Shown in pieces: positions 1 to 64,000 of a stretch of DNA of 64,000 nucleotides (the stretch's first letter is position 1; every line of letters begins with the position of its first letter). The notes beneath the pieces were generated by a model. The model was not told the origin of the DNA. It worked only from the letters and a program-made list of their open reading frames with translations, and searched no databases. Where the stretch lies: NCBI RefSeq assembly GCF_013393345.1, contig NZ_QJRF01000077.1:221129-285128 (forward strand), written 5' to 3'. The DNA is from Pseudomonas taiwanensis. GTDB taxonomy: Bacteria > Pseudomonadota > Gammaproteobacteria > Pseudomonadales > Pseudomonadaceae. A program made the translations under genes and the position numbers.

Positions 1-624
1 GAGTCGGCGCCGGACAAGCCCTTCGTCGGCTTCATCCCCTGGCATTCAGACCTTGTCTTCACTAACCGCCCCAACCACGGCGCCATGCTGCGCGCCGTGG
101 AAACCCCGCAACACGGCGGGGAAACCGCCTGGATCGATACCATTGCGGCCTACGCCGCGCTGCCGGAGGCGATGAAACAGCGCATCGAGCACTTAGAGGT
201 GGAGTATCGATTCTGCACTTCGCTTCTCGACTCTCCTTACGGACGCGACCCACTGCTGCGCATGCAGGTAAAAGGCGAACGCAACTTTCCTGCCTTCCCG
301 CCAGTGGCCCACCCCCTGGTATGGCGCCACCCGGTGAGTGGCCGCAAGGTGCTGAACCTCAGCCCGCTGCACCTGCAACGGGTGGTCAACATGGACGCCT
401 CGGAAAGTCACGCCCTGCTCGAAGAGTTGGTTACCCACGTCACCAGTCGGACGTTCTGCTACGTCCACCACTGGGAGCCAGACGACATGGTGCTGTGGGA
501 CAACTGGCGCACACTCCATTCGGCGCTGGGATACCCCCTGGGTGACCGGCGCCTGGTACACCGCACTACCATCGGCGGCGATACGCAAATGGGTCGAGTG
601 CTGGAAACCGATCAGGTCGCCTGA
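1..624 (+). CDS. TauD/TfdA-family Fe(II)/2-oxoglutarate dioxygenase (5' end outside window)
   Basis: The frame is open from base 1, so the N-terminus lies outside the window; about 207 residues are visible. The iron-binding HxD motif is in the WHSD sequence near base 43. The distal half has FCYVHHWEPDDMVLWDNW followed by a histidine, and the cosubstrate-binding Arg is likely in DRRLVHRTT. The family couples 2-oxoglutarate decarboxylation to hydroxylation of small substrates such as taurine, alkyl sulfates or 2,4-D. The substrate cannot be read from this fragment. The gene ends 36 bp before the convergent regulator gene, which could be functionally linked but need not be. Confidence 0.85.
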   Translation, partial: ESAPDKPFVGFIPWHSDLVFTNRPNHGAMLRAVETPQHGGETAWIDTIAAYAALPEAMKQRIEHLEVEYRFCTSLLDSPYGRDPLLRMQVKGERNFPAFPPVAHPLVWRHPVSGRKVLNLSPLHLQRVVNMDASESHALLEELVTHVTSRTFCYVHHWEPDDMVLWDNWRTLHSALGYPLGDRRLVHRTTIGGDTQMGRVLETDQVA

Positions 625-659
625 CTTGATGGCACCCCGTGCCGGCGGGGTGCCACGCT

Positions 660-1484
660 TCATCCCTGGATCGTCCCCAGATCGCGCATCAACGAACGCA
701 ACATCCTGGCCAGACGCAACTGATCATCCCCTGTCATCTGGTATACGGGGGCATGCTCATGCTGGCGCTGCGAGTTCATGATCTTGTGCAGCACCTCGCG
801 CCCCTTGTCCGTGATGCGAATCAGGTTGGAGCGGGCGTCGTTCTCGTCCGGTCTGCGACTTATGAGGCCGCGCTTCTCGGTCTGGTCGAGATGGCGCGCA
901 GTGGCCGGTAGAGACATGAAGCTAACCTTGGACAGCTCAGTAAGGGTGCTTTCATGGGGCGGTTCGATACGGTCCAGAGTTGCCAGCAGCAGTACCTGCA
1001 CAACATTGAGCTGATGGCGTGAGGCGGCCAGTTCGGAGAGCCGTTCCAGATGCCGGGCTACCAGACGTAGGCGCACGATCAGTCCGACGCTCAGCGGATC
1101 GTGCTCCGGCCACAGGCGCGCCCACTGTTGCATGGCGCGATCCACTGAATCGAACTCGCCGGACGCTGTGCCCTGAGACTCGCCATCGTCCAACAGGCAG
1201 TCGCGCAACTGACCGAACTGCAAGGACAGCGCCTCAAGCGCCTGGGGATTGGCCGAATACAGTCGATAGCGACCCTGGCGCTCGTCCAGGATGAGATCGG
1301 CTTCCTTGAGCACCTTCAGATGCTGGGAAATGGCTGGTTGGGAGATCGGCATTTCCGCTGCGAGCACCTTGACGGCCGCAGGGTGCTCCATCAACCGGGT
1401 GAAAATGGCGCGGCGGGTCGGGTCGGCTAGCGGGCTGAACTGCCCCCAGTTGAGCGACGCCAGCTTTTCATTGACTCGTGCCAT
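660..1484 (-). CDS. Fused ArsR-type plus MarR-type transcriptional regulator
   Basis: The 274-residue protein has two DNA-binding modules. Residues ~10-95 are an ArsR-like winged helix (LADPTRRAIFTRLMEHP, then a recognition helix region ISQPAISQHLKVLKEADLI). Residues ~115-270 look like a complete MarR domain (ASRHQLNVVQVLLLATLDRI, SLPATARHLDQTEKRGLISRR, DENDARSNLIRITDKGREVL). ArsR proteins are usually ~100-120 residues and MarR ~150, so the length fits an in-frame fusion. An AGGTGA ribosome site precedes the ATG. No metal-binding CxC motif is visible in the ArsR part. The target is unknown; the convergent dioxygenase is one candidate. Confidence 0.8.
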   Translation of the reverse strand: MARVNEKLASLNWGQFSPLADPTRRAIFTRLMEHPAAVKVLAAEMPISQPAISQHLKVLKEADLILDERQGRYRLYSANPQALEALSLQFGQLRDCLLDDGESQGTASGEFDSVDRAMQQWARLWPEHDPLSVGLIVRLRLVARHLERLSELAASRHQLNVVQVLLLATLDRIEPPHESTLTELSKVSFMSLPATARHLDQTEKRGLISRRPDENDARSNLIRITDKGREVLHKIMNSQRQHEHAPVYQMTGDDQLRLARMLRSLMRDLGTIQG

Positions 1485-1515
1485 GAGGCATCACCTGTTC
1501 TGTGAAGCCAAGCTC

Positions 1516-1547
1516 GCCGGCAGACAGTCCATCGACTGCCTGCCGGC
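1516..1547. terminator. Hairpin between etfA and the ArsR-MarR gene
   Basis: A GCCGGCAG / CTGCCGGC inverted repeat with an additional CAGT/ACTG inner stem lies just after the etfA stop. There is no clear T-run on the etfA-sense strand, so this may be a weak terminator or an mRNA 3'-end stabilising hairpin. Confidence 0.4.
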
Positions 1548-1553
1548 CCGCAG

Positions 1554-2483
1554 TCAAACCAAGCCTTCCAATTCGGGTACGGCTTCGAACAGGTCAGCCA
1601 CCAGGCCGTAGTCAGCCACCTGGAAAATCGGGGCTTCTTCGTCCTTGTTGATCGCGACGATGACCTTGGAGTCCTTCATACCCGCCAGGTGCTGGATGGC
1701 ACCGGAGATACCGACGGCGATGTACAGCTGCGGCGCGACGATCTTGCCGGTCTGGCCGACCTGCATGTCGTTCGGCACGAAGCCGGCGTCGACGGCGGCA
1801 CGGGAAGCGCCCACGCCAGCGCCCAGCTTGTCTGCAAGGCTGTAGAGGTGCTTGAAGTTGTCGCCGTTCTGCATGCCACGGCCGCCGGAAACGACGATCT
1901 TGGCAGCGGTCAGTTCCGGACGATCGGACTTGGCCAGTTCTTCACCCACGAAGGCGGACTTGCCAGCGTCGGACACAGTGCCCACGGCTTCAACGGCAGC
2001 GGAACCGCCTTCAGCAGCCGCGGCGTCGAAACCGGTGGAACGCACGGTGATGACCTTCACGGCCGCACTGGATTGCACGGTAGCGATGGCGTTGCCGGCG
2101 TAGATCGGACGCTTGAAGGTGTCGGCGCTTTCAACGGCGATGATCTCGGAGATCTGGTCGACGTCCAGCAGGGCAGCCACGCGCGGCAGGTAGTTCTTGC
2201 CGTTGGTGGTAGCGGGTGCCAGCACGTGGCTGTAGCCCTTGCCCAGCTCAGCGATCAGCGGAGCGACGTTTTCCGGCAGTTGGTGCGCGTAGGCAGCGTT
2301 GTCAGCGACCAGCACCTTGGACACGCCCGCGACCTTGGCGGCAGCTTCTGCAGCAGCACCTACGCCCTGGCCAGCGACCAGAACGTGGATATCACCACCG
2401 ATCTTCTGAGCGGCGGTAACGGTGTTGAGGGTGGCAGCTGCCAGCGCGCTGTTGTTGTGTTCAGCGATTACCAGGATTGCCAT
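1554..2483 (-). CDS. etfA: Electron transfer flavoprotein alpha subunit
   Basis: The 309-residue protein is the FAD-binding subunit of the ETF heterodimer. ETF accepts electrons from acyl-CoA and other dehydrogenases and passes them to ETF-ubiquinone oxidoreductase. The C-terminal FAD domain is classical: VSGGRGM near residue 200, [23 protein letters not shown] near 250, then [25 protein letters not shown]. The length is normal for the family. It starts one base after the etfB stop, so the two are co-transcribed as etfB-etfA. Confidence 0.97.
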
Positions 2484-2484
2484 C

Positions 2485-3234
2485 TCAGATCACCTTCGCT
2501 TCGTTCTTCAGTTTCTCGACCAGTTCAGCCACGGACTTGACCTTGATACCCGCCTGGCGGGCGGCCGGTGCTTCAACTTTCAGGGTCTTGACGGTGGAGG
2601 CAGTGGAAACGCCCAGGGCATCCGGGGTGACCACGTCCAGCGGCTTCTTCTTGGCCTTCATGATGTTCGGCAGCGACGCATAGCGCGGCTCGTTCAGGCG
2701 CAGGTCGGTGGTGACGATCGCCGGCAGGTTCAGCGCAACGGTCTGCAGACCGCCATCGATCTCACGGGTGACGTTGACCTTGTCGCCAGCCAGCTCGACC
2801 TTGGAGGCGAAGGTGCCCTGGGCGAAGCCCGTGAGGGCGCCCAGCATCTGGCCGGTCTGGTTGTTGTCGCTGTCGATGGCCTGCTTGCCGAGGATGACCA
2901 GCTGCGGCTGCTCCTTGTCGACCAAGGCCTTCAGCAACTTGGCGACGGCCAGGGAGTTCAGCTCGTCGGCGGACTCGACCAGAATGGCGCGATCGGCGCC
3001 CAAGGCCAGGGCCGTGCGCAACTGCTCCTGGGCTGCGCTAGAACCGACGGTAATGACCACGACTTCAGTCGCGGTGCCCTTCTCTTTCAGTCGGACGGCT
3101 TCTTCCACGGCGATTTCGCAGAAGGGGTTCAGTGCCATCTTCACGTTGGCGAGGTCGACGCCGGAGTTGTCCGCCTTGACGCGGACCTTGACGTTGAAGT
3201 CGACCACTCGTTTGACCGGGACCAGTACTTTCAT
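2485..3234 (-). CDS. etfB: Electron transfer flavoprotein beta subunit
   Basis: The 249-residue protein is the AMP-binding partner of EtfA. Recognisable parts are [20 protein letters not shown] at the N-terminus, the [19 protein letters not shown] region, the nucleotide-binding [19 protein letters not shown] stretch near residue 135, and [40 protein letters not shown] split over the C-terminal half. A Shine-Dalgarno-like GAGAGA precedes the start. From memory, P. aeruginosa etfB is divergent from the ETF-ubiquinone oxidoreductase gene. Here that neighbour is missing and the accessory region begins instead. Confidence 0.97.
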
Positions 3235-3537
3235 GTGATTTCTCTCGAATGACGGTGGCGTAACGCCGCTGGCCGAAGGCCAGGCACACAGCGGCGCTAC
3301 GGGGGCGCCAGCGGGCTAACTTTTGTGTCCCGACAAGAAAATGTCAACATGTCAGTTGTTGAATAACTGAAATATTGTTATTTTTTGATCGCCAACCGAC
3401 GATCTGCTGCAACGCACCTGCGGCGGGCGTCGCATACCTTTCGTAGGTGCAGGTTCCCATGTCGGTCTGCTGAGTCGTCATCCTCGATGGCCGTCCCTGC
3501 CCTACTTTTTTATCCGTGCTCGACAGGAGAAATCGCA
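3235..3537. other. Intergenic region between etfB and the AcnB-like fragment (two divergent promoters)
   Basis: No gene is seen here. The region must carry the etfBA promoter on the minus strand and the promoter of the AcnB-like fragment on the plus strand. The middle (~3330-3385) is AT-rich, unlike its surroundings. The CAGGAGAAATCGCA leader just before the GTG at 3538 looks like an ordinary Pseudomonas ribosome binding site. Confidence 0.5.
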
Positions 3538-3888
3538 GTGCTTGAAGGCTATTTCGAACACGTGAAAGCACGTGCCGAGGAAGGGCTGCCGCCCCTTGCG
3601 TTGGATGCCACGCAGACCGCGGAGCTGGTGGAGTTGCTGAAGAACCCGCCGGCCTTCGAGGAAGCCTTTCTCTTCGACTTGATCTCCAATCACGTGCCAG
3701 CAGGTGTGAACGACGCGGCTTATATCAAGGCCGACTTCCTCTCCGCCATTGTCCGTGGCGATACCTGCTCACCAATAATCGGCAAGCAGCGCGCCACCGA
3801 ACTGCTGGCCGCCATGCAGGCGTCTCTGATGGAAAACCCGAAAATCTGTGCCAAACACCCCCATCAGGTCAGCGATGATCACAACTGA
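3538..3888 (+). pseudogene. Truncated aconitate hydratase B, N-terminal domain only
   Basis: A GTG start with an AGGAG-type site gives a 116-residue protein. Residues 1-~97 align by eye with the N-terminal HEAT-like domain of AcnB: LEGYFEHVKARAEEGLPPL, ELVELLKNPPAFEEAFLFDLISN, VPAGVNDAAYIKADFLSAIV, then SPIIGKQRATELLAAMQ. The last ~18 residues are unrelated and all aconitase catalytic domains (full AcnB ~860 residues) are absent, so it cannot be an aconitase. The 3' end overlaps panC by 14 bp. It may be a broken gene or a retained stand-alone domain; the intact frame and coupling leave the second possibility open. Confidence 0.75.
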
Positions 3889-4741
3889 CAGCATCCAGAC
3901 ATTGCGCGCAGCGTTGCAAAAGGCGCGAGGTCAGAGAAAACGCATCGGGCTGGTACCGACGATGGGCAACCTTCATGAAGGACACATCTCGCTACTGGAG
4001 ATGGCCCGACAGGAAAGTGAATTCATCGTCACCAGCCTCTTCGTAAATCCTTTGCAGTTCGGTCCCCAAGAAGATCTCCAGAGCTACCCGCGAACGCCTT
4101 CTGCAGATCAGAAGGCGCTGTCCAGAGCTGGCTGCTCCGTGCTCTTCGCACCGAGCGTAAAAGAGATGTACCCAGATGGATTGCGCAATCACTGCTGCGT
4201 GATTGTCCCTGGTATATCACGAGGCCTTTGTGGTGACAGCCGCCCAGGGCATTTTGAGGGCGTGGCAACCGTCGTGACCAAGCTATTCAATATCGTTCAG
4301 CCCGACGTTGCGGTGTTTGGCCAGAAAGACTACCAGCAGCTTGCTGTGATTCGAGCACTTACCAACGACTTGAATCTCGCCACGCGCATACTCGCCGCGC
4401 CAACCATTCGCGCCCCCGATGGCCTCGCACTTTCCTCACGCAATGGGTACCTCGCCCCCGCCGAACGCGATATCGCGCCATTACTCTACCGCTGCATCAG
4501 GCAGATAGCAGGCGCTATCGAACGAGGCGAGCGTGACTTCCCGTCACTTATCAAAGATGGGAAGAGCATGCTTCAGAAAGCTGGTTTCCGACTGGACTAC
4601 CTTGAGATCAGAGCAGCGCGGACACTTGAGCCACCCGCTCAGCAGGACAAATCGCTGGTCATTCTGGTTGCAGCATTCATCGGTAATACGCGCTTGATCG
4701 ACAACCTCGAGTGTCGCTTGTGTTCGGAATCTCACTGTTAG
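3875..4741 (+). CDS. panC: Pantothenate synthetase, probably an extra copy
   Basis: The enzyme makes pantothenate from pantoate and beta-alanine with ATP, via a pantoyl adenylate. The 288-residue protein has the full motif set: [17 protein letters not shown] (the HIGH-type site), [51 protein letters not shown], and [14 protein letters not shown] (KMSKS-type loop). I chose the ATG at 3875 because homology begins at [10 protein letters not shown]; it overlaps the AcnB fragment's stop. No panB is next to it, unlike the usual panBC operon, so this is likely a second copy in the accessory region. Confidence 0.92.
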
Positions 4742-4749
4742 CAGTTCCT

Positions 4750-5013
4750 ATGAAGAGCCTGCGATCAGGCCGAAGCACATCTGCCCCAGAATTTAAGTGG
4801 AACGGCCGTCTGTTCGTCTTCACCGGCGTTATGGCATACGGCCCGCGCAAGGACTGCGAAGCCCTGGTCATCGTGATAGGCACTGTTGGTAATGAACAAT
4901 GGCTACACAGCACCTACGGCACCAAAATTACGAAAGCTGTCGAACTCCGCGAATCTGGGGCACAGATCTCCATCGTCAGTGAAGAGCATTGGCAGAAGGC
5001 AGTGTTGGAGTAA
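4750..5013 (+). pseudogene. BRCT-domain remnant with internal deletion
   Basis: The 87-residue product begins a BRCT-like fold (FKWNGRLFVFTGVMAYGPRKDCEALVI) and ends with its typical tail (GNEQWLHSTYGTKITKAVELRESGAQISIVSEEHW). About 20 residues normally found between them, including the strand that reads like 'NYLVVG', are missing: VIVIG runs straight into TVGNEQW. The frame stays open across the deletion. BRCT domains of this type occur at the C-terminus of larger bacterial DNA-repair or replication-related proteins. The upstream part of such a protein is not present. It lies 8 bp after panC. Confidence 0.6.
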
Positions 5014-5040
5014 TTTGCCTAAGCGCAAGGGGGCGGGTAG

Positions 5041-5481
5041 ATGAGTAGACGTAGCCCGAAATCCTTTGCTCACTGGGCAATTGGAGTTGTAGGTGCAGTG
5101 GTTACTGCACTGATTTTCTACCAGCTGCGCATGTACAGAGCCGAGCACAGGCTCGAGCACGATTTGTCCCATATTCTGCGACAGTTGCAGCACAAATCCG
5201 CACCTCAATCACCGGTGGCTCATCGGCGTTCTCCCGAAGAAGTAGCAGCCCACCAAGAGGCTGCTCGCCGGCGATCCGAGATAGATCGCAGAGCCGCAGA
5301 AGAGCTCGCAAAATCTGCTGCCCAAGATCGGCTGAAGGAAGTCTCCTGGTCCGAGTACTTCACTCCGACCCAGCGCTGCCAGATTCCAGAATCTCCGCGC
5401 ATGGTAGAGGTTTGTCAGGCCAACGAGGCCAAACTCCGAGCCAGATTCGAAGCCGATTGGGCTGCGGGGAAGCGCACATGA
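5041..5481 (+). CDS. Small membrane-anchored protein of unknown function
   Basis: The 146-residue protein has one N-terminal membrane helix (residues ~10-28, HWAIGVVGAVVTALIFYQL). A charged, Glu/Arg-rich stretch likely to be coiled coil follows (~55-110), and the C-terminal segment has two cysteines (TPTQRCQIPE, MVEVCQANEAKLRARFEADW). An AGGGGGCGGGTAG leader precedes the ATG. I do not recognise a named family. The topology is reminiscent of small phage or island lysis/spanin-like proteins, but there is no further support for that. Its stop overlaps an ATG at 5478 that opens only a short broken frame. Confidence 0.65.
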   Translation: MSRRSPKSFAHWAIGVVGAVVTALIFYQLRMYRAEHRLEHDLSHILRQLQHKSAPQSPVAHRRSPEEVAAHQEAARRRSEIDRRAAEELAKSAAQDRLKEVSWSEYFTPTQRCQIPESPRMVEVCQANEAKLRARFEADWAAGKRT

Positions 5482-5683
5482 GCCGCATGCGTTACTGTCA
5501 ATCCAACGGCTCAGACCAGTGTCTAACTTTGACGTGATCGTTACGGTGGATGAAATTCAGTTTGTCGCTACGAACCGGAACCCTGAAAAGGGGGGTAGCG
5601 ATGTCGAGAACCTGCAAATGATTGTGAGCTTCTCCCAGCCAGTAAGCGGGATATCTAACGGCGAGGCCGACTTGATGATTTAG
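5478..5683 (+). pseudogene. Possible short frameshifted gene after the membrane protein
   Basis: An ATG overlapping the previous stop (ATGA) gives MSRMRYCQSNGSDQ and then a stop near 5537. From about 5519 another frame runs open to a TAG at 5681-5683 and encodes a plausible soluble sequence (VSNFDVIVTVDEIQFVATN, then ENLQMIVSFSQPVSG). The pattern fits a single +1 frameshift in a ~65-codon gene, or a separate 54-codon gene starting at GTG 5519. No family is recognised. Confidence 0.35.
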
Positions 5684-5688
5684 CAAGC

Positions 5689-5716
5689 ACACCCTGAGGT
5701 TCGCGCCTCAGGGTGT
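5689..5716. terminator. Strong hairpin, candidate terminator
   Basis: A perfect 11-bp inverted repeat, ACACCCTGAGG / CCTCAGGGTGT, with a 6-base loop lies after the short frame ending at 5683. There is no long T-run, so termination is inferred from stem strength and position. Confidence 0.55.
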
Positions 5717-5830
5717 TGTGCATTACGGAGGCGGCAAGGGTCGATTTTGCCTCATCCGTGATAAACCAAGGTCACATGCAGAGGCATCCAATCGGTAAAG
5801 CTAGCTTTGTGCCGACACCCGTTCTGATTG

Positions 5831-7159
5831 CTAGATTGCGGCCGTGGGCAGTGTCATGCGCAGGCTTTCGCGATACTGCTCAGCTGGCGCTTCGTGAATG
5901 ACTTCGACGGCCGCATCGTAGTTTTCTCGAATGACCGACTCGATCTTGGCAATGTCCGCACGGAAGAATTCCTTGCGCCCGTTGACCTTGTTTAGGCGAC
6001 CTGCAGCAAAGCGTTCGTGCAGCTTCGCTTCCAGCGCTGGGGCGTTGTCAGAGAAGACCATCGTATGCACGTCAAACCAGAATGGCACCGATGCGTCGCC
6101 CAGTTCGTCGACGCGTTCCATCGGTTCCAGGCGGCGAGTCATCCCGATCTTGTAAACCCCTTCACCAAATGCCCCTACGTTGGATATCACATAGACGTAG
6201 CCGGCCTTGGCATTCTGTTCGCGATAGTCGATGAGTTTCTCTTCGCTCTCCAACGCGGCCCGGCCCATTTCAATCTCAGCCAGTTTTGCCAAGAGTGGCA
6301 CGCGCTCCTGTTCAGACGTTGCCTTGCCCAAGCGTGCCTGGAGATCACGCATAGCGGTCGCGAAGTGTTTACGCTCCTTGGCGATCTTCTCCCGGGCGGC
6401 GCGAATTTCCTGCTCAAGCTTCTGCTGCTCCCGCAGTTCTTCTCGGGCCCGCTTGGCTTCTTCTTTTTCCTCTTGCTTCTTGATCTGAAACTCATGGGCA
6501 AGGTGCAGCTCATCGAGCTTGAGGGCCAGGTATTTGCGGGATATCTCCACGTCCATAATCTTGCCCAGGCGATTGCAAGCTTCGAACGATTTGAGAATTC
6601 GCTTCTCGCCCAGCTCGACATTATCGAACTTTACGTTGTCCACGCAGTAATCTGCTTCATTGTTGAAAGATCGGATCACCAACTTGATCATGTCGGTTAC
6701 GAGCTTACGCCCTTGGGCTTGGCTGCCATTGACCGTCCAGGCCATATTTCCGGTGGCCGCCGTCCCCCCCTTGATCATTGTCTTCTGGTGTTCGCGCACA
6801 CTGTCCAGTCGGGACTTGTACTCGTGGCTGGCATTCAGCTTGAACTTCGGCTCATAGAGCGCAAAGCTCTCCAGAAGGAGCGTCTCCTCCCATACGAGGA
6901 TCTGCCCTTGTAGGTCGGAGGAGCGTTGCACAAGCGCCGCCTTCTCCTGCTCCGCTAGCTGAACTTCCTGGCGGACCGCCGCAAGCTTTCCTTTCTCTCG
7001 TTCAATCAGTCGTTGAATTTCTAAGACGTCCATGGCGCCGATCTTCCTATTGAGCGCTTGCAGTTGCGCATAGCGCGCCTGAAGGTCGGAAAGCTGGATC
7101 TCCAGGTCATCTGCCCGCTGCCGGTGCGCTGGGCCCTTCCAGTAGTCGCTAAAGGACAT
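5831..7159 (-). CDS. DUF4041 protein with C-terminal T5orf172 (GIY-YIG-like) domain
   Basis: The 442-residue protein starts with a long coiled coil (residues ~10-110). A DUF4041-like region (~115-260) and a second charged helical stretch (EEKEEAKRAREELREQQKLEQE) follow. The C-terminal domain near 330-430 contains GYVYVISNVGAFGEGVYKIGMT split around the GIY-YIG-type core, then LEAKLHERFA and NGRKEFFRADIAKIE, typical of the T5orf172/MUG113 nuclease-like family. GGAAGGA lies 5 bases before the ATG at 7159, which I prefer over the upstream frame extension to 7273. Such proteins are common in prophages and accessory islands; a nuclease or defence role is inference. Confidence 0.8.
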   Translation of the reverse strand: MSFSDYWKGPAHRQRADDLEIQLSDLQARYAQLQALNRKIGAMDVLEIQRLIEREKGKLAAVRQEVQLAEQEKAALVQRSSDLQGQILVWEETLLLESFALYEPKFKLNASHEYKSRLDSVREHQKTMIKGGTAATGNMAWTVNGSQAQGRKLVTDMIKLVIRSFNNEADYCVDNVKFDNVELGEKRILKSFEACNRLGKIMDVEISRKYLALKLDELHLAHEFQIKKQEEKEEAKRAREELREQQKLEQEIRAAREKIAKERKHFATAMRDLQARLGKATSEQERVPLLAKLAEIEMGRAALESEEKLIDYREQNAKAGYVYVISNVGAFGEGVYKIGMTRRLEPMERVDELGDASVPFWFDVHTMVFSDNAPALEAKLHERFAAGRLNKVNGRKEFFRADIAKIESVIRENYDAAVEVIHEAPAEQYRESLRMTLPTAAI

Positions 7160-7375
7160 AGGTTCCTTCCTGGTTGCTGCATCGAAGGGTGATTCAGTTC
7201 TAAACGCCAGTCTGGAAGCTTTATAGCGCAACCTCTGCGGTCTAGCAGGTGCTTTCTGGAGCCCCTGCCCCAACAGCGATCACTCGCCGGAGTGGTCCTA
7301 GCCATCCGCTTCCGGCCGATAAGACTCGATCGACCGATTTGCTGCCAGCAAACCTAGTCATTCAGCCTAATCATT

Positions 7376-7425
7376 AGCTAAAAACGGATGATTAGCTGTC
7401 CAGCTAAACCAGCCTTAACAGCTAA
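7376..7425. promoter_or_regulatory. Cluster of four AGCTAA/TTAGCT hexamers
   Basis: AGCTAA occurs at 7376-7381, 7402-7407 and 7420-7425, with its complement TTAGCT at 7392-7397: four copies in 50 bp. They lie between the divergent DUF4041 and Phd-type genes. This spacing suggests an operator cluster, possibly bound by the Phd-type protein. It is a pattern seen in the sequence only. Confidence 0.4.
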
Positions 7426-7566
7426 AGAAAACGGTCATCGCCACGCTGCCAATGCCGCCTGCAATGGCGGCGATCCATGGAATTATCCTGTTGTCAGTTG
7501 AGCGCGCCGTGGCTTGAAATCCCGTCTATTTTCAGACTTCTGTTTGCCTCCGTGGGAGCTCTACCA

Positions 7567-7830
7567 ATGCGAATCCAAACGATCAGCTACCTCAAGCAGC
7601 ACGCAGCAACGCTGGATCTCGACGAACCACTTTGCATCACCCAGAACGGCCTGCCCACGATGGTCGTTCAGTCCTACGAGCAGTACCAACAAACCCAGGA
7701 GGCCATCGCCCTAGTGAAGCTACTCAGCATGGGTGACAAAGACACCGAGAGCGGTCGACTCGTCACCGGCGACGAACTCCTACAGAAACTGGCGAGTCGC
7801 CCCCCTCGCACTGACAACTCCGGCGCCTGA
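7567..7830 (+). CDS. Phd/YefM-type antitoxin-like protein without visible toxin
   Basis: The 87-residue protein has the usual N-terminal Phd/YefM DNA-binding fold (ISYLKQHAATLDLDEPLCIT then QNGLPTMVVQSYEQYQQTQE), followed by a C-terminal tail that in relatives wraps the toxin. The ATG at 7567 follows GGGAG at a good distance. Phd/YefM partners (Doc, YoeB, RelE or ParE types) normally lie immediately downstream. Here the next 160 bp has no convincing gene, so the protein appears to be an orphan or a solitary regulator. Confidence 0.75.
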   Translation: MRIQTISYLKQHAATLDLDEPLCITQNGLPTMVVQSYEQYQQTQEAIALVKLLSMGDKDTESGRLVTGDELLQKLASRPPRTDNSGA

Positions 7831-7995
7831 AATGGACGTAGGAACCGGCTCCTTTCGGTCGGAAGCTGGCCTGCGATTCGCCTCAGAGCATCGCGCTCTC
7901 CACTGAAGGGTCGGTTCGCCGTCACCCGCACACCCTGCCCGCAATCGAAGCGAAGAGGGACTCGATTCTCGACTTAGGTTCTTCCAATCAATTGC

Positions 7996-8505
7996 TCATC
8001 CCGCTGAGGTGTCGGCGGCGCCGTCTTGGATGAATTGTTTGGGGTTCGAACGATGTCGTCGTGCTTGCCCGCGCGACCGCGACGCTTGCTGCTGCGCATA
8101 CAGCGCCTGACTTGCCGTCACCGCGCCAACCGCTTGACCGTTCAAGTCTAGGCGCGGCGCATTCTCGACCATGCTTGCCCAGTATCGAGTCCCGCGGCAC
8201 CAAATAGCGATCCCTAGTTTGAGCTGTTCGCGTGTTAGCCCCAGCATCTCCAAGTGTTGCTCAGCATCCTTGAAGATACCTTCCTTGAGCGGAACCTTGG
8301 GGGCCGGATTGACAGGGAAGGCCAAGGGGAAAAGCTTCTGCAATCGCCAATTCGCTTCCACCGCAGGATCTTGGCCACGAGACTTTGCTTGCGGGGAGGA
8401 CTTCCGCTTAGGGGGCTTCGGGCTGGCAGTCGATACCTGCTTGACCTCAGCCCGCAGACGGTCACGTAACTCGGCGAGCTGTTCAAAACCCATCGTTTGA
8501 TTCAC
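7996..8505 (-). CDS. ProQ/FinO-family RNA chaperone
   Basis: The 169-residue protein starts at GTG 8505. It has a basic N-terminal linker (PKPPKRKSSPQAKSR), a ProQ/FinO core at ~55-125 (WRLQKLFPLAFPVNPAPKVPL, then KDAEQHLEMLGLTREQLK and WCRGTRYWASMVENAPRLDLNG) and a basic C-terminal tail (SRSRGQARRHRSNPKQF). Family members bind structured RNAs and sRNA duplexes; plasmid and island versions such as FinO regulate transfer. Its place beside the recombinase operon suggests an island-encoded copy. Confidence 0.85.
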   Translation of the reverse strand: MNQTMGFEQLAELRDRLRAEVKQVSTASPKPPKRKSSPQAKSRGQDPAVEANWRLQKLFPLAFPVNPAPKVPLKEGIFKDAEQHLEMLGLTREQLKLGIAIWCRGTRYWASMVENAPRLDLNGQAVGAVTASQALYAQQQASRSRGQARRHRSNPKQFIQDGAADTSAG

Positions 8506-8971
8506 TGCTTCCTAGTTGATTCGTGGCGTAAGGTTGTCCCATGCCGCTCACGCTCATCAGCCTATGCAGACTCAATAGAGACAGGCCAGTTTTTTATCGC
8601 GATCAATTGTGCAGGCCAACTGCCAGACCCAAGTGGAGCTTTAGGTAGAAGCAACCACTCACAGAAGCACTTCCTGGCCAATAGCTGCTTTATTTCGGGA
8701 GACAGCTTCCGGTCGGGTGCGCCATACAATGAAAGAGCTGACGAGCGGACCGGCAAGCCTGAAGTAATCGCAGCCAGGTTAGCGCAATGCGGATCTAAGT
8801 TGGCCACATCAGCCGCAGGATTTCGGAGTCGGCGCGAAGCCAACGTGAACGTAGAAGCTAACAGCCGAACTCTGGCGGAATGTTTTCCCAAGAAGAGGAG
8901 ATCGAGTGCAGTATGACGGAGTTTCCGTCAAAAGTAGTACCAGTTATACCACGTCAAAAGAACGCTCAACG
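8506..8971. other. 466-bp gap between gmtX-like gene and proQ/finO-like gene
   Basis: Frames on both strands exist here (for example 8562-8891 minus and 8497-8916 plus), but none has a recognisable domain, a good ribosome site or typical codon use. A short GACGGAgtTTCCGTC inverted repeat lies near 8917-8931. I see no convincing gene. Confidence 0.4.
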
Positions 8972-9571
8972 CTAGAGGTATTCCAATGCCTTCTTTAATG
9001 CTGGGATGGTTCCCGGTTTGAAAACTTTTCGCCCAGTCGAGTCAGTCACATCTCCGAAGCCCCCCAACTGAAACCCGAATTGCTTGAGAAAATCATCAGA
9101 GACCAAATGCTCCAACGCCCTCCGCTCAATACTATTGAGCCTATGATCACCTGAGGTGAACTCCCTATCATCCACATAGATTTCCATTCTTGGAGGAACA
9201 ATCTCCCTAAGCATTTTACGAGCCTCATTCAACTCTGACTCCTGAATTTGCACTAACAACCTCAACTGAGGGTCTTTAATATCAGAGATCCATTGAGTCT
9301 TAGAGCGACCAGACGGGGATAATCGCGTCTTTGGGTAAGCCGCTGTAAATGCACCAATCAATGTACGATAACACTCTCCGGTCCGATTTCTGATACTTTG
9401 GGCCTTTGGAACGCCCCGACCCGCGCCAAGTCTGGATATAGTTGCCACCGAGAAATCGAATTCTGATTTCCTCACCTGCTCCTCGCAGATCGCAAAAATA
9501 CTATCCAAACTTCTACAAACTCGCTGAGACGCACCAACTTTAAGGTTCTGAAGAATCTGATCCAAGTGCAT
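8972..9571 (-). CDS. gmtX: Third gene of recombinase trio, GmtX-like
   Basis: The 199-residue protein starts at ATG 9571 (MHLDQILQNLKVGASQRV) inside the end of the preceding large gene, a 32-bp overlap that implies coupled translation. It has no catalytic motif I can name. The N-terminal part (SLDSIFAICEEQVRKSEFDF, then SVATISRLGAGRGVPKAQSI) looks like a small DNA-binding module, as in accessory proteins of recombinase trios. The assignment to the gamma-mobile-trio set is from gene order, size and neighbours, recalled and not searched. Confidence 0.6.
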   Translation of the reverse strand: MHLDQILQNLKVGASQRVCRSLDSIFAICEEQVRKSEFDFSVATISRLGAGRGVPKAQSIRNRTGECYRTLIGAFTAAYPKTRLSPSGRSKTQWISDIKDPQLRLLVQIQESELNEARKMLREIVPPRMEIYVDDREFTSGDHRLNSIERRALEHLVSDDFLKQFGFQLGGFGDVTDSTGRKVFKPGTIPALKKALEYL

Positions 9572-12500
9572 AAACAACACCCTCACTGGAGCGCAGACTA
9601 TCCGCGAGAATAACATCAATCTCAACCTTCTCGATTCTTTCCGAATCAAGCAGATCAGCAAACAACAGACGCCCGTCGACCAGGTCGTCAATCCGCTCCC
9701 ACGACCTTACTCGAGAAACCAATAGCTGCGCTACCTGATTACCAACTACCAACTGCTGCTCTTGAGAGAGAGAGTAAAAGAAAGTCGGAATCTTATTATA
9801 ACTCATCATCCGATCTAAAAATTGCGAACGAGTAGCCACTGCCAAACTAGAGGAAGAAGACTCATAAATTTCTGCATTCGAGCAAACTTCACACAACTGG
9901 TGAAAATAGGAAACCTCCTCAAAGGCCACGTCCAACTCGTGACCCGACTGAACAACCAGTTGGGTGTGAATCTCACCATCACAAGACTCAACTTGCTGCC
10001 CCACCAAGCCATCGCACTGCATTAACAGACGTGCCCCAGCCTGCATGTCGCACATGAACATATCCAACTTCTTCGCGGCGCTTTCGCTCTCTGATCGCAG
10101 TTTTCTGAGCCTCACCTCTAACTCGTCACGTATTGATGAATCAAATACCGATCCCCGCGCCACAGCCTGGTACTCTTCTTCATCCAACGTGTCAATTTCT
10201 ATTAGAATTCCGGCCACTTTTTCCTCTAGACCGCTATACGCTTCATACTGGACCCTCACATTCAGTGATATTTCATTGAGTACCGACACCAAACCACCAA
10301 TAAAAGCCGGACCGGTTACAAAATGTCGGCACCGGAGACAGTTTTGACACCCTAGGTAACCGTAAGGAACTGGAAACCGTACCTGGGGGTTGTTAGATAA
10401 AGGCCCACCATCTTCGCAGCGCGTTCCGGCGTATGGGCAAAATCCATAATCTCGGAAAAGATAATTTCCAGCAGGAACGTTTCCCGATAGCGCCTCGATG
10501 AGGCCACCATCAGTTGCGATTAAGCCCGGCTTAAGCTCATCTATACGACCTTGCTCAATCATCATCTGAGCGGCATACGCCTTATTTTTAAGCGCTTCTT
10601 TTTCAGCCTTCTCTAACCTCGATCTAAATTCTTCCACCCCAATCTTGCAGTAATAGATGGTCACCACAATGGAAGAGTGACCAACTATCTTCATAACAAT
10701 CTCTACCGGCAGACCAAATTCCATTATATACGCAGTAATAAGACTAACACGCATACTATGCGGTGTATAACGCGAACTGTATTTCGACAGCGAACCAGGG
10801 GCCCCGCTAAGTTCGGCCAATTTTAAGCTCTCTGGCTGACTATAATAAAGAGCAGCCGCCAATCTCGCACTCAACTTCTCACTAAAGCCAAGAGGTTCCT
10901 CGCTACCAACACCTCGAAATAGAAAAAAATTAGCACCTTTAGCCTTGAGTTGAGCCTCATTAAAGTTCGTTTTTTTGCATTCAACCCACGGAAGAGGACG
11001 TTTAACTGGATTATATTTACTTTGCCACTTCCTTAGTTTTACCAACCAATATGCCAAGCTCATTGGAATCCATGCAACATTATACCCCTTTTCGATAGAC
11101 CCAGTTTTATTGGTAGTAAAATGCATTCCAAATTGATCATTTGGATATCTCTTCACGAATCCTTGAGCTTCTGTGAGACCTGCAAATTCAGAAAAATTCT
11201 CAACCCACACAAGTCTATCCTGCACTACCTCAGGAAAATATTTATCGCCTTCACCCGAGTCATTGTATGCAATTTGAACTCCCCGAGCTGGAACTGACGC
11301 CAAAGCAAAGGTTTGTATCCAACAAATGGGCGACCAGATCATAAGCTTACCGCCTGACATCTTTAACACGCAGTCGGCGTCATTTTCGTCCGTAAAAGTC
11401 CGAGACATGTCGACTTCGACCCAATCAGCATCAAAAATGTGCAAGTGTTGCAAATCAGAGAAATTCTTAGCGCTCGGTGGAATCATCCAGTTTTTCATAT
11501 CATCAACATACTGGTACGCTAACGCTGGCTTACAGCTTTCTCCGAGCCCACTGCCAACGTATTCGGGGACGACCCCGGACGATGCAATTGGATTTCGGGC
11601 GCCAGGAACCGAAACTAACTCTCCTGTCACCTCATCTTCAATTGTCAATCTCGTTAAGATGACATGCTCGATCAGTTCATTAACTGCCAACCAGACTGGA
11701 CGGCGATATCTTTCCGGGAATTCCGACTCAAGAAACTCTTTAAACTCCCTAGCGTTACACTTTCCGTTCAATATAAAGTCAACCGGTGAAATTCCCAGTT
11801 CGTTTTTTTGGATAAAAAGCCTTACAAACATGCACAAACACTTTTTCTTTGAAAAACCTCCGCGTGCTTTCCTCATTAAATCAACAATCGCGTCACGCCA
11901 CTCAGAGTAACGCTCTACAATGTTATCAATGGTGAAAGGCTCAGACTTACCAAGATACTCATTCCAACTCACCCAATCCCCCGCATACACCTGATCTGGT
12001 GTTCTGGGAAGAAAATCGCACCTATTCGAATCGATGAAATTTATGTAAGCCTTTTTTGATTTCAATTCGCTAGAGCGAATGAAGGCGCATGCATCTTTAT
12101 AACTCAAAAATGTAACAAGCCCCAGAAGATCAAACCAATCAACCCACTCCCCCCGAAAGAATCGATCTGGATTTGCTGGCATAGGTGGGTGCTTCTTATA
12201 TTCCTCTCTATATTCTCGTGCACTCCCTAATTTTAATATCTTGCATGCTCGTCTTAAATCAGCCAAACAGCGGTATTCAACTGGCAGCAAAAAATCCAGC
12301 CACCCTTTCCATTCGTGCACATACTTCTGCTGGGGTGAACCAGGCAATCCTCTGTCCTGCATATACATCGTTTCATAGTCTCTCCGACTATGGATGGGCA
12401 ATTTCTGCACGGCCGCTCGGGCCTCCCCCAATGTAAGGTATATTTCTTCGCGCCGCGTACTTACACTAAAAAAATCACTCGGACCTTTCCACTCTTTCGG

Positions 12501-13529
12501 ATACTTCAAACGAGGATTCCTAGGAAGTCGGGGATCGGCAGAGCGCCTCTCACAGTACTCACGCCAACTAGTGATACCCAGACGCTCAACAGCTGATTTG
12601 GCCTCTTCAAATATATTATATACTTGCTCGGTCTCGAGAACCCCTAGATATGCGCTCCAACCTGCCCACTCTTCCAAATATACATCCTGAGGATTCCAGG
12701 GAAGCCTTTTATCTATCTTAAGAGCGCGTCTATATTGCGCCTTTTTCGTTACGCCTAGCGCCCTAACGGCACACATCGCACTCTCAAGATCCTTGTACTT
12801 TTCAACTGGAGTTTCCATGCCGAGGAAATCGTACCAATTGACCCATTCCTCAGGGTAAGATAAAGCCGGATTACTCCTAAGCCCAGAATCTAATTTATAC
12901 AACCTAATATATTCCAGCGTGCTCTTGGCACCCAATCTTCGCGCAGCCGCACTCGCCTCCGCTAGCGTTGGATATTTATTAGATAATTTCTTCAGAAATT
13001 TTGGCCAACCCGCCCAATCTTTATAATATTTTTCAGGATTCGCAGGCAGCCGAAGATCTTCAATATGCCTTTCCCCATATTCGTAACAAGTTCTTATCCC
13101 TAGCGATAACGCAGCATTAGATGCCAGTTCAATTTCAGAATAGAAGTCCCACTCAGGCTTACCGAGAAAATTTCGCCAGCCAATCCAATCTGGATATACA
13201 ACTTCTGGACTAGCCCTTAGCCTAGGATCATTTTTATATTTACCTGAATAATCCATAGAACTCGTGATATTGAGTCTAATTGCAGCGGCCGAAGCCTCCG
13301 CCAAGGTGGCATAACGAGCAGGGCGAACACCACTCCCCAAGAACATGGGCCATCCGCACCACTCATCCGGATATTGCTGCTTTGGGGTTTTCGGTAATCT
13401 TGGATTTTTCTTATAACCTGCTTTGTAAGCACGAGCATTCTTGAAACCAAGGGACTGCGCCGCACGACTTGCCTCTTCAAAGGACAGGTACAAGCCGTCA
13501 ATCAAACTAGTCGCTATTTTTTGATTCAT
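9540..13529 (-). CDS. gmtZ: Very large tyrosine recombinase with phage-integrase repeat array, GmtZ-like
   Basis: The 1329-residue protein starts at ATG 13529 after AAGG. Residues ~12-540 hold about nine ~57-residue units of the INT_rpt (phage-integrase repeat) type. Each has a core like YPxEWxGWxxFLG, a helix like TLxEAxxAAxxLGI, and an ending like DPRLPxNPxxxY. The C-terminal half carries a tyrosine recombinase core: YTPHSMRVSLITAYIMEFG (~res 920), KIVGHSSIVVT, and the likely nucleophile in IYYCKIG (~res 958). A Cys cluster follows (GFCPYAGTRC and GYLGCQNCLRCRHF) and may bind zinc. It should cut and join DNA during island movement. The region is clearly more AT-rich than its surroundings. 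Confidence 0.75.
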   Translation of the reverse strand: MNQKIATSLIDGLYLSFEEASRAAQSLGFKNARAYKAGYKKNPRLPKTPKQQYPDEWCGWPMFLGSGVRPARYATLAEASAAAIRLNITSSMDYSGKYKNDPRLRASPEVVYPDWIGWRNFLGKPEWDFYSEIELASNAALSLGIRTCYEYGERHIEDLRLPANPEKYYKDWAGWPKFLKKLSNKYPTLAEASAAARRLGAKSTLEYIRLYKLDSGLRSNPALSYPEEWVNWYDFLGMETPVEKYKDLESAMCAVRALGVTKKAQYRRALKIDKRLPWNPQDVYLEEWAGWSAYLGVLETEQVYNIFEEAKSAVERLGITSWREYCERRSADPRLPRNPRLKYPKEWKGPSDFFSVSTRREEIYLTLGEARAAVQKLPIHSRRDYETMYMQDRGLPGSPQQKYVHEWKGWLDFLLPVEYRCLADLRRACKILKLGSAREYREEYKKHPPMPANPDRFFRGEWVDWFDLLGLVTFLSYKDACAFIRSSELKSKKAYINFIDSNRCDFLPRTPDQVYAGDWVSWNEYLGKSEPFTIDNIVERYSEWRDAIVDLMRKARGGFSKKKCLCMFVRLFIQKNELGISPVDFILNGKCNAREFKEFLESEFPERYRRPVWLAVNELIEHVILTRLTIEDEVTGELVSVPGARNPIASSGVVPEYVGSGLGESCKPALAYQYVDDMKNWMIPPSAKNFSDLQHLHIFDADWVEVDMSRTFTDENDADCVLKMSGGKLMIWSPICWIQTFALASVPARGVQIAYNDSGEGDKYFPEVVQDRLVWVENFSEFAGLTEAQGFVKRYPNDQFGMHFTTNKTGSIEKGYNVAWIPMSLAYWLVKLRKWQSKYNPVKRPLPWVECKKTNFNEAQLKAKGANFFLFRGVGSEEPLGFSEKLSARLAAALYYSQPESLKLAELSGAPGSLSKYSSRYTPHSMRVSLITAYIMEFGLPVEIVMKIVGHSSIVVTIYYCKIGVEEFRSRLEKAEKEALKNKAYAAQMMIEQGRIDELKPGLIATDGGLIEALSGNVPAGNYLFRDYGFCPYAGTRCEDGGPLSNNPQVRFPVPYGYLGCQNCLRCRHFVTGPAFIGGLVSVLNEISLNVRVQYEAYSGLEEKVAGILIEIDTLDEEEYQAVARGSVFDSSIRDELEVRLRKLRSESESAAKKLDMFMCDMQAGARLLMQCDGLVGQQVESCDGEIHTQLVVQSGHELDVAFEEVSYFHQLCEVCSNAEIYESSSSSLAVATRSQFLDRMMSYNKIPTFFYSLSQEQQLVVGNQVAQLLVSRVRSWERIDDLVDGRLLFADLLDSERIEKVEIDVILADSLRSSEGVVYALGSDSSEP

Positions 13530-13758
13530 GATTGACCTTCCCCAAAAGGAAGTCGTCCCACTCAAGCCAGCCCCCAAGCGCGTCCGTGCTGCTTTTCATG
13601 GATATCCGTAAATCTTCTTGGCTCACACTAGGAATCCCCTCCCGCCGCTTTAAATTCTCTCTCAGGGGTTCAACCAAAAAATCTCGCCACTCACTCCAAG
13701 CCCCGGCATAGCGCATAGTCCCTTTCCCGTTGATTTTCGCACTCTTTACGGCCTTCAT
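13507..13758 (-). CDS. 83-residue protein with integrase-repeat-like motifs, upstream of gmtZ
   Basis: A strong GGAGG site 5 bases before the ATG at 13758 supports translation. The stop lies 22 bp inside gmtZ, so the two are likely coupled. The protein has two partial copies of the repeat core found in GmtZ: YAGAWSEWRDFLVEP and GGWLEWDDFLLGK. It may be a detached first repeat unit of GmtZ, or a separate DNA-binding helper. I know of no described function. Confidence 0.65.
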   Translation of the reverse strand: MKAVKSAKINGKGTMRYAGAWSEWRDFLVEPLRENLKRREGIPSVSQEDLRISMKSSTDALGGWLEWDDFLLGKVNHESKNSD

Positions 13759-13932
13759 ATGCCCTCCGACCAACTTAAGCCAATGCAACCTATGCCCGCG
13801 GACAACTCAATCTAACAATCACTTATTATCATCTATAAGCAATTGAAGAGTTTTCGCAAGGAGCCAATACCCCTCAAAATTAAAAACACCCTACACTCTT
13901 AAAACTCTCTATCCAAACAATAATCGATAAAC
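13759..13932. other. AT-rich spacer between gmtY and the small repeat protein
   Basis: This is 174 bp of very AT-rich sequence with no gene. It may hold a promoter for the small ORF-gmtZ-gmtX group on the minus strand. No single -35/-10 pair stands out. Confidence 0.35.
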
Positions 13933-15276
13933 TCATTCCAATTTACGCATCATTTCACGCACGTCTGCATCACTAGGCTGCGTGTACACCAACGAAGACT
14001 TAGGACTTTTATGATGCAGCGCCTTCTGAATAAATATTGCATCGAATCCATTTTCCTTAAGTCTGTAACCATAACTATGGCGATGACCATGCTCCGTGGT
14101 CCCGCAAATTTTTAAAGGAACCAAACCAATCCTCCTCACAGCCAACGAATGCAGCCTTTGATAATTTTTTATAGTTTCTGGACGGCCATAGCTATTAGTA
14201 AAAGCATATGGATGCTCTTCCCCAGGAGAGGGCGACACTCGTTGAAACTTTATATAATTCACCCAGGCAAGTAGAAACTCCTTCGCTTTGCTGGGAGGGC
14301 AAAAGTTTACTTTAAAGCAACCACCTGCATCAGTTAACAATGGCGATTTCCATCCTAGATGCAGCCTTTCAGACTTCGGGTATTCAGTCCTAGGTTTTAG
14401 GCGAAACTCTCGGCTTAAATACTCACGACGGGTCCTATATCGCGCGTCAGGAGACGTACCAGTGCTAGGGTGATACACATGTACGTCCACTTCCATTCTT
14501 TTCTTATCAAAAGTAATGTCACAGCCATACAAATGAAAACATTCACACTTCCGCAATCCACCATAGTGCTGGAGTAACGTGATCGCTTGAGACTTGTAAT
14601 CTATACGCATGGTCTCAGGATCAAAAGACGAAGTTCCAGCCAATACAAACCCTTCTTTCAGCAGGACGTGAATTTTATCTTCCGGAAACCTTTTAACTTC
14701 TTCCAGACGTAAAACTGGAGCGCCTGGAATAGATACCTCTCTAACAAAAGCATTAGCATCAGCATCTCGGCTTGCGATCAGATGATTGAGAAAAACCCCA
14801 CTATTTCGATGATAATATGCACACCAATTTAACTTGCACTCTTCAGAGCTAGCTCTGCGGAATGGATTCGCACGGCGCGAATCATGTAATGGCTGCTCTG
14901 CCAACCAATCTGTGTAGCTTGTAATTTGGAAAAGTATCGATCTTGCATCATGAAAACGACGAGGCGCCCAATATAACTGGCTAGGATCCTCATACGTTTC
15001 GCGATCAATAGTTCCTTCGGTAAGAGCATAGGTAAACGCCGAAAGCATATCTATTACGCGAACAAATCGAGACTCATTAGCAAAAATGAACTTTAGAAGA
15101 AGAATGACTGAGTGCACTGAACTTTCGCGCCAGGACGCACTTTTTCCAGAGCGACTCGATAGGTAACGGAGATGGGAAACCAGTAATCCTGACTGGGTGA
15201 AGACCCCAGGTAGCTGAATGACTTGGCTTCGCAGACCGTCTCGATATTTGACTTTGATCTTAACCGCATAGGCCAT
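13933..15276 (-). CDS. gmtY: Tyrosine recombinase, GmtY-like, first gene of the trio
   Basis: The 447-residue protein begins MAYAVKIKVKYRDGLRS. An N-terminal SAM-like region is followed by a recombinase catalytic domain. The first catalytic Arg is in HYGGLRKCECFHLYGCDI (~res 241). The HxxR box is EHGHRHSYGYRLKENG (~res 395), then LHHKSPKSSLVYTQ with the likely nucleophilic tyrosine near residue 430. It is the gene nearest the greB junction, where element-end recombinases usually sit. Alternative view: a member of another multi-recombinase module such as the Tn554/TRIO type. The gmt name is from memory of the gene trio. Confidence 0.7.
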   Translation of the reverse strand: MAYAVKIKVKYRDGLRSQVIQLPGVFTQSGLLVSHLRYLSSRSGKSASWRESSVHSVILLLKFIFANESRFVRVIDMLSAFTYALTEGTIDRETYEDPSQLYWAPRRFHDARSILFQITSYTDWLAEQPLHDSRRANPFRRASSEECKLNWCAYYHRNSGVFLNHLIASRDADANAFVREVSIPGAPVLRLEEVKRFPEDKIHVLLKEGFVLAGTSSFDPETMRIDYKSQAITLLQHYGGLRKCECFHLYGCDITFDKKRMEVDVHVYHPSTGTSPDARYRTRREYLSREFRLKPRTEYPKSERLHLGWKSPLLTDAGGCFKVNFCPPSKAKEFLLAWVNYIKFQRVSPSPGEEHPYAFTNSYGRPETIKNYQRLHSLAVRRIGLVPLKICGTTEHGHRHSYGYRLKENGFDAIFIQKALHHKSPKSSLVYTQPSDADVREMMRKLE

Positions 15277-15279
15277 GAG

Positions 15280-15403
15280 AGAACCCTCCGACTTAGTATG
15301 TTGAGGGTAACAAGCTCGTCAAATCCGCTCGTCGCGCCACAGAGGCGAGGGTAATTAGCGGATTTTGGTGATATTCATTTAGTACATTGATAGCTGGGGT
15401 TCT
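15280..15403. repeat. Inverted repeats at the element/greB boundary
   Basis: Two nested inverted repeats fill the gap between gmtY and greB. The outer arms are AGAACCC (15280-15286) and GGGTTCT (15397-15403). The inner arms are AAATCCGCT (15321-15329) and AGCGGATTT (15357-15365). The outer right arm ends three bases before homology to greB begins. They could be recombinase binding sites at the island end. Confidence 0.5.
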
Positions 15404-15405
15404 AA

Positions 15406-15735
15406 TACACCTACGGGAAGAAGATGCTGCGGGAGATCGACAGTCGCGTTCGCTTCCTCACCAAGCGCCTGGAAAACCTCAAAGTGGTACGCGAACGTCC
15501 GAGCGATCCCGACAAGGTCTACTTTGGCGCCTGGGTCACCCTGGAGGATGACGATGGTGAGCAGGTCCGTTACCGCATCGTCGGGCCTGACGAGTTCGAC
15601 CTGAAGCAGAACCTCATCAGCATCGATTCTCCCCTTGCCCGCGCGCTGGTGGGCAAGCCGCTGGACGCCGAAGTCCGGGTCAGCACCCCAACCGGGGAAA
15701 AGACCTGGTACGTGGTAGAGATCGATTATCCGTAG
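15406..15735 (+). pseudogene. greB: greB 3' fragment (transcription elongation factor), 5' end lost
   Basis: From 15406 the frame reads YTYGKKMLREIDSRVRFLTK, matching GreB where E. coli has ADYQYNKKRLREIDRRVRYL. It continues through the C-terminal FKBP-like domain (KVYFGAWVTLEDDDGEQVRY, ISIDSPLARALVGKPLDAEV, TPTGEKTWYVVEIDYP). About 109 of ~158 residues remain. The N-terminal coiled-coil part including the acidic tip that enters the RNA polymerase channel is absent, so cleavage-factor activity should be lost. An in-frame TAA precedes the homology directly. The ATG at 15424 could start a short peptide but lacks a clear ribosome site. The missing half is not elsewhere in this window. Confidence 0.85.
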
Positions 15736-15756
15736 ATCAGCGGTCGAGCCGGCCGG

Positions 15757-16065
15757 TCAGCGCCGAGTGATCAGTCCCTGCCGCGCCACTCGCACCAAAT
15801 GACCGAGTACCTCCGGCAGCTCCTGTGCAGATGGCGTCTGGATCACAGCCATGTCGAAGCTGTCGCTGGCGAAGCGCGCCAACGACTCGCCTTCGCGGGC
15901 GAACTGGATCAGGAAGTTGCGTGGACGACCCCAACGTTTGGGCCAGCCTTCGAGATAGCGCAGAAGCGTTGGCTGATGCGAGCCGCCAAGCAGGATTCGG
16001 GGATTGCGCAAAACCAGCCCGGTGGTGATCGGGGCTAGTCGGAGCAGGGGTTGGGGACAGGTCAT
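15757..16065 (-). CDS. Conserved small Pseudomonas protein, methyltransferase-tail-like
   Basis: The 102-residue protein (MTCPQPLLRLAPITTGLVLR) ends with FDMAVIQTPSAQELPEVLGHLVRVARQGLITRR. That resembles the post-motif-I strand and helix of class I SAM methyltransferases, but the SAM-binding glycine loop is missing. It is probably a degenerate or specialised relative conserved in pseudomonads next to thpR. It is convergent with the greB fragment. The start is chosen at 16065; a GGAG site is rather far upstream, so the start is uncertain. Confidence 0.6.
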   Translation of the reverse strand: MTCPQPLLRLAPITTGLVLRNPRILLGGSHQPTLLRYLEGWPKRWGRPRNFLIQFAREGESLARFASDSFDMAVIQTPSAQELPEVLGHLVRVARQGLITRR

Positions 16066-16144
16066 GGTGTCATGTCTCCGCCTCGTGAGGTCCCGCTGGG
16101 CAGCGGTGAGAGGCGACACCGAACCAGCGTTTTAGCGGTATTTG

Positions 16145-16162
16145 GAAGTCTTTGAAGACTTC
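16145..16162. promoter_or_regulatory. 18-bp perfect palindrome upstream of thpR
   Basis: GAAGTCTT and AAGACTTC flank a TG centre, within the 197-bp divergent gap between the small conserved gene and thpR. It may be a repressor operator or a small hairpin; the regulator is unknown. Confidence 0.4.
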
Positions 16163-16262
16163 TGCGCCCCGCAAGTAGCTGACTAAATCGGCGCATGGGG
16201 CGACATCCTAGAGAAGCCCGCGCAATACTGTCAAGGCGACCACCACGCCTTGCGAGACGCCC

Positions 16263-16793
16263 ATGAGCACCCCGCCCCTGCGCCTGTTCTTCGCCCTTCC
16301 CTGTTGCCCGCAACTGGCCCACGACATTGCCGATTGGTGCACCCGGAACCCTGTTGACGGTAAACCCGTGGCCCCCGACAAGCTTCACCTCACCCTCGCC
16401 TTCCTCGGCTCGCAACCCCGTGGTCAGGTGGAAGCCCTGGAAGCCTTGGCGGCTGGCCTGGAACCCAAGGCGTTCACCCTGCACCTGGATCGCCTGGCAC
16501 GCTGGAAGAACGGCCTGCTGTATCTGGCGCCCAGTCGGATACCGCCCGCGCTGATCGAACTGGAACGCAACCTGCGCGAGCAATTGCTGAGCGCCGGCTT
16601 CACCCTGGAGACCCGCCCTTTCAAGCCGCACCTGACACTGGCTCGCCACTGTCCGCGACTTCCCGCGGCCAGCACCCCAACCTTCGATTGGCCCGCCACC
16701 GAATTCGCCCTCTTCGCCTCGGAAAACACCGCCAGAGGCACCCGTTATCGTGCGCTCGGACACTGGCCGTTGCGGCCTTCGACCCCAGCCTGA
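16263..16793 (+). CDS. thpR: RNA 2',3'-cyclic phosphodiesterase (2'-5' RNA ligase family)
   Basis: The 176-residue protein has the two catalytic HxTx motifs of the 2H phosphoesterase family: HLTL at residues 42-45 and HLTL at 123-126. ThpR/LigT hydrolyses RNA 2',3'-cyclic phosphates and can ligate 2'-5' tRNA halves in vitro. The length is normal. It lies just upstream of lipA, a neighbour relationship I recall from P. aeruginosa. Confidence 0.92.
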   Translation: MSTPPLRLFFALPCCPQLAHDIADWCTRNPVDGKPVAPDKLHLTLAFLGSQPRGQVEALEALAAGLEPKAFTLHLDRLARWKNGLLYLAPSRIPPALIELERNLREQLLSAGFTLETRPFKPHLTLARHCPRLPAASTPTFDWPATEFALFASENTARGTRYRALGHWPLRPSTPA

Positions 16794-16846
16794 CGTTTCG
16801 GCGCGTAACAGGAAACTGGCCGACATCCTAGGGTGAACGGTTGTAA

Positions 16847-17947
<1,101 letters not shown>

Positions 17948-17956
17948 GGCAACTGC

Positions 17957-17976
17957 GCGGGGCCTGCGGGCCCCGC
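17957..17976 (+). terminator. Hairpin between lipA and lif
   Basis: GCGGGGCC / GGCCCCGC forms an 8-bp GC stem with a 4-base loop directly after the lipA stop. There is no T-run, so it more likely attenuates or stabilises the lipA message than stops transcription fully. Confidence 0.5.
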
Positions 17977-18002
17977 TTCCTTCCAGACTGCCGAGTGACC
18001 CT

Positions 18003-19040
18003 GTGAAAAAACTCCTGCTGCTGTTCCCTCTCGCCTTTGCCGGCGCCCTGGCCATCCTGCTGCAAGGGGGCGGCAAACCGGCCCCTGCCTCACCTGGCGT
18101 AGCGCCTCCGAACGCCGTGACCGCAGCACGCGTTCCAACTGCCGACGCCTTCCCCGCCTCGCAGCCTCTGCAAAGCCCCCTGGCGGGCGCAACCACATTC
18201 GCGAAGCAGCCCGGATCACTGGCGGGGACAGACGTGGACGGCCGCTTCCACCTCGATGCCGCCGGCAACTTGCTGATCACCGAGGACATCCGGCGCATCT
18301 TCGATTACTTCCTCAGCACCCAGGGCGAAGAGTCGCTGGCCAACAGCATCCAGCGCCTCAGAAGCTTCATCACCGGGCAATTGGAATCGCCAGCGCAAGG
18401 CCAGGCCCTGGCATTGCTCGATCAGTACCTGGACTACAAGCGCCAGCTGGTACAACTGGAGCGCGATCTGCCGCTGCTCGCCGACCTCACTGCGTTGCGT
18501 CAGCGTGAAGCGGCGGTACAGGCACTGCGCGCGCGCATCTTCAGCACCGATGCCCATCAAGCCTTCTTCGCCTCCGAGGAGGCCTACAACGCCTTCACCC
18601 TGCAGCGCCTGGCCATCCAACGCGACGCCGACATGACCCCGGCCGCGAAGGCAGCAGCCATCGACCAACTACGCGCTGGCTTGCCGGAAGAGATGCAGGC
18701 CCTGGCCGCGAGCCAGTTGCAGGCCGAACTCAGGGTCCAGGTGGGGGCGCTCCAGGCGGCCGGCGGCAACCCCGAGCAGGTTCGTCAGCTGCGCCAGCAA
18801 CTGGTCGGGGCCGAAGCAACGGCGAGGCTGGAGAACCTGGACCAGCAGCGACTGCAATGGCAGCAACGGTTGCAGGCCTACCTGAAGGAGAAAGGCCGTA
18901 TCGAGGCCAGCGAGGGCCTGAGCCAGAGTGACAAGACGGTTGCGATCAACCGCCTGGAGGAGGAAGGCTTCAACCCGCAGGAGCGCATGCGCCTCCAGGC
19001 CGCCGCCGAGTTGGCGATGGCCCGGAAAAAGCAGCCATGA
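18003..19040 (+). CDS. lif: Lipase-specific foldase (steric chaperone)
   Basis: The 345-residue protein starts at GTG 18003. Residues 1-20 are a membrane anchor ([19 protein letters not shown]), then a Pro/Ala-rich linker, then the helical lipase-binding domain. The foldase signature RxxFDY is present as RRIFDY at residues 97-102. It holds LipA in the periplasm and helps it to its active fold before secretion. It forms an operon with lipA. In P. aeruginosa the gene is called lipH or lif. Confidence 0.95.
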
Positions 19041-19050
19041 AACGCAAAAA

Positions 19051-19269
19051 GGCCCGCATGAGCGTAATGCTGTTCAGTTAGCCCCGCCAACGAGGTGTCG
19101 CTGTTGTTGTAGGAGCGAGCTTGCTCGCGAAACTTTCCGGGATATCGCCCATTCGCCAGCAAGCTGGCTCCTACAGCGTTTCCCCGCTGCAGAAACCAAG
19201 AACGCCGCTCACCCGGTGAGGGATTAGCGGCGTTCTTATGTGAACAGCATTACCGCATGAGCGGGCCTT
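19051..19269 (+). terminator. Rho-independent terminator of lif, split by a MITE-like element
   Basis: The left arm GGCCCGC (19051-19057) and right arm GCGGGCC with a T-run (19261-19273) would form one hairpin, but a 190-bp element separates them. The 9-bp sequence CGCATGAGC occurs on both sides (19055-19063 and 19254-19262) as a direct target duplication. The uninterrupted terminator would be restored by removing the element and one duplicate. Confidence 0.75.
19064..19253. mobile_element. 190-bp MITE-like element, copy 1
   Basis: Terminal inverted repeats are GTAATGCTGTTCA and TGAACAGCATTAC (13 bp, perfect). Inside are a Pseudomonas REP pair (19109-19174, GTAGGAGCGAGCTTGCTCGC facing CAAGCTGGCTCCTAC) and a hairpin AAGAACGCCGCT / AGCGGCGTTCTT (19198-19237). 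No transposase is encoded, so it would need one in trans. It is flanked by a 9-bp direct duplication. The second copy at 44589 differs at only three positions. Confidence 0.85.
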
Positions 19270-19285
19270 TTTTCAACGACCTGGC

Positions 19286-19720
19286 TCAGCTGGCCAGGTT
19301 GCGATCCAGGGACATCTTGCCGGCGCCTTCGACCAGCAGCGTGGCGCTGATCAGGCCAAGGATCATGGCGTACTCGAAACCACCGTTGGTGATGAAGAAA
19401 CCGCTGGCCCAGTGCACGCTGAAGATCGCCACGACCATCGCAACGATCAACGCCGCGGCGGCCGGACGCACCAGCAAACCGATCACCAGCGCCAGGCCAC
19501 CAAAGAACTCGGCGCTACCCGCCATCAGGGCCATGAGGTAGCCGGGAGTCAGGCCGATGCTTTCCATCCACTGCCCGGTACCCGCCAGGCCGTAACCACC
19601 AAACATGCCAAAGAGCTTCTGCGCGCCGTGTGCCATGAAAGTCAGGCCGGTAATGACGCGCAGCAGGGTGATGCCATAGCCCGCATTGGTGGCGAGGATG
19701 GATTTGATCGGGTTGCTCAT
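19286..19720 (-). CDS. DoxX-family membrane protein
   Basis: The 144-residue protein has four predicted membrane helices and the DoxX hallmark ITLLRVITGLTFMAHGAQKL. It also has GYLMALMAGSAEFFGGLALVIGL and the end YAMILGLISATLLVEGAGK. Family members are linked to quinone/thiol redox processes and resistance to oxidative or sulfur stress; the biochemical role is not firm. The start at ATG 19720 follows AAGGA. It is convergent with lif. Confidence 0.85.
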   Translation of the reverse strand: MSNPIKSILATNAGYGITLLRVITGLTFMAHGAQKLFGMFGGYGLAGTGQWMESIGLTPGYLMALMAGSAEFFGGLALVIGLLVRPAAAALIVAMVVAIFSVHWASGFFITNGGFEYAMILGLISATLLVEGAGKMSLDRNLAS

Positions 19721-19821
19721 CGAGGTGTTCCTTGTGTTGTGGGAGTCGATGAACACAAGCTTAGTAGAATTTTTTGATATTAAAACCGGAAAATTCTCAG
19801 CCACATTATCGAATTATTCGA

Positions 19822-21246
19822 TTACTTTCGCGCCTTGCCAGCCTTTTTCGAAGGCTCCAGTAGATAACGCTCGCGATCGAAGGCCAGGTAGTACTTGTTC
19901 ACGCTGTTGACGTAGCTCACCACACCCATCCCGGCCTGTTCAGCAGCGATGCGTTCGACCTGGAAGAACCACTGGTTGGGATTCAGGCCCCGTCGCCGGG
20001 CTTCGGCGCGCATCCCCTGGACCCGTTGCGGGCCGAGGTTGTAGGCCGCCAGCACGAAGGCCATGCGCTCGCGCTCGTCGAGTTGAGTGCTGGAGAAGAA
20101 ACTCCGACGCAGCTTGGCCAGGTACCGGGCTGACGCTTGCACATTGTTGTCGAGCTTCTGGATGTTCCCCACACCCACGCTGCTCGCGGCTCCCGGCGTG
20201 ATCTGCATCAGCCCGGTGGCGCCGCCCGCGCCCCTGGCCGCCGGATTCAGACTGGACTCCTTATAGGCGAGTGCCGCAAGGCTGAGCCAATCGAAGTCAT
20301 GCTGGTCGGCGTAGCGCTGCAGCACCGGACGCACGCGCTCGAGGCGTTGGCGCTCGGTGCGGGCAAGGGGGTTGTGAACCTTGTAGAGGCGCCGATAGAC
20401 GCGCTGGAACGCCGCATCCTGATCTTCAGGTGCACGATACCCCGCCAGGAAACGGTCGACGCTGGCCCGCAACGTCGGCGCATCCCGGCGAACGAACCAG
20501 GTCATGTCACCCTGCCGGTCGAGCACCAGGTGCTTGTCCAGGCGCAGCTTCGGCATCACCTTGGCCCAGCGCTCAGCAATCGGCTGCTCCACGGCCGTCA
20601 GCGGGAAGATGCCGGCCTGGACCATTTCCAGCACATCTTCCACCGCCAGCGTCGAATCGACCCACTCGATGACGATGGGTGCGAGCTTGCGCGCCGCGAG
20701 CTTCTCGTTCACCGGCCGCAACGCCTCACCCGCCGCGCTACCGACCGGCAGCGCGATGCTACGGCCCGACAACTGCTCCAGGCGCTGATAACGACGCTGC
20801 CCCTGACGACTGACCAGCACCAGCGGCACATCCTTGCGCAGGGGCGCGCTGGCGCTGACGTTGCTGCCGATGCCCTGGTTGATCAGCTCCCCCGGCGCTA
20901 CGAGATCGCCCTCGCCCCGCTGCAATGCAGCCAGCAATTGATCCTTGGCCTTCGGGATGATCTTCAGCTTGATTTCACGCCCGTCGCGGGCATTGCGATT
21001 GAGGTACTGCTCGAAGGCACGGATACGGTGGTACTCGACCCCGACGGGTTCGCCCTTGACCTCACCGGAGCTGTTGCGGCTCTGGTTCACCAGCACCTTG
21101 AGCACACCGCTGCGGCGGATCTGGGCCAGGTCGCGCGCTTCGGCCGGCTGCTGCCAGACTTCCGGCGGTCCAGCCAGGCGAGCGCTGGCCGTGAAGGGCA
21201 ACAGCGCCAGCAGGCAGAGCAGGAACAGCAGCGGTCGCGTCATCAA
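19822..21246 (-). CDS. MltF-like lytic transglycosylase with substrate-binding domain
   Basis: The 474-residue protein has a signal peptide (LLFLLCLLALLPFTASA). A periplasmic substrate-binding-like domain (SBP_bac_3, residues ~40-270) comes next, then a C-terminal SLT lysozyme-like domain with the catalytic Glu in ALAYKESSLNP and the GATGLMQITPGAASSVGV motif. The architecture matches MltF, which cleaves peptidoglycan glycans to 1,6-anhydro ends. The signal peptide lacks an obvious lipobox, so it may be soluble. It may be a second MltF-type enzyme rather than MltF itself. Confidence 0.85.
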   Translation of the reverse strand: MMTRPLLFLLCLLALLPFTASARLAGPPEVWQQPAEARDLAQIRRSGVLKVLVNQSRNSSGEVKGEPVGVEYHRIRAFEQYLNRNARDGREIKLKIIPKAKDQLLAALQRGEGDLVAPGELINQGIGSNVSASAPLRKDVPLVLVSRQGQRRYQRLEQLSGRSIALPVGSAAGEALRPVNEKLAARKLAPIVIEWVDSTLAVEDVLEMVQAGIFPLTAVEQPIAERWAKVMPKLRLDKHLVLDRQGDMTWFVRRDAPTLRASVDRFLAGYRAPEDQDAAFQRVYRRLYKVHNPLARTERQRLERVRPVLQRYADQHDFDWLSLAALAYKESSLNPAARGAGGATGLMQITPGAASSVGVGNIQKLDNNVQASARYLAKLRRSFFSSTQLDERERMAFVLAAYNLGPQRVQGMRAEARRRGLNPNQWFFQVERIAAEQAGMGVVSYVNSVNKYYLAFDRERYLLEPSKKAGKARK

Positions 21247-21476
21247 TTCTCCAGGGACTGGGCGGGACGTCAGCGCGCACCCGAACGTGTAGAGTTGCTG
21301 CGCCGCGAAACCTTGGATGGCGAGCGAGGGGCGCGGAGAGTGTCACAGCTACGCGCCTGACGCCAGTCAAAGCGTGGTATTGACTTCAACACAAGGCGCC
21401 AAGTTCCTGTAAATATTGGCTTTTTTAATTGTTTCGAGCATTGTTCCGCTGCTCTGCTCCAATCCGAGGTAGCACC

Positions 21477-22283
21477 ATGCAACTCATCGACATCGGCGTC
21501 AATCTGACCCACCCCAGCCTCGCCCGCGATGCCCGCGCCCTGCTGGAGCGTGCCCAGGCCGCCGGCGTCCGCCAGATGGTGCTGACCGGGACCAACCTGG
21601 ATGACAGCGAAAAGGCCCTGCTCGTCGCCGAACAACTGGATGAAAGCGGCCTGCTGCTGTTCAGCACCGCTGGCGTCCATCCCCATGAAGCAAGCGACTG
21701 GAACAGCGATAGCCAGCGGACACTGCGTGCACTACTGGGCGAAACACGGGTGCGCGCAGTGGGCGAATGCGGCCTGGACTTCAATCGTGACTTCTCGCCC
21801 CGCCCGCAACAGGAAAAGGCGCTGGAAGAGCAGCTGGCACTGGCCGCCGAGCTGGGTAAGCCGGTGTTTCTCCACGAGCGCGACGCCGATGAACGCCTGC
21901 TGGCCATCGTCCGGCAATTCCGCGATCAGCTCAGCGCCGCCGTCGTGCACTGTTTCACCGGCGAGAAGCGCGCCCTCTACGGTTACCTGGACCTCGACCT
22001 GCACATCGGCATCACCGGCTGGATCTGCGACGAGCGTCGCGGCACCCATCTACACGCCCTGGTGCGTGACATTCCCCGTGGTCGGCTGATGCTGGAAAGC
22101 GATGCGCCCTACCTGCTGCCGCGCAGCCTGCGCCCCAAACCCAAGCATGGCCACAACGAGCCGGCCTTCCTCACCGAAGTGCTGCGGGAAGTGGCCGTGC
22201 ATCGCGGTGAAAGCCCGGAAGAACTGGCTCGCCACACGACCGCCTGTGCGCGCGCCTTCTTCGGACTCCCGACCATCGACTGA
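21477..22283 (+). CDS. TatD-family metal-dependent DNase
   Basis: The 268-residue protein starts with the TatD signature [15 protein letters not shown]. It also has [26 protein letters not shown] (metal Glu), [29 protein letters not shown] and [13 protein letters not shown] (metal Asp). These give a two-metal TIM-barrel nuclease of the amidohydrolase superfamily. TatD enzymes show 3'-5' exonuclease or deoxyribonuclease activity in repair and DNA degradation. I chose ATG 21477 with GAGG upstream. It is the TatD type itself rather than YcfH or YjjV, judged from VNLTH. Confidence 0.9.
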
Positions 22284-22387
22284 CGCAGGCAATCAGATTC
22301 CTTCTTGATTCGGATCAACTCTGGTAGGAATTTTCCGTCAGAAAATAGTGGCACCTTGCCAATACTCCGAGCCACAAGAAGAAAATC

Positions 22388-23869
22388 ATGGGAACCTGGA
22401 TTCGCGATATCTCCCTGAAGTACAAGTTCTGGGCCGTCAACGCCGTGGCCTTCTGCACCACACTCCTGCTGGTCCTCCACGCGCTTTACCTGGAACAGCA
22501 GGGCCGGGCGGAAGACGCCCGCAAAGCCGCTGCGGCCCAGGTCCAGTTGCTGAAATCCTGGCCCGCCACCCAACCCGTGCCCTCGTCGCCCCAGGTCCTC
22601 GCCTTCGATGCCGGTAGCGCCCCGCCATTGCCTGGCGGCCAGGCGCTGGCCCGCGCCAACGGCTGGGTGGAACTGGAGCATGACGCGCTGTTAGGCAACG
22701 ATCCGGTCATTGGCGCCCAGGTGTTCGATCACGCCGAGGGCCAGCGCGTCGCCGTGCTGGCCAGCAGCCCGAGCCTGAGCCAACTGCTCGGCGCCCGCGC
22801 CGTGGAGTACGCAATCTCCGTATTCCTGCTGATGGTCGCCCTGCTGGCGGCTTCGCAATTGCTGATCCGTTTCCTGCTCAGCCACCTCAACACCCTCAAG
22901 GACGTGATGCTCCACGTCGAACGCAGCGGCGATCTTTCCGCGCGCGTGCCGCTGGACAGCCGTGACGAAGTGGGCCAGATGGCTGGCGCCTTCAATGCCA
23001 TGCAAGCCGGATATGCGCGGGTGGTCGGCACCGTTGCCCAGGCCGTGGCGCGGCTCGACGAAGGCGCAGCACGTCTTGCCGGCAGCATGGGTGAGGTGCG
23101 CCAGGGCATGCTCGGACAGCAGAGCGAAACCGACCAGGCCGCCACCGCCATCAACGAGATGTCCACCACCGTGCATCACATCGCCCAGCACGCGGCGGAC
23201 ACCCGCGACCAGTCGCAGAACGCCGACCAGCTTGCCGGCGCCGGTCAGTTGGTGGTGGAACGGGTCGAGCATTCCATTGCCGGGCTTTCGACCGGCGTGC
23301 AGCAGACAGCGGAGACGATTCAGCGGCTGGCCGAGGACAGCCAGAAGATCAGCGGCGTGGTCAACGTCATCCACGGCATCGCCGAACAGACGAATCTGCT
23401 GGCGCTGAACGCCGCCATCGAAGCCGCCCGCGCAGGTGAAATGGGCCGTGGATTCGCCGTCGTGGCGGACGAAGTGCGCAATCTGGCCAAGCGTGTGCAG
23501 GACTCCACCGACGAAATCACCAGCATGATCGGCGCCCTCCAGGCCGGCACTCGCGACGCGGTGGAGTTCATGCGGGAAAGCTCGATCAAGGCCGACGATT
23601 GCGTGCAGGCCGCCCACGAGGCGGGTGCTGCCCTCGCCGCGATCACCGGCGCGGTCGCCCAGATGCGCGAGAGCAATACGCAGATCGCGGTGGCCGCTGA
23701 ACAGCAGAGCCAGGTGGCCGAGGAAATGACCCGCGCAGTGGTGGGGATTCGCGACGTCACTGAGCTGACCGTCAGTCAAACCGTAGAATCCGCCGCGACC
23801 AGCAATGAGCTGGCGGAGCTGGCCAGCGAGCTGTCGCAGGCCATCCGCCAGCTCAAGCTGCGCGCCTGA
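22388..23869 (+). CDS. Methyl-accepting chemotaxis protein
   Basis: The 493-residue chemoreceptor has an N-terminal helix (~14-34), a short periplasmic sensor (~35-135), and a second membrane helix ([20 protein letters not shown]). A HAMP domain follows ([20 protein letters not shown]), then a cytoplasmic signalling hairpin with the conserved tip [20 protein letters not shown] and [16 protein letters not shown]. It signals to CheA/CheW. The ligand is unknown; the sensor region is too short for a dCACHE fold. No CheR pentapeptide tail is seen at the C-terminus (QLKLRA). Confidence 0.92.
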
Positions 23870-23994
23870 GCTGGATCTGCTGCGCGTCGGAATAACTGCG
23901 TTGAAAGAGGCTTCGGGCTTGCTCATTTACAGCTCGTAAACTCCGCCCCCTCAGCCTCTTTCGCCTTGTTCTTCTCTAGCTCGCGAGATCCAGC
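23870..23994. repeat. Structured intergenic element with two nested inverted repeats
   Basis: The outer arms are GCTGGATCT (23870-23878) and AGATCCAGC (23986-23994). The inner arms are GAAAGAGGCT (23903-23912) and AGCCTCTTTC (23953-23962). The whole could fold as a long imperfect hairpin. I recall similar sequences recurring between genes in pseudomonads, but cannot confirm this. It lies after the chemoreceptor gene. Confidence 0.6.
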
Positions 23995-24092
23995 AAAGCT
24001 CGGCGGCAGGCTATCCGCTCCATAGGGAGAAGGCATTCGCCGGCCCATCAGGGCCGGTCTATGCTGCCGACATTCCCCCCAAGGAGACGGAC

Positions 24093-24452
24093 ATGGGCAA
24101 ACGACTTCCCAACCTGCATGCGTGGCAATGGCGGACCTACTCCGACAATCACCAGCATCCAGCCAACCTGATCCTGCATGTGATTGCCGTGCCGCTGTTC
24201 ATCCTCGCGGCCATCACCCTGGTGTACGGGCTGTTCAACCTGAGCTTCCGGCCGTTCGTGCTCGGCATCATCGGCATCGTCGCCTCCCTTGCACTGCAAG
24301 GACGCGGGCACAGGATGGAAGCGGTGGCACCGGAACCCTTCCACGATCGCAAGGACGCCATCGGCCGGTTGCTGGTGGAGCAGTTCGTCACCTTCCCGCG
24401 CTTCCTGCTCAGTGGTCAGTGGTGGCGCAACTGGCGCAACAAGAAGCGCTGA
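24093..24452 (+). CDS. Mpo1-like (DUF962) membrane protein
   Basis: The 119-residue protein has two membrane helices and the family's histidine motifs: YSDNHQHPANLILHVIAVPLF and LQGRGHRMEAVAPEPF. The yeast relative Mpo1 is an Fe-dependent dioxygenase acting on 2-hydroxy fatty acids. The conserved His and Glu residues are kept, so activity is plausible but the bacterial substrate is unknown. AAGGAG precedes the ATG. Confidence 0.85.
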   Translation: MGKRLPNLHAWQWRTYSDNHQHPANLILHVIAVPLFILAAITLVYGLFNLSFRPFVLGIIGIVASLALQGRGHRMEAVAPEPFHDRKDAIGRLLVEQFVTFPRFLLSGQWWRNWRNKKR

Positions 24453-24490
24453 CCACGAATGGTGGACCGGCAAAAAACCTCGCCGCCCCT

Positions 24491-24591
24491 GTAGGTTGCG
24501 GCTGAGCTACGCGAAGCCCAACGATGCGGACCTGAACCCGCGCCACGTTGGGCTTCGCTGCGCTCGCGGAACGCCGCCCGGCCCAACCTAC
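24491..24591. repeat. GTAGGTTG-type inverted repeat element
   Basis: The outer arms are GTAGGTTG (24491-24498) and CAACCTAC (24584-24591). The inner arms are GCGAAGCCCAACG (24511-24523) and CGTTGGGCTTCGC (24546-24558). It is a complete REP-pair-like unit between convergent genes. A half copy with the same beginning lies at 52907-52938. Confidence 0.7.
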
Positions 24592-24603
24592 GGAAAGGCG
24601 CAA

Positions 24604-25404
24604 TCAGCCAAACACCACCACGGTCTGCCGACTCATGGCCACCAGTTGGCCGTCCGGCGTCCACAGCGCCGCTGCCGCATGGCCGTAACCATCGCTGGCG
24701 TGCTCGATGCGCGCGCGATATTTGCACCAGTCATGGGTATCCAGCTCGGGTAGCGGCTGCACGAATTCGATGGTCCAGGTCAGCGTGCTACCCGGCGCGG
24801 GCGCCGACAGGTGCGGTACGGTAGCCGGCGGCCAGGCATCCACCAGGGCCAGCAGATGGGCCTCAGTGACAGGTTCCCGATCTACTTCTCCCCGGAAACG
24901 GACCCAACCACCCATATCGCGTTCGCGGCTTCCGGAGAACGGCATGCCGCCGATGGCCCAGCGCATGGCCAGGTGACGGGTGAACTCCGGCGTAACGCCT
25001 GGGATGAAGGGCAATTCCAAGCAATCCGCGGCGGGTTTCATGTCGGGGGCGGGCTCGGCGGTCATCTGCACCACCGATTGGCGCGAACCGCCGAAGCTGC
25101 CTTGCACCAGCGCCACCACCTGGGCCTTCTGCACCACGCGGCAGAACACCTGGCTCACCGCCTTGCCTTCGCGTAACAGTTCGGCCTCGAAACTGGCGGG
25201 CACTTCGGGCTCAAGTGGACCGACGAACGTCATCGCGAGGGATCGAACGGGCCGACCCGCCTCGACCTTGGCACGCATGGCTTCGAACGCCAGCGCCGCA
25301 ACGACGCCTCCGAAGGCCGCCCGCCCCTGTCCCCAGGTGGCAGGTACCACGATTGCATTCGAATTGCTGCGAGCCGCCTGGATCAGTTCGGAAAAAAATT
25401 TCAT
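24604..25404 (-). CDS. Acyl-CoA thioesterase-like, double hot-dog protein
   Basis: The 266-residue protein looks like a two-hot-dog thioesterase of the TesB/4HBT_3 type. The N-terminal half has TWGQGRAAFGGVVAALAFEAM and RSLAMTFVGPLEPEVPASFE; the C-terminal half has LTWTIEFVQPLPELDTHDWC and YGHAAAALWTPDGQLVAMSRQ. The WTPDG end is the usual TesB-like signature. It would hydrolyse acyl-CoA esters; chain-length preference is unknown. Confidence 0.85.
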   Translation of the reverse strand: MKFFSELIQAARSNSNAIVVPATWGQGRAAFGGVVAALAFEAMRAKVEAGRPVRSLAMTFVGPLEPEVPASFEAELLREGKAVSQVFCRVVQKAQVVALVQGSFGGSRQSVVQMTAEPAPDMKPAADCLELPFIPGVTPEFTRHLAMRWAIGGMPFSGSRERDMGGWVRFRGEVDREPVTEAHLLALVDAWPPATVPHLSAPAPGSTLTWTIEFVQPLPELDTHDWCKYRARIEHASDGYGHAAAALWTPDGQLVAMSRQTVVVFG

Positions 25405-25520
25405 CTGCAGTCCCTGTTATGAATCGCTCAGTCGGCGATCTTAGGGCATTGCTCCACCGGCTCGAAAGACGCGTCACAGGGCTGCCGCGACAACGCCAAC
25501 GGGATAACGGCCACGGTCGA

Positions 25521-26282
25521 TCAGGCCAGACGCCGCAGCAGCTTCTCCAACACCCGGTCCGAACGCACTTCGGCCGCATGCAGCGCCACCTGCCAGGCTC
25601 GAACTCGCGGACGCAGGTCAGGCTCCCGCTCCGCACGGACCAGCCACTGGACGTTGTCGTGCCATTTGCCCAGGGCCGATTGCGCGCCCACCAGCAGCCT
25701 CCGGGTCTTGGGCGACAAGCCGATCAGATCCGGATGGGCATCCACGCCGTAACGCAGGCGCTTGATCAGCAGACGCAGGCGATGACGATCATGGGAAGGA
25801 TCCTCCAGCGCCTGTATGAGCCGACGGCGACTCTTGCGAAGCGACTTGCCCACGGCGCCCTGCAAGCCCTTCAGCAACCCCTCGCGCTCGCACACGCGCA
25901 TCAGATGGGGCCAGGCTTCGAGCACCTGGAAGAGACGAGCAAGCTCCGGCGCTAGCAGGAGCTGCGCGTAGCCAAGGTGCCGCGCACGTTCGCGGTCAGT
26001 CGTCAGTCGATCCAGACCGTGGCTGCGCAACTCGATGATCAGCACTTCCAGATCCCGCAGCGGCCCGCTCAGACCTGCCAGGGCGGCAGCCGCCTCGTTC
26101 AGCACATCGACCGCAGGCAAGCCACGAAACGGCCGCAGCAGGCTGCGCAGGCGCCGGGTAGCGACGCGCAGGTCATGCAGGGCCTCATCATCCGTGCCCG
26201 CCGCCAGGCGTTCGGCACAGGCATGCAGGCGAATCTCCAGACCAATGACTTGGGCGATCAGGTCATCCAGCATTCCGGCCAT
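25521..26282 (-). CDS. CHAD domain protein
   Basis: The 253-residue all-helical protein has the conserved histidine/basic motifs of CHAD domains: LHDLRVATRRLRSLLRPF, HRLRLLIKRLRYGVDA and LGKWHDNVQWL. CHAD domains bind polyphosphate and often accompany CYTH phosphatases; no CYTH domain is attached here. GGAG lies 9 bases before the ATG. A polyphosphate-binding role is inferred from the family. Confidence 0.88.
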   Translation of the reverse strand: MAGMLDDLIAQVIGLEIRLHACAERLAAGTDDEALHDLRVATRRLRSLLRPFRGLPAVDVLNEAAAALAGLSGPLRDLEVLIIELRSHGLDRLTTDRERARHLGYAQLLLAPELARLFQVLEAWPHLMRVCEREGLLKGLQGAVGKSLRKSRRRLIQALEDPSHDRHRLRLLIKRLRYGVDAHPDLIGLSPKTRRLLVGAQSALGKWHDNVQWLVRAEREPDLRPRVRAWQVALHAAEVRSDRVLEKLLRRLA

Positions 26283-26340
26283 CGTCAGTCTCTCCAGGGA
26301 TCAGGCGCGCAAATGACTGCGGCAGGTTACTCAGCATGGA

Positions 26341-28329
26341 TCATCCGCGCGCTCCACGCAGGCGCCAGGGCAATGCCTTGCGCAGGGCACGCAGCTGCGT
26401 GGCGGGATCGGACGCCTGCTGGCTGGCGTATCGGCTGGCCTCGAACGCAGCGAGGAACGCGCGGATTTGGGCCGCTTGGCGGGGCAACTCACGACTCGCG
26501 CGTTCAGCGAAGGCGCGCGGCCCTTCGCCCTTGCCGCGCACTACGCCATGACGCGCCAGCAGTCGCTCGAACACTTCGAACTGACGCAGCTGCGGGTCAC
26601 GCCCACGGCGCCAGGGCGCGAACAGGAACACGGCCAGCAGTGCCATCAGCAGCGCTCCAGCACCGACCATGCCGAGACCAAGCGAGCGTCCATCCAGGCT
26701 GCCGAACCAGCGCCGCACCAGTTCCATCTGGGCCTCACCCTGATAGCCCAGCACCCAGCGTTGCCAGCCGTAGTTGAGATTGTCCCAGGCCAGGCGCGCC
26801 TGGTTCAGCCACCCCAGCTGTCGAAAGCGCAATGGAGATAGGGGCGAGCCCTCGAGGAAGCTCTGTTCGCGGGCCACGGCATCTTCAAGGCCGAGTTCGA
26901 TGCGGTTGGGCGCCACCTGGAAGGTGGGATCGACGCTGATCCAACCGCGTCCCGGCAGCCAGTATTCCACCCAGGCATGCGCATCGAACTGGTGCACCAG
27001 CACATAGTTGCCGGCGGGATTGAGTTCGCCACCCTGGTAGCCGGCGACGACGCGCGCGGGAATCCCGGCGGCTCGAAGGATGAAGGTCATGGCGCCGGCG
27101 TAATGGGCGCAGAAACCCCGGCGCGTATCGAAGAGGAACGCATCGATGTTGTTCTCTCCGAGCGGCGGCGGCTTGAGGGTATAGACATAGGGCTCGCGAT
27201 TGAAATGCGCCAGCAGTGCATCCACCAGCTGTTGCGGTTCGGCGTGCTGCCGCTTGAGCTCCTCGGCCCAGGCCCGCGTTCGCAACTCGCCGTTTGCTGG
27301 CAGCTGCAGGGCCCTGCGCAGGGCGTCGGGGTTACCCTCGGGTTCACGCACGGCCTGGGGCCAGGAGGTGACCTGGTAGAGCAGCGGGCGATCCACCGGC
27401 GTGCGTCGTTCGAGGCGGAAATCGCCCCGGGCGCGTACGCCCTCCTCGTGCGTTTCGGCCACATCCAGGCCGAACAGCCACGGCCTGCCGCTGGGCTGCA
27501 TGACGATGCTGTAGCGCAGCGGTTCACCTTCCCGGCGCCAGTCCGCCTCCTGGCCGAACTGGGAGGTGAGAGATTGGGACCAGCGGCGTCCATCGAAACG
27601 CTCCAGCGTCAGCGCGCGCCAGTAGAGCTGGCTCATCGGCGGTACCGGTCCTTCGAAGCTGGCGCGGAAGGCCAGATCGCCAGAGCGGCTCAGCTCGGCG
27701 ATATCCGCCGGACTCATGGCATCCGAGAGGCCAGTGACCCCCTTCTCGCCCGGCAAGGGCAGCGACCACAGCGGCCCCAGGCGTGGAAAGAACATGAACA
27801 GCAACAGCATCAGCGGTATCGCCTGCAGCAACAGGCTGCCCGCTGCCTTCAACGGCACCAGCGGGCGTTCGGCGAAGCGGCTCTGCTGTAACCCCACCAG
27901 TGAAGCCAGCAACGCACAAAGGGGCAGCAGGCTGTATAGGCCGGCCAGCATGCCGTCGTTGAACAGGTAGGCCGTCACCTGAGTGAAGAAACCGAGCAGG
28001 ACCAGCACCAGCGCATCACGCTGGGTGCGCAGTTCCACAAGCTTGAGGATGAACACCGCCACCAGCAGCACGACCGCTGCCTCCAGCCCCACCAGGGTGC
28101 CCCTGGAGAAGAAAACACCCAGGGCGATCGCCAGAATCAGCGCGGCCTTTACCGGGCCCGTGGGGTACTGCGCGCGCATGCGGAATATCTGGATGCGCCA
28201 GGCAGCGCAGCCCAGCCACATGGCGATGATCCACAGCGGCAGGTAAGGCAGGTGCGGCAGGATCACCAGCACCTGCGCCACCAGCAGCCAGGTCAGGCCG
28301 ATCCGGGTAATCGGCAGTCTGGCTCTCAT
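26341..28329 (-). CDS. tgpA: TgpA-type membrane transglutaminase-like protein
   Basis: The 662-residue protein has about five N-terminal membrane helices (residues ~5-180) and a DUF3488-type region. The periplasmic transglutaminase core has the Cys-His-Asp triad: RGFCAHYAGAMTFILRAAG, FDAHAWVEYWLPG and WISVDPTFQVA. A last helix near 550 (GLGMVGAGALLMALLAVFLF) and a DUF4129-like tail follow. Its ATG overlaps the DUF58 stop (ATGA), so it is the third gene of a moxR-DUF58-tgpA operon. In P. aeruginosa the protein is reported as important for viability. Confidence 0.9.
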   Translation of the reverse strand: MRARLPITRIGLTWLLVAQVLVILPHLPYLPLWIIAMWLGCAAWRIQIFRMRAQYPTGPVKAALILAIALGVFFSRGTLVGLEAAVVLLVAVFILKLVELRTQRDALVLVLLGFFTQVTAYLFNDGMLAGLYSLLPLCALLASLVGLQQSRFAERPLVPLKAAGSLLLQAIPLMLLLFMFFPRLGPLWSLPLPGEKGVTGLSDAMSPADIAELSRSGDLAFRASFEGPVPPMSQLYWRALTLERFDGRRWSQSLTSQFGQEADWRREGEPLRYSIVMQPSGRPWLFGLDVAETHEEGVRARGDFRLERRTPVDRPLLYQVTSWPQAVREPEGNPDALRRALQLPANGELRTRAWAEELKRQHAEPQQLVDALLAHFNREPYVYTLKPPPLGENNIDAFLFDTRRGFCAHYAGAMTFILRAAGIPARVVAGYQGGELNPAGNYVLVHQFDAHAWVEYWLPGRGWISVDPTFQVAPNRIELGLEDAVAREQSFLEGSPLSPLRFRQLGWLNQARLAWDNLNYGWQRWVLGYQGEAQMELVRRWFGSLDGRSLGLGMVGAGALLMALLAVFLFAPWRRGRDPQLRQFEVFERLLARHGVVRGKGEGPRAFAERASRELPRQAAQIRAFLAAFEASRYASQQASDPATQLRALRKALPWRLRGARG

Positions 28330-29273
28330 TTCGACGTCCCGAACAGGGCCAGGGCCCGCAGACAAGCTTCCCGATGTGCTTCACCGATATCAGCTCCCAG
28401 CTCCTGGCCCCCCAGGCGCAGGCCGAACGGCTGGCCACGGGTGGAAAACTGCAGCACCCAGTAGCAGAGCAGACTCAGGCGCTGCTCCAGGTCGCCGTCC
28501 AGCCGGTCGAGGTCGAGCCAGATGTCGCGTCCGGCCAGGGCGGCGAAGTCTTTCACGAACAGGCCCTGACCACGGGAAAAGGCCTTCCAGTGCAAGCGCC
28601 GGCGCGAATCGCCCGGCTGGTAGGCGCGCAGTCCCTGGTAGTCGTCCGCCCCGGCGCCGAGCACATGCTGGCCATCGTCGCCGTCATCATCACCACGACC
28701 GGGCGTCAGCGGAAGGTCGCCCTCCAGGGGGCGCGGATAGACCAGCAGAGCCTGATCCAGGTCCACCCAGCTCCACGCCACCAGCAACCCGAGCGGATAA
28801 CGGCTTTCGACACGCAGGCGCCGGGGCCGCAACCAGCCACGACGCTGGGTGGGCACGTGCAGCTCGACCTCGCAGGCGCCATTGGCCGCTACGTCCTGCA
28901 CCTGCAACGGCAAGGGCGGCCAGCCCAGCGCGATCGCCTGGTGCTCGCGGCCGCCGCTTTCCAGCGTGACGTGGAAATGCGCCTGCTCGCCGAGGAACAC
29001 GGGCGCACCGCCAGCCGCCTTGAGGTTCAGCCCCGCAAGGTTGCGGAAGGTATGCAGGATGGCCACCAGGAACACCGACAGCAGCAGGAAGGTCAGCGCG
29101 TAGGCCAGGCTGTTCTGGTAATTGATCGCCACCAGCAGCATCGGCAGCAGGGCCAGCCCGAAAGCGGCACCGGCGCGGGTGGGCAGGATGAAAATCCGCC
29201 GCTGATTCAGGCGCACCTGGTTCGCTGGCGGGATTCGCCGCGCCAGCCAGCGATCGACCTGGAGCTCCAGCAT
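28326..29273 (-). CDS. DUF58 protein of the MoxR operon
   Basis: The 315-residue protein has two close membrane helices (residues ~30-75). Its C-terminal DUF58 region includes DDYQGLRAYQPGDSRRRLHW and KAFSRGQGLFVKDFAALAGR. DUF58 proteins have a von Willebrand A-like fold and work with MoxR ATPases. Both ends overlap neighbours by ATGA, showing tight coupling with moxR upstream and tgpA downstream. Confidence 0.9.
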   Translation of the reverse strand: MLELQVDRWLARRIPPANQVRLNQRRIFILPTRAGAAFGLALLPMLLVAINYQNSLAYALTFLLLSVFLVAILHTFRNLAGLNLKAAGGAPVFLGEQAHFHVTLESGGREHQAIALGWPPLPLQVQDVAANGACEVELHVPTQRRGWLRPRRLRVESRYPLGLLVAWSWVDLDQALLVYPRPLEGDLPLTPGRGDDDGDDGQHVLGAGADDYQGLRAYQPGDSRRRLHWKAFSRGQGLFVKDFAALAGRDIWLDLDRLDGDLEQRLSLLCYWVLQFSTRGQPFGLRLGGQELGADIGEAHREACLRALALFGTSK

Positions 29274-30190
29274 CAGAGGGCCGGCACTTCGCGCAGCAGC
29301 CACTGCACCAGCGCACCGCCGCCATGGCCGGACGGATCGGCGCGCTCGCGCAGGCGGTGACCGACCACCGAAGGCAGGACCGCCTGGACATCTTCCGGAA
29401 TCACATAATCGCGCCCCGCCAGCAGCGCCCAGGCACGCGCCGCCGACAGCAGCGCCAGGCTGGCGCGGGGCGACAGGCCCCAGGCGAACTGCGGTTGGCT
29501 GCGGGTGGCGTCCACCAGGCGCAGCACGTAATCCACCAGTGCGTCGCGGGCTACCACCTTGGGTACTTCCGCCTGGATCAGCCCCAGTTCGGCGTGAGTG
29601 AAGATGGGTTCCAGACGCGGCAGCAGCTCGCGCCGCGCTTCGCCTTGCAGCAGCGCCTTCTCCGCCGCCCTGGCCGGATAGCCGAGGGACAGTCGCATCA
29701 GGAAGCGATCCAGCTGCGACTCCGGCAAGGCGAAGGTGCCGCCCTGGCTGGCTGGGTTCTGCGTGGCGATGACGAAGAAGGGCTCCGGCAGCGGGCGAGT
29801 CGCCCCCTCGATGGTCACCTGCCCTTCCTCCATGGCTTCCAGCAATGCGCTCTGGCTCTTGGGAGTGGCGCGGTTGATCTCGTCGGCCAGCACCAGCTCG
29901 GCAAATACCGGCCCGGGGTGGAAGACGAACTGGCTGCTGTCCTTGTCGAACACCGAGGTGCCGAGGATGTCGCCGGGCAAGAGGTCCGAGGTGAACTGGA
30001 TGCGCTGGAAGCTCAGCCCCAGCACTCTGGCCAGGGCCTGGCCCAGGGTTGTCTTGCCCATGCCGGGCAGGTCTTCGATCAGCAGGTGTCCACGGGCCAG
30101 CAGGCAGGTCAGGGCCAGGCGCACCTGTGCTTCCTTGCCCAGCACTACCTGATTGACCGCGTGCAGACAGGCATCCAGTTTGGTTCGCAT
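29273..30190 (-). CDS. MoxR-family AAA+ ATPase
   Basis: The 305-residue protein has Walker A LIEDLPGMGKTTLGQALAR and Walker B LVLADEINRATPKSQSALLE. Sensor 1 is FVIATQNPASQGG and the arginine-finger region is DRFLMRLSLGYPAR. MoxR ATPases act as chaperones for partner complexes with VWA/DUF58 proteins. The ATG at 30190 has AGGGAG 7 bases upstream. It leads the moxR-DUF58-tgpA operon. Confidence 0.93.
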   Translation of the reverse strand: MRTKLDACLHAVNQVVLGKEAQVRLALTCLLARGHLLIEDLPGMGKTTLGQALARVLGLSFQRIQFTSDLLPGDILGTSVFDKDSSQFVFHPGPVFAELVLADEINRATPKSQSALLEAMEEGQVTIEGATRPLPEPFFVIATQNPASQGGTFALPESQLDRFLMRLSLGYPARAAEKALLQGEARRELLPRLEPIFTHAELGLIQAEVPKVVARDALVDYVLRLVDATRSQPQFAWGLSPRASLALLSAARAWALLAGRDYVIPEDVQAVLPSVVGHRLRERADPSGHGGGALVQWLLREVPAL

Positions 30191-30277
30191 TCGTCGCTCC
30201 CTGTGCAATGCGACGATGCTACTGGCAGGCCGGGTAATGGCAAAGCGCCCGGCAAACTTTACTCATGAAACTGTGCG

Positions 30278-30940
30278 TCAGCTCGCTGCGCCAGCCTCGG
30301 CATGCAGGTCACCAGTCAGGAAAGCCGCACCTTCACGGAACAGGTGCGGGTAAACCTCGGCCAAGTGTTCGAAAAACAGCTGCTCGGGCAGGTCCGCGAA
30401 CTGGCCGTGGTCAGCCAGGTATTCCATGTAGCGCTCGCCTTGCTTGTTGAACGGGTGGAAGACGCTGTCCTGGCGACCGTCGAACTCCAGCGGCGGCACA
30501 TTGAACAGTCGGCACAGCGCCAGGTTGAACGCCGGTGTGGCCTTGACCCAACGACCGTCGAGGTACAACTCGGTGTAGCCGTGCATGGCAAACACTTCGC
30601 TGCGCAAGAGCTCCAGCAATCGGGGTGTGGCCAGGTGGTTGCGGACGTCGGCCAGGCCGATGCGTGCAGGTATGCCGCAATGCCGCGCACAGGCCGCCAG
30701 CAGGATCGCCTTGGGCACGCAATAGGATTCACCAGCGCCCAGCGCATGGCTGGCCTTCAGGGTCTGCGGGTCGCGGCTGAACACGTAGGGGTTGTAGCGA
30801 ATCTCGTCACGCACCGCGCGGTACAGGCTGACCGCCTGGTCGATGGGGTCGCGGCTTGCGCCACGGTGCATTTGCGCGAACTCGACCACCAGGGGGTGGT
30901 CACTATCAACGAAGCGGCCGGGCTCCAGGTAGTGCTGCAT
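30278..30940 (-). CDS. Transglutaminase-like domain protein
   Basis: The 220-residue soluble protein has a transglutaminase-like Cys in SYCVPKAILLAACARHCGI and a His in FAMHGYTELYLDGRWVKATP. The usual Asp after the His strand (as in WxxVDPT) is not visible; the position reads KATPAFN. Catalysis may differ or be lost. It is a typical Pseudomonas protein next to the MoxR operon but is transcribed separately. I start at MQHYLEPG, 30940. Confidence 0.8.
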   Translation of the reverse strand: MQHYLEPGRFVDSDHPLVVEFAQMHRGASRDPIDQAVSLYRAVRDEIRYNPYVFSRDPQTLKASHALGAGESYCVPKAILLAACARHCGIPARIGLADVRNHLATPRLLELLRSEVFAMHGYTELYLDGRWVKATPAFNLALCRLFNVPPLEFDGRQDSVFHPFNKQGERYMEYLADHGQFADLPEQLFFEHLAEVYPHLFREGAAFLTGDLHAEAGAAS

Positions 30941-31092
30941 GCGTGTTCTCCTGCGGGTGACCACGCCAGTCTATCCAGCGCCCCGCGACCCCGGGTACGA
31001 CATTCCGGCCAAGCTCGCCGTTCCTGTCGCCATAGTCATGGCTGGCGACTAATCTCGTGACGGTCCCGCGCCGCCATCAAGGAGGATCGACC

Positions 31093-33540
31093 ATGCTGTT
31101 GCTCTGGTTACTCGCCCTGGTCCTGGGCGTCATCTTTCTCGCCCACCGCCGCACGGCGCCGCTGCCCGCACTGGGGCTGGTCGCCGGCTTTCTCTTGCTG
31201 ATGGGGCTATTCGGTCATCCCCCGGGCGGGTTGCTGCTGGTGTTCTGGCTGCTCTGGCTGGCCGTCGCCCTGCCGCTGCTGCTCCCTGGGCTGCGCCGGC
31301 AATGGCTCAGCGCACCGCTGTTTGCCTGGTTCCAGCGCGTGCTGCCGCCGATGTCCGAGACCGAGCGCGATGCCATCGAGGCCGGCACGGTGTGGTGGGA
31401 CGGCGAACTGTTCAGCGGACGTCCGGACTGGCGCAAGCTCCTGGACTCCCCTCGCCCGCAGCTGACCGAAGAGGAACAGGCCTTCCTCGACGGCCCCACG
31501 GAAGAACTCTGCGCCATGGTCAGCGACTGGCAGATCGGCCAGCAGCTCGACCTGCCGCCCGAGGCCTGGGCGCACATCAAGCAGCATGGCTTCTTCGCGC
31601 TGATCATCCCGAAGGAATACGGCGGCAAGGGCTTCTCCGCCTATGCCCACTCCCAGGTCGCGATGAAGCTCGCAACCCGTAGCGGCGACCTGGCCTCCAC
31701 CGTGATGGTGCCCAACTCGCTCGGCCCCGCCGAACTGCTGCTGCACTACGGCACCGACGAGCAGCGCCGGCACTACCTGCCACGCCTGGCGAGCGGCGAG
31801 GACATTCCGTGCTTCGCACTCACCGGACCGCTCGCCGGTTCGGATGCCGGCTCCATGCCGGACGTCGGCATCATCTGCAAGGGCCAGTGGCAAGGCGAGG
31901 AAGTGATCGGCCTGCGCCTGACCTGGGAAAAACGCTACATCACGCTCGGTCCGGTGGCCACCTTGCTTGGCCTGGCATTCAAGGCCTACGACCCGGAGCA
32001 TCTGCTGGGAGAAGAGGAAGAACTCGGCATCAGCCTGGCGCTCATCCCGACGAATACTCCCGGCGTGGAAATCGGTCGGCGCCACCTCCCCTTGGGCGCG
32101 GCCTTCATGAACGGCCCGAACTCCGGCAAGGATGTGTTCGTGCCGCTGGACTTCGTCATCGGCGGCCAGACCATGCTCGGCAAGGGCTGGATGATGCTGA
32201 TGAATTGCCTGTCGGTGGGTCGTTCCATTTCCCTCCCCGCTGCCTCCACCGGCGCCGCCAAGTTCACCAGTCTGGTGACGGGCCAGTACGCCCGTGTCCG
32301 CGAACAGTTCAACGTGCCCCTGGCCGCGTTCGAAGGCATCCAGGAAGCCCTGGCGCGCATTGCCGGCAACGCCTGGCTGATGGACAGCGCTCGCATCCTC
32401 ACTGCCAGCGCGGTGGACCTGGGCGAAAAACCTTCGGTGCTGTCGGCCATCCTCAAGTACCACCTCACCGAGCGCGGCCGCGAATGCATTGGCCTCGCCA
32501 TGGACGTGCATGGCGGCAAGGGCATCATCCTCGGTCCGAACAACTACCTGGGCCGCGCCTGGCAGGGAGCGCCCATTTCCATCACGGTGGAAGGCGCCAA
32601 CATCCTCTCGCGCAACCTGATGATCTTTGGCCAGGGCGCGATCCGTTGCCATCCGTTCGTCCTCAAGGAAATGGCCCTGGCCGACCACGATGACCGCGAG
32701 CAGGCGCTGGATGAGTTCGACCAGTTGCTGCTCGGGCACATCGGCTTTGCCGTGGGCAATGCCGCCAGCAGCCTGTTGCTGGGCCTCAGCCTCGGGCGCA
32801 TCGGCGACGCGCCCGGCGACAATCTCTGCCGCCCCTACTTCCGCGCCCTCGACCGTTTGGCCGCGTCCTTCGCCCTGCTCGCCGACAGCAGCATGCTGTT
32901 GCTCGGCGGCGAGCTGAAACGCCGCGAGCGGCTGTCCGCGCGGCTAGGCGACGCCTTGAGCTACCTCTATCTGGCATCGGCGGCCCTCAAGCGCTATCAC
33001 GACCGCGACTATCCTGAGCACCTGCAACCGCTGGTGCGCTGGGCGCTGGAGGAAAGCCTGGGCAAGGCCGAGCAGGCCCTGGACGGGCTGCTCGACAACT
33101 TCCCCAATGCGTTCATGGGCGCAGTGCTGAGAGTGCTGGTGTTCCCCCTTGGCCGCCGCCATCCCGGCCCCTCGGATGCGCTGGCCGCAGAAGTCGCCGG
33201 GGTGATCGGCCGTGACCGGGGCGATCCGGCGCTGGAGGAGTTGCTCGCCGGCTGCTACCGACCGCAATCGGCAGACGACCCGGTGGGCGCCCTGCAACAC
33301 GCCGTCGACCTCGCCAATTACTGCCAACCCTTGCAGCGCAAGCTGCAACACGCGCTCAGGGCGGGCAGCCTGAACCCCGCCCCCGAGGAACCGCTGGTGG
33401 ACGCAGCCCTGGCCGCGGGACTGCTGGATGCCGACGGTGCCACGCAGCTCCGCGCCCTCGAGGCGGCCCGGCGGCGGGTCATAGACGTCGACGACTTCAG
33501 CAAGGAGGAACTGGCGCCCAGCGCCGGCAAGATCCGCTGA
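31093..33540 (+). CDS. fadE: Acyl-CoA dehydrogenase, FadE type
   Basis: The 815-residue protein matches FadE size and layout (E. coli FadE ~814). It has N-terminal membrane helices (residues ~1-65), then the dehydrogenase core with IIPKEYGGKGFSAYAHSQV, CFALTGPLAGSDAGSMPDVG and QFNVPLAAFEGIQEALARIA. A MDVHGGKGIILGPNNYLGR stretch and the C-terminal DUF1974 region follow. It does the first oxidation of fatty acyl-CoA in beta-oxidation and would pass electrons to the ETF encoded at the left of the window. AGGAGG stands before ATG 31093. Confidence 0.92.
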   Translation: MLLLWLLALVLGVIFLAHRRTAPLPALGLVAGFLLLMGLFGHPPGGLLLVFWLLWLAVALPLLLPGLRRQWLSAPLFAWFQRVLPPMSETERDAIEAGTVWWDGELFSGRPDWRKLLDSPRPQLTEEEQAFLDGPTEELCAMVSDWQIGQQLDLPPEAWAHIKQHGFFALIIPKEYGGKGFSAYAHSQVAMKLATRSGDLASTVMVPNSLGPAELLLHYGTDEQRRHYLPRLASGEDIPCFALTGPLAGSDAGSMPDVGIICKGQWQGEEVIGLRLTWEKRYITLGPVATLLGLAFKAYDPEHLLGEEEELGISLALIPTNTPGVEIGRRHLPLGAAFMNGPNSGKDVFVPLDFVIGGQTMLGKGWMMLMNCLSVGRSISLPAASTGAAKFTSLVTGQYARVREQFNVPLAAFEGIQEALARIAGNAWLMDSARILTASAVDLGEKPSVLSAILKYHLTERGRECIGLAMDVHGGKGIILGPNNYLGRAWQGAPISITVEGANILSRNLMIFGQGAIRCHPFVLKEMALADHDDREQALDEFDQLLLGHIGFAVGNAASSLLLGLSLGRIGDAPGDNLCRPYFRALDRLAASFALLADSSMLLLGGELKRRERLSARLGDALSYLYLASAALKRYHDRDYPEHLQPLVRWALEESLGKAEQALDGLLDNFPNAFMGAVLRVLVFPLGRRHPGPSDALAAEVAGVIGRDRGDPALEELLAGCYRPQSADDPVGALQHAVDLANYCQPLQRKLQHALRAGSLNPAPEEPLVDAALAAGLLDADGATQLRALEAARRRVIDVDDFSKEELAPSAGKIR

Positions 33541-33611
33541 GCCCGCAGGCAGGACAGCGGGCGCGGCGGGCCTTATACTCCCGCGCCCGATCCAGCTTCA
33601 GGAAGTCCGCC

Positions 33612-34022
33612 ATGTCCAATCCCTATCTCGACCATCATCTCGCCCTGCTCGCTCACCTGCGCAGCATCCTGGTCGCCCTGGGCGAGGCGGAGCAGGTTCC
33701 CGAAGAGAACCACGCGCTCTTCGTCGAGCGCTTCGACGACCTGATGAGCGAACTCCCGCGCGACCCTGAAGGCAGCCTGTACCTCGGCCAGGACCTGATC
33801 AGCCAGGTCTTCCATCGCTACCCGCAGATCGCCCACCTGGTCCCCCGCGACCTGCTCTGGTTCTTCGGCGGCGACTGCCTGCACTTCATGCCCGACGAAG
33901 AAATCGAGCTGTTCCAGCGACTCGACGAGCGCCGCTACGATGCCGAACAGAATGGCGAACCGTTCGACTGGAACCAGGAAAAGCAACTGCTGGCCCTGCC
34001 GGACAACGGCAACAAGCACTGA
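33612..34022 (+). CDS. Conserved Pseudomonas protein (PA2817-like family)
   Basis: The 136-residue acidic protein begins MSNPYLDHHLALLAHLRSIL and includes FHRYPQIAHLVPRDLLWFFGGDCLHFMPDEEI across its middle. I recall a conserved 'PA2817 family' of this kind beside FadE in P. aeruginosa, with no known function. No membrane helix or signal peptide is visible. CAGGAAG lies upstream of the ATG. Confidence 0.75.
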   Translation: MSNPYLDHHLALLAHLRSILVALGEAEQVPEENHALFVERFDDLMSELPRDPEGSLYLGQDLISQVFHRYPQIAHLVPRDLLWFFGGDCLHFMPDEEIELFQRLDERRYDAEQNGEPFDWNQEKQLLALPDNGNKH

Positions 34023-34127
34023 GCCCTACCGGGGCGGCACTCTGACCGCCCCTACTTGCCCCCAACATTCGCCACCCATCGCCCGATTTACCGACACAAT
34101 TGCGGCAAGGTGCCAGCCTCTGCCATC

Positions 34128-34145
34128 ATTGCGAATCATTCGTAA
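34128..34145. promoter_or_regulatory. Putative Fur box upstream of the FecI-type sigma gene
   Basis: ATTGCGAATCATTCGTAA resembles Pseudomonas Fur sites around the core GAATCATTC, about 35 bp before the sigma-factor start. This would make the iron-uptake locus iron-repressed. It is a match by eye only. Confidence 0.55.
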
Positions 34146-34178
34146 ACACTCTTTCAAGTACTTCTCAATGAGGTCAGC

Positions 34179-34697
34179 GTGTCGGCCGGTAATTCCGCGA
34201 ATCCGCAACTGGTAGGGCTGCTTTACCGAGACCATCGCGACTGGCTGTTCCACTGGCTGCGCAAGACGGTGCAATGCCCCCATCGCGCTGAGGACGTTAG
34301 CCAGGACACCTTCGTCCGCCTCCTCGCGCGATCCGACCTGCAACCTCCCCGCGAACCTCGCGCCCTACTGGCCACCATCGCCCGTGGGCTGCTGGTCGAC
34401 CAGTTCCGCCGCAATGACCTGGAGCGCGCCTACCTGGAAGAGCTGGCCCAGGCCTCCGAAGACGTGCACCCGAGCCCCGAAGACCAGGCGCTGATCCTGG
34501 AAAGCCTGCGCGAAATCGATCGCCTGCTCGGCCAGCTGTCCAGCAAGGCACGCGCCGCCTTCCTCTATAACCGCCTCGACGGCCTCGGCCACGCCGAGAT
34601 CGCTGAGCGCCTGGGCGTTTCCCCCTCGCGGGTTCGCCAATACCTGGCCCAGGGCATGCGCCAGTGCTACATCGCCCTGTACGGGGAGCCGGTATGA
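34179..34697 (+). CDS. ECF sigma factor, FecI type
   Basis: The 172-residue protein starts at GTG 34179. Region 2 is LYRDHRDWLFHWLRKTVQCPHRAEDVSQDTFVRLL across residues ~10-45, and region 4 is KARAAFLYNRLDGLGHAEIAERLGVSPSRVRQYLAQGM near the end. FecI-type sigmas drive a TonB receptor gene after a signal passes through FecR. Its stop overlaps the fecR-like start by ATGA, and the receptor follows, as in fox, fiu and fec loci. Confidence 0.92.
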   Translation: MSAGNSANPQLVGLLYRDHRDWLFHWLRKTVQCPHRAEDVSQDTFVRLLARSDLQPPREPRALLATIARGLLVDQFRRNDLERAYLEELAQASEDVHPSPEDQALILESLREIDRLLGQLSSKARAAFLYNRLDGLGHAEIAERLGVSPSRVRQYLAQGMRQCYIALYGEPV

Positions 34698-35653
34698 GCC
34701 GGGTGTCCGCACGCGCCCTGGACGAGGCCATCGCCTGGCAACTGCGTCTGGACTCCGGTGAGGCCACCGATCAGGAGCGGCACGAGTTCCGCCGCTGGCT
34801 CGGCGCCCACCCCGAACATGCCCAGGTATGGCAGCAGCTTTCCGGCATCGACCAGCAACTGGCAGCGGCAGCCCCTCCCCACGCTCGACGCGCCCTGCTC
34901 CGCGGTGGCGGCGTACCCCGGCGCAGCCTGCATCGCCTGGCTGGCAATGCCTTGGCCCTGGTTCTGGCGGTTGGGCTTGGCCTTGGCCTGCTGGCCCAGC
35001 AGCGTCCGCTCGGCGATTACCTGGCCGATGAAAGAACGGCCAACGGCGAACACCGTGAACTGCGCCTGGCGGACAACAGCCTCGTGCAACTCAACAGCCG
35101 CACTGCGCTGGACATCGATTTCGACGGTCCGCAGCGCCGAATCTATCTGCGCAGCGGTGAAATCCTGGTGAAGACCGGCCACGACGACCCGCGCCCCTTC
35201 ATCATCGAAACCGACCAGGGCCGTCTGCAGCCTCTCGGCACCCGCTTCCTCGTGCGCCGCGACGGCGAGGCGACCCAGCTGATCGTGCTGGAATCCGCCG
35301 TAGCAGCCAGGCCGCACAACGGTTCGACCGAGCGGGTAGTCCGTGCTGGCGAGCAGGTCTGGATCGACAAGGAGCACCTTGGGCCCACGCGCGCCGCCCC
35401 CGTGGGTGCCGAAGCCTGGAGCCGGGGACTGCTGGTGGCCGAGGACATGCCGCTGTCCCAGCTGATCGACACCCTGAGCGAGTACCACGAAGGTTACCTG
35501 GGCCTGGACCCTGGCCTGGACGACCTGCGCATCAGCGGCGTCTTCCCGCTCAACGACAGTGACAAGGCCCTGGCCGCCCTACCCCCCAGCCTGCCCGTGC
35601 GCATCGAGCGCTTGGGTCACTGGTGGACACGCGTGGTGCCGGCCAAGGACTGA
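34694..35653 (+). CDS. FecR-type anti-sigma / sigma regulator
   Basis: The 319-residue inner-membrane protein has an N-terminal cytoplasmic DUF4880-like domain (LDEAIAWQLRLDSGEATDQE, RRWLGAHPEHAQVW). One membrane helix (~90-105, LALVLAVGLGLGLLA) and a periplasmic FecR domain (GEHRELRLADNSLVQLNSRT, TDQGRLQPLGTRFLVRRDGE) follow. The C-terminus resembles the STN-interacting part (GYLGLDPGLDDLRISGVFPL). It keeps the sigma factor inactive until the receptor's signalling domain binds ligand. Confidence 0.92.
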   Translation: MSRVSARALDEAIAWQLRLDSGEATDQERHEFRRWLGAHPEHAQVWQQLSGIDQQLAAAAPPHARRALLRGGGVPRRSLHRLAGNALALVLAVGLGLGLLAQQRPLGDYLADERTANGEHRELRLADNSLVQLNSRTALDIDFDGPQRRIYLRSGEILVKTGHDDPRPFIIETDQGRLQPLGTRFLVRRDGEATQLIVLESAVAARPHNGSTERVVRAGEQVWIDKEHLGPTRAAPVGAEAWSRGLLVAEDMPLSQLIDTLSEYHEGYLGLDPGLDDLRISGVFPLNDSDKALAALPPSLPVRIERLGHWWTRVVPAKD

Positions 35654-35659
35654 AGACAC

Positions 35660-35684
35660 GGTGGGCAGTGCGGCGCTGCCCACC
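35660..35684 (+). terminator. Hairpin between fecR-like gene and receptor gene
   Basis: GGTGGGCAG / CTGCCCACC forms a 9-bp stem right after the fecR-like stop. Together with the 146-bp gap it suggests that the receptor gene has its own promoter, driven by the ECF sigma. Confidence 0.5.
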
Positions 35685-35799
35685 TCGAAAACAACGACAC
35701 CCAGGGACGGGAAAAAAAATTGAGCGTCCCCCTGTCACTTTTCGATTCTGGCTCGGCAAGAAGGCATTGAGACGATTTCTCACTTAGGAGATGTTCGCA

Positions 35800-38214
35800 A
35801 TGCAACGCGCTTCCGCACCCTTCCGCCGCACCCTGATGGCGCTGGCCGTCACCGTTGGCAGCCTGGCCACCCAGGCCCAGGCCGACAGCTACCAGCTGCC
35901 CTCCGCACCGCTGGCCAGCACCCTGAACCGCATCGCAGCGGATGCCGGCATCGTCCTCAGCGTTGACCCCGCCCTCACCGCCGGCAAGACCGCTCCCTCC
36001 GTGCAGGGCGAGTTGAGCCCGCTGCAGGCGCTGTCCAAGGCGCTACAGGGCAGCAACCTGCGCCTGGTGCAGAACGGTGCCGACAGCTACAGCCTGGCGC
36101 CCGTGGCCGACGAAGCGATGAGCCTGCCGGATGTGAACATCGACGGTAGCCGCAGCTACGAAACCGCGTGGGGTCCCACCACCGGCTACCTGGCCAAGCG
36201 CACCGCCGCCGGGACCAAAACCGATACCGCGCTGGTCGAAGTCCCTCGCTCGATTTCCGTCGCCACCCGCGAGCAGATGCAGGACCGCGGCGTGCATAGC
36301 CTCGACGACGCCGTGAAGTACATGCCGGGGATCGTCTCCAGCAGTTACGGCAGCGACACCCGCTTCGACTGGATGCGCGTGCGTGGCTTCGAGCCGACCC
36401 AGTTCCTCGATGGCCTGCCGCTGCCCAAGGGCGTGTACGCCAACCCGAAACCGGAAACCTGGAACCTGGACCGCCTGGCCCTGCTGCGCGGCCCTGCTTC
36501 GTCGGTGTACGGCCAGACCCCGCCTGGCGGCCTGCTGGACATGGTCAGCCGCCGTCCGAGCACCGAATCGAGCCATGAGATCGAGGTCGAGTACGGCAGC
36601 GACAATCACCGCCAGATCAACTTCGCCAGCACCGGCAAGATCGATGAGCAGGGCCAGTTCCTCTACGGCGTCAGCGGCGTGGTACGCGACGGCGGCACGC
36701 AGATCGACCATATCGACGACAAGCGCTACAACATCGCACCCAGCCTGACCTGGAACATCGACTCCGATACCACCCTGACCCTGCTGTCGCAGTTCACCCG
36801 CGACGATACCGGCGTCACCAGCCAGTTCCGCCCCATCCAGGGCACCAAGATCGACATGCCGTTCGGCAAGATCTCCCACCACAAGAACCTGGGCGACCCG
36901 AACTACGAGTACTACGACCGCACCTACTACGCGCTGGGCTACGCCTTCGAGCATCGCTTCAACGACGTCTGGCAGTTCCGTCAGAACCTGCGCTACACCA
37001 AGTCCGATCTGTCGTTCCAGACCATCACCGTCAACAGCTATATCCCGGCCTTCGCCGATTTCGGCTTTGTCGTCGACGACGAGGGCAACACTGGCCGCAG
37101 CTCCACCAACGTGGACGAGGACATCAGCCAGTTCGCCGTGGACAACAACTTCCAGGCTGATTTCGCCACCGGCGACATCACCCACACCCTGCTGCTCGGT
37201 CTCGACCACCAGCGCAGCAACACCAACTTCCTGTCGATCTTCGGCCAGGTACCGGGCGTCAACGTGACCGATCCGATTTACGGCCTGCCGATCACTCGCC
37301 CGCCGCGCTCCGACGCCTTCTACGACTACAACCAGAAGACCCGTCAGACCGGCCTCTACGTCCAGGATCAGATGGCCCTCGACCAGTGGCGCCTGACCCT
37401 TGGCGGCCGCGAAGACTGGGTGCACACCGGCACCGAGTTCTTCAACAAGGGCGACGCCACCAACACCGAACGCGACAAGGAATTCAGCGGCAACGCCGCC
37501 CTCAGCTATGTGTTCGAGTCCGGATTCGTGCCGTACCTGTCGTACGCCGAGTCATTCCAGCCGACCAGCAACGCCACGGCCTCGCCGACCGAGTCGTTCA
37601 AGCCGACCCAGGGCAAGCAGTGGGAACTGGGCGTCAAGTACCAGCCGCCTGGCACGGACATCATGCTCACCGCAGCGGTCTACGACCTGACGCAGCAGAA
37701 CGTATCGGTCACCAACCGCATCGCCGGCATCCCCGTCACCAGCCAGACCGGCGAAGTGAAGGTCAAGGGCCTGGAGCTGGAAGCCGTGGCGGACGTGACT
37801 GAAAACCTGAAAGTGATCGCCGCCTACACCCAGGCGGAATCCGAAGTGCAGGACGGTGAGTTCAAGGGCAATCGCTTGCAGCTGATGCCCAACCGCCAGG
37901 CTTCGCTGTGGGCCGACTACACCTGGCATGACGGTGTGCTCGACGGCTTCGGCATCGGCGCCGGCGCGCGCTACACCGGCAACACCTATGGCGACCAGGC
38001 CAACACCGAGCTGGGTCATGCGGACTCCTACACCGTGTTCGATGCGGCCGTGCACTACGACCTCGGTCGCCTGGACAGCAGCCTCACCGGTGCATCGGTT
38101 GCGCTGAACGCAACCAACCTGCTCGACAAGGACTACATCTCGACCTGCGACGGCTTCTACTGCTACTACGGCGACGAACGCAGCGTCGTCGCCAGTGCCA
38201 GCTACCAGTGGTAA
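35800..38214 (+). CDS. TonB-dependent siderophore receptor with signalling (STN) domain
   Basis: The 804-residue outer-membrane protein has a signal peptide (AVTVGSLATQAQA), an STN domain (LPSAPLASTLNRIAADAGIV ... ALSKALQGSNLRLV), and a plug domain (VPRSISVATREQMQDRG, MRVRGFEPTQFLDGLPL, LLRGPASSVYGQTPPGG). A 22-strand barrel ending in SYQW follows. I start at the second ATG (35800), 9 bases after AGGAG. The hydroxamate type (FoxA/FiuA-like) fits best, and the PepSY gene downstream recalls foxAB of P. aeruginosa. The ligand is therefore probably ferrioxamine or a similar xenosiderophore, by inference. Confidence 0.92.
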   Translation: MQRASAPFRRTLMALAVTVGSLATQAQADSYQLPSAPLASTLNRIAADAGIVLSVDPALTAGKTAPSVQGELSPLQALSKALQGSNLRLVQNGADSYSLAPVADEAMSLPDVNIDGSRSYETAWGPTTGYLAKRTAAGTKTDTALVEVPRSISVATREQMQDRGVHSLDDAVKYMPGIVSSSYGSDTRFDWMRVRGFEPTQFLDGLPLPKGVYANPKPETWNLDRLALLRGPASSVYGQTPPGGLLDMVSRRPSTESSHEIEVEYGSDNHRQINFASTGKIDEQGQFLYGVSGVVRDGGTQIDHIDDKRYNIAPSLTWNIDSDTTLTLLSQFTRDDTGVTSQFRPIQGTKIDMPFGKISHHKNLGDPNYEYYDRTYYALGYAFEHRFNDVWQFRQNLRYTKSDLSFQTITVNSYIPAFADFGFVVDDEGNTGRSSTNVDEDISQFAVDNNFQADFATGDITHTLLLGLDHQRSNTNFLSIFGQVPGVNVTDPIYGLPITRPPRSDAFYDYNQKTRQTGLYVQDQMALDQWRLTLGGREDWVHTGTEFFNKGDATNTERDKEFSGNAALSYVFESGFVPYLSYAESFQPTSNATASPTESFKPTQGKQWELGVKYQPPGTDIMLTAAVYDLTQQNVSVTNRIAGIPVTSQTGEVKVKGLELEAVADVTENLKVIAAYTQAESEVQDGEFKGNRLQLMPNRQASLWADYTWHDGVLDGFGIGAGARYTGNTYGDQANTELGHADSYTVFDAAVHYDLGRLDSSLTGASVALNATNLLDKDYISTCDGFYCYYGDERSVVASASYQW

Positions 38215-38280
38215 GGCACTAGCGCGCAACCGAAGTACCACCGAGGCCGCCCCAAGGGCGGCCTTCGCCTTGGAATACCG

Positions 38281-39411
38281 ATGAAATCTTCCACCATCCG
38301 CCGCTGGTCCTTCGTCCACACCTGGACCAGCCTGATCTGCACCCTCTTCCTGCTCATGCTGGCCCTCACCGGCTTGCCGCTGATCTTCCACCACGAACTG
38401 GAGCATCTTCTCGGCGAGGCGCCCGAACTTCGCGAGATGGCGCCGGACACGCCGCACCTCGGGCTGCAGCAACTGGTGGACGCCGCCCAACGCCATCGCC
38501 CCGGTGAGGTGGTGCAGTACCTGGGCTATGACAAGGACGAGCCCAACGGCGTGGTCACCATCACTGCCGCCACCGCTGGCACCGAACCCAACTCGTCGCA
38601 CACCTTCATGCTCGATGCCCGCACCGGCGAAGCACTGGCGATGCCCGCGGCCAACGGCGGCGTGCTGATGTTCATCCTGCGCCTGCACGTGGACATGTTC
38701 GCCGGGCTGCCGGGCAAGCTGCTGCTGGCATTCATGGGCGTACTCTTCGTCGTCGCCATCGTTTCCGGCGTGGTGCTCTATTCGCCGTTCATGCGCCGCC
38801 TCAAGTTCGCCGAGGTGCGCCACCAGCGCTCGACCCGCACGCGCTGGCTGGACCTGCACAACCTGATCGGCATCGTCACCCTGACCTGGGCCCTGGTGGT
38901 GGGCGTCACCGGCGTCATCAGCGCCTGTGCCGACCTGCTGATCGGCGCCTGGCGCCAGGACGCACTGACCGCCCTGGTAGAGCCCTACCGCAACGCCCCA
39001 CCGCTGACCGAGCGTGCTCCGGCGGACAACGTCCTCAATATCGCCGGCGCAGCGCTTCCGGGCATGCAAGCGGACTTCATCGCCTTTCCCGGCACACGCT
39101 TCTCCAGCGAGCATCACTACACGGTGTTCATGGTCGGCAGCACCCACCTGACCGCTCACCTGTGGACACCAGTGCTGATCGACGCGCGAACCCTGGAGGT
39201 CACCGCCGTCGCGCAACGTCCCTGGTACATGGATGCACTGGCGATGTCCCAGCCGCTGCATTTCGGCGACTACGGCGGCCGCCCCATGCAACTGCTCTGG
39301 GCGGTCCTGGATGTCCTCACCATCATCGTGCTGGGCAGCGGCCTCTATCTCTGGTGGGTTCGCCAGCGGCGCAGCAGCGGGCAACGCTCGTCCGGGGAGG
39401 CCACAGCATGA
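38281..39411 (+). CDS. PepSY-associated membrane protein, FoxB-like
   Basis: The 376-residue inner-membrane protein has four helices: near 15-37 (LICTLFLLMLALTGLPLIF), near 140-165, near 195-220 (IVTLTWALVVGVTGVIS) and near 340-360. Two PepSY-like periplasmic parts lie between. Conserved histidines sit in or next to helices (RWSFVHTWTSL, LRLHVDMFAG, LDLHNLIGIV), suggesting heme binding. Relatives such as FoxB and FpvG are thought to reduce ferric siderophores in the periplasm. It directly follows the receptor gene. Confidence 0.88.
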   Translation: MKSSTIRRWSFVHTWTSLICTLFLLMLALTGLPLIFHHELEHLLGEAPELREMAPDTPHLGLQQLVDAAQRHRPGEVVQYLGYDKDEPNGVVTITAATAGTEPNSSHTFMLDARTGEALAMPAANGGVLMFILRLHVDMFAGLPGKLLLAFMGVLFVVAIVSGVVLYSPFMRRLKFAEVRHQRSTRTRWLDLHNLIGIVTLTWALVVGVTGVISACADLLIGAWRQDALTALVEPYRNAPPLTERAPADNVLNIAGAALPGMQADFIAFPGTRFSSEHHYTVFMVGSTHLTAHLWTPVLIDARTLEVTAVAQRPWYMDALAMSQPLHFGDYGGRPMQLLWAVLDVLTIIVLGSGLYLWWVRQRRSSGQRSSGEATA

Positions 39412-39581
39412 AGTGGCGCCAATCCACCTTCAGCCTGCCCTTGGTCATCGGCCTGCTCTGCGCGGTGGGCCTGTTCAGTGCACTTCTGGGTGACGGCTGG
39501 TGGGACAGCCTGGCCTGGCTGGGCCTGGGCGTACCTGCCCTGCTCGGTTCATGGCCGCTTCTGCGCCGCACGCGCGAATAA
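39408..39581 (+). CDS. 57-residue membrane protein of the siderophore locus
   Basis: The ATG overlaps the PepSY gene stop (ATGA), so translation is coupled. The product has two hydrophobic segments (SLPLVIGLLCAVGLFSALLG and LAWLGLGVPALLGSWPLL) and a basic end (RRTRE). Small proteins like this follow foxB-type genes; a role as a subunit of the reductase is possible but unproven. Confidence 0.75.
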   Translation: MKWRQSTFSLPLVIGLLCAVGLFSALLGDGWWDSLAWLGLGVPALLGSWPLLRRTRE

Positions 39582-39590
39582 ACAGATGCA

Positions 39591-39627
39591 AAAAAGGCCC
39601 GCCTGGCATTGCCAGGCGGGCCTTTTT
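39591..39627. terminator. Bidirectional Rho-independent terminator
   Basis: A 12-bp stem GGCCCGCCTGGC / GCCAGGCGGGCC with loop ATT is flanked by an A-run on the left and a T-run on the right. It can end both the siderophore operon (plus) and the small exported-protein gene (minus). Confidence 0.9.
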
Positions 39628-39677
39628 AATGGGGGCGAGAATGCGGGACCAGGAAGAACGCCGGCCGCCGCTTCGGA

Positions 39678-39866
39678 TCAGCCCTGACGAGCCTGCTCGG
39701 CACGTTGCTTGGCGGCGACAGCCTCTTGCTGCTTCTGCTCCAACTGGACTTTCGCCAGGCGGGCCTGCCAGCGTTGGGTGGTGCGATCGCCGCCGCCTGC
39801 GGCCATGGCGGTGGTGGCCGAAAGAACGATGGTCAGGGCGGAAGCAAGGGCGATAACAGATTTCAT
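39678..39866 (-). CDS. Small exported protein
   Basis: The 62-residue protein has a clear signal peptide (MKSVIALASALTIVLSATTA, cleavage near AMA-AGG). The mature region is a short, charged, helical stretch rich in Gln, Ala, Lys and Arg (QRWQARLAKVQLEQKQQEAV). GGAG is 8 bases before the ATG. The function is unknown; it is probably periplasmic. Confidence 0.7.
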   Translation of the reverse strand: MKSVIALASALTIVLSATTAMAAGGGDRTTQRWQARLAKVQLEQKQQEAVAAKQRAEQARQG

Positions 39867-40163
39867 AAATCAAACTCCGGACAACAAACAAGGCAAAACG
39901 GAAAGGATCATCGGGGGTCCGATCAAAGCCGGTGACTCGGTACGCGCTGATGCGCTGATGCGCCGATGGCGAGGGCCAATGATCAATTCGGAAGATAGGA
40001 CCCACCCAAATGGCAATTAGTTCGCTAGCTAACTTGTTTGCCGCACCCGAAGACACATCGAAACGCGCTGTTGCCGGGAGCCTAGAGCGCCCCGAACCGC
40101 CTGTCGATCCACCTGCTTAAGCCACTGATTGCGAACGAAACGATGGCAGCGCGCAGATGAAAT
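39867..40163. other. Intergenic region before the small exported-protein gene
   Basis: About 300 bp without a gene. It must contain the promoter of the small exported-protein gene on the minus strand and lies downstream of the LysR gene. TTCGCTAGCTAAC (~40021) and GCAATTAG-like AT-rich stretches stand out, but I cannot assign any of them. Confidence 0.4.
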
Positions 40164-41081
40164 TCAGCCAATGGCCAGCGTCGCGCCGAGTTGCGCCAAC
40201 TGTTCTCGCAACCAACCCAGTCCCGGCGCCAGTTCCTGCTGACGGTGCCAGATCAGGCTCACCTGCACGGGCGGCGTCTCTACCGGAAGCGGCGCCACCT
40301 CCAGCGCATAGATGGCGGCGAAGTGCACCGCCAGCCGACGCGGCACGGTGCCGAGCAAGTCAGAGCGGGCCACGATCGGCGGGATCGACAGGTAGTGGGG
40401 AACCTGCAGGCCGACCCGACGCTTCACTTTCGCCGAGCCGAGCACGATCTCCAGCGGTGAACCACGACCGGCGCGCGGCAATATCAGTACGTGCTGGCTG
40501 CCCAGGTAGCCCTCGCGGGTGAGCCCACTCGCGAAAGCCGGGTGCCCGGCGCGACCGATCACCACCAGCTCCTCTTCCATCAGGGGCTGGTAGCAGAGGT
40601 CGGGGTTGTCGAAATAGAGGTAGTCGATGGCCAGGTCCAGGTCGCCGGTGGCCAGGCGCGTCACCAGGCTTTGCGCCTCGTCGTCTTGCACCTCCAACAC
40701 CACCCTCGGCGCTTCGCACTTCAACTGCTCGAGCAGCGGCGGCAGCAGCATGGCCTGGGCGTAATCGTTCATCGACAGCCGAAAGCAATGCTCGGCCGCC
40801 GGATCGAAGACCTCCTGGGCTCCCAGCCCGAGCTGCAGGAGGTTCAGCGCCTGGCGCACTGGCGCATAGAGCACCTGTGCATGGGCGGTGGGCGACATGC
40901 CGCGCGCCGTGCGCTTGAACAATGGCTCGCCCAGTTGGCTACGCAGCCGCGCCAGGGCGTTGCTCACCGCCGGCTGGCTCATATGCAGGCGCGTGGCGGC
41001 CCGCGACAGGTTCTGCTCCTGCATCAGCGCATCGAACACCAGCAGCAGGTTCAGGTCGATGCGGCGCAAATTCAGGCTCAT
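40164..41081 (-). CDS. LysR-family transcriptional regulator
   Basis: The 305-residue protein has the LysR winged helix (RIDLNLLLVFDALMQEQNLS, HMSQPAVSNALARLRSQLGE, LFKRTARGMSPT) and a LysR substrate-binding domain. The pattern is close to NodD/LinR-type or NahR-like regulators. It is divergent from the hydroxylase fusion gene with an 88-bp gap, so that gene is its likely target. An aromatic or lipid effector is possible. Confidence 0.9.
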   Translation of the reverse strand: MSLNLRRIDLNLLLVFDALMQEQNLSRAATRLHMSQPAVSNALARLRSQLGEPLFKRTARGMSPTAHAQVLYAPVRQALNLLQLGLGAQEVFDPAAEHCFRLSMNDYAQAMLLPPLLEQLKCEAPRVVLEVQDDEAQSLVTRLATGDLDLAIDYLYFDNPDLCYQPLMEEELVVIGRAGHPAFASGLTREGYLGSQHVLILPRAGRGSPLEIVLGSAKVKRRVGLQVPHYLSIPPIVARSDLLGTVPRRLAVHFAAIYALEVAPLPVETPPVQVSLIWHRQQELAPGLGWLREQLAQLGATLAIG

Positions 41082-41169
41082 GAATAATGCTCATTTCGAC
41101 TATCCATTATCGGAATAAAGCATTCATCACTATGCTTCCTGATATGTCAACAAGACTGCTGGAGCAGCC

Positions 41170-42309
41170 ATGAGCCACGATACCCAGGCCTTTCGCGACC
41201 GCTATCGGGCGGGCATCCACCCCCTCTACAACGTCTGGTTGCATGGCGGTTTCGTGTTGCTCTACGGCGCGACCTGCCTGACTTTCTTCATCAGCAGCCT
41301 GAGCGACGTGAAAACCTGGGAGTGGCTGGTAGTGCCCGCGGCCCTGGTCTTCTTCAACTGGGGCGAGTACTCCATCCACAAGAACCTTGGCCACCACAAG
41401 ACCCGCGCCGGCTCGATGTTCTACAAGCGCCATACCGGCGATCACCACAGCTTTTTCGTCGCCGGAAAGATGACCTGGGAATCCGCGCGGGATTGGCGGG
41501 TGATCCTCTTTCCTGCCTGGCTGATCGTCTTCTACAGCGTCGGGCTGTTCGCCGCCTGGTGGCTGCTGTCCTTGGTGAACAGCAACGTCGCCGCCCTCTT
41601 CTCCACCACGCTGCTGGCCGGCTACCTGAGCTACGAGGTCTTCCATGCCTGCGAGCACCTGCCCGCCAATCACCCCATCTCGCGCCTGCCATGGATCAGC
41701 CACATGCGCCGGTTGCACGAGCTTCACCACCGCCGCGACCTGATGCAGACCCACAACTTCAACCTGGTCTTCCCGTTGATGGACTGGCTCAAGGGCAGCC
41801 TGCACTGGGAACCACTGGAACAGGAGAACGCCATGACCCGAATGCAGCACGCAGTGGAAATCGACCGCAGCCCGGAGCGGGTGTTGGCCTATGCCAGCAC
41901 TGCCACCCGCTGGCCCGAATGGCACCCCTCCTCACTTCGCGTGGACGGCCCCGCAGGGCCACTACCGGCGGGCAGCCATTTCGAGGAAGACATCCACGCA
42001 GGCGGGCGCGCGGGACACCTGAGCTGGGACGTGACCGAGTACAGCCCCGGACACCTCTGGCGTGCGACCGCCCGAGGCACCCATGGACTGGAACTGGTAC
42101 TGACCTATGAGTGCGAAAGCACCGGCAACGGAACACGGTTCATCCGCACCCTGGAGTACGGTTTCTCCGGGCTGGCCATGCAGATCGCGAACTGGCTGGT
42201 GATGCGCAACAAGATCGACCGGGAATCGGTCGAATCCATGAAGCAACTGAAGGAGATGGCCGAACGTGCCATCGAGAAGCCCGGAACTCGCCAGCACGAT
42301 CTGGCCTGA
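41170..42309 (+). CDS. Fatty acid hydroxylase / SRPBCC fusion protein
   Basis: The 379-residue protein joins two domains. Residues ~1-220 are a membrane-bound di-iron fatty acid hydroxylase/sterol desaturase type with the histidine boxes SIHKNLGHHK, KRHTGDHHSFF, EVFHACEHLP and LHELHHRRDLMQTHNFN. Residues ~225-365 are a SRPBCC/polyketide-cyclase-like fold (MQHAVEIDRSPERVLAYAST, GHLSWDVTEYSPGHLWRATA, KIDRESVESMKQLKEMAERA). The first could oxidise a lipid chain, the second could bind the lipid or product. The fusion point is near EQENAMTRMQ. Confidence 0.85.
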   Translation: MSHDTQAFRDRYRAGIHPLYNVWLHGGFVLLYGATCLTFFISSLSDVKTWEWLVVPAALVFFNWGEYSIHKNLGHHKTRAGSMFYKRHTGDHHSFFVAGKMTWESARDWRVILFPAWLIVFYSVGLFAAWWLLSLVNSNVAALFSTTLLAGYLSYEVFHACEHLPANHPISRLPWISHMRRLHELHHRRDLMQTHNFNLVFPLMDWLKGSLHWEPLEQENAMTRMQHAVEIDRSPERVLAYASTATRWPEWHPSSLRVDGPAGPLPAGSHFEEDIHAGGRAGHLSWDVTEYSPGHLWRATARGTHGLELVLTYECESTGNGTRFIRTLEYGFSGLAMQIANWLVMRNKIDRESVESMKQLKEMAERAIEKPGTRQHDLA

Positions 42310-42323
42310 ACCGGAAACGCAGA

Positions 42324-42359
42324 AACGAAAACGCCGCTCGAATGAGCGGCGTTTTCGTT
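42324..42359 (+). terminator. Terminator of the hydroxylase fusion gene
   Basis: A 16-bp perfect stem (AACGAAAACGCCGCTC / GAGCGGCGTTTTCGTT) with loop GAAT follows the stop. The T-rich 3' arm acts as part of the run. It also separates the gene from the tRNA cluster, which is transcribed toward it. Confidence 0.85.
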
Positions 42360-42363
42360 TATT

Positions 42364-42439
<76 letters not shown>

Positions 42440-42451
42440 GTAAAACAAAAG

Positions 42452-42527
42452 TGGCGTCCCCTAGGGGACTCGAACCCCTGTTACCGCCGTGAAAGGGCGG
42501 TGTCCTAGGCCACTAGACGAAGGGGAC
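42452..42527 (-). tRNA. tRNA-Glu(TTC), copy 1
   Basis: The reverse complement begins GTCCCCTTCGTCTAGTGG, has anticodon loop CTTTCAC (TTC), T-arm GGGGTTCGAACCCC and an encoded CCA. It is 76 nt, lying 12 bp from the neighbouring Gly tRNA in one transcript. Confidence 0.97.
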
Positions 42528-42533
42528 TGAAAT

Positions 42534-42609
<76 letters not shown>

Positions 42610-42697
42610 ATGCAACTTTTACAGCCTGCACCTTCCGGTGCATCCCTCAACCCTTATCGGGTCTTGGCAAGCAAGGCCGTGGCCCTGCTTTTGAATC

Positions 42698-42773
<76 letters not shown>

Positions 42774-42785
42774 ATAACACAAAAG

Positions 42786-42861
42786 TGGCGTCCCCTAGGG
42801 GACTCGAACCCCTGTTACCGCCGTGAAAGGGCGGTGTCCTAGGCCACTAGACGAAGGGGAC
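42786..42861 (-). tRNA. tRNA-Glu(TTC), copy 2
   Basis: It is identical to the other Glu copy and first in transcription order. The promoter should lie in the 230-bp gap at 42862-43091, which holds no other gene. Confidence 0.97.
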
Positions 42862-43091
42862 GCGGCCCGGAACTTACAACAGCTTAAACGCTACTTCCGG
42901 CTTCTCGGCGCTGCGTGGGCATCGCGTCGAAGTGGCGCGCATTCTAGGGAGGCCATGAACACCCGTCAACCCCTTATCAAAAACTTTTTAAAATCAAAGA
43001 CTTCTGCTCAAAATTTGATCCACCTCTATGAGCGCCGAAGGCAAGTCTCTACACTCAGCCGCACCCTAACAAGAACATCGGAGCCCTGCAG

Positions 43092-43862
43092 ATGTCGCCA
43101 CTCGTGATCACCCTGTTGATCGTTGTCGGTATCGTCATCCTTATTGTCATTGGCTACGTGAACCACATGGTGGAGAACAGCAAGCTGGAGAAGGCCCGCC
43201 TCAAAGCCGACCTCAGTGACCGTATCCGCCGTTGCGCCGACCTTTCCGAAACCCTCCCCGGCCAGATGGTTTCTCCTGACCTCAAGCTCCTGCTGACCCG
43301 ACTGCAATTGCAACTCAGCGAACGTCTGATGCAAGTGGACAAGGGGGATAACGCCCTGAAGGCGCGCATAGAGCAGCTCCGCGTCCTGGTCGGCCAGGGC
43401 GAATCCATCCCTGTGAACAATCCGCCGCAGAAGATCCTCACCGAAGCCAAGGCCAAGGAAATCCGCTTCCAGCTGGAAAGCCTCCACGGCCAGATCACCC
43501 GTGCCGCCCAGGATGGCCAACTGCCCGCCAACGAATCCAAGAGTCGCGTCCGGGATATCCGCGACATGCTCGTGCAGTTGCACGTGGAATTCTTCACCAA
43601 CCTCGGTCTCCAGGCCCTCCAGGAGAATCAGCCACGCCAGGCCCGCCTCGCCTTCGAACGTGGCGTCCAGTACCTGCAGAAGCAGCCGGACCCGGCGCGC
43701 TACCAGGATCGCCTGCAACAGATGAAGGCCCAGCTCGCCCGCGCCAACGCCCTGGTACTGGAGAATGCCCAACCCGGCGCCGACGAACCAAGCGAGCTCA
43801 CCGAGGGTCTGAAGTCATTGGATGACGAAGACATCTGGAAGAAGAAGAACATCTACGACTGA
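43092..43862 (+). CDS. Membrane-anchored coiled-coil protein
   Basis: The 256-residue protein has one N-terminal membrane helix (residues ~3-24, PLVITLLIVVGIVILIVIG). A long helical, charged cytoplasmic or periplasmic part with heptad-like stretches follows (KLLLTRLQLQLSERLMQVDK; FTNLGLQALQENQPRQARL, which looks TPR-like), and the tail is acidic. From memory it is conserved next to the GST gene in Pseudomonas. Its function is unknown. Confidence 0.8.
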   Translation: MSPLVITLLIVVGIVILIVIGYVNHMVENSKLEKARLKADLSDRIRRCADLSETLPGQMVSPDLKLLLTRLQLQLSERLMQVDKGDNALKARIEQLRVLVGQGESIPVNNPPQKILTEAKAKEIRFQLESLHGQITRAAQDGQLPANESKSRVRDIRDMLVQLHVEFFTNLGLQALQENQPRQARLAFERGVQYLQKQPDPARYQDRLQQMKAQLARANALVLENAQPGADEPSELTEGLKSLDDEDIWKKKNIYD

Positions 43863-43885
43863 TCCGCTCAGACGAGGACCACCCG

Positions 43886-44548
43886 ATGAGCCTGACCCTG
43901 TTCGGCGCCCCGCTCTCCCCCTTCGTGCGCAAGGTTCGCCTGTACCTGCTGGAGAAAGGCCTGGACTACCAGTTGGAGGTAGTCTCGCCATTCAGTCAGC
44001 CGAGCTGGTTTCGCGAGCTGAGCCCGCTGGGCCGGATTCCCGCCCTGCGCGACGGCGACATGACCCTCGCCGACTCCAGTGTGATCTGCCAGTACCTGGA
44101 AGAGAAACATCCCGAGCTTTCGCCTCTTTATGGCCGTGATGCCGGCGAGCGCGCCCGGGTGCGCTGGCTGGAAAAGTATTCCGACTATGAACTGGCGCCG
44201 CTGGCCACCTTCGGCGTGTTCCGCAACCGCACCCTGAAGCCGTCGATGGGCCGAGCCTGCGACGAAGCCACGGTGCAAGCCGCCCTCGTCGACAAGCTGC
44301 CTCCCCACTTCGACTACCTGGAACGAACCCTGGGGAACGCCGAGTACCTGGTTGGCGAGCAGTTGACCATGGCCGACCTCGCCTTCGTTACCCAACTGGT
44401 CAACATGGAACACGGTGGCGAACGCCTCGATGCCGATCGCTGGCCACGCCTGGCCGCACACTACGAACGCCTTGTCGCGCGAGACTCGGTACAAGCGGTA
44501 TTGCCGGGCGAACTGAAAATCCTCGCCAAACTGGCAGGCCGCGTCTGA
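43886..44548 (+). CDS. Glutathione S-transferase family protein
   Basis: The 220-residue protein has a thioredoxin-like N-terminal domain (SLTLFGAPLSPFVRKVRLYL, SPLGRIPALRDGDMTLADSS with the cis-Pro and ADSS glutathione contact). A helical C-terminal domain (EYLVGEQLTMADLAFVTQLV) follows. Ser11 is in the position of the catalytic Ser/Cys of beta/omega-type enzymes. It conjugates or reduces glutathione adducts; the substrate is unknown. GACGAGGACC precedes the ATG. Confidence 0.9.
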   Translation: MSLTLFGAPLSPFVRKVRLYLLEKGLDYQLEVVSPFSQPSWFRELSPLGRIPALRDGDMTLADSSVICQYLEEKHPELSPLYGRDAGERARVRWLEKYSDYELAPLATFGVFRNRTLKPSMGRACDEATVQAALVDKLPPHFDYLERTLGNAEYLVGEQLTMADLAFVTQLVNMEHGGERLDADRWPRLAAHYERLVARDSVQAVLPGELKILAKLAGRV

Positions 44549-44572
44549 TATCCCAGCCCGACGAGACGAAAA

Positions 44573-44792
44573 AAGCCCGGACAAGTCCGTAATGCTGTTC
44601 AGTTAGCCCCGCCAACGAGGTGTCGCTGTTGTTGTAGGAGCGAGCTTGCTCGCGAAGCTTTCCGGGATATCGCCCATTCGCCTGCAAGCTGGCTCCTACA
44701 GCGTTTCCCCGCTGCAGAAACCAAGAACGCCGCTCACCCGGTGAGGATTAGCGGCGTTCTTATGTGAACAGCATTACGGACTTGTCCGGGCT
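44573..44792 (+). terminator. Terminator of the GST gene, split by MITE copy 2
   Basis: AAAAGCCCGGAC on the left and GTCCGGGCTTTTT on the right form the two arms of one Rho-independent terminator, with the 189-bp element in its loop. Unlike copy 1, the bases next to the element (GACAAGTCC left, GGACTTGTC right) are reverse complements of each other rather than a direct repeat. Confidence 0.75.
44589..44777. mobile_element. 189-bp MITE-like element, copy 2
   Basis: It has the same 13-bp terminal inverted repeats, nested REP pair and internal GAACGCCGCT hairpin as the copy at 19064, and the same orientation. The three differences I counted are one A/G, one A/T and one missing G. Such near-identity at two distant sites points to recent mobility. 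Confidence 0.85.
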
Positions 44793-44809
44793 TTTTCTTT
44801 GCCGCGTGA

Positions 44810-45292
44810 TCAGCAATCGGTCAGGCGCAGGAAGATCGCTGCCAGTTGTTCGATACCGGCCTGGTCTTCTTCCTTGAAGCGCGCCAGATTCGGACTGTCC
44901 AGATCGAGCACACCGATCAGGCGACCCTCCTTGACCAGCGGTACCACCAGCTCGCTGTTGGATGCACTGTCGCAAGCGATGTGTCCGGGGAAGGCATGTA
45001 CATCCTCGACACGCTGGGTTTCCCGGGTGCGTGCCGCCGCCCCGCACACGCCCTTGCTGAAGGGAATGCGCACACAGGCGACCTTGCCCTGAAACGGGCC
45101 GAGCACCAGCTCTTCATTGCGATTGAGATAGAAGCCCGCCCAGTTCAGGTCCGGCAGCTCATTGAAGAGGAATGCGGAAAACTGCGAGCTGTTGGCGATG
45201 AAATCACGCTCGTCAGCCAGCAGGGATTCCAGCTGCGCGGCCAGCAGCGCATAGCCGGCAAGGCCGCTACCGGTCTGTTGCAGATCGATCAT
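44810..45292 (-). CDS. msrC: Free methionine-(R)-sulfoxide reductase (GAF fold)
   Basis: The 160-residue GAF protein has the three fRMsr cysteines: QGKVACVRIPFSKGVCG (two) and FPGHIACDSASNSELVVPLV (one). It also has LNWAGFYLNRNEELVLGPFQ and the end GVLDLDSPNLARF. It reduces free methionine-R-sulfoxide using thioredoxin. Its ATG overlaps the DUF815 gene stop (ATGA). It fits the oxidative-stress theme of gpo and msrB nearby. Confidence 0.9.
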   Translation of the reverse strand: MIDLQQTGSGLAGYALLAAQLESLLADERDFIANSSQFSAFLFNELPDLNWAGFYLNRNEELVLGPFQGKVACVRIPFSKGVCGAAARTRETQRVEDVHAFPGHIACDSASNSELVVPLVKEGRLIGVLDLDSPNLARFKEEDQAGIEQLAAIFLRLTDC

Positions 45293-46179
45293 TTGGATGA
45301 CTCCAGCAAAGCCAGCCCAACCCAGTGGCGGGCGAATTGATAGGCACAGCGGCCGTTGCGATTGCCACGACCCAGGGCCCAGCGAATCGCCAGTTTTTCC
45401 AGCTCCTCGCTCCACTCCCACTTCAGGCCCGCAGGTTCGGCCAGCACGCTGATCCAGTGGCGGACGACGGCGAGGAAGTGATCCTGGGTGAAGGGATAGA
45501 AGGACAGCCAGAGGCCGAAACGATCGGACAGCGCAATCTTGTCTTCCACCGCCTCATTGGGATGCAGCTCGCCATCGACCATTTGCCAGTGCTCGTTGTC
45601 GCTCTGCTTCTCCGGCACCAGGTGGCGGCGGTTGGAGGTGGCGTAGAGCAGGACGTTGTCCGGAGCGCGCTCCAGGGAACCATCCAGCACGCTCTTCAGC
45701 ACGCGATAGTCGCCCTCGCCCGCCTCGAAGGAGAGGTCGTCGCAGAACAGCACGAAGCGCTGCGACTGGCCGGCCAGTTGCTCAACCACGCGCGGCAGGT
45801 CCGCCAGGTGATCACGCTCGATCTCGATCAGGCGCAGGCCGGCACCGGCGTGCTCGGCCAGCAGCGCGCGAACGAGAGAGGATTTGCCGGTGCCGCGAGC
45901 CCCCCACAGCAGGGCGTGGTTGGCCGGCAGGCCATCGACGAACTGGCGGGTATTGCCGGCCAGCTGCTCGCGCTGCTTGTCAACGCCGATCAGGTCGGCA
46001 AGGGACAGGTCCAGACTCACATCCAGCGGCTGCAGGTAGCCACTGCGACCCTCGCGGTGCCAGCGTGCAGCCAGGCTCTTCTGCCAGTCGATCACCGGGC
46101 GAGGCACCGGCAACAGGGGTTCGAGGCGGGCCAGCACCGCATCGGCACGCTCGAGAATCTCAAACAGACGGGAATCCAC
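45289..46179 (-). CDS. DUF815 AAA+ ATPase
   Basis: The 296-residue protein has Walker A ALLWGARGTGKSSLVRALL, Walker B FVLFCDDLSFEAGEGDYRVL and LLYATSNRRHLVPEKQSDNE, typical of DUF815. A GTG at 46179, six bases after AGGAG, is the better start; a TTG two codons earlier abuts the ribosome site. The cellular role of the family is not established. It is co-transcribed with msrC. Confidence 0.88.
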   Translation of the reverse strand: MDSRLFEILERADAVLARLEPLLPVPRPVIDWQKSLAARWHREGRSGYLQPLDVSLDLSLADLIGVDKQREQLAGNTRQFVDGLPANHALLWGARGTGKSSLVRALLAEHAGAGLRLIEIERDHLADLPRVVEQLAGQSQRFVLFCDDLSFEAGEGDYRVLKSVLDGSLERAPDNVLLYATSNRRHLVPEKQSDNEHWQMVDGELHPNEAVEDKIALSDRFGLWLSFYPFTQDHFLAVVRHWISVLAEPAGLKWEWSEELEKLAIRWALGRGNRNGRCAYQFARHWVGLALLESSK

Positions 46180-46277
46180 GTTCAACTCCTAGTTCAGCCG
46201 CAGCCTTCAGGCGCTGCCGGCAGACCGGATAGGCTATGCTTGGCAAGCCCTCGGAACAAGGCCAAATCCCACGTCCC

Positions 46278-48605
46278 ATGGATATTCCGCTGACACAACG
46301 GCTGTCGTTCAAGCAGGCCAGCCTCACGGTGCTGGTGGCGTTCATCCTCGGCACCGTTCTCAGCATCGTCCAGGTCGCCAGCGACTACTTCAACGAAAAC
46401 GAGTCCATCGACCGGGAAATCAAGGCCCTGCTCGAGATCGCCCACAGCCCTGCCGCGCGCATCGCCTACAACATCGACGCCGAACTGGCCCAGGAGCTGG
46501 TGCTCGGCCTGTTGCGTTCGCCGGCGGTGATCCGCGCCGAGATCGTCGACAACAACGGCGCGATGCTCGCCAGCGTGGGCCGGCCACGGGCCGAAAGCGA
46601 TTTCCGCATCTTCAGCGACTACCTGTTCGGGGAGCGGCGCGAGTTCGAAGACCCGCTTTATATCGTCCACGCACCCAACGAGACCCTGGGTGTGCTCCGC
46701 CTGGAAGTGGACACCTTCGCCTTCGGCAACCACTTCCTGCGCCGCGCCATGATCACCCTGTTGAGCGGCTTCGTGCGTAGCCTGCTGCTGTCGCTGATCC
46801 TGCTGGTGCTCTTCTACAGCATGCTGACCAAACCCCTGGTGGAGCTGATCCGTGGGCTCAGCGAGCGCGATACGCGCGCCTCGCCAGACGCCAAGCTGCC
46901 CTGTCCGCCCAGCCACGAGCACGACGAGATCGGCGTGCTAGTCGGGGTCATCAACCGCCAGTTGGCCAGCCTGGCGACCGAGATGCAGCAGCGTCGCGAT
47001 GCGGACCAGCGTCTGAACCAGTACCTGGCCGAACTGGAGGACATCGTTTCGGCACGCACAGCCGAGTTGAAGGCCGCCAACAGCCGCCTCAGCCGCTACA
47101 ACCAGGAACTGGAAGTGGCGCGCGGCACCGCACTGGAAATGGCCAAGGCCCGCGCCGCCTTCCTCGCCAACATGAGCCACGAGATCCGCACCCCACTCAA
47201 CGGCTTGCTGGGCATGCTCGACCTGGCCCTCGACGGCCCGCTGAACAATGAGCAGCGTCGCCAGCTGCAAATTGCCCATGACTCCGGCAGTGTGCTGGTG
47301 GAACTGCTCAACGACATCCTCGACCTTTCCAAGTTCGAAGCCGGCCAACTGGAGTTGGAGCAGATCCCCTTCGATCTGGGCACCTTGCTGGAAGACACCG
47401 CCAACCTGCTGTCGCAGAACACGGCCCCCGGTGTGGAGCTCACCTGCCTGATCGATCCGAAGCTGCCGTCACTGGTGGTCGGTGACCCCACGCGGGTCCG
47501 CCAGGTGATCAGCAATCTCCTGTCCAATGCCCTCAAGTTCACCCGCTTCGGTCGCGTCGACCTGCGTGCGGCGCCCAGCCCCGGCGGCGTGCTGATCACC
47601 GTGCGCGACACCGGCATCGGTATCTCCGCCGAAGCCCTGCCCAAACTGTTCCAGCCCTTCTCACAGGGCAATGCCGGTATTACCCGCCAGTTCGGCGGAA
47701 CCGGCCTGGGCCTGGCGCTGACCCGCCACCTCTGCGAAGCCATGCAGGGGCAGCTGGAGGTGAAATCGCAGGAAGGCGTAGGCAGTCTGTTCAGCGCCGA
47801 ACTGCCGCTGGTGGAACACAGCCCGGCCGAATCCCGTGCCCCCATGCAGGGCAAGGTCGTGGCGCTGTGCGGCGCGAAGAGCGGGCTGGCGGAACTGCTT
47901 GGAATCTGGCTGCCGATCTGGGGCCTGAAGTTCGAGCGACGGGACCGGGATGCCGATCTTGCCGACGTTCAGGCAGACCTGCTGATCAGCGACGATCCAG
48001 ATTGCCTCGAACATGTGCGCCGTACCGCGCAGATTCCCATCCTGCTGGTGACCGGCTACGGCAGCTTCCTGCCACCCCCGCGCGCAGCAACGCTGACGCC
48101 GCTGCACCAACTGGCGCGCCCCTTGTCGCGGGCGGCCCTGCATCAGGCGCTGCAACGGGTCCTGCTGAAACTTCCGGAGGATGCCCCGGCCCTGGTCACG
48201 CAAGCAGCCGAGCCACAGCTGCGCCATGCGCGCGTTCTGCTGGTGGAAGACAATGCCGTGAACCAACTGGTGGCCAAGGGCATGCTGGCCAAGCTGGGTT
48301 GCGAGGTATTGCTGGCGGGCCACGGTGCCGAGGCCCTGAGTCACCTGGAGCAGACGGCCGTCGACCTGGTGCTGATGGACTGCAACATGCCGGTGATGGA
48401 TGGCTACGAAGCCACCCGACGCATTCGCCAAAGCGGACGCTGGCAGGACCTGCCGATCATCGCCCTGACCGCCAACGCCCTGCCGGACGAACGCGAGCGT
48501 TGTCGCGCCGCCGGCATGGACGACTACCTGGCCAAGCCCTTCCGCCGCGAAGAGCTGGTGGCGCTACTCGACACCTGGCTGCCGGCTACCCAGGCAACCC
48601 CATGA
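46278..48605 (+). CDS. sagS: Hybrid sensor histidine kinase, SagS-like
   Basis: The ~775-residue protein has helix 1 at ~14-36 (ASLTVLVAFILGTVLSIVQV), a periplasmic sensor, helix 2 (~165-190), a coiled coil, then an H-box with the phospho-His (FLANMSHEIRTPLNGLLGML). The ATPase domain has N/G boxes (QVISNLLSNALKFTRFG, GTGLGLALTRHLCEAMQG). A degenerate receiver-like stretch and an intact C-terminal receiver (VLLVEDNAVNQLVAKGML, Asp in DLVLMDCNMPVMDGYEA) follow. In P. aeruginosa SagS controls the switch to biofilm and drug tolerance and works with HptB. The order sagS-ospR-gpo-msrB supports the name. An ATG at 46236 is a less likely start. Confidence 0.85.
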   Translation: MDIPLTQRLSFKQASLTVLVAFILGTVLSIVQVASDYFNENESIDREIKALLEIAHSPAARIAYNIDAELAQELVLGLLRSPAVIRAEIVDNNGAMLASVGRPRAESDFRIFSDYLFGERREFEDPLYIVHAPNETLGVLRLEVDTFAFGNHFLRRAMITLLSGFVRSLLLSLILLVLFYSMLTKPLVELIRGLSERDTRASPDAKLPCPPSHEHDEIGVLVGVINRQLASLATEMQQRRDADQRLNQYLAELEDIVSARTAELKAANSRLSRYNQELEVARGTALEMAKARAAFLANMSHEIRTPLNGLLGMLDLALDGPLNNEQRRQLQIAHDSGSVLVELLNDILDLSKFEAGQLELEQIPFDLGTLLEDTANLLSQNTAPGVELTCLIDPKLPSLVVGDPTRVRQVISNLLSNALKFTRFGRVDLRAAPSPGGVLITVRDTGIGISAEALPKLFQPFSQGNAGITRQFGGTGLGLALTRHLCEAMQGQLEVKSQEGVGSLFSAELPLVEHSPAESRAPMQGKVVALCGAKSGLAELLGIWLPIWGLKFERRDRDADLADVQADLLISDDPDCLEHVRRTAQIPILLVTGYGSFLPPPRAATLTPLHQLARPLSRAALHQALQRVLLKLPEDAPALVTQAAEPQLRHARVLLVEDNAVNQLVAKGMLAKLGCEVLLAGHGAEALSHLEQTAVDLVLMDCNMPVMDGYEATRRIRQSGRWQDLPIIALTANALPDERERCRAAGMDDYLAKPFRREELVALLDTWLPATQATP

Positions 48606-49053
48606 GCTGACCCAGCAACTCGCCGAGGCGCGCGCGCAACTCGGCCATCTCGTTGAGATCCAGGCCACTGGAGCAGATCAGCTCGTCACGCAGGGGCATC
48701 ACCCTTTCCCGCAAGGCAATGCCCTCCTCCGTCAACGCCAGGTGCACTTCACGCTCGTCATGGGCTGCGCGCCGGCGACGCACGAAGCCAAGCTGTTCCA
48801 GGCGCTTGAGCAACGGCGTGAGGGTGCCGGAATCCAGCAGCAGACGCTCGCCCAGCGCCTTGACCGTGGGCTGCTCGGGCGGACGCGCGTGCCACTCCCA
48901 GAGCACCAGCATCGCCAGGTACTGCGGATAGGTCAGGCCAAGGGACTCCAGCAGCGGCCGGTATCCGCGGATCACCGCACGAGAAGCTGCGTAGAGCTTG
49001 AAGCACAACTGGTTGTCCAGCAGCAGCTCGGGCTCGATGGATGGAGCGTTCAT
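48586..49053 (-). CDS. ospR: MarR/OhrR-type thiol peroxide sensor
   Basis: The 155-residue protein has the OhrR-type N-terminal reactive cysteine in [20 protein letters not shown] and a second Cys near the end (LICSSGLDL). The winged helix is [40 protein letters not shown]. OspR represses its own operon with gpo and responds to oxidants. The ATG overlaps the gpo stop by ATGA, and its 3' end overlaps the end of sagS by 20 bp on the opposite strand. Confidence 0.88.
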
Positions 49054-49535
49054 TTCAGCAGGGCTTCGATCTCGGTGCTGATCTCTTCCGGCTTGGTGGT
49101 CGGCGCGAAACGCTTGATGAGCTGGCCATCCCGGCTGATCAGGAACTTGGTGAAGTTCCACTTGATGCCCTGGCTACCCAGCAGGCCGGGCGCACGCTTC
49201 TTCAGCTGCACGTAGAGCGGGTGGGCATGGGCGCCGTTCACGTCGATCTTCTTGAACAGCGGGAAGCTGACGCCGAAGTTCAGTTCACAGAACTCACTGA
49301 TGGCGCCTTCGTCACCCGGCTCCTGCTTGCCGAATTGGTTGCAGGGGAAGCCCAGCACCACCAGGCCCCTGTCCTTGTACTGCTGCCAGAGGCTTTCCAG
49401 GCCTTTGTATTGCGGTGTGAAGCCACACTTGCTCGCGGTGTTGACCACCAGCAGCGCCTTGCCGCCGAAGTCCGAGAGGGTCTTCTGCTCGCCTTTGATG
49501 GTGGTAACGGGGATATCGAGAATCTTGTCGCTCAT
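49050..49535 (-). CDS. gpo: Thiol peroxidase of the glutathione peroxidase family
   Basis: The 161-residue protein has the peroxidatic Cys in [18 protein letters not shown], the Gln in [18 protein letters not shown] and the Trp-Asn in [13 protein letters not shown]. Cys replaces selenocysteine, so it likely uses thioredoxin or glutathione to reduce peroxides. It is transcribed with ospR, from the region holding the palindromic operator. The ATG at 49535 is chosen because homology begins at [10 protein letters not shown]. Confidence 0.92.
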
Positions 49536-49578
49536 GGTCGGAACCTGTTTGGAGGAAATCCAGAAGAAAATAGCCCCC

Positions 49579-49602
49579 AATTAAATTGCGTGCAATTTAA
49601 TT
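49579..49602. promoter_or_regulatory. 24-bp palindromic operator upstream of gpo-ospR
   Basis: AATTAAATTGC, a GT centre and GCAATTTAATT form a perfect inverted repeat about 45 bp upstream of the gpo start, in a GC-rich genome where such an AT palindrome is striking. MarR/OhrR proteins bind sites of this length and symmetry, so it is the likely OspR operator. Confidence 0.75.
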
Positions 49603-49650
49603 TCGCTATGAAAAGGCCCGCCTCGCGGCGAGCCTTTCCCGTGGGACCTT

Positions 49651-50043
49651 TCAGCGTGGCTCGAGCTTCAGCGACACCGAATTGATGCAATAACGCATGC
49701 CCGTAGGTCGCGGACCGTCGGGGAAGACGTGTCCCAGGTGGGAATCGCACCGGGCGCATCGCACTTCGATGCGCTGCATGCCATGGCTGGAGTCCTCGAG
49801 TTCGGTGATGACGTCCTTGCTCACCGGCTGGAAGTAGCTCGGCCAGCCACTGCCGGAGTCGTACTTGGCGTCGGAATCGAACAGCGCTTCGCCGCAACAG
49901 GAGCAGTGATAGATGCCCGGAGTCTTGGTGGCGTAGTACTCGCCGGTGAACGCACGCTCGGTGCCACCCAGGCGGCAGACGTGGAACTGGGTGTCGGAAA
50001 GCTCCTCGCGCCAGCTTTCCAGGGGTTTCTCAAGCTTGTCCAT
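49651..50043 (-). CDS. msrB: Peptide methionine-(R)-sulfoxide reductase
   Basis: The 130-residue protein has the zinc CxxC pairs (CSCCGEALF and [13 protein letters not shown]), the [11 protein letters not shown] motif, and the catalytic Cys in [12 protein letters not shown]. It repairs oxidised methionine-R-sulfoxide in proteins. The length is standard for single-domain MsrB. It lies upstream of the gpo operator on the same strand and has its own start at [11 protein letters not shown]. Confidence 0.95.
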
Positions 50044-50215
50044 GACAGTCCTCGGCAGTGTTAAAAAAGCCCGGTCCCGACCTTTTCGGGCCAACGGGCC
50101 GCACGTATCATGCGCGATTCATCAGACGCCAGTCTGGCAGCGGCGTTACAGGCTGCCAAGGCGCATCGATCCCCGTCGCCTCGCGACTCTTTTCACCTCG
50201 GGACAGTTACGCATC

Positions 50216-51427
50216 ATGCAGGTCAGCAAATCGAACAAGCTCGCCAACGTCTGCTACGACATTCGCGGACCGGTGCTCAAGCACGCCAAACGCCTGGAAG
50301 AGGAAGGCCATCGCATCCTCAAGCTGAACATCGGCAACCCGGCGCCGTTCGGTTTCGAAGCCCCGGAGGAAATCCTCCAGGACGTGATCCGCAACCTGCC
50401 CACCGCCCAGGGCTACAGCGACTCCAAGGGCCTGTTCAGTGCGCGCAAGGCCGTGATGCAGTACTACCAGCAGAAGCAGGTCGAAGGCATCGGCATCGAG
50501 GACATCTACCTCGGCAATGGCGTATCCGAGCTGATCGTGATGTGCATGCAGGCCCTGCTGAACAACGGTGACGAGGTCCTGATCCCGGCGCCGGACTACC
50601 CGCTCTGGACCGCTTCGGTGAGCCTGGCCGGTGGCAAGCCGGTGCACTACCTGTGCGACGAGCAGGCCAACTGGTGGCCGGACCTGGACGACATCAAGGC
50701 CAAGATCACCCCGAACACCAAGGCCATGGTGATCATCAACCCGAACAACCCCACCGGCGCCGTGTACTCGAAGGAAGTCCTCGAAGGCATGGTGGAGCTG
50801 GCGCGCCAGCACAACCTGGTGGTCTTCTCCGACGAGATCTACGACAAGATCCTCTACGACGAAGCCGTGCACATCTCCACCGCCTCCCTGGCGCCGGACG
50901 TGCTCTGCCTGACCTTCAACGGCCTGTCCAAGTCCTACCGCGTGGCGGGCTTCCGCTCTGGCTGGGTGGCCATTTCCGGCCCCAAGCAGAAGGCCCAGAG
51001 CTACATCGAAGGCATCGACATCCTGGCCAACATGCGCCTGTGCGCCAACGTGCCCAGCCAGCACGCGATCCAGACCGCACTCGGCGGCTACCAGAGCATC
51101 AACGACCTGGTCCTGCCCAACGGCCGCCTGCTGGAACAGCGCAACCGCGCCTGGGAGCTGCTCAACGACATCCCGGGCGTCAGCTGCGTGAAGCCCATGG
51201 GCGCGCTCTACGCCTTCCCGAAGATCGACCCCAAGGTCTGCCCGATCCACAACGACGAGAAGTTCGTCCTCGACCTGCTGCTCTCCGAGAAGCTGCTGAT
51301 CGTCCAGGGCACCGCCTTCAACTGGCCGTGGCCTGATCACTTCCGCGTGGTCACCCTGCCCCGCGTCGACGACCTCGAACAGGCGATCGGCCGTATCGGC
51401 GGCTTCCTCAAGTCGTACCGCCAGTAA
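50216..51427 (+). CDS. alaA: Alanine-type PLP aminotransferase
   Basis: The 403-residue class I/II aminotransferase has GNPAPFGFEAPEEILQDVIR, IPAPDYPLWTASVSLAGG, INPNNPTGAVYSKEVLEGM, VFSDEIYDKILYDE and the PLP Lys in FNGLSKSYRVAGFRSGW. These match AlaA (glutamate-pyruvate aminotransferase). The gene begins at ATG 50216, divergent from msrB. It forms alanine from pyruvate with glutamate. Confidence 0.9.
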   Translation: MQVSKSNKLANVCYDIRGPVLKHAKRLEEEGHRILKLNIGNPAPFGFEAPEEILQDVIRNLPTAQGYSDSKGLFSARKAVMQYYQQKQVEGIGIEDIYLGNGVSELIVMCMQALLNNGDEVLIPAPDYPLWTASVSLAGGKPVHYLCDEQANWWPDLDDIKAKITPNTKAMVIINPNNPTGAVYSKEVLEGMVELARQHNLVVFSDEIYDKILYDEAVHISTASLAPDVLCLTFNGLSKSYRVAGFRSGWVAISGPKQKAQSYIEGIDILANMRLCANVPSQHAIQTALGGYQSINDLVLPNGRLLEQRNRAWELLNDIPGVSCVKPMGALYAFPKIDPKVCPIHNDEKFVLDLLLSEKLLIVQGTAFNWPWPDHFRVVTLPRVDDLEQAIGRIGGFLKSYRQ

Positions 51428-51433
51428 CGTCCC

Positions 51434-51886
51434 ATGGACCTGCAGATCGACGACTTCTACAAGGATTGCGCCACGGGCCTGCTACAGCTGTATCAGGCCT
51501 TTCCGAGGCGTGTCGCGCTGTATGTGGAAGACCTGATCGGTCCGTCCGAGCCAGATGAATTCGGCCTGCCCAGCAAACGCCACGAGAGCTGCCTGGGCGC
51601 CCTCCTCTGGCTCGCGGACGAGGGTTATCTGCGCTTCTACAGCACCATCCATTTCGAAGCACTGGACCAGGCGGTGCTCACGGAGAAAGGCTTCCTTCGG
51701 CTTTCCCGCGCACTGCCCGACGGCCTGGACACCCCGGAAATCCTGCCCGCCAGCATCTTGCGGGTCCGCGCCAGCCTTGCGCAGCAATTGCGCGAGGCAC
51801 TTCGCAGCGCCGACAGTGAACGACTGGTTCGCCTGACTCGACTAATCTTCGAAAGCAGCGCAAGCGTGTCACGCGACATAGTTTGA
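51434..51886 (+). CDS. Conserved hypothetical protein
   Basis: The 150-residue protein begins MDLQIDDFYKDCATGLLQLY and has a winged-helix-like stretch (LGALLWLADEGYLRFYSTIH, then QAVLTEKGFLRLSRALPDGL). It starts 6 bp after alaA and is probably co-transcribed. The phrase 'VLTEKG' resembles MarR-like wings, so it may be a small DNA- or protein-binding factor. No firm function. Confidence 0.75.
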   Translation: MDLQIDDFYKDCATGLLQLYQAFPRRVALYVEDLIGPSEPDEFGLPSKRHESCLGALLWLADEGYLRFYSTIHFEALDQAVLTEKGFLRLSRALPDGLDTPEILPASILRVRASLAQQLREALRSADSERLVRLTRLIFESSASVSRDIV

Positions 51887-51974
51887 AATAGTCCCCGGTT
51901 GAATACGCCTGGGCCGCCCCTTATATACCCCCGCATACCAAACCGCTTTCCGCCGTGAGGAGATTGTTCCAATC

Positions 51975-52847
51975 ATGATGCGCATTCTGTTGTTCCTGGC
52001 CACAAACCTTGCAGTCCTGGTGATTGCCAGCATCACGCTGAAACTGCTGGGCGTAGACCGCTTCACCGGCCAGAACTACGGCAGCCTGCTGGTCTTCTGC
52101 GCCGTGTTCGGCTTCGCCGGTTCGCTGGTTTCGCTGTTCATCTCCAAGTGGATGGCGAAGATGAGCACCGGCACCGAAATCATCACCCAGCCGCGTACCC
52201 GCCATGAACAATGGCTGCTGCAAACCGTTGAGCAACTGTCCCGCGAAGCCGGCATCAAGATGCCGGAAGTCGGCATCTTCCCCGCGTACGAAGCGAACGC
52301 TTTCGCCACAGGCTGGAACAAGAACGACGCACTGGTGGCCGTGAGCCAGGGCCTGCTGGAGCGCTTCTCCCCTGACGAAGTGAAAGCCGTGCTGGCCCAC
52401 GAGATCGGCCACGTCGCCAACGGCGACATGGTCACGCTGGCCCTGATCCAGGGCGTGGTGAACACCTTCGTGATGTTCTTCGCGCGCATCTTCGGCAACT
52501 TCGTCGACAAGGTGATCCTGAAGAACGAAGAAGGTCCGGGCATCGGCTACTTCATCGCCACCATCTTCGCCGAACTGGTCCTGGGCATCCTCGCCAGCAT
52601 CATCGTCATGTGGTTCTCGCGCCGTCGCGAGTTCAAGGCTGACGAAGCAGGCGCCCACCTGGCCGGCACCAACGCCATGATCGGCGCCCTGCAGCGCCTG
52701 CGCGCCGAGCAAGGCGTACCGGTGCAGATGCCCGACAGCCTGACGGCCTTCGGCATCAACGGCGGCCTGAAACACGGCCTCGCCGGCCTGCTGATGAGCC
52801 ACCCGCCGCTGGAAGACCGCATCGAGGCCCTGCGCCGCCGCGGCTGA
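51975..52847 (+). CDS. htpX: Membrane zinc metalloprotease HtpX
   Basis: The 290-residue M48 protease has two N-terminal membrane helices ([20 protein letters not shown] and [20 protein letters not shown]). The catalytic HExxH is in [13 protein letters not shown] and the third zinc ligand is likely the Glu in [16 protein letters not shown], with two more helices between. HtpX degrades misfolded inner-membrane proteins together with FtsH. AGGAG precedes the ATG. Confidence 0.96.
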
Positions 52848-52865
52848 AACGAATCACACTGACTT

Positions 52866-52892
52866 GGGCGGCCAATTGGCCGCCCTTTTTTT
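52866..52892 (+). terminator. Terminator of htpX
   Basis: GGGCGGCC / GGCCGCCC with loop AATT is followed by seven T residues, a textbook Rho-independent terminator. Confidence 0.93.
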
Positions 52893-52906
52893 GCCTGCTC
52901 CGAACC

Positions 52907-52938
52907 GTAGGTTGTGGCTGAGCTCGGCGAATCCCAAC
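52907..52938. repeat. Half copy of the GTAGGTTG repeat
   Basis: GTAGGTTGTGGCTGAGC followed by GCGAATCCCAAC matches the left half of the element at 24491-24591. The right half is missing, and the tpm gene ends a few bases beyond. Confidence 0.55.
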
Positions 52939-52947
52939 ATTTCGCGG

Positions 52948-53604
52948 CTATCGGCGACTCAGCCGAAACACCGGCTCGTGCAGGCTATCCAGCCCGCGAG
53001 AGGCGAACTTCCAGTTCTTCTCCAGCACGTCGTTGCGCTCCAGCAGCACGACTTCCCAACCTGCCTCCAGCTGACTGCGCACTTCGGATTCGGGCACCGA
53101 GAACGGCGGGCCATCCAGGCGCGCCTGCTCGTACTCCAACGTCACCATCAACCCATCACAACGCGCGGGCAGGATGCGTTGCAGATGCGCCACATAGTCA
53201 TCACGCATGGCAGGCGGCAGCGCAATCAAGGCCGCGCGATCGTAGAGCGCGTGACACTCGGCGACATCCGCTGCGGTGACGGCGAAGAAGTCGCCCTGAA
53301 GAATCTCGATGGCACCCGCGCTGTAGCGACGCAGGACGCCCTGTTGCGACACCTCGGGCTTCAGGCCCTGCTCGGCGAAGAAATCCTCCACCGCACGCTC
53401 GGCCAGCTCAACGCCCAGGACCCTGTAGCCCTGCCCGGCCAGCCACACCAGATCCAGTGTCTTGCCGCAGAGTGGCACCAGCACCTGACAACCCCGCGCC
53501 AGCCCAAGCTTCGGCCAGTAGCGTTCGAGATAGGGATTGACCTCGCGCAGGTGGAAGCCAATCTGATTCTCCGCCCAACGTGCTTGCCAGAACTGCTCGT
53601 CCAT
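52948..53604 (-). CDS. tpm: Thiopurine S-methyltransferase
   Basis: The 218-residue protein has the TPMT signatures [20 protein letters not shown] and [20 protein letters not shown] (SAM loop). [15 protein letters not shown] and [19 protein letters not shown] are also present. Bacterial TPMT methylates thiopurines and selenium/tellurium compounds, with SAM as donor; the length is typical. Confidence 0.95.
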
Positions 53605-53703
53605 GATTTCTCCATCAATTCGATCAAATAGCTCAAATATTTATGCTGGATATCGATATATCCAGCCCGGATGATGCCGGAATCCTACCGGAGGAATTCT
53701 GAA

Positions 53704-54471
53704 ATGCTACCCAGCCTTTACATCTCCCATGGCTCGCCCATGCTCGCCCTGGAGCCCGGCGAAAGCGGTCCGGCACTCAGGGCCCTGGCCACTGCGCTGC
53801 CACGCCCCAGGGCGATCCTGGTGGTCTCCGCCCACTGGGAGAGCGACCAGTTGCTGCTGAGCGGCGCTGCGCATCCGGAAACCTGGCACGACTTTTACGG
53901 CTTTCCACCGCCGCTCTACGCCGTGCAATATCCCGCACCCGGAGCGCCCGAGCTGGCGGAAGAGATCGCCGGCTTGCTGACCGAAGCCGGACTTCCCGCC
54001 AGCATCGACACACAGCGCCCCTTCGACCACGGCACCTGGGTACCGCTTTCACTGATGTACCCGGACGCCGATATCCCGGTGGTCCAGCTGTCCCTGCCGA
54101 GTCGCCTCGGCCCCGCCTTCCAGACCCGCGTTGGGCACGCACTGACGGGTCTGCGCCAACGCGGAGTCCTGCTGATTGGCTCCGGCAGCATCACCCACAA
54201 CCTGAGCGAACTGGACTGGCGTGCCGGCCCGGAAGTCGTCACCCCCTGGGCCAAGGCGTTCCGCGACTGGATGGTGGAGCGCCTGGAAGAAGACGACGAG
54301 GCCGCACTGCACGCCTACCGCACAGAGGCGCCCCATGCCGCGCGCAATCACCCACGGGACGAGCACTTGCTGCCGCTCTACTTCGCCCGAGGTGCCGGCA
54401 AGCGCTTCGGCCTGGTGCACAGCGGCTTCACCCTGGGGGCGCTGGGGATGGATATCTACCGCTTCGACTAA
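53704..54471 (+). CDS. DODA-type extradiol dioxygenase
   Basis: The 255-residue LigB-fold enzyme has the metal-binding motifs SLYISHGSPMLALEPGE, VVSAHWES, PFDHGTWVPLSLMYPDADI and GSGSITHNLSELDW. It is of the YgiD type (4,5-DOPA-extradiol dioxygenase-like), with metal held by three His and one Asp. The physiological substrate in bacteria is uncertain. GGAGG precedes the ATG at 53704. Confidence 0.88.
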   Translation: MLPSLYISHGSPMLALEPGESGPALRALATALPRPRAILVVSAHWESDQLLLSGAAHPETWHDFYGFPPPLYAVQYPAPGAPELAEEIAGLLTEAGLPASIDTQRPFDHGTWVPLSLMYPDADIPVVQLSLPSRLGPAFQTRVGHALTGLRQRGVLLIGSGSITHNLSELDWRAGPEVVTPWAKAFRDWMVERLEEDDEAALHAYRTEAPHAARNHPRDEHLLPLYFARGAGKRFGLVHSGFTLGALGMDIYRFD

Positions 54472-54491
54472 GAGGCGATGCTTCGTTCTTC

Positions 54492-54726
54492 TGTGGGGGC
54501 GAATTCATTCGCTTTGCAGTCCGCAGGGGGGCTGCTTCGCAACCCTTAGAGAATGAATTAGCTATGTCTGCGTTAGCTGTTGCCAGAAATCGGCCATCGA
54601 TCCAGGAGCCTTGTAGGAGCTAGCTTGCTAGCGAAACGGGGCTATTCGCTGGCAAGCCAGCTCCTACGGGCAATGCAGCTACTTGCAACACTTAATGCAG
54701 ACACAGCCAATGAATTCGCCCCCACA
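54492..54726. repeat. Nested palindromic repeat: outer GGCGAATTCATT arms around a REPIN
   Basis: The outer arms TGTGGGGGCGAATTCATT (54492-54509) and AATGAATTCGCCCCCACA (54709-54726) are perfect 18-bp complements. Inside, 54601-54691 is a REP pair (TTGTAGGAGCTAGCTTGC facing CAAGCCAGCTCCTACGGG) with a tail GCAGCTACTTGCAACAC. The same inner unit recurs at 63086-63175. The region explains the 300-bp gap before deaD; no gene is seen. Confidence 0.8.
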
Positions 54727-54754
54727 AGGTCAACATTCACTCGCCCACCAGACA

Positions 54755-54785
54755 CAAAAAAGCCCCGCTAGTGCGGGGCTTTTCT
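54755..54785. terminator. Terminator of deaD, bidirectional
   Basis: AGCCCCGC / GCGGGGCT with loop TAGT is flanked by A residues on the left, giving a U-run for minus-strand deaD transcripts, and by TTT on the right. Confidence 0.88.
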
Positions 54786-54802
54786 GTTTACAGCGGCGCG
54801 TA

Positions 54803-56488
54803 TCAGTCTTCGCGGTAGCGACGCAGCTTCAGCTGCTTGCCGGCGACGCGGGTGTCCTTCAGTTTGCCCAGCAGGCGGTCGAGGCCTTCTTCGGGCAGCT
54901 CGATCAGGCTGAAGGTTTCGCGGATCTGAATGCGACCAATGGCGTCACGGGCAATGCCACCCTCGTTGAGGATGGCACCCAGCAGGTTCTTCGCGGCGAT
55001 GCCGTCGCGAGTACCCAGGGCAGTACGGCAACGCACGCGACCTTCGGCCAGCGGCATCGGCGCACGGCGCTCGCGGTATTCGCCGCGCTCACCACGCTCA
55101 CCACGTTCGCCACCGTCGCGTTCACGACGCTCGCGCGGCTGGGAGCTCGGCACCAGCGGTTGCTCGCGCTCAACGTCGGCGAGGTTCAGCGCCTGGCCAT
55201 TGGTGGCCTTGCGCAGCAGCGCCGAGGCCAGGGCACGCGGGCTGCAGCCGATGTCGGCGACCAGACGGTCGAGCAGCTCGCCGTGGCTGGCTTCAGCATC
55301 AGCCACCAGCGGAGTGAGGCTGGCGGTGAGCTTCTTGATGCGCGCATCCAGAACCTGTTGCGCGTTGGGCAGGCGGACTTCCGCGACCTTCTGGCCGGTC
55401 ACACGCTCGATCACCTGCAGCATGCGGCGTTCGCGCGGGGTCACCAGCAGCAGCGCACGACCATCACGACCGGCACGACCGGTACGGCCGATACGGTGCA
55501 CGTAGGATTCCGGATCGTAAGGCATGTCCACGTTGAACACGTGGGTGATGCGCGGCACGTCGATACCGCGAGCGGCAACGTCGGTGGCGACCACGATGTC
55601 CAGACGGCCATCCTTCAGCGACTCGATCACACGCTCACGCTGGTTCTGGGCGATGTCACCGTTCAGCGCAGCGGCCTTGTAGCCCTTGGCTTCCAGGGCA
55701 CTGGCCAGGTCCAGGGTGGCCTGCTTGGTGCGCACGAAAGCGATCAGCGCGTCGAATTCCTCGACTTCCAGCAGACGCAGCACAGCCTGGGTCTTCTGGT
55801 CGGCGTGAACCATCAGGTGAGCCTGCTCGATGCGGGCTACGGTCTGGGTCTTGGCGGCGATCTTGACGTGTTGCGGGTTCTTCAGGTGACGCTCGGCGAT
55901 CGAACGGATCGACGGCGGCAGGGTGGCGGAGAACAGCACGCTCTGACGGCTTTCCGGGAGGGCTTCGAAGATCACTTCGAGGTCATCCATGAAGCCGAGC
56001 TTGAGCATTTCGTCCGCTTCGTCCAGCACCAGTTGCTGCACGGTGGCGAGCATCTTGTCGTCGCGACGCAGGTGGTCGCACAGACGGCCGGGGGTCGCCA
56101 CGATCACCTGGGCGCCCTGGCGCAGGGCCTTGAGCTGAGGCCCCATGGGCGCGCCGCCGTATACGGCGACCACGTTCAGGCCCGGCATCTGCTTGGCGTA
56201 AGTTTCGAAAGCGGTGGCAACTTGCAGTGCGAGCTCGCGGGTCGGTGCCAGGATCAGCGCCTGCGGCTCTCGTTTGGCCGGATCGATGCGCGACAGGATC
56301 GGCAGCGCGAAGGCTGCAGTCTTGCCGGTACCGGTCTGGGCCTGGCCAATCATGTCGTGACCGGCAAGGATTACCGGAATCGACTGGGCCTGGATGGGGG
56401 ACGGCTCTTCATAGCCGACCGCAGCAATTGCGGCCAGTACATTGGGATGAATGCCGAGCGCGGCGAAAGTGCCGATTTCCTGGGTCAT
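54803..56488 (-). CDS. deaD: DEAD-box RNA helicase
   Basis: The 561-residue protein has motif I AQTGTGKTAAFALPIL, motif II VLDEADEMLKLGF, motif III SVLFSATLPPSI and motif VI YVHRIGRTGRAGRDGRALLL. An Arg-rich linker (RERRERDGGERGERGERGEY) and a C-terminal DbpA-type RNA-binding fold (IGRIQIRETFSLIELPEEGL) follow. It unwinds RNA in ribosome assembly, mRNA decay and cold adaptation. The length and architecture match DeaD/CsdA. Confidence 0.95.
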   Translation of the reverse strand: MTQEIGTFAALGIHPNVLAAIAAVGYEEPSPIQAQSIPVILAGHDMIGQAQTGTGKTAAFALPILSRIDPAKREPQALILAPTRELALQVATAFETYAKQMPGLNVVAVYGGAPMGPQLKALRQGAQVIVATPGRLCDHLRRDDKMLATVQQLVLDEADEMLKLGFMDDLEVIFEALPESRQSVLFSATLPPSIRSIAERHLKNPQHVKIAAKTQTVARIEQAHLMVHADQKTQAVLRLLEVEEFDALIAFVRTKQATLDLASALEAKGYKAAALNGDIAQNQRERVIESLKDGRLDIVVATDVAARGIDVPRITHVFNVDMPYDPESYVHRIGRTGRAGRDGRALLLVTPRERRMLQVIERVTGQKVAEVRLPNAQQVLDARIKKLTASLTPLVADAEASHGELLDRLVADIGCSPRALASALLRKATNGQALNLADVEREQPLVPSSQPRERRERDGGERGERGERGEYRERRAPMPLAEGRVRCRTALGTRDGIAAKNLLGAILNEGGIARDAIGRIQIRETFSLIELPEEGLDRLLGKLKDTRVAGKQLKLRRYRED

Positions 56489-56858
56489 GGGTCTGCCTCA
56501 TGTGCATCCGCAAAGACCCTTGTTCCATAGCTGCACATGCCGTGAAGGACCTTGTGGGTCGCCCTGGCAGCCTGGTAGAGAATTTGCGTGATCGCTTTAT
56601 TGGGAATGGATGAAACGTCAAGGGTAGCCCGCAGCGCGGACTTGCAGCCGAAGGCAAAGTGCCTCGGGAAAAAACGCAGTACTTGAACGGAGCCGTCAAT
56701 TGGCCGGCGCGCATCATACAGGAAATATCTTGCTCGCGTGCAGATTTTTCTACACCCCCATTACCGCTCCGCCAGACGGTTTGGGCCAATGGACAAGCCC
56801 TCCATGCGGGTCTATATCCCACCTGCCCTCTCGCTATTCCCACAAAGGAACGCCCTCC

Positions 56859-57650
56859 ATGTCCACCAGTTCCGTCGGCCGCGTCAGTCGTGAAAAGCGC
56901 GGCCACATCATGCTGATCGGCCTTGACCGCACACCCAAGCGCAATGCCTTCGACCAGGCGATGCTGGATGACCTGGTACTGGCGCTGGGCGAATACGAGC
57001 GGGACGACGATGCGCGCTGCGCGCTGGTCTTCGCTCATGGCGAGCATTTCACCGCCGGGCTGGACCTGGCCAATGTAGGCGACGCCTTCCGCCAGGGCTG
57101 GAAAGTGCCCGCCGGCGCCGTCGACCCCTGGGGCACCTTCGGCGGTCCGCGCCTCAGCAAGCCCCTCATAGTCGCCGTGCAGGGCTACTGCTACACCATC
57201 GGCATCGAACTGATGCTGGCGGCCGATATCAACCTCTGCGCCAGCAACACCCGCTTCGCCCAGATGGAAGTCCAGCGCGGCATTTTCCCCTTCGCCGGCG
57301 CCACACTGCGGCTGCACCAGATCGCCGGTTGGGGCAATGCCATGCGCTGGCTGCTCACCGGAGACGAATTCGACGCCCACGAAGCCTATCGCCTGGGACT
57401 GGTCCAGGAAGTGCTCGCCAGCGAAGACTTGTTGCCCCGTGCCATCTGGCTGGCTGAGCGCGTGGCGGCCCAGGCCCCACTCGGCGTCCGCGCCACCCTG
57501 GCGTCAGCGCACCAGACCCTGGATGACGGCGAGAAGGTAGCGGCCGCAGCACTGCAAGCCACCGCACAGCAGCTGCTGACCACCGAAGATGCCAAGGAAG
57601 GCCTGCGCGCGATGCTGGAAAAGCGCGAAGGGAAATTCAAAGGGAAATAG
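56859..57650 (+). CDS. Crotonase-family enoyl-CoA hydratase/isomerase
   Basis: The 263-residue protein has the crotonase oxyanion-hole segments CALVFAHGEHFTAGLDLANV and PLIVAVQGYCYTIGIELMLA. Other family parts are RFAQMEVQRGIFPFAGATLR and GLVQEVLASEDLLPRA. It belongs to a subgroup common in Pseudomonas, with a likely hydratase or isomerase activity on an acyl-CoA. AAAGGAA precedes ATG 56859. An upstream ATG in the same frame lacks homology. Confidence 0.88.
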   Translation: MSTSSVGRVSREKRGHIMLIGLDRTPKRNAFDQAMLDDLVLALGEYERDDDARCALVFAHGEHFTAGLDLANVGDAFRQGWKVPAGAVDPWGTFGGPRLSKPLIVAVQGYCYTIGIELMLAADINLCASNTRFAQMEVQRGIFPFAGATLRLHQIAGWGNAMRWLLTGDEFDAHEAYRLGLVQEVLASEDLLPRAIWLAERVAAQAPLGVRATLASAHQTLDDGEKVAAAALQATAQQLLTTEDAKEGLRAMLEKREGKFKGK

Positions 57651-57660
57651 CCCGCATTTT

Positions 57661-57838
57661 GTAGGAGCGAGCTTGCTCGCGAACAACCCGAGCACAAGCC
57701 TTCGCGAGCAGAGCTCGCTCCTACGGAGGCACCGAGCTCATCCTGCAGCGATCAACCCACGCATGGCCCTTATTTGTAGGAGCGAGCTTGCTCGCGAACA
57801 GCCCAAGCACGATCCTTCGCGAGCAAGCGCGCTCCTAC
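57661..57838. repeat. Two tandem REPIN units
   Basis: REP pair one (57661-57724) and REP pair two (57776-57838) both start GTAGGAGCGAGCTTGCTCGC and end with the facing copy (GCGAGC...GCTCCTAC). They are separated by 51 bp. They share the REP core with the pair nested in the MITE. They fill the gap between the crotonase and the spermidine synthase-like gene. Confidence 0.85.
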
Positions 57839-57863
57839 CAGCTCATCCCGCCCAACAGGGGGG

Positions 57864-58610
57864 TCAGGTCGCCGGCCGCACCACATCCAACAGCGATTGC
57901 AGCGAATACCCGAGACTCGGCGCCAGGGCCTCGGCCTTCGCCTGAAGCGTCTCGCGATCCAGCACCTGGTCCAGGTCGGCCGGAACGAAGAGCACCACAT
58001 TGCCCTCCTTCACCGGGCACTCCCAGTAATGGTGATGGAAAAGCCCGCGCAGCAAGGCGGCGCCCAGCGGCTTGCCGTCTTCCGCCGCCCACTGGTTGAT
58101 GACCAGCCAGCCGCCGGGGCTGAGGCGCTTCTGGCAGGCGCCGAGGAAATTCCATGCCAGGTGACCCACGCCCGGACCGTGGTCGGTATAGAGATCGACG
58201 AAGATCAGGTCTGCCGGCTCGGCGCTGTCCAGCAGCTCCAGGGCGTCACCAATGCGCACGTAGAGGCGGGGATCGTCGGTCAGGCCGAGATACTCCATGG
58301 CCAGCCTTGGCACATCGGGGCGCAGCTCGATCACTTCCACATCTTCCAGTGGCAGGAACTTCAGGCAGGCCTGGGTCAGCGTCCCGGCCCCAAGACCGAG
58401 GAACAACGCATTCTCCGGCGCCGCATGGCACAGCGCGCCCAGCAGCATGGCGCGGGTGTAGTCGTACTCGAGCCAGGCCGGGTCTGCCGTGAAGACGCAA
58501 CTCTGCTCCACCGCCTCACCGAATTCGAGGATGCGATAAGGCCCCACTTCGTAGACGCGGATCACGCCGAATTCATCATGCACTTCCGCGAGCAGGCGCT
58601 CCTCGGACAT
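57864..58610 (-). CDS. Spermidine synthase-like methyltransferase-fold protein
   Basis: The 248-residue protein has the spermidine-synthase fold motif ALFLGLGAGTLTQACLKFLP, with the acidic end of the next strand in VEVIELRPDVPRLA, and GDALELLDSAEPADLIFVDL. It lacks the full polyamine-synthase signature, so aminopropyl transfer is not assured. It starts at ATG 58610 after AAGGAG; a TTG one codon earlier is less likely. Confidence 0.82.
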   Translation of the reverse strand: MSEERLLAEVHDEFGVIRVYEVGPYRILEFGEAVEQSCVFTADPAWLEYDYTRAMLLGALCHAAPENALFLGLGAGTLTQACLKFLPLEDVEVIELRPDVPRLAMEYLGLTDDPRLYVRIGDALELLDSAEPADLIFVDLYTDHGPGVGHLAWNFLGACQKRLSPGGWLVINQWAAEDGKPLGAALLRGLFHHHYWECPVKEGNVVLFVPADLDQVLDRETLQAKAEALAPSLGYSLQSLLDVVRPAT

Positions 58611-58776
58611 CAAGTCATCACTCCTTCAAGGCCAGCGCTGACATTTCGCACCAACCCGGCGCAACACCGGCGCCTATTGCCATTGAAGCCGGAGCCCGTG
58701 CTCCCGGCATAATCCGAACCGCGCGCCCCAAGGGCGAAAACCGCACAAGAATAACAGCGCAGAGGTCGAACCCAGC

Positions 58777-60111
58777 ATGTACGCAATCATCGGCGCGGGC
58801 CCCATGGGTCTGTGCAGTGCCCGCCAGTTGCAGAAACACGGCATTCCCTTCATCGGCTTCGAGCTGAACGGCGATGTCGGCGGCCTCTGGGACATCGACA
58901 ACCCCCACAGCACCATGTACGACTCGGCGCACCTGATCTCCTCCAAGCGCACCACCGAGTTCACCGAATTTCCGATGGATACCGAGGTAGCCCCCTACCC
59001 GCACCATAGCGAAATGCGCCGCTACTTCCGTGATTACGCGAAACACTTCGACCTCTACAGGCACTTCCGCTTCAACACCCGCGTGCTGCACCTGGAACGT
59101 CAGGAGAAGGGCTGGAAGCTGGTCAGCGAAACGGACGGCCTGCGCCGCGAAGACCATTTCGACGGCATCCTGATCGCCAACGGCACCTTGCACGCGCCGA
59201 ACCGCCCCGCCCTGCCCGGCCAGTTCGACGGTGAAGTGCTGCACTCGGCGGACTACCGCTCGCCGGCCCTGTTCGACGGCAAGCGCGTGCTGCTGGTGGG
59301 CTGCGGCAACTCCGCCTGCGACATCGCCGTCGACGCCGTGCACCGCGCCACTTCGGTCGACCTTTCGGTGCGCCGTGGTTACTACTTCCTGCCCAAGTTC
59401 ATCCTTGGCCGCCCGACCGATACCTTCGGCGGCGCCGTGAAACTTCCCCGCCGGCTCAAGCAACTGGTCGACGGCCTGCTGGTCCGCGCGCTGGCGGGCA
59501 AGCCATCGCAGTACGGCCTGCCCGACCCCGACTACCGGTTGTACGAATCCCATCCAGTGATGAATTCCCTGGTGCTCCACCACCTGGGACATGGCGACAT
59601 CAAGGCGCGCCCGGACATCGCCCGCATCGAGGGTCGCAGCGTGACCTTCAGCGACGGCCGCCAGGCCGAATACGACCTGATCCTGCAAGCTACCGGCTAC
59701 AAGTTGGATTACCCGTTCATCGAGCGCTCCGAGCTGAACTGGCCCGAACGTGCCGGCGCGCCGCAGCTCTACCTGAACATCTTCCATCCTGAGCACGACG
59801 ACCTGTTCATGATGGGCATGGTCGAGGCGTCCGGCCTGGGCTGGCAGGGCCGAGCGGAGCAGGCAGAACTGGTGGCCCTGTACATTCGCCAGTTGCAGGC
59901 CGGCAGCCCGTCGGCCCGCTCCTTCCAACAGCTCAAGCGCGAACGCGCCGCACTGCGCCTGGACGGTGGCTACCAGTACCTGGAACTCGAGCGAATGGCC
60001 TACTACGTCCACAAGGACAGCTACCGCGCCGCCATCGCCCAACACAGCGCGGACCTGCGCAAGGACCTGGCCACCCGCAGCCAGCCCTTGGCCGCCCATA
60101 ACCTGGCCTGA
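58777..60111 (+). CDS. Flavin-containing monooxygenase
   Basis: The 444-residue protein has the FAD loop YAIIGAGPMGLCSARQLQKH, the FMO identity motif FDGEVLHSADYRS, the NADPH loop RVLLVGCGNSACDIAVDAVH and the ATGYKLDYPF end motif. FMOs oxidise nucleophilic N or S atoms, or do Baeyer-Villiger reactions. The next two genes follow within 15 bp or overlap, suggesting an operon FMO-SDR-transporter. Confidence 0.92.
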   Translation: MYAIIGAGPMGLCSARQLQKHGIPFIGFELNGDVGGLWDIDNPHSTMYDSAHLISSKRTTEFTEFPMDTEVAPYPHHSEMRRYFRDYAKHFDLYRHFRFNTRVLHLERQEKGWKLVSETDGLRREDHFDGILIANGTLHAPNRPALPGQFDGEVLHSADYRSPALFDGKRVLLVGCGNSACDIAVDAVHRATSVDLSVRRGYYFLPKFILGRPTDTFGGAVKLPRRLKQLVDGLLVRALAGKPSQYGLPDPDYRLYESHPVMNSLVLHHLGHGDIKARPDIARIEGRSVTFSDGRQAEYDLILQATGYKLDYPFIERSELNWPERAGAPQLYLNIFHPEHDDLFMMGMVEASGLGWQGRAEQAELVALYIRQLQAGSPSARSFQQLKRERAALRLDGGYQYLELERMAYYVHKDSYRAAIAQHSADLRKDLATRSQPLAAHNLA

Positions 60112-60125
60112 CGCGGAGGCGCACC

Positions 60126-60907
60126 ATGAGAGTCGTCCTGATCACCGGCGCCGCCAGCGGCCTCGGCTGGGAACTGGCGCGCGCCTGCCACGCTCGTGGC
60201 GATGCGCTCTTGCTGACGGACGTGGATGCCAGCGGCCTGGCTGCGCGAGTCGCAGAGTTAGGTGAAGAACGCGTTGCAGGCGTAGCCGGCGACATCACCG
60301 ACAGCGATGTCCAGGCACAACTGGTCGACGTCTGCCGCGAGCGCTTCGGCCGCCTTGACCTGCTCATCAACAATGCCGGCATCACCCACCGCTCACCGAC
60401 CATCCACACCGCACCGCAGGTGCTGCGCCGGGTGATGGCGGTGGATTACCACGCGCCGCTGGAATTGACCCTGGCCGCCCTCCCATTGCTGCAAGCCAGT
60501 CGGGGCCAGGTGATTGCCATCGGCTCGATGGCCGGCTGGATGCCGGTGCTCGGCCGCGCTGGCTACTGCGCGGCCAAAAGCGCGCTGACCCAGGCGTTCG
60601 AAGTGCTGCGCGCAGAGATCGCCCGCGACGGCGTAGGCCTGTTGATGGTCTATCCCAGTTTTCTCGACACCCCCATCGAGCGCAACGCACTCGGGGGCGA
60701 TGGCCGACCGGCGCAACATGCCCGCTCGACAGTCGGCAAGGTGCGTGGAGCCGACTGGATGGCCCGCGAGATTCTCAAAAGCGCGAGCGCCGGCCGCCAG
60801 CGACTGTTTCCCGATCGCGGCAGTTGGCTCGCCAGTCTCCTGTGGCGGTTGGCACCAGGTTTCTACTATCGGCAGATGAGCCAACGCTTCGCCGGGGAAC
60901 TGGGTTG

Positions 60908-60908
<1 letters not shown>
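60126..60908 (+). CDS. Short-chain dehydrogenase/reductase
   Basis: The 260-residue protein has the NAD(P) loop VVLITGAASGLGWELARACH, the NNAG motif LLINNAGITHRSPT, the catalytic Ser in VIAIGSMAGW and YxxxK in AGYCAAKSALTQAF. The tail after ~225 is hydrophobic (GSWLASLLWRLAPGFYYRQM) and may touch the membrane. The stop overlaps the next start as TGATG. It likely acts on the product or substrate of the FMO. Confidence 0.9.
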
Positions 60909-63044
<2,136 letters not shown>

Positions 63045-63085
63045 GACCGCGCTTTTCCTGTGGCGGCGAATTCATCGACCGTCTG

Positions 63086-63175
63086 TCCAGGAGCCTTGTA
63101 GGAGCTAGCTTGCCAGCGAAAAGGGACATTCGCTGGCAAGCCAGCTCCTACGGGCAATGCAGCTACTTGCAACAC
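63086..63175. repeat. REPIN copy matching the one at 54601
   Basis: The sequence is nearly the same as 54601-54691: TTGTAGGAGCTAGCTTGC, the facing TTCGCTGGCAAGCCAGCTCC, and the tail GCAGCTACTTGCAACAC. A partial outer motif (GTGGCGGCGAATTCAT) lies just to the left, as in the 54.5-kb element. Confidence 0.8.
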
Positions 63176-63188
63176 CCACAAGGAACCA

Positions 63189-64000
63189 TCAGTTCCCCAG
63201 CCGGGACAGGCACGCCTGCAACCGCACAGTCCCCGGCCGCCGGCAGGTAACCGCCACCTCATTCAACCCCAGCCACGCCGCCATGCCCTGCAGGTTGTCG
63301 GCTAGGGCCTGCATGCCGGCTTCGCTGAGGCCGTGTTCCTCTTCATGCAACGCGTGCACCGCCAGGCGGCCCTGGGCGCGCTCGGCACGCAAATCGACAC
63401 GAGCAGCCAGGCGTTCGTCATGCAGGAACGGCAGCACGTAGTAGCCGAACTGGCGCTTGTGCTGGGGCGTGTAGATTTCCAGCCGGTAGCGGAAGTCGAA
63501 CAGGCGCTCGGTACGTGCCCGCTCCCAGATCAGCGAGTCGAAGGGCGACAACAGTGCGCTGGCCTTGACCTTGCGCGGCACCTTGGGATCACCCAGGCAA
63601 TAGGCGGGCTGCTTCCAGCCATCGACCTGCGCCGGCTGCAGCGCGCCCTCTTCCACCAGTTCGGCCAGCCGAGCCTGGCTGTCGCTGGTCTCCAGGCGGT
63701 AGTAATCCCGCAGGTCCCGCTCAGTGGCCACGCCCAGCGCCTGGGCCGCACGCAGCAGCAATTGTCGATGGGCATCAGCCTCGGCCATTTCGGGCTGGTT
63801 GAGGATGTCGGCGGGAATCACGCGCTCCGGCAAGTCGTAGAGACGCTCGAACCCCCGGCGCCCGGCTACCGTCACCTCGCCGGCAGCGAACAGCCATTCC
63901 ATCGCATGCTTTTCCGCGCTCCAGTCCCACCAGGGCCCGGCGCGCTCTTCGCGGGTGCTCAGCGCCCCAGCGCCCAAGGCACCCTGCTCGCGTACCGACT
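63189..64000 (-). CDS. YcaQ-like winged-helix DNA glycosylase (5' end outside window)
   Basis: The frame stays open to base 64000 (SVREQGA then LGAGALSTREERAG), so the N-terminal ~130 residues lie outside. The visible ~270 residues have a winged-helix-like region (WDWSAEKHAMEWLFAAGEVT) and the family hallmarks RRGFERLYDLPERVIPAD and LLSPFDSLIWERARTERLFD. They also have YRLEIYTPQHKRQFGYYVLP. YcaQ/AlkX removes alkylated bases and unhooks interstrand crosslinks; its catalytic QxQ-type motif is in the visible or missing part and cannot be confirmed. Confidence 0.85.
   Translation of the reverse strand, partial: SVREQGALGAGALSTREERAGPWWDWSAEKHAMEWLFAAGEVTVAGRRGFERLYDLPERVIPADILNQPEMAEADAHRQLLLRAAQALGVATERDLRDYYRLETSDSQARLAELVEEGALQPAQVDGWKQPAYCLGDPKVPRKVKASALLSPFDSLIWERARTERLFDFRYRLEIYTPQHKRQFGYYVLPFLHDERLAARVDLRAERAQGRLAVHALHEEEHGLSEAGMQALADNLQGMAAWLGLNEVAVTCRRPGTVRLQACLSRLGN

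Follow-up and report, generated by a model that had tools for sequence, protein, structure and literature searches.

The window, a 64,000-nt stretch of the Pseudomonas taiwanensis genome (GCF_013393345.1, NZ_QJRF01000077.1, positions 221,129-285,128, forward strand), carries three open reading frames on one strand at 8972-15276. The locus raises the question of whether these genes belong to a gamma-mobile-trio (GMT) island and what the insertion of such an island means for the host gene it occupies. The founding paper on GMT islands is reportedly Mahata et al. 2024 (Nat Microbiol 9:3268).

The trio and the ends of the island

The gene gmtY (13933-15276, minus strand) encoded a tyrosine recombinase of 447 aa, gmtZ (9540-13529, minus strand) a large integrase of 1329 aa and gmtX (8972-9571, minus strand) a protein of 199 aa, gmtZ and gmtX being called from ATG starts; an alternative upstream TTG start would lengthen GmtZ to 1345 aa. 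All three proteins passed the curated NCBIfam cut-offs, with 468 bits against 340 for GmtY (NF040693), 647 against 600 for GmtZ (NF047926) and 191 against 40 for GmtX (NF040692). The preliminary description, in which a GMT set had been recognized, was borne out in this identity as well as in the protein sizes, the single strand and the 32-bp overlap of gmtX and gmtZ. Its label of a three-recombinase operon was not quite right, because GmtX gave no recombinase match in the Pfam domain search. The recombinase and integrase domains were found in GmtY (Phage_integrase, PF00589) and GmtZ (Integrase_2, PF13009, with nine INT_rpt stretches, PF14882, and a weak Phage_integrase match, E 6.6e-4, below the Pfam cut-off). 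Within the tyrosine-recombinase motif, the H-x-x-R, H and Y residues were invariant in 19/19 aligned GmtY and 19/19 aligned GmtZ sequences, our own included; 2 of the 21 genomes had no sequences long enough to align. The operon was AT-rich as claimed, with a GC content of 0.44-0.47 over 9-15 kb compared with 0.58-0.68 from 16 kb onward, where most values exceeded 0.62, and the lowest GC of the island lay at its gmtY end. No second GmtZ was found when the genome was searched. Among 18 genomes of the genus, only this one had a GmtY above the cut-off; a weaker match of 125 bits was obtained in G011.

The island edge that had been placed beside the trio is real and interrupts greB, the gene for the RNA-polymerase cleavage factor GreB. 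The 3' part of the host greB (15406-15735, plus strand; TIGR01461 model positions 47-155) begins at the junction 15405/15406, at Tyr48 of GreB in E. coli numbering. The 5' part (G000:C70:84604-84738, model positions 2-46) lies 151.8 kb to the left, outside the window, and greB is split after codon 47. The close relative G016 was collinear around one clean insertion of this size and had an intact greB, and comparison with it located both ends: the whole island spans G000:C70:84739-236533 (151,795 bp, footprint included), of which positions 1-15405 are inside the window and the remainder is to its left. The insertion is discrete and was absent from relatives. The trio lies at one of its ends, arranged as gmtY-gmtZ-gmtX on a single strand, with gmtY starting 129 bp from the right end. 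Neither outcome that the preliminary description had named as telling against it was observed, because the models matched, the G016 site was uninterrupted and 17/18 genomes of the genus had no GmtY above the cut-off. That description did not extend to the split greB, the extra greB described below, the far end of the island or its largely catabolic cargo.

When the junctions were compared with those of G016 and 20 other islands, imperfect terminal inverted repeats and a 6-bp footprint were found, as in Tn554 and strand-biased elements (SEs). The repeat at the gmtY-proximal end (15379-15405, minus strand) reads inward as TTAGAACCCCAGCTATCAATGTACTAA, and its partner at the gmtY-distal end, from C70:84745, is TTGTGCCCCCAGGGCACATACTAAA. 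The footprint was a different 6-mer in each of the 21 islands, and 3 of these matched the spacer of their own greB. This fits the Tn554 pattern of a few base pairs, presumably from the previous site, with no target duplication.

A second, intact greB in the element

A complete, divergent greB (C70:84833-85297, minus strand) was present 95 bp inside the far end of the island, 151 kb from the trio and adjoining an HTH gene. It seems to start at TTG, a predicted start. An intact GreB was likewise present in 30/30 genomes with greB in two such pieces; these comprised all 21 distinct genomes selected for the C-piece (22 handles, one genome occurring twice) and 5/10 and 4/22 of further GMT genomes. 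Both pieces were on one contig in 20/30, and the intact greB lay between them in 20/20; the pieces were on different contigs in the other 10/30, which limits the statement that one island is flanked to the 20. By contrast, 22 of the other 23 GMT genomes, with greB unsplit, had one GreB and G616 had two. No second GreB match at E <1e-20 was found in 37 relatives searched.

The extra greB followed gmtX in 25/30 genomes (18 + 7), was no more than 102 bp away from the N-piece in 4/30 and was 8.3 kb from it in 1/30. On two plasmids, the two opened among the four closest plasmid matches, gmtY-gmtZ-gmtX-greB occurred in a row. The extra gene was oriented opposite to the target in 19/19 testable islands and in 6/7 same-contig islands of the further GMT genomes, G609 being the exception with both in the same orientation. 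Two islands were otherwise irregular: in G639 the gmtY side faced the N-piece and the C-piece junction was non-standard, and in G786 gmtY was truncated. Across 17/21 islands, distances between extra GreBs correlated with those between GmtYs (Spearman 0.84) more closely than distances between target GreBs did (0.66), with partial correlations of 0.74 and 0.39, respectively. The extra copy is not immune to insertion, because some targets were themselves of the mobile type.

We consider it likely that these islands form a greB-specific GMT lineage in which the greB of the element compensates for the copy destroyed. The alternative of a paralogue or mere cargo gene that has nothing to do with the insertion site would fit the position of our own copy, far from the trio and beside the HTH gene, and also GMT islands in a radical-SAM gene that had no comparable target copy. 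This seems quite improbable given the extra GreB in 30/30 split genomes versus 1/23 other GMT genomes, its place after gmtX in most islands and on two plasmids, and the way it tracks GmtY. The choice of greB was shared by most relatives: the C-part of GreB (from query residue 57) was found within 3 kb upstream of gmtY in 19/20 GmtY relatives, taken from named genomes, and the remaining one (40% identity) was inserted in the radical-SAM gene. A second copy of that target, sought in 8 genomes with a 41-aa query, was not detected in 5/5 carriers, which had only a truncated N-terminus (the greB content of one carrier, G789, was left out). Replacement of the target was therefore rejected as a general property of GMT islands. 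Across Acinetobacter, conservation of the C-side neighbourhood of greB failed to indicate which locus is native; the N-side flank comparison did better.

The codons around the attachment site hint weakly that the extra greB may be recoded there, avoiding self-insertion. Identical codons numbered 35/99 near the site compared with 771/1700 elsewhere, a weak difference from an alignment with a gap at the junction, and column counts made without G557 dipped similarly at Arg, Ala and Leu codons away from the site. CGY was the Arg codon preceding the site in 19/21 targets versus 5/21 extra copies (p 0.016 and 0.023 by Fisher test, with the remaining Arg codons of these genes as reference, the related sequences being non-independent).

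Cargo and the state of the island

The cargo is largely catabolic, with a large block of catabolic genes and a defence gene of the PD-Lambda-1 type. The ProQ/FinO and DUF4041 neighbours noted earlier were both confirmed: the former at 7996-8505 (minus strand; PF04352, E 6.5e-29), the latter a DUF4041/T5orf172 protein of the anti-phage type at 5831-7273 (minus strand; PADLOC PD-Lambda-1, E 2.2e-143; PF13250, PF10544). Between them a Phd/YefM-type antitoxin is encoded at 7477-7830 (plus strand; PF02604, TIGR01552), and no toxin partner was identified. Within the catabolic block, etfA-like (1554-2483, minus strand) and etfB-like (2485-3234, minus strand) genes had ETF alpha/beta family matches below the equivalog cut-offs. 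The block common to G006 ends at panC (3848-4741, plus strand; TIGR00018, 333 bits, cut-off 213). Of the 129 genes called on the island a part was scanned, and among these no antibacterial effector was seen, nor any of the relaxase or type IV secretion genes that mark an integrative and conjugative element. When a 20-kb catabolic piece was compared with plasmids, 58 records matched, the best 10 of the 58 being about 300 bp around an IS5-type transposase.

It seems somewhat more likely than not that the 152-kb interval has a composite origin, in which a small GMT element in greB later acquired the catabolic block through a different process. A span of 134.9 kb (C70:90997-225848, about 123 kb aligned) recurred inverted in G006 at 87-91% identity, falling to 82% at the panC end, and in this region of G006 no matches to gmtY, gmtZ or greB were obtained and one to GmtX was marginal (E 0.001). 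The GC minimum at the gmtY end agrees with this, as does the size (11.7-82.7 kb) of those other greB islands for which a single contig holds the two pieces. Against it, both outer junctions were of the standard greB type and the genome had no second GmtZ. Later addition of the block concerns the growth of the island and is compatible with compensation by the extra greB. That the trio is a fossil and the island fixed and immobile is possible but, in our view, doubtful: 152 kb is large, mobility here is read from sequence and G786 exemplifies the decay of such islands, but the three frames are open, the motif residues invariant and the ends recognizable, and a GmtY above the cut-off is absent from nearly all genomes of the genus. 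A misjoining of the greB halves to foreign sequence, conceivable in a draft genome of 77 contigs, is extremely unlikely, since both junctions are inside one 391-kb contig and have the structure found in 20 other islands.

A proposed compensating element and similar systems

In the reading that we favour, of compensation by the element's own greB, the landing site would lie in greB, at the codons that directly follow the GDRSENA motif of the GreB catalytic tip. GmtY and GmtZ, with GmtX helping, would probably act on a circular form of the element and join it to this site by strand exchange, and a reaction of the Tn554/SE type may leave, at the gmtY-distal end, a 6-bp footprint carried over from the previous site. 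Insertion destroys greB. The element supplies a divergent greB that is itself intact, in most islands behind gmtX and in ours at the far end, and this copy would restore GreB function if expressed and functional as predicted. A highly conserved gene would thereby become a tolerable and widely available landing site.

Partial likenesses exist in known systems. GMT islands are described as arsenals that hold toxins and defence systems (PMC12039261, PMC12715929); this island shares with them the trio at its end and a defence gene in the cargo, and differs from that description in its fixed greB target, extra greB and largely catabolic 152-kb cargo. Tn552-II, a Tn554-type transposon, carries tnpABC beside the target-gene-like gene tgl together with a 7-bp att that comes from the donor, and its authors raise the possibility that tgl rescues the target gene after disruption (PMC12486829). 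It resembles our island in the arrangement of recombinase genes beside a target-like gene and in a few-bp footprint from the donor, whereas it is a 9-kb staphylococcal element with a yolD-like target (PMC12486829). SEs, likened here by gene arrangement, have four core genes (intA-tfp-intB-srap) compared with three gmt genes here, followed by greB in most relatives; they are reported to copy out without restoring the target, and 'greB' does not occur in the main text of the SE paper. GInts also combine a multi-gene recombinase module with islands that capture gene clusters, but have four gin genes and flanking imperfect direct repeats, and their targets are probably not fully inactivated according to the authors (PMC5385486). 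No title or abstract start among the literature matches listed gave greB as a GMT target, which does not establish its absence from print.

More tentatively, and with less than even confidence, the pattern may reflect the takeover of a core transcription gene by a mobile element. The host would permanently lose its GreB with each insertion and depend on that of the element, later islands would land in the resident mobile greB, and greB would be overwritten repeatedly across Gammaproteobacteria. The premise is that the element copies out without restoring its target, as for SEs, and a retention benefit to the element, similar to addiction, would then be possible. In the reading that we favour, a site-specific element can land in a conserved coding motif by bringing the gene along, and it becomes possible to test whether the target is compensated, whether the host comes to depend on the element and whether a core gene is serially replaced.

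The trio and the interrupted greB

The genes gmtY (window 13933-15276), gmtZ (window 9540-13529) and gmtX (window 8972-9571), all on the minus strand, scored above the NCBIfam curated cut-offs in HMM searches, confirming the gamma-mobile-trio (GMT) identity proposed for this operon in the preliminary description. Its view of all three products as recombinases held for two: GmtY contained a Phage_integrase domain, and GmtZ an Integrase_2 domain as well as nine INT_rpt stretches, with a further, weak match to an integrase, whereas no recombinase domain was found in GmtX by domain scan. All three genes had open reading frames. The recombinase motif residues (H-x-x-R, H and Y) were invariant in 19/19 aligned GmtY and 19/19 aligned GmtZ proteins; the genome encoded one GmtZ. 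The GC content was 0.44-0.47 at 9-15 kb of the window, compared with 0.58-0.68 beyond 16 kb. Between gmtY and gmtZ, a minus-strand ORF of 93 aa (window 13507-13788) gave no hit in a Pfam scan; by eye, it held two pieces like INT_rpt halves. Five clustered tRNA genes, Gly-Glu-Gly-Gly-Glu by plus-strand coordinates, were located at window 42364-42861 (minus strand).

The island edge placed here earlier proved real. The contig (C70) was collinear with that of G016, a relative with an uninterrupted greB, apart from one insertion, which lay inside greB. The greB 3' part (window 15406-15735) was the sole greB remnant beyond the gmtY start; the 5' part (C70:84604-84738) lay 151.8 kb further left, in the same orientation on that contig, and the junctions delimited an island of 151,795 bp (C70:84739-236533). 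Junction comparison placed the insertion directly after GDRSENA(D/E), the motif at the GreB tip that bears the catalytic acidic residues; by the numbering of E. coli GreB, it falls between residues 47 and 48. A complete, different greB (C70:84833-85297) was present on the strand opposite to the split gene, the two GreB types being 53% identical. No ATG occurred near the expected start of the island greB (C70:84833-85330), and TTG is the likely start. At 151.8 kb, this was the largest among the 20 greB islands flanked by both gene pieces on a single contig; the others measured 11.7-82.7 kb.

Cargo of the island

Gene calling over the island stretch gave 129 genes with rough starts, of which 38, plus those near the trio, were domain-scanned. 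The cargo included acyl-CoA dehydrogenases; a CoA ligase of the AMP-binding type; proteins resembling thiolase, ChsH2 and MaoC; a KshA-type Rieske oxygenase, a P450 and a GMC oxidoreductase; MMPL, DUF1302 and DUF1329 proteins; malate synthase G together with GlcD and GlcF; FolE and an epimerase of FolX type; and two transposases. A second KshA-type Rieske oxygenase, at C70:119281, was recognised solely by its start among the called genes, which is nearly identical to that of the first. Together, the genes suggest a catabolic block of steroid- or terpenoid-like type, with steroids or terpenoids as putative substrates. Near the trio were a PD-Lambda-1-type defence gene, ProQ/FinO and a Phd-type antitoxin.

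A 134.9-kb span (C70:90997-225848) recurred inverted in the genome G006 with 87-91% identity (82% at the panC end); about 123 kb aligned, and 122.5-132.5 kb was largely missing. No gmtY, gmtZ or greB match was detected in the 320 kb searched around the G006 block, with one marginal GmtX hit, showing that the catabolic block also exists outside GMT islands. Among 57 relatives searched, a marker gene of the block occurred only in the P. taiwanensis genome and G006. At window 3382-4741, an N-terminal AcnB-like fragment, 61% identical to the intact AcnB on another contig, precedes a panC, and the DNA of both recurred in G006 where the shared block ends. Beside the block copy of G006, at C1:3157000-3204500, stand several nearly identical tandem units that encode Zot-like proteins and, by eye, resemble filamentous prophages.

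Recurrence of split and extra greB

When this GmtY was used as query against the named genomes, 20 loci were recovered, and the GreB C-part lay ≤3 kb upstream of gmtY in 19 of them; the remaining locus (40% identity) was inside a radical-SAM gene. GmtY family searches of overlapping samples gave matches above cut-off in 1/18 genomes of the genus, 9/390 of the order and 26/398 of the family. GreB was searched for in the genomes of 19 of the 20 loci and in all order and family genomes with a GmtY match of E 1e-60 or better. The N-piece, C-piece and an intact GreB were found together in 21/21 distinct genomes of the first set, which was chosen for the C-piece, and in 5/10 and 4/22 genomes of later GMT sets. 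Thus, 30 genomes had a split greB and all 30 an intact GreB. Both pieces shared a contig in 20/30, with the intact greB between them in 20/20, and were on separate contigs in the other 10. No split greB was found in the remaining 23 genomes of the later sets, a small contrast group: 22 had one GreB, and G616 had a pair, of which one shared 82% identity with our island's copy. Related genomes in these counts are not independent. The sole GreB of G387 scored just under the cut-off. No second GreB match at E below 1e-20 was detected in any of 37 relatives. On sequence evidence, this is probably a greB-specific GMT lineage.

Another GMT group (loci L101, L121, L122, L125 and L127) was inserted directly after the CTFCD codons of a Cys motif, in what we take to be a radical-SAM gene. 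These are probably catalytic codons, as in greB; a second target copy was not detected in this group.

The extra greB followed gmtX in 25/30 genomes (18/21 of the first set, 7/9 later), with a gap of under 100 bp in 17 and about 445 bp in G776 of the first set, and about 4 to 508 bp in the seven later genomes. It lay ≤102 bp from the N-piece in the P. taiwanensis genome, G557, G771 and G498, and 8.3 kb from it in G609. Its orientation was opposite to that of the target in 19/19 testable islands of the first set and in 6/7 same-contig islands of later sets, G609 being the exception. GDRSENADY was kept in 19/21 extra GreBs; SDNADY and SENGDY occurred once each. On plasmids of Pseudomonas sp. NY8896 and Halomonas sp. 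THAF12, gmtY, a VPA1269-family gene (gmtZ), gmtX and greB were annotated consecutively, with no further greB annotation in the regions inspected. Two loci differed in layout. At L205 (G639:C46:33000-44000), the greB N-piece is on the gmtY side, an arrangement opposite to that of the other islands, possibly by inversion or as a composite; at L209 (G453:C1:277430-283190), the trio stands back from the island end, with about 5.8 kb between the C-piece and gmtY.

Descent of GreB, island ends and a proposed mechanism

In 17 islands (4/21 were excluded for partial GmtY or failed flank joins), GmtY distances correlated with those of the extra GreB at 0.84 vs 0.66 for the target GreB (partial correlations 0.74 and 0.39). 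A tree was built of 23 extra copies including the plasmid ones, 20 targets and 25 host GreBs from 29 loci. The P. taiwanensis target grouped with G016 and G003, and the P. taiwanensis extra GreB with that of G557 (support 100/99), at a distance from the host GreBs of the family. With 7 label changes, the extra copies fell short of a single clean clade, and deep placement is unsure because several branches are long. Two targets, those of G774 and G782, were nested in the main clade of extra copies. The split greB of G774 is of the mobile type; DNA matching the flank found ahead of greB in Acinetobacter modestus began within about 165 bp of its C-end (73% DNA identity, nearest 4.2 kb). It looks as though the greB of an earlier island had taken over as the resident gene and then became a target in turn. 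Split pieces in G696, G697, G639 and G626 were closer to the island copy than to the own-genus GreB (67-86%), which is at most suggestive.

The gmtY-side end, TAGTA...GGGGTTATAA or a near form, stood directly against greB in 21/21 islands. At the far end, 6 variable bases, delimited by eye from the 21-island alignment, separated greB from the inverted end; all 21 footprints were different. In 3/21 islands the footprint matched the 6 bases that the island's own target greB shows at the opposite junction, which would be expected had the element come from a greB; plasmids are plausible donor sites for the other 18. Such a pattern has been reported for Tn554-related elements and for strand-biased elements (SEs); in SEs, 6 bp that flanked the donor site on the left end up on the right side of the new insertion (PMC10214605). 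The nearest published idea to that of the extra greB comes from Tn552-II, where the authors suggest a rescue role for the tgl gene (PMC12486829). For SEs, the table in PMC10214605 gives no empty site. If GMT behaves like SEs, insertion into greB would be irreversible, and that would account for the need for a replacement greB.
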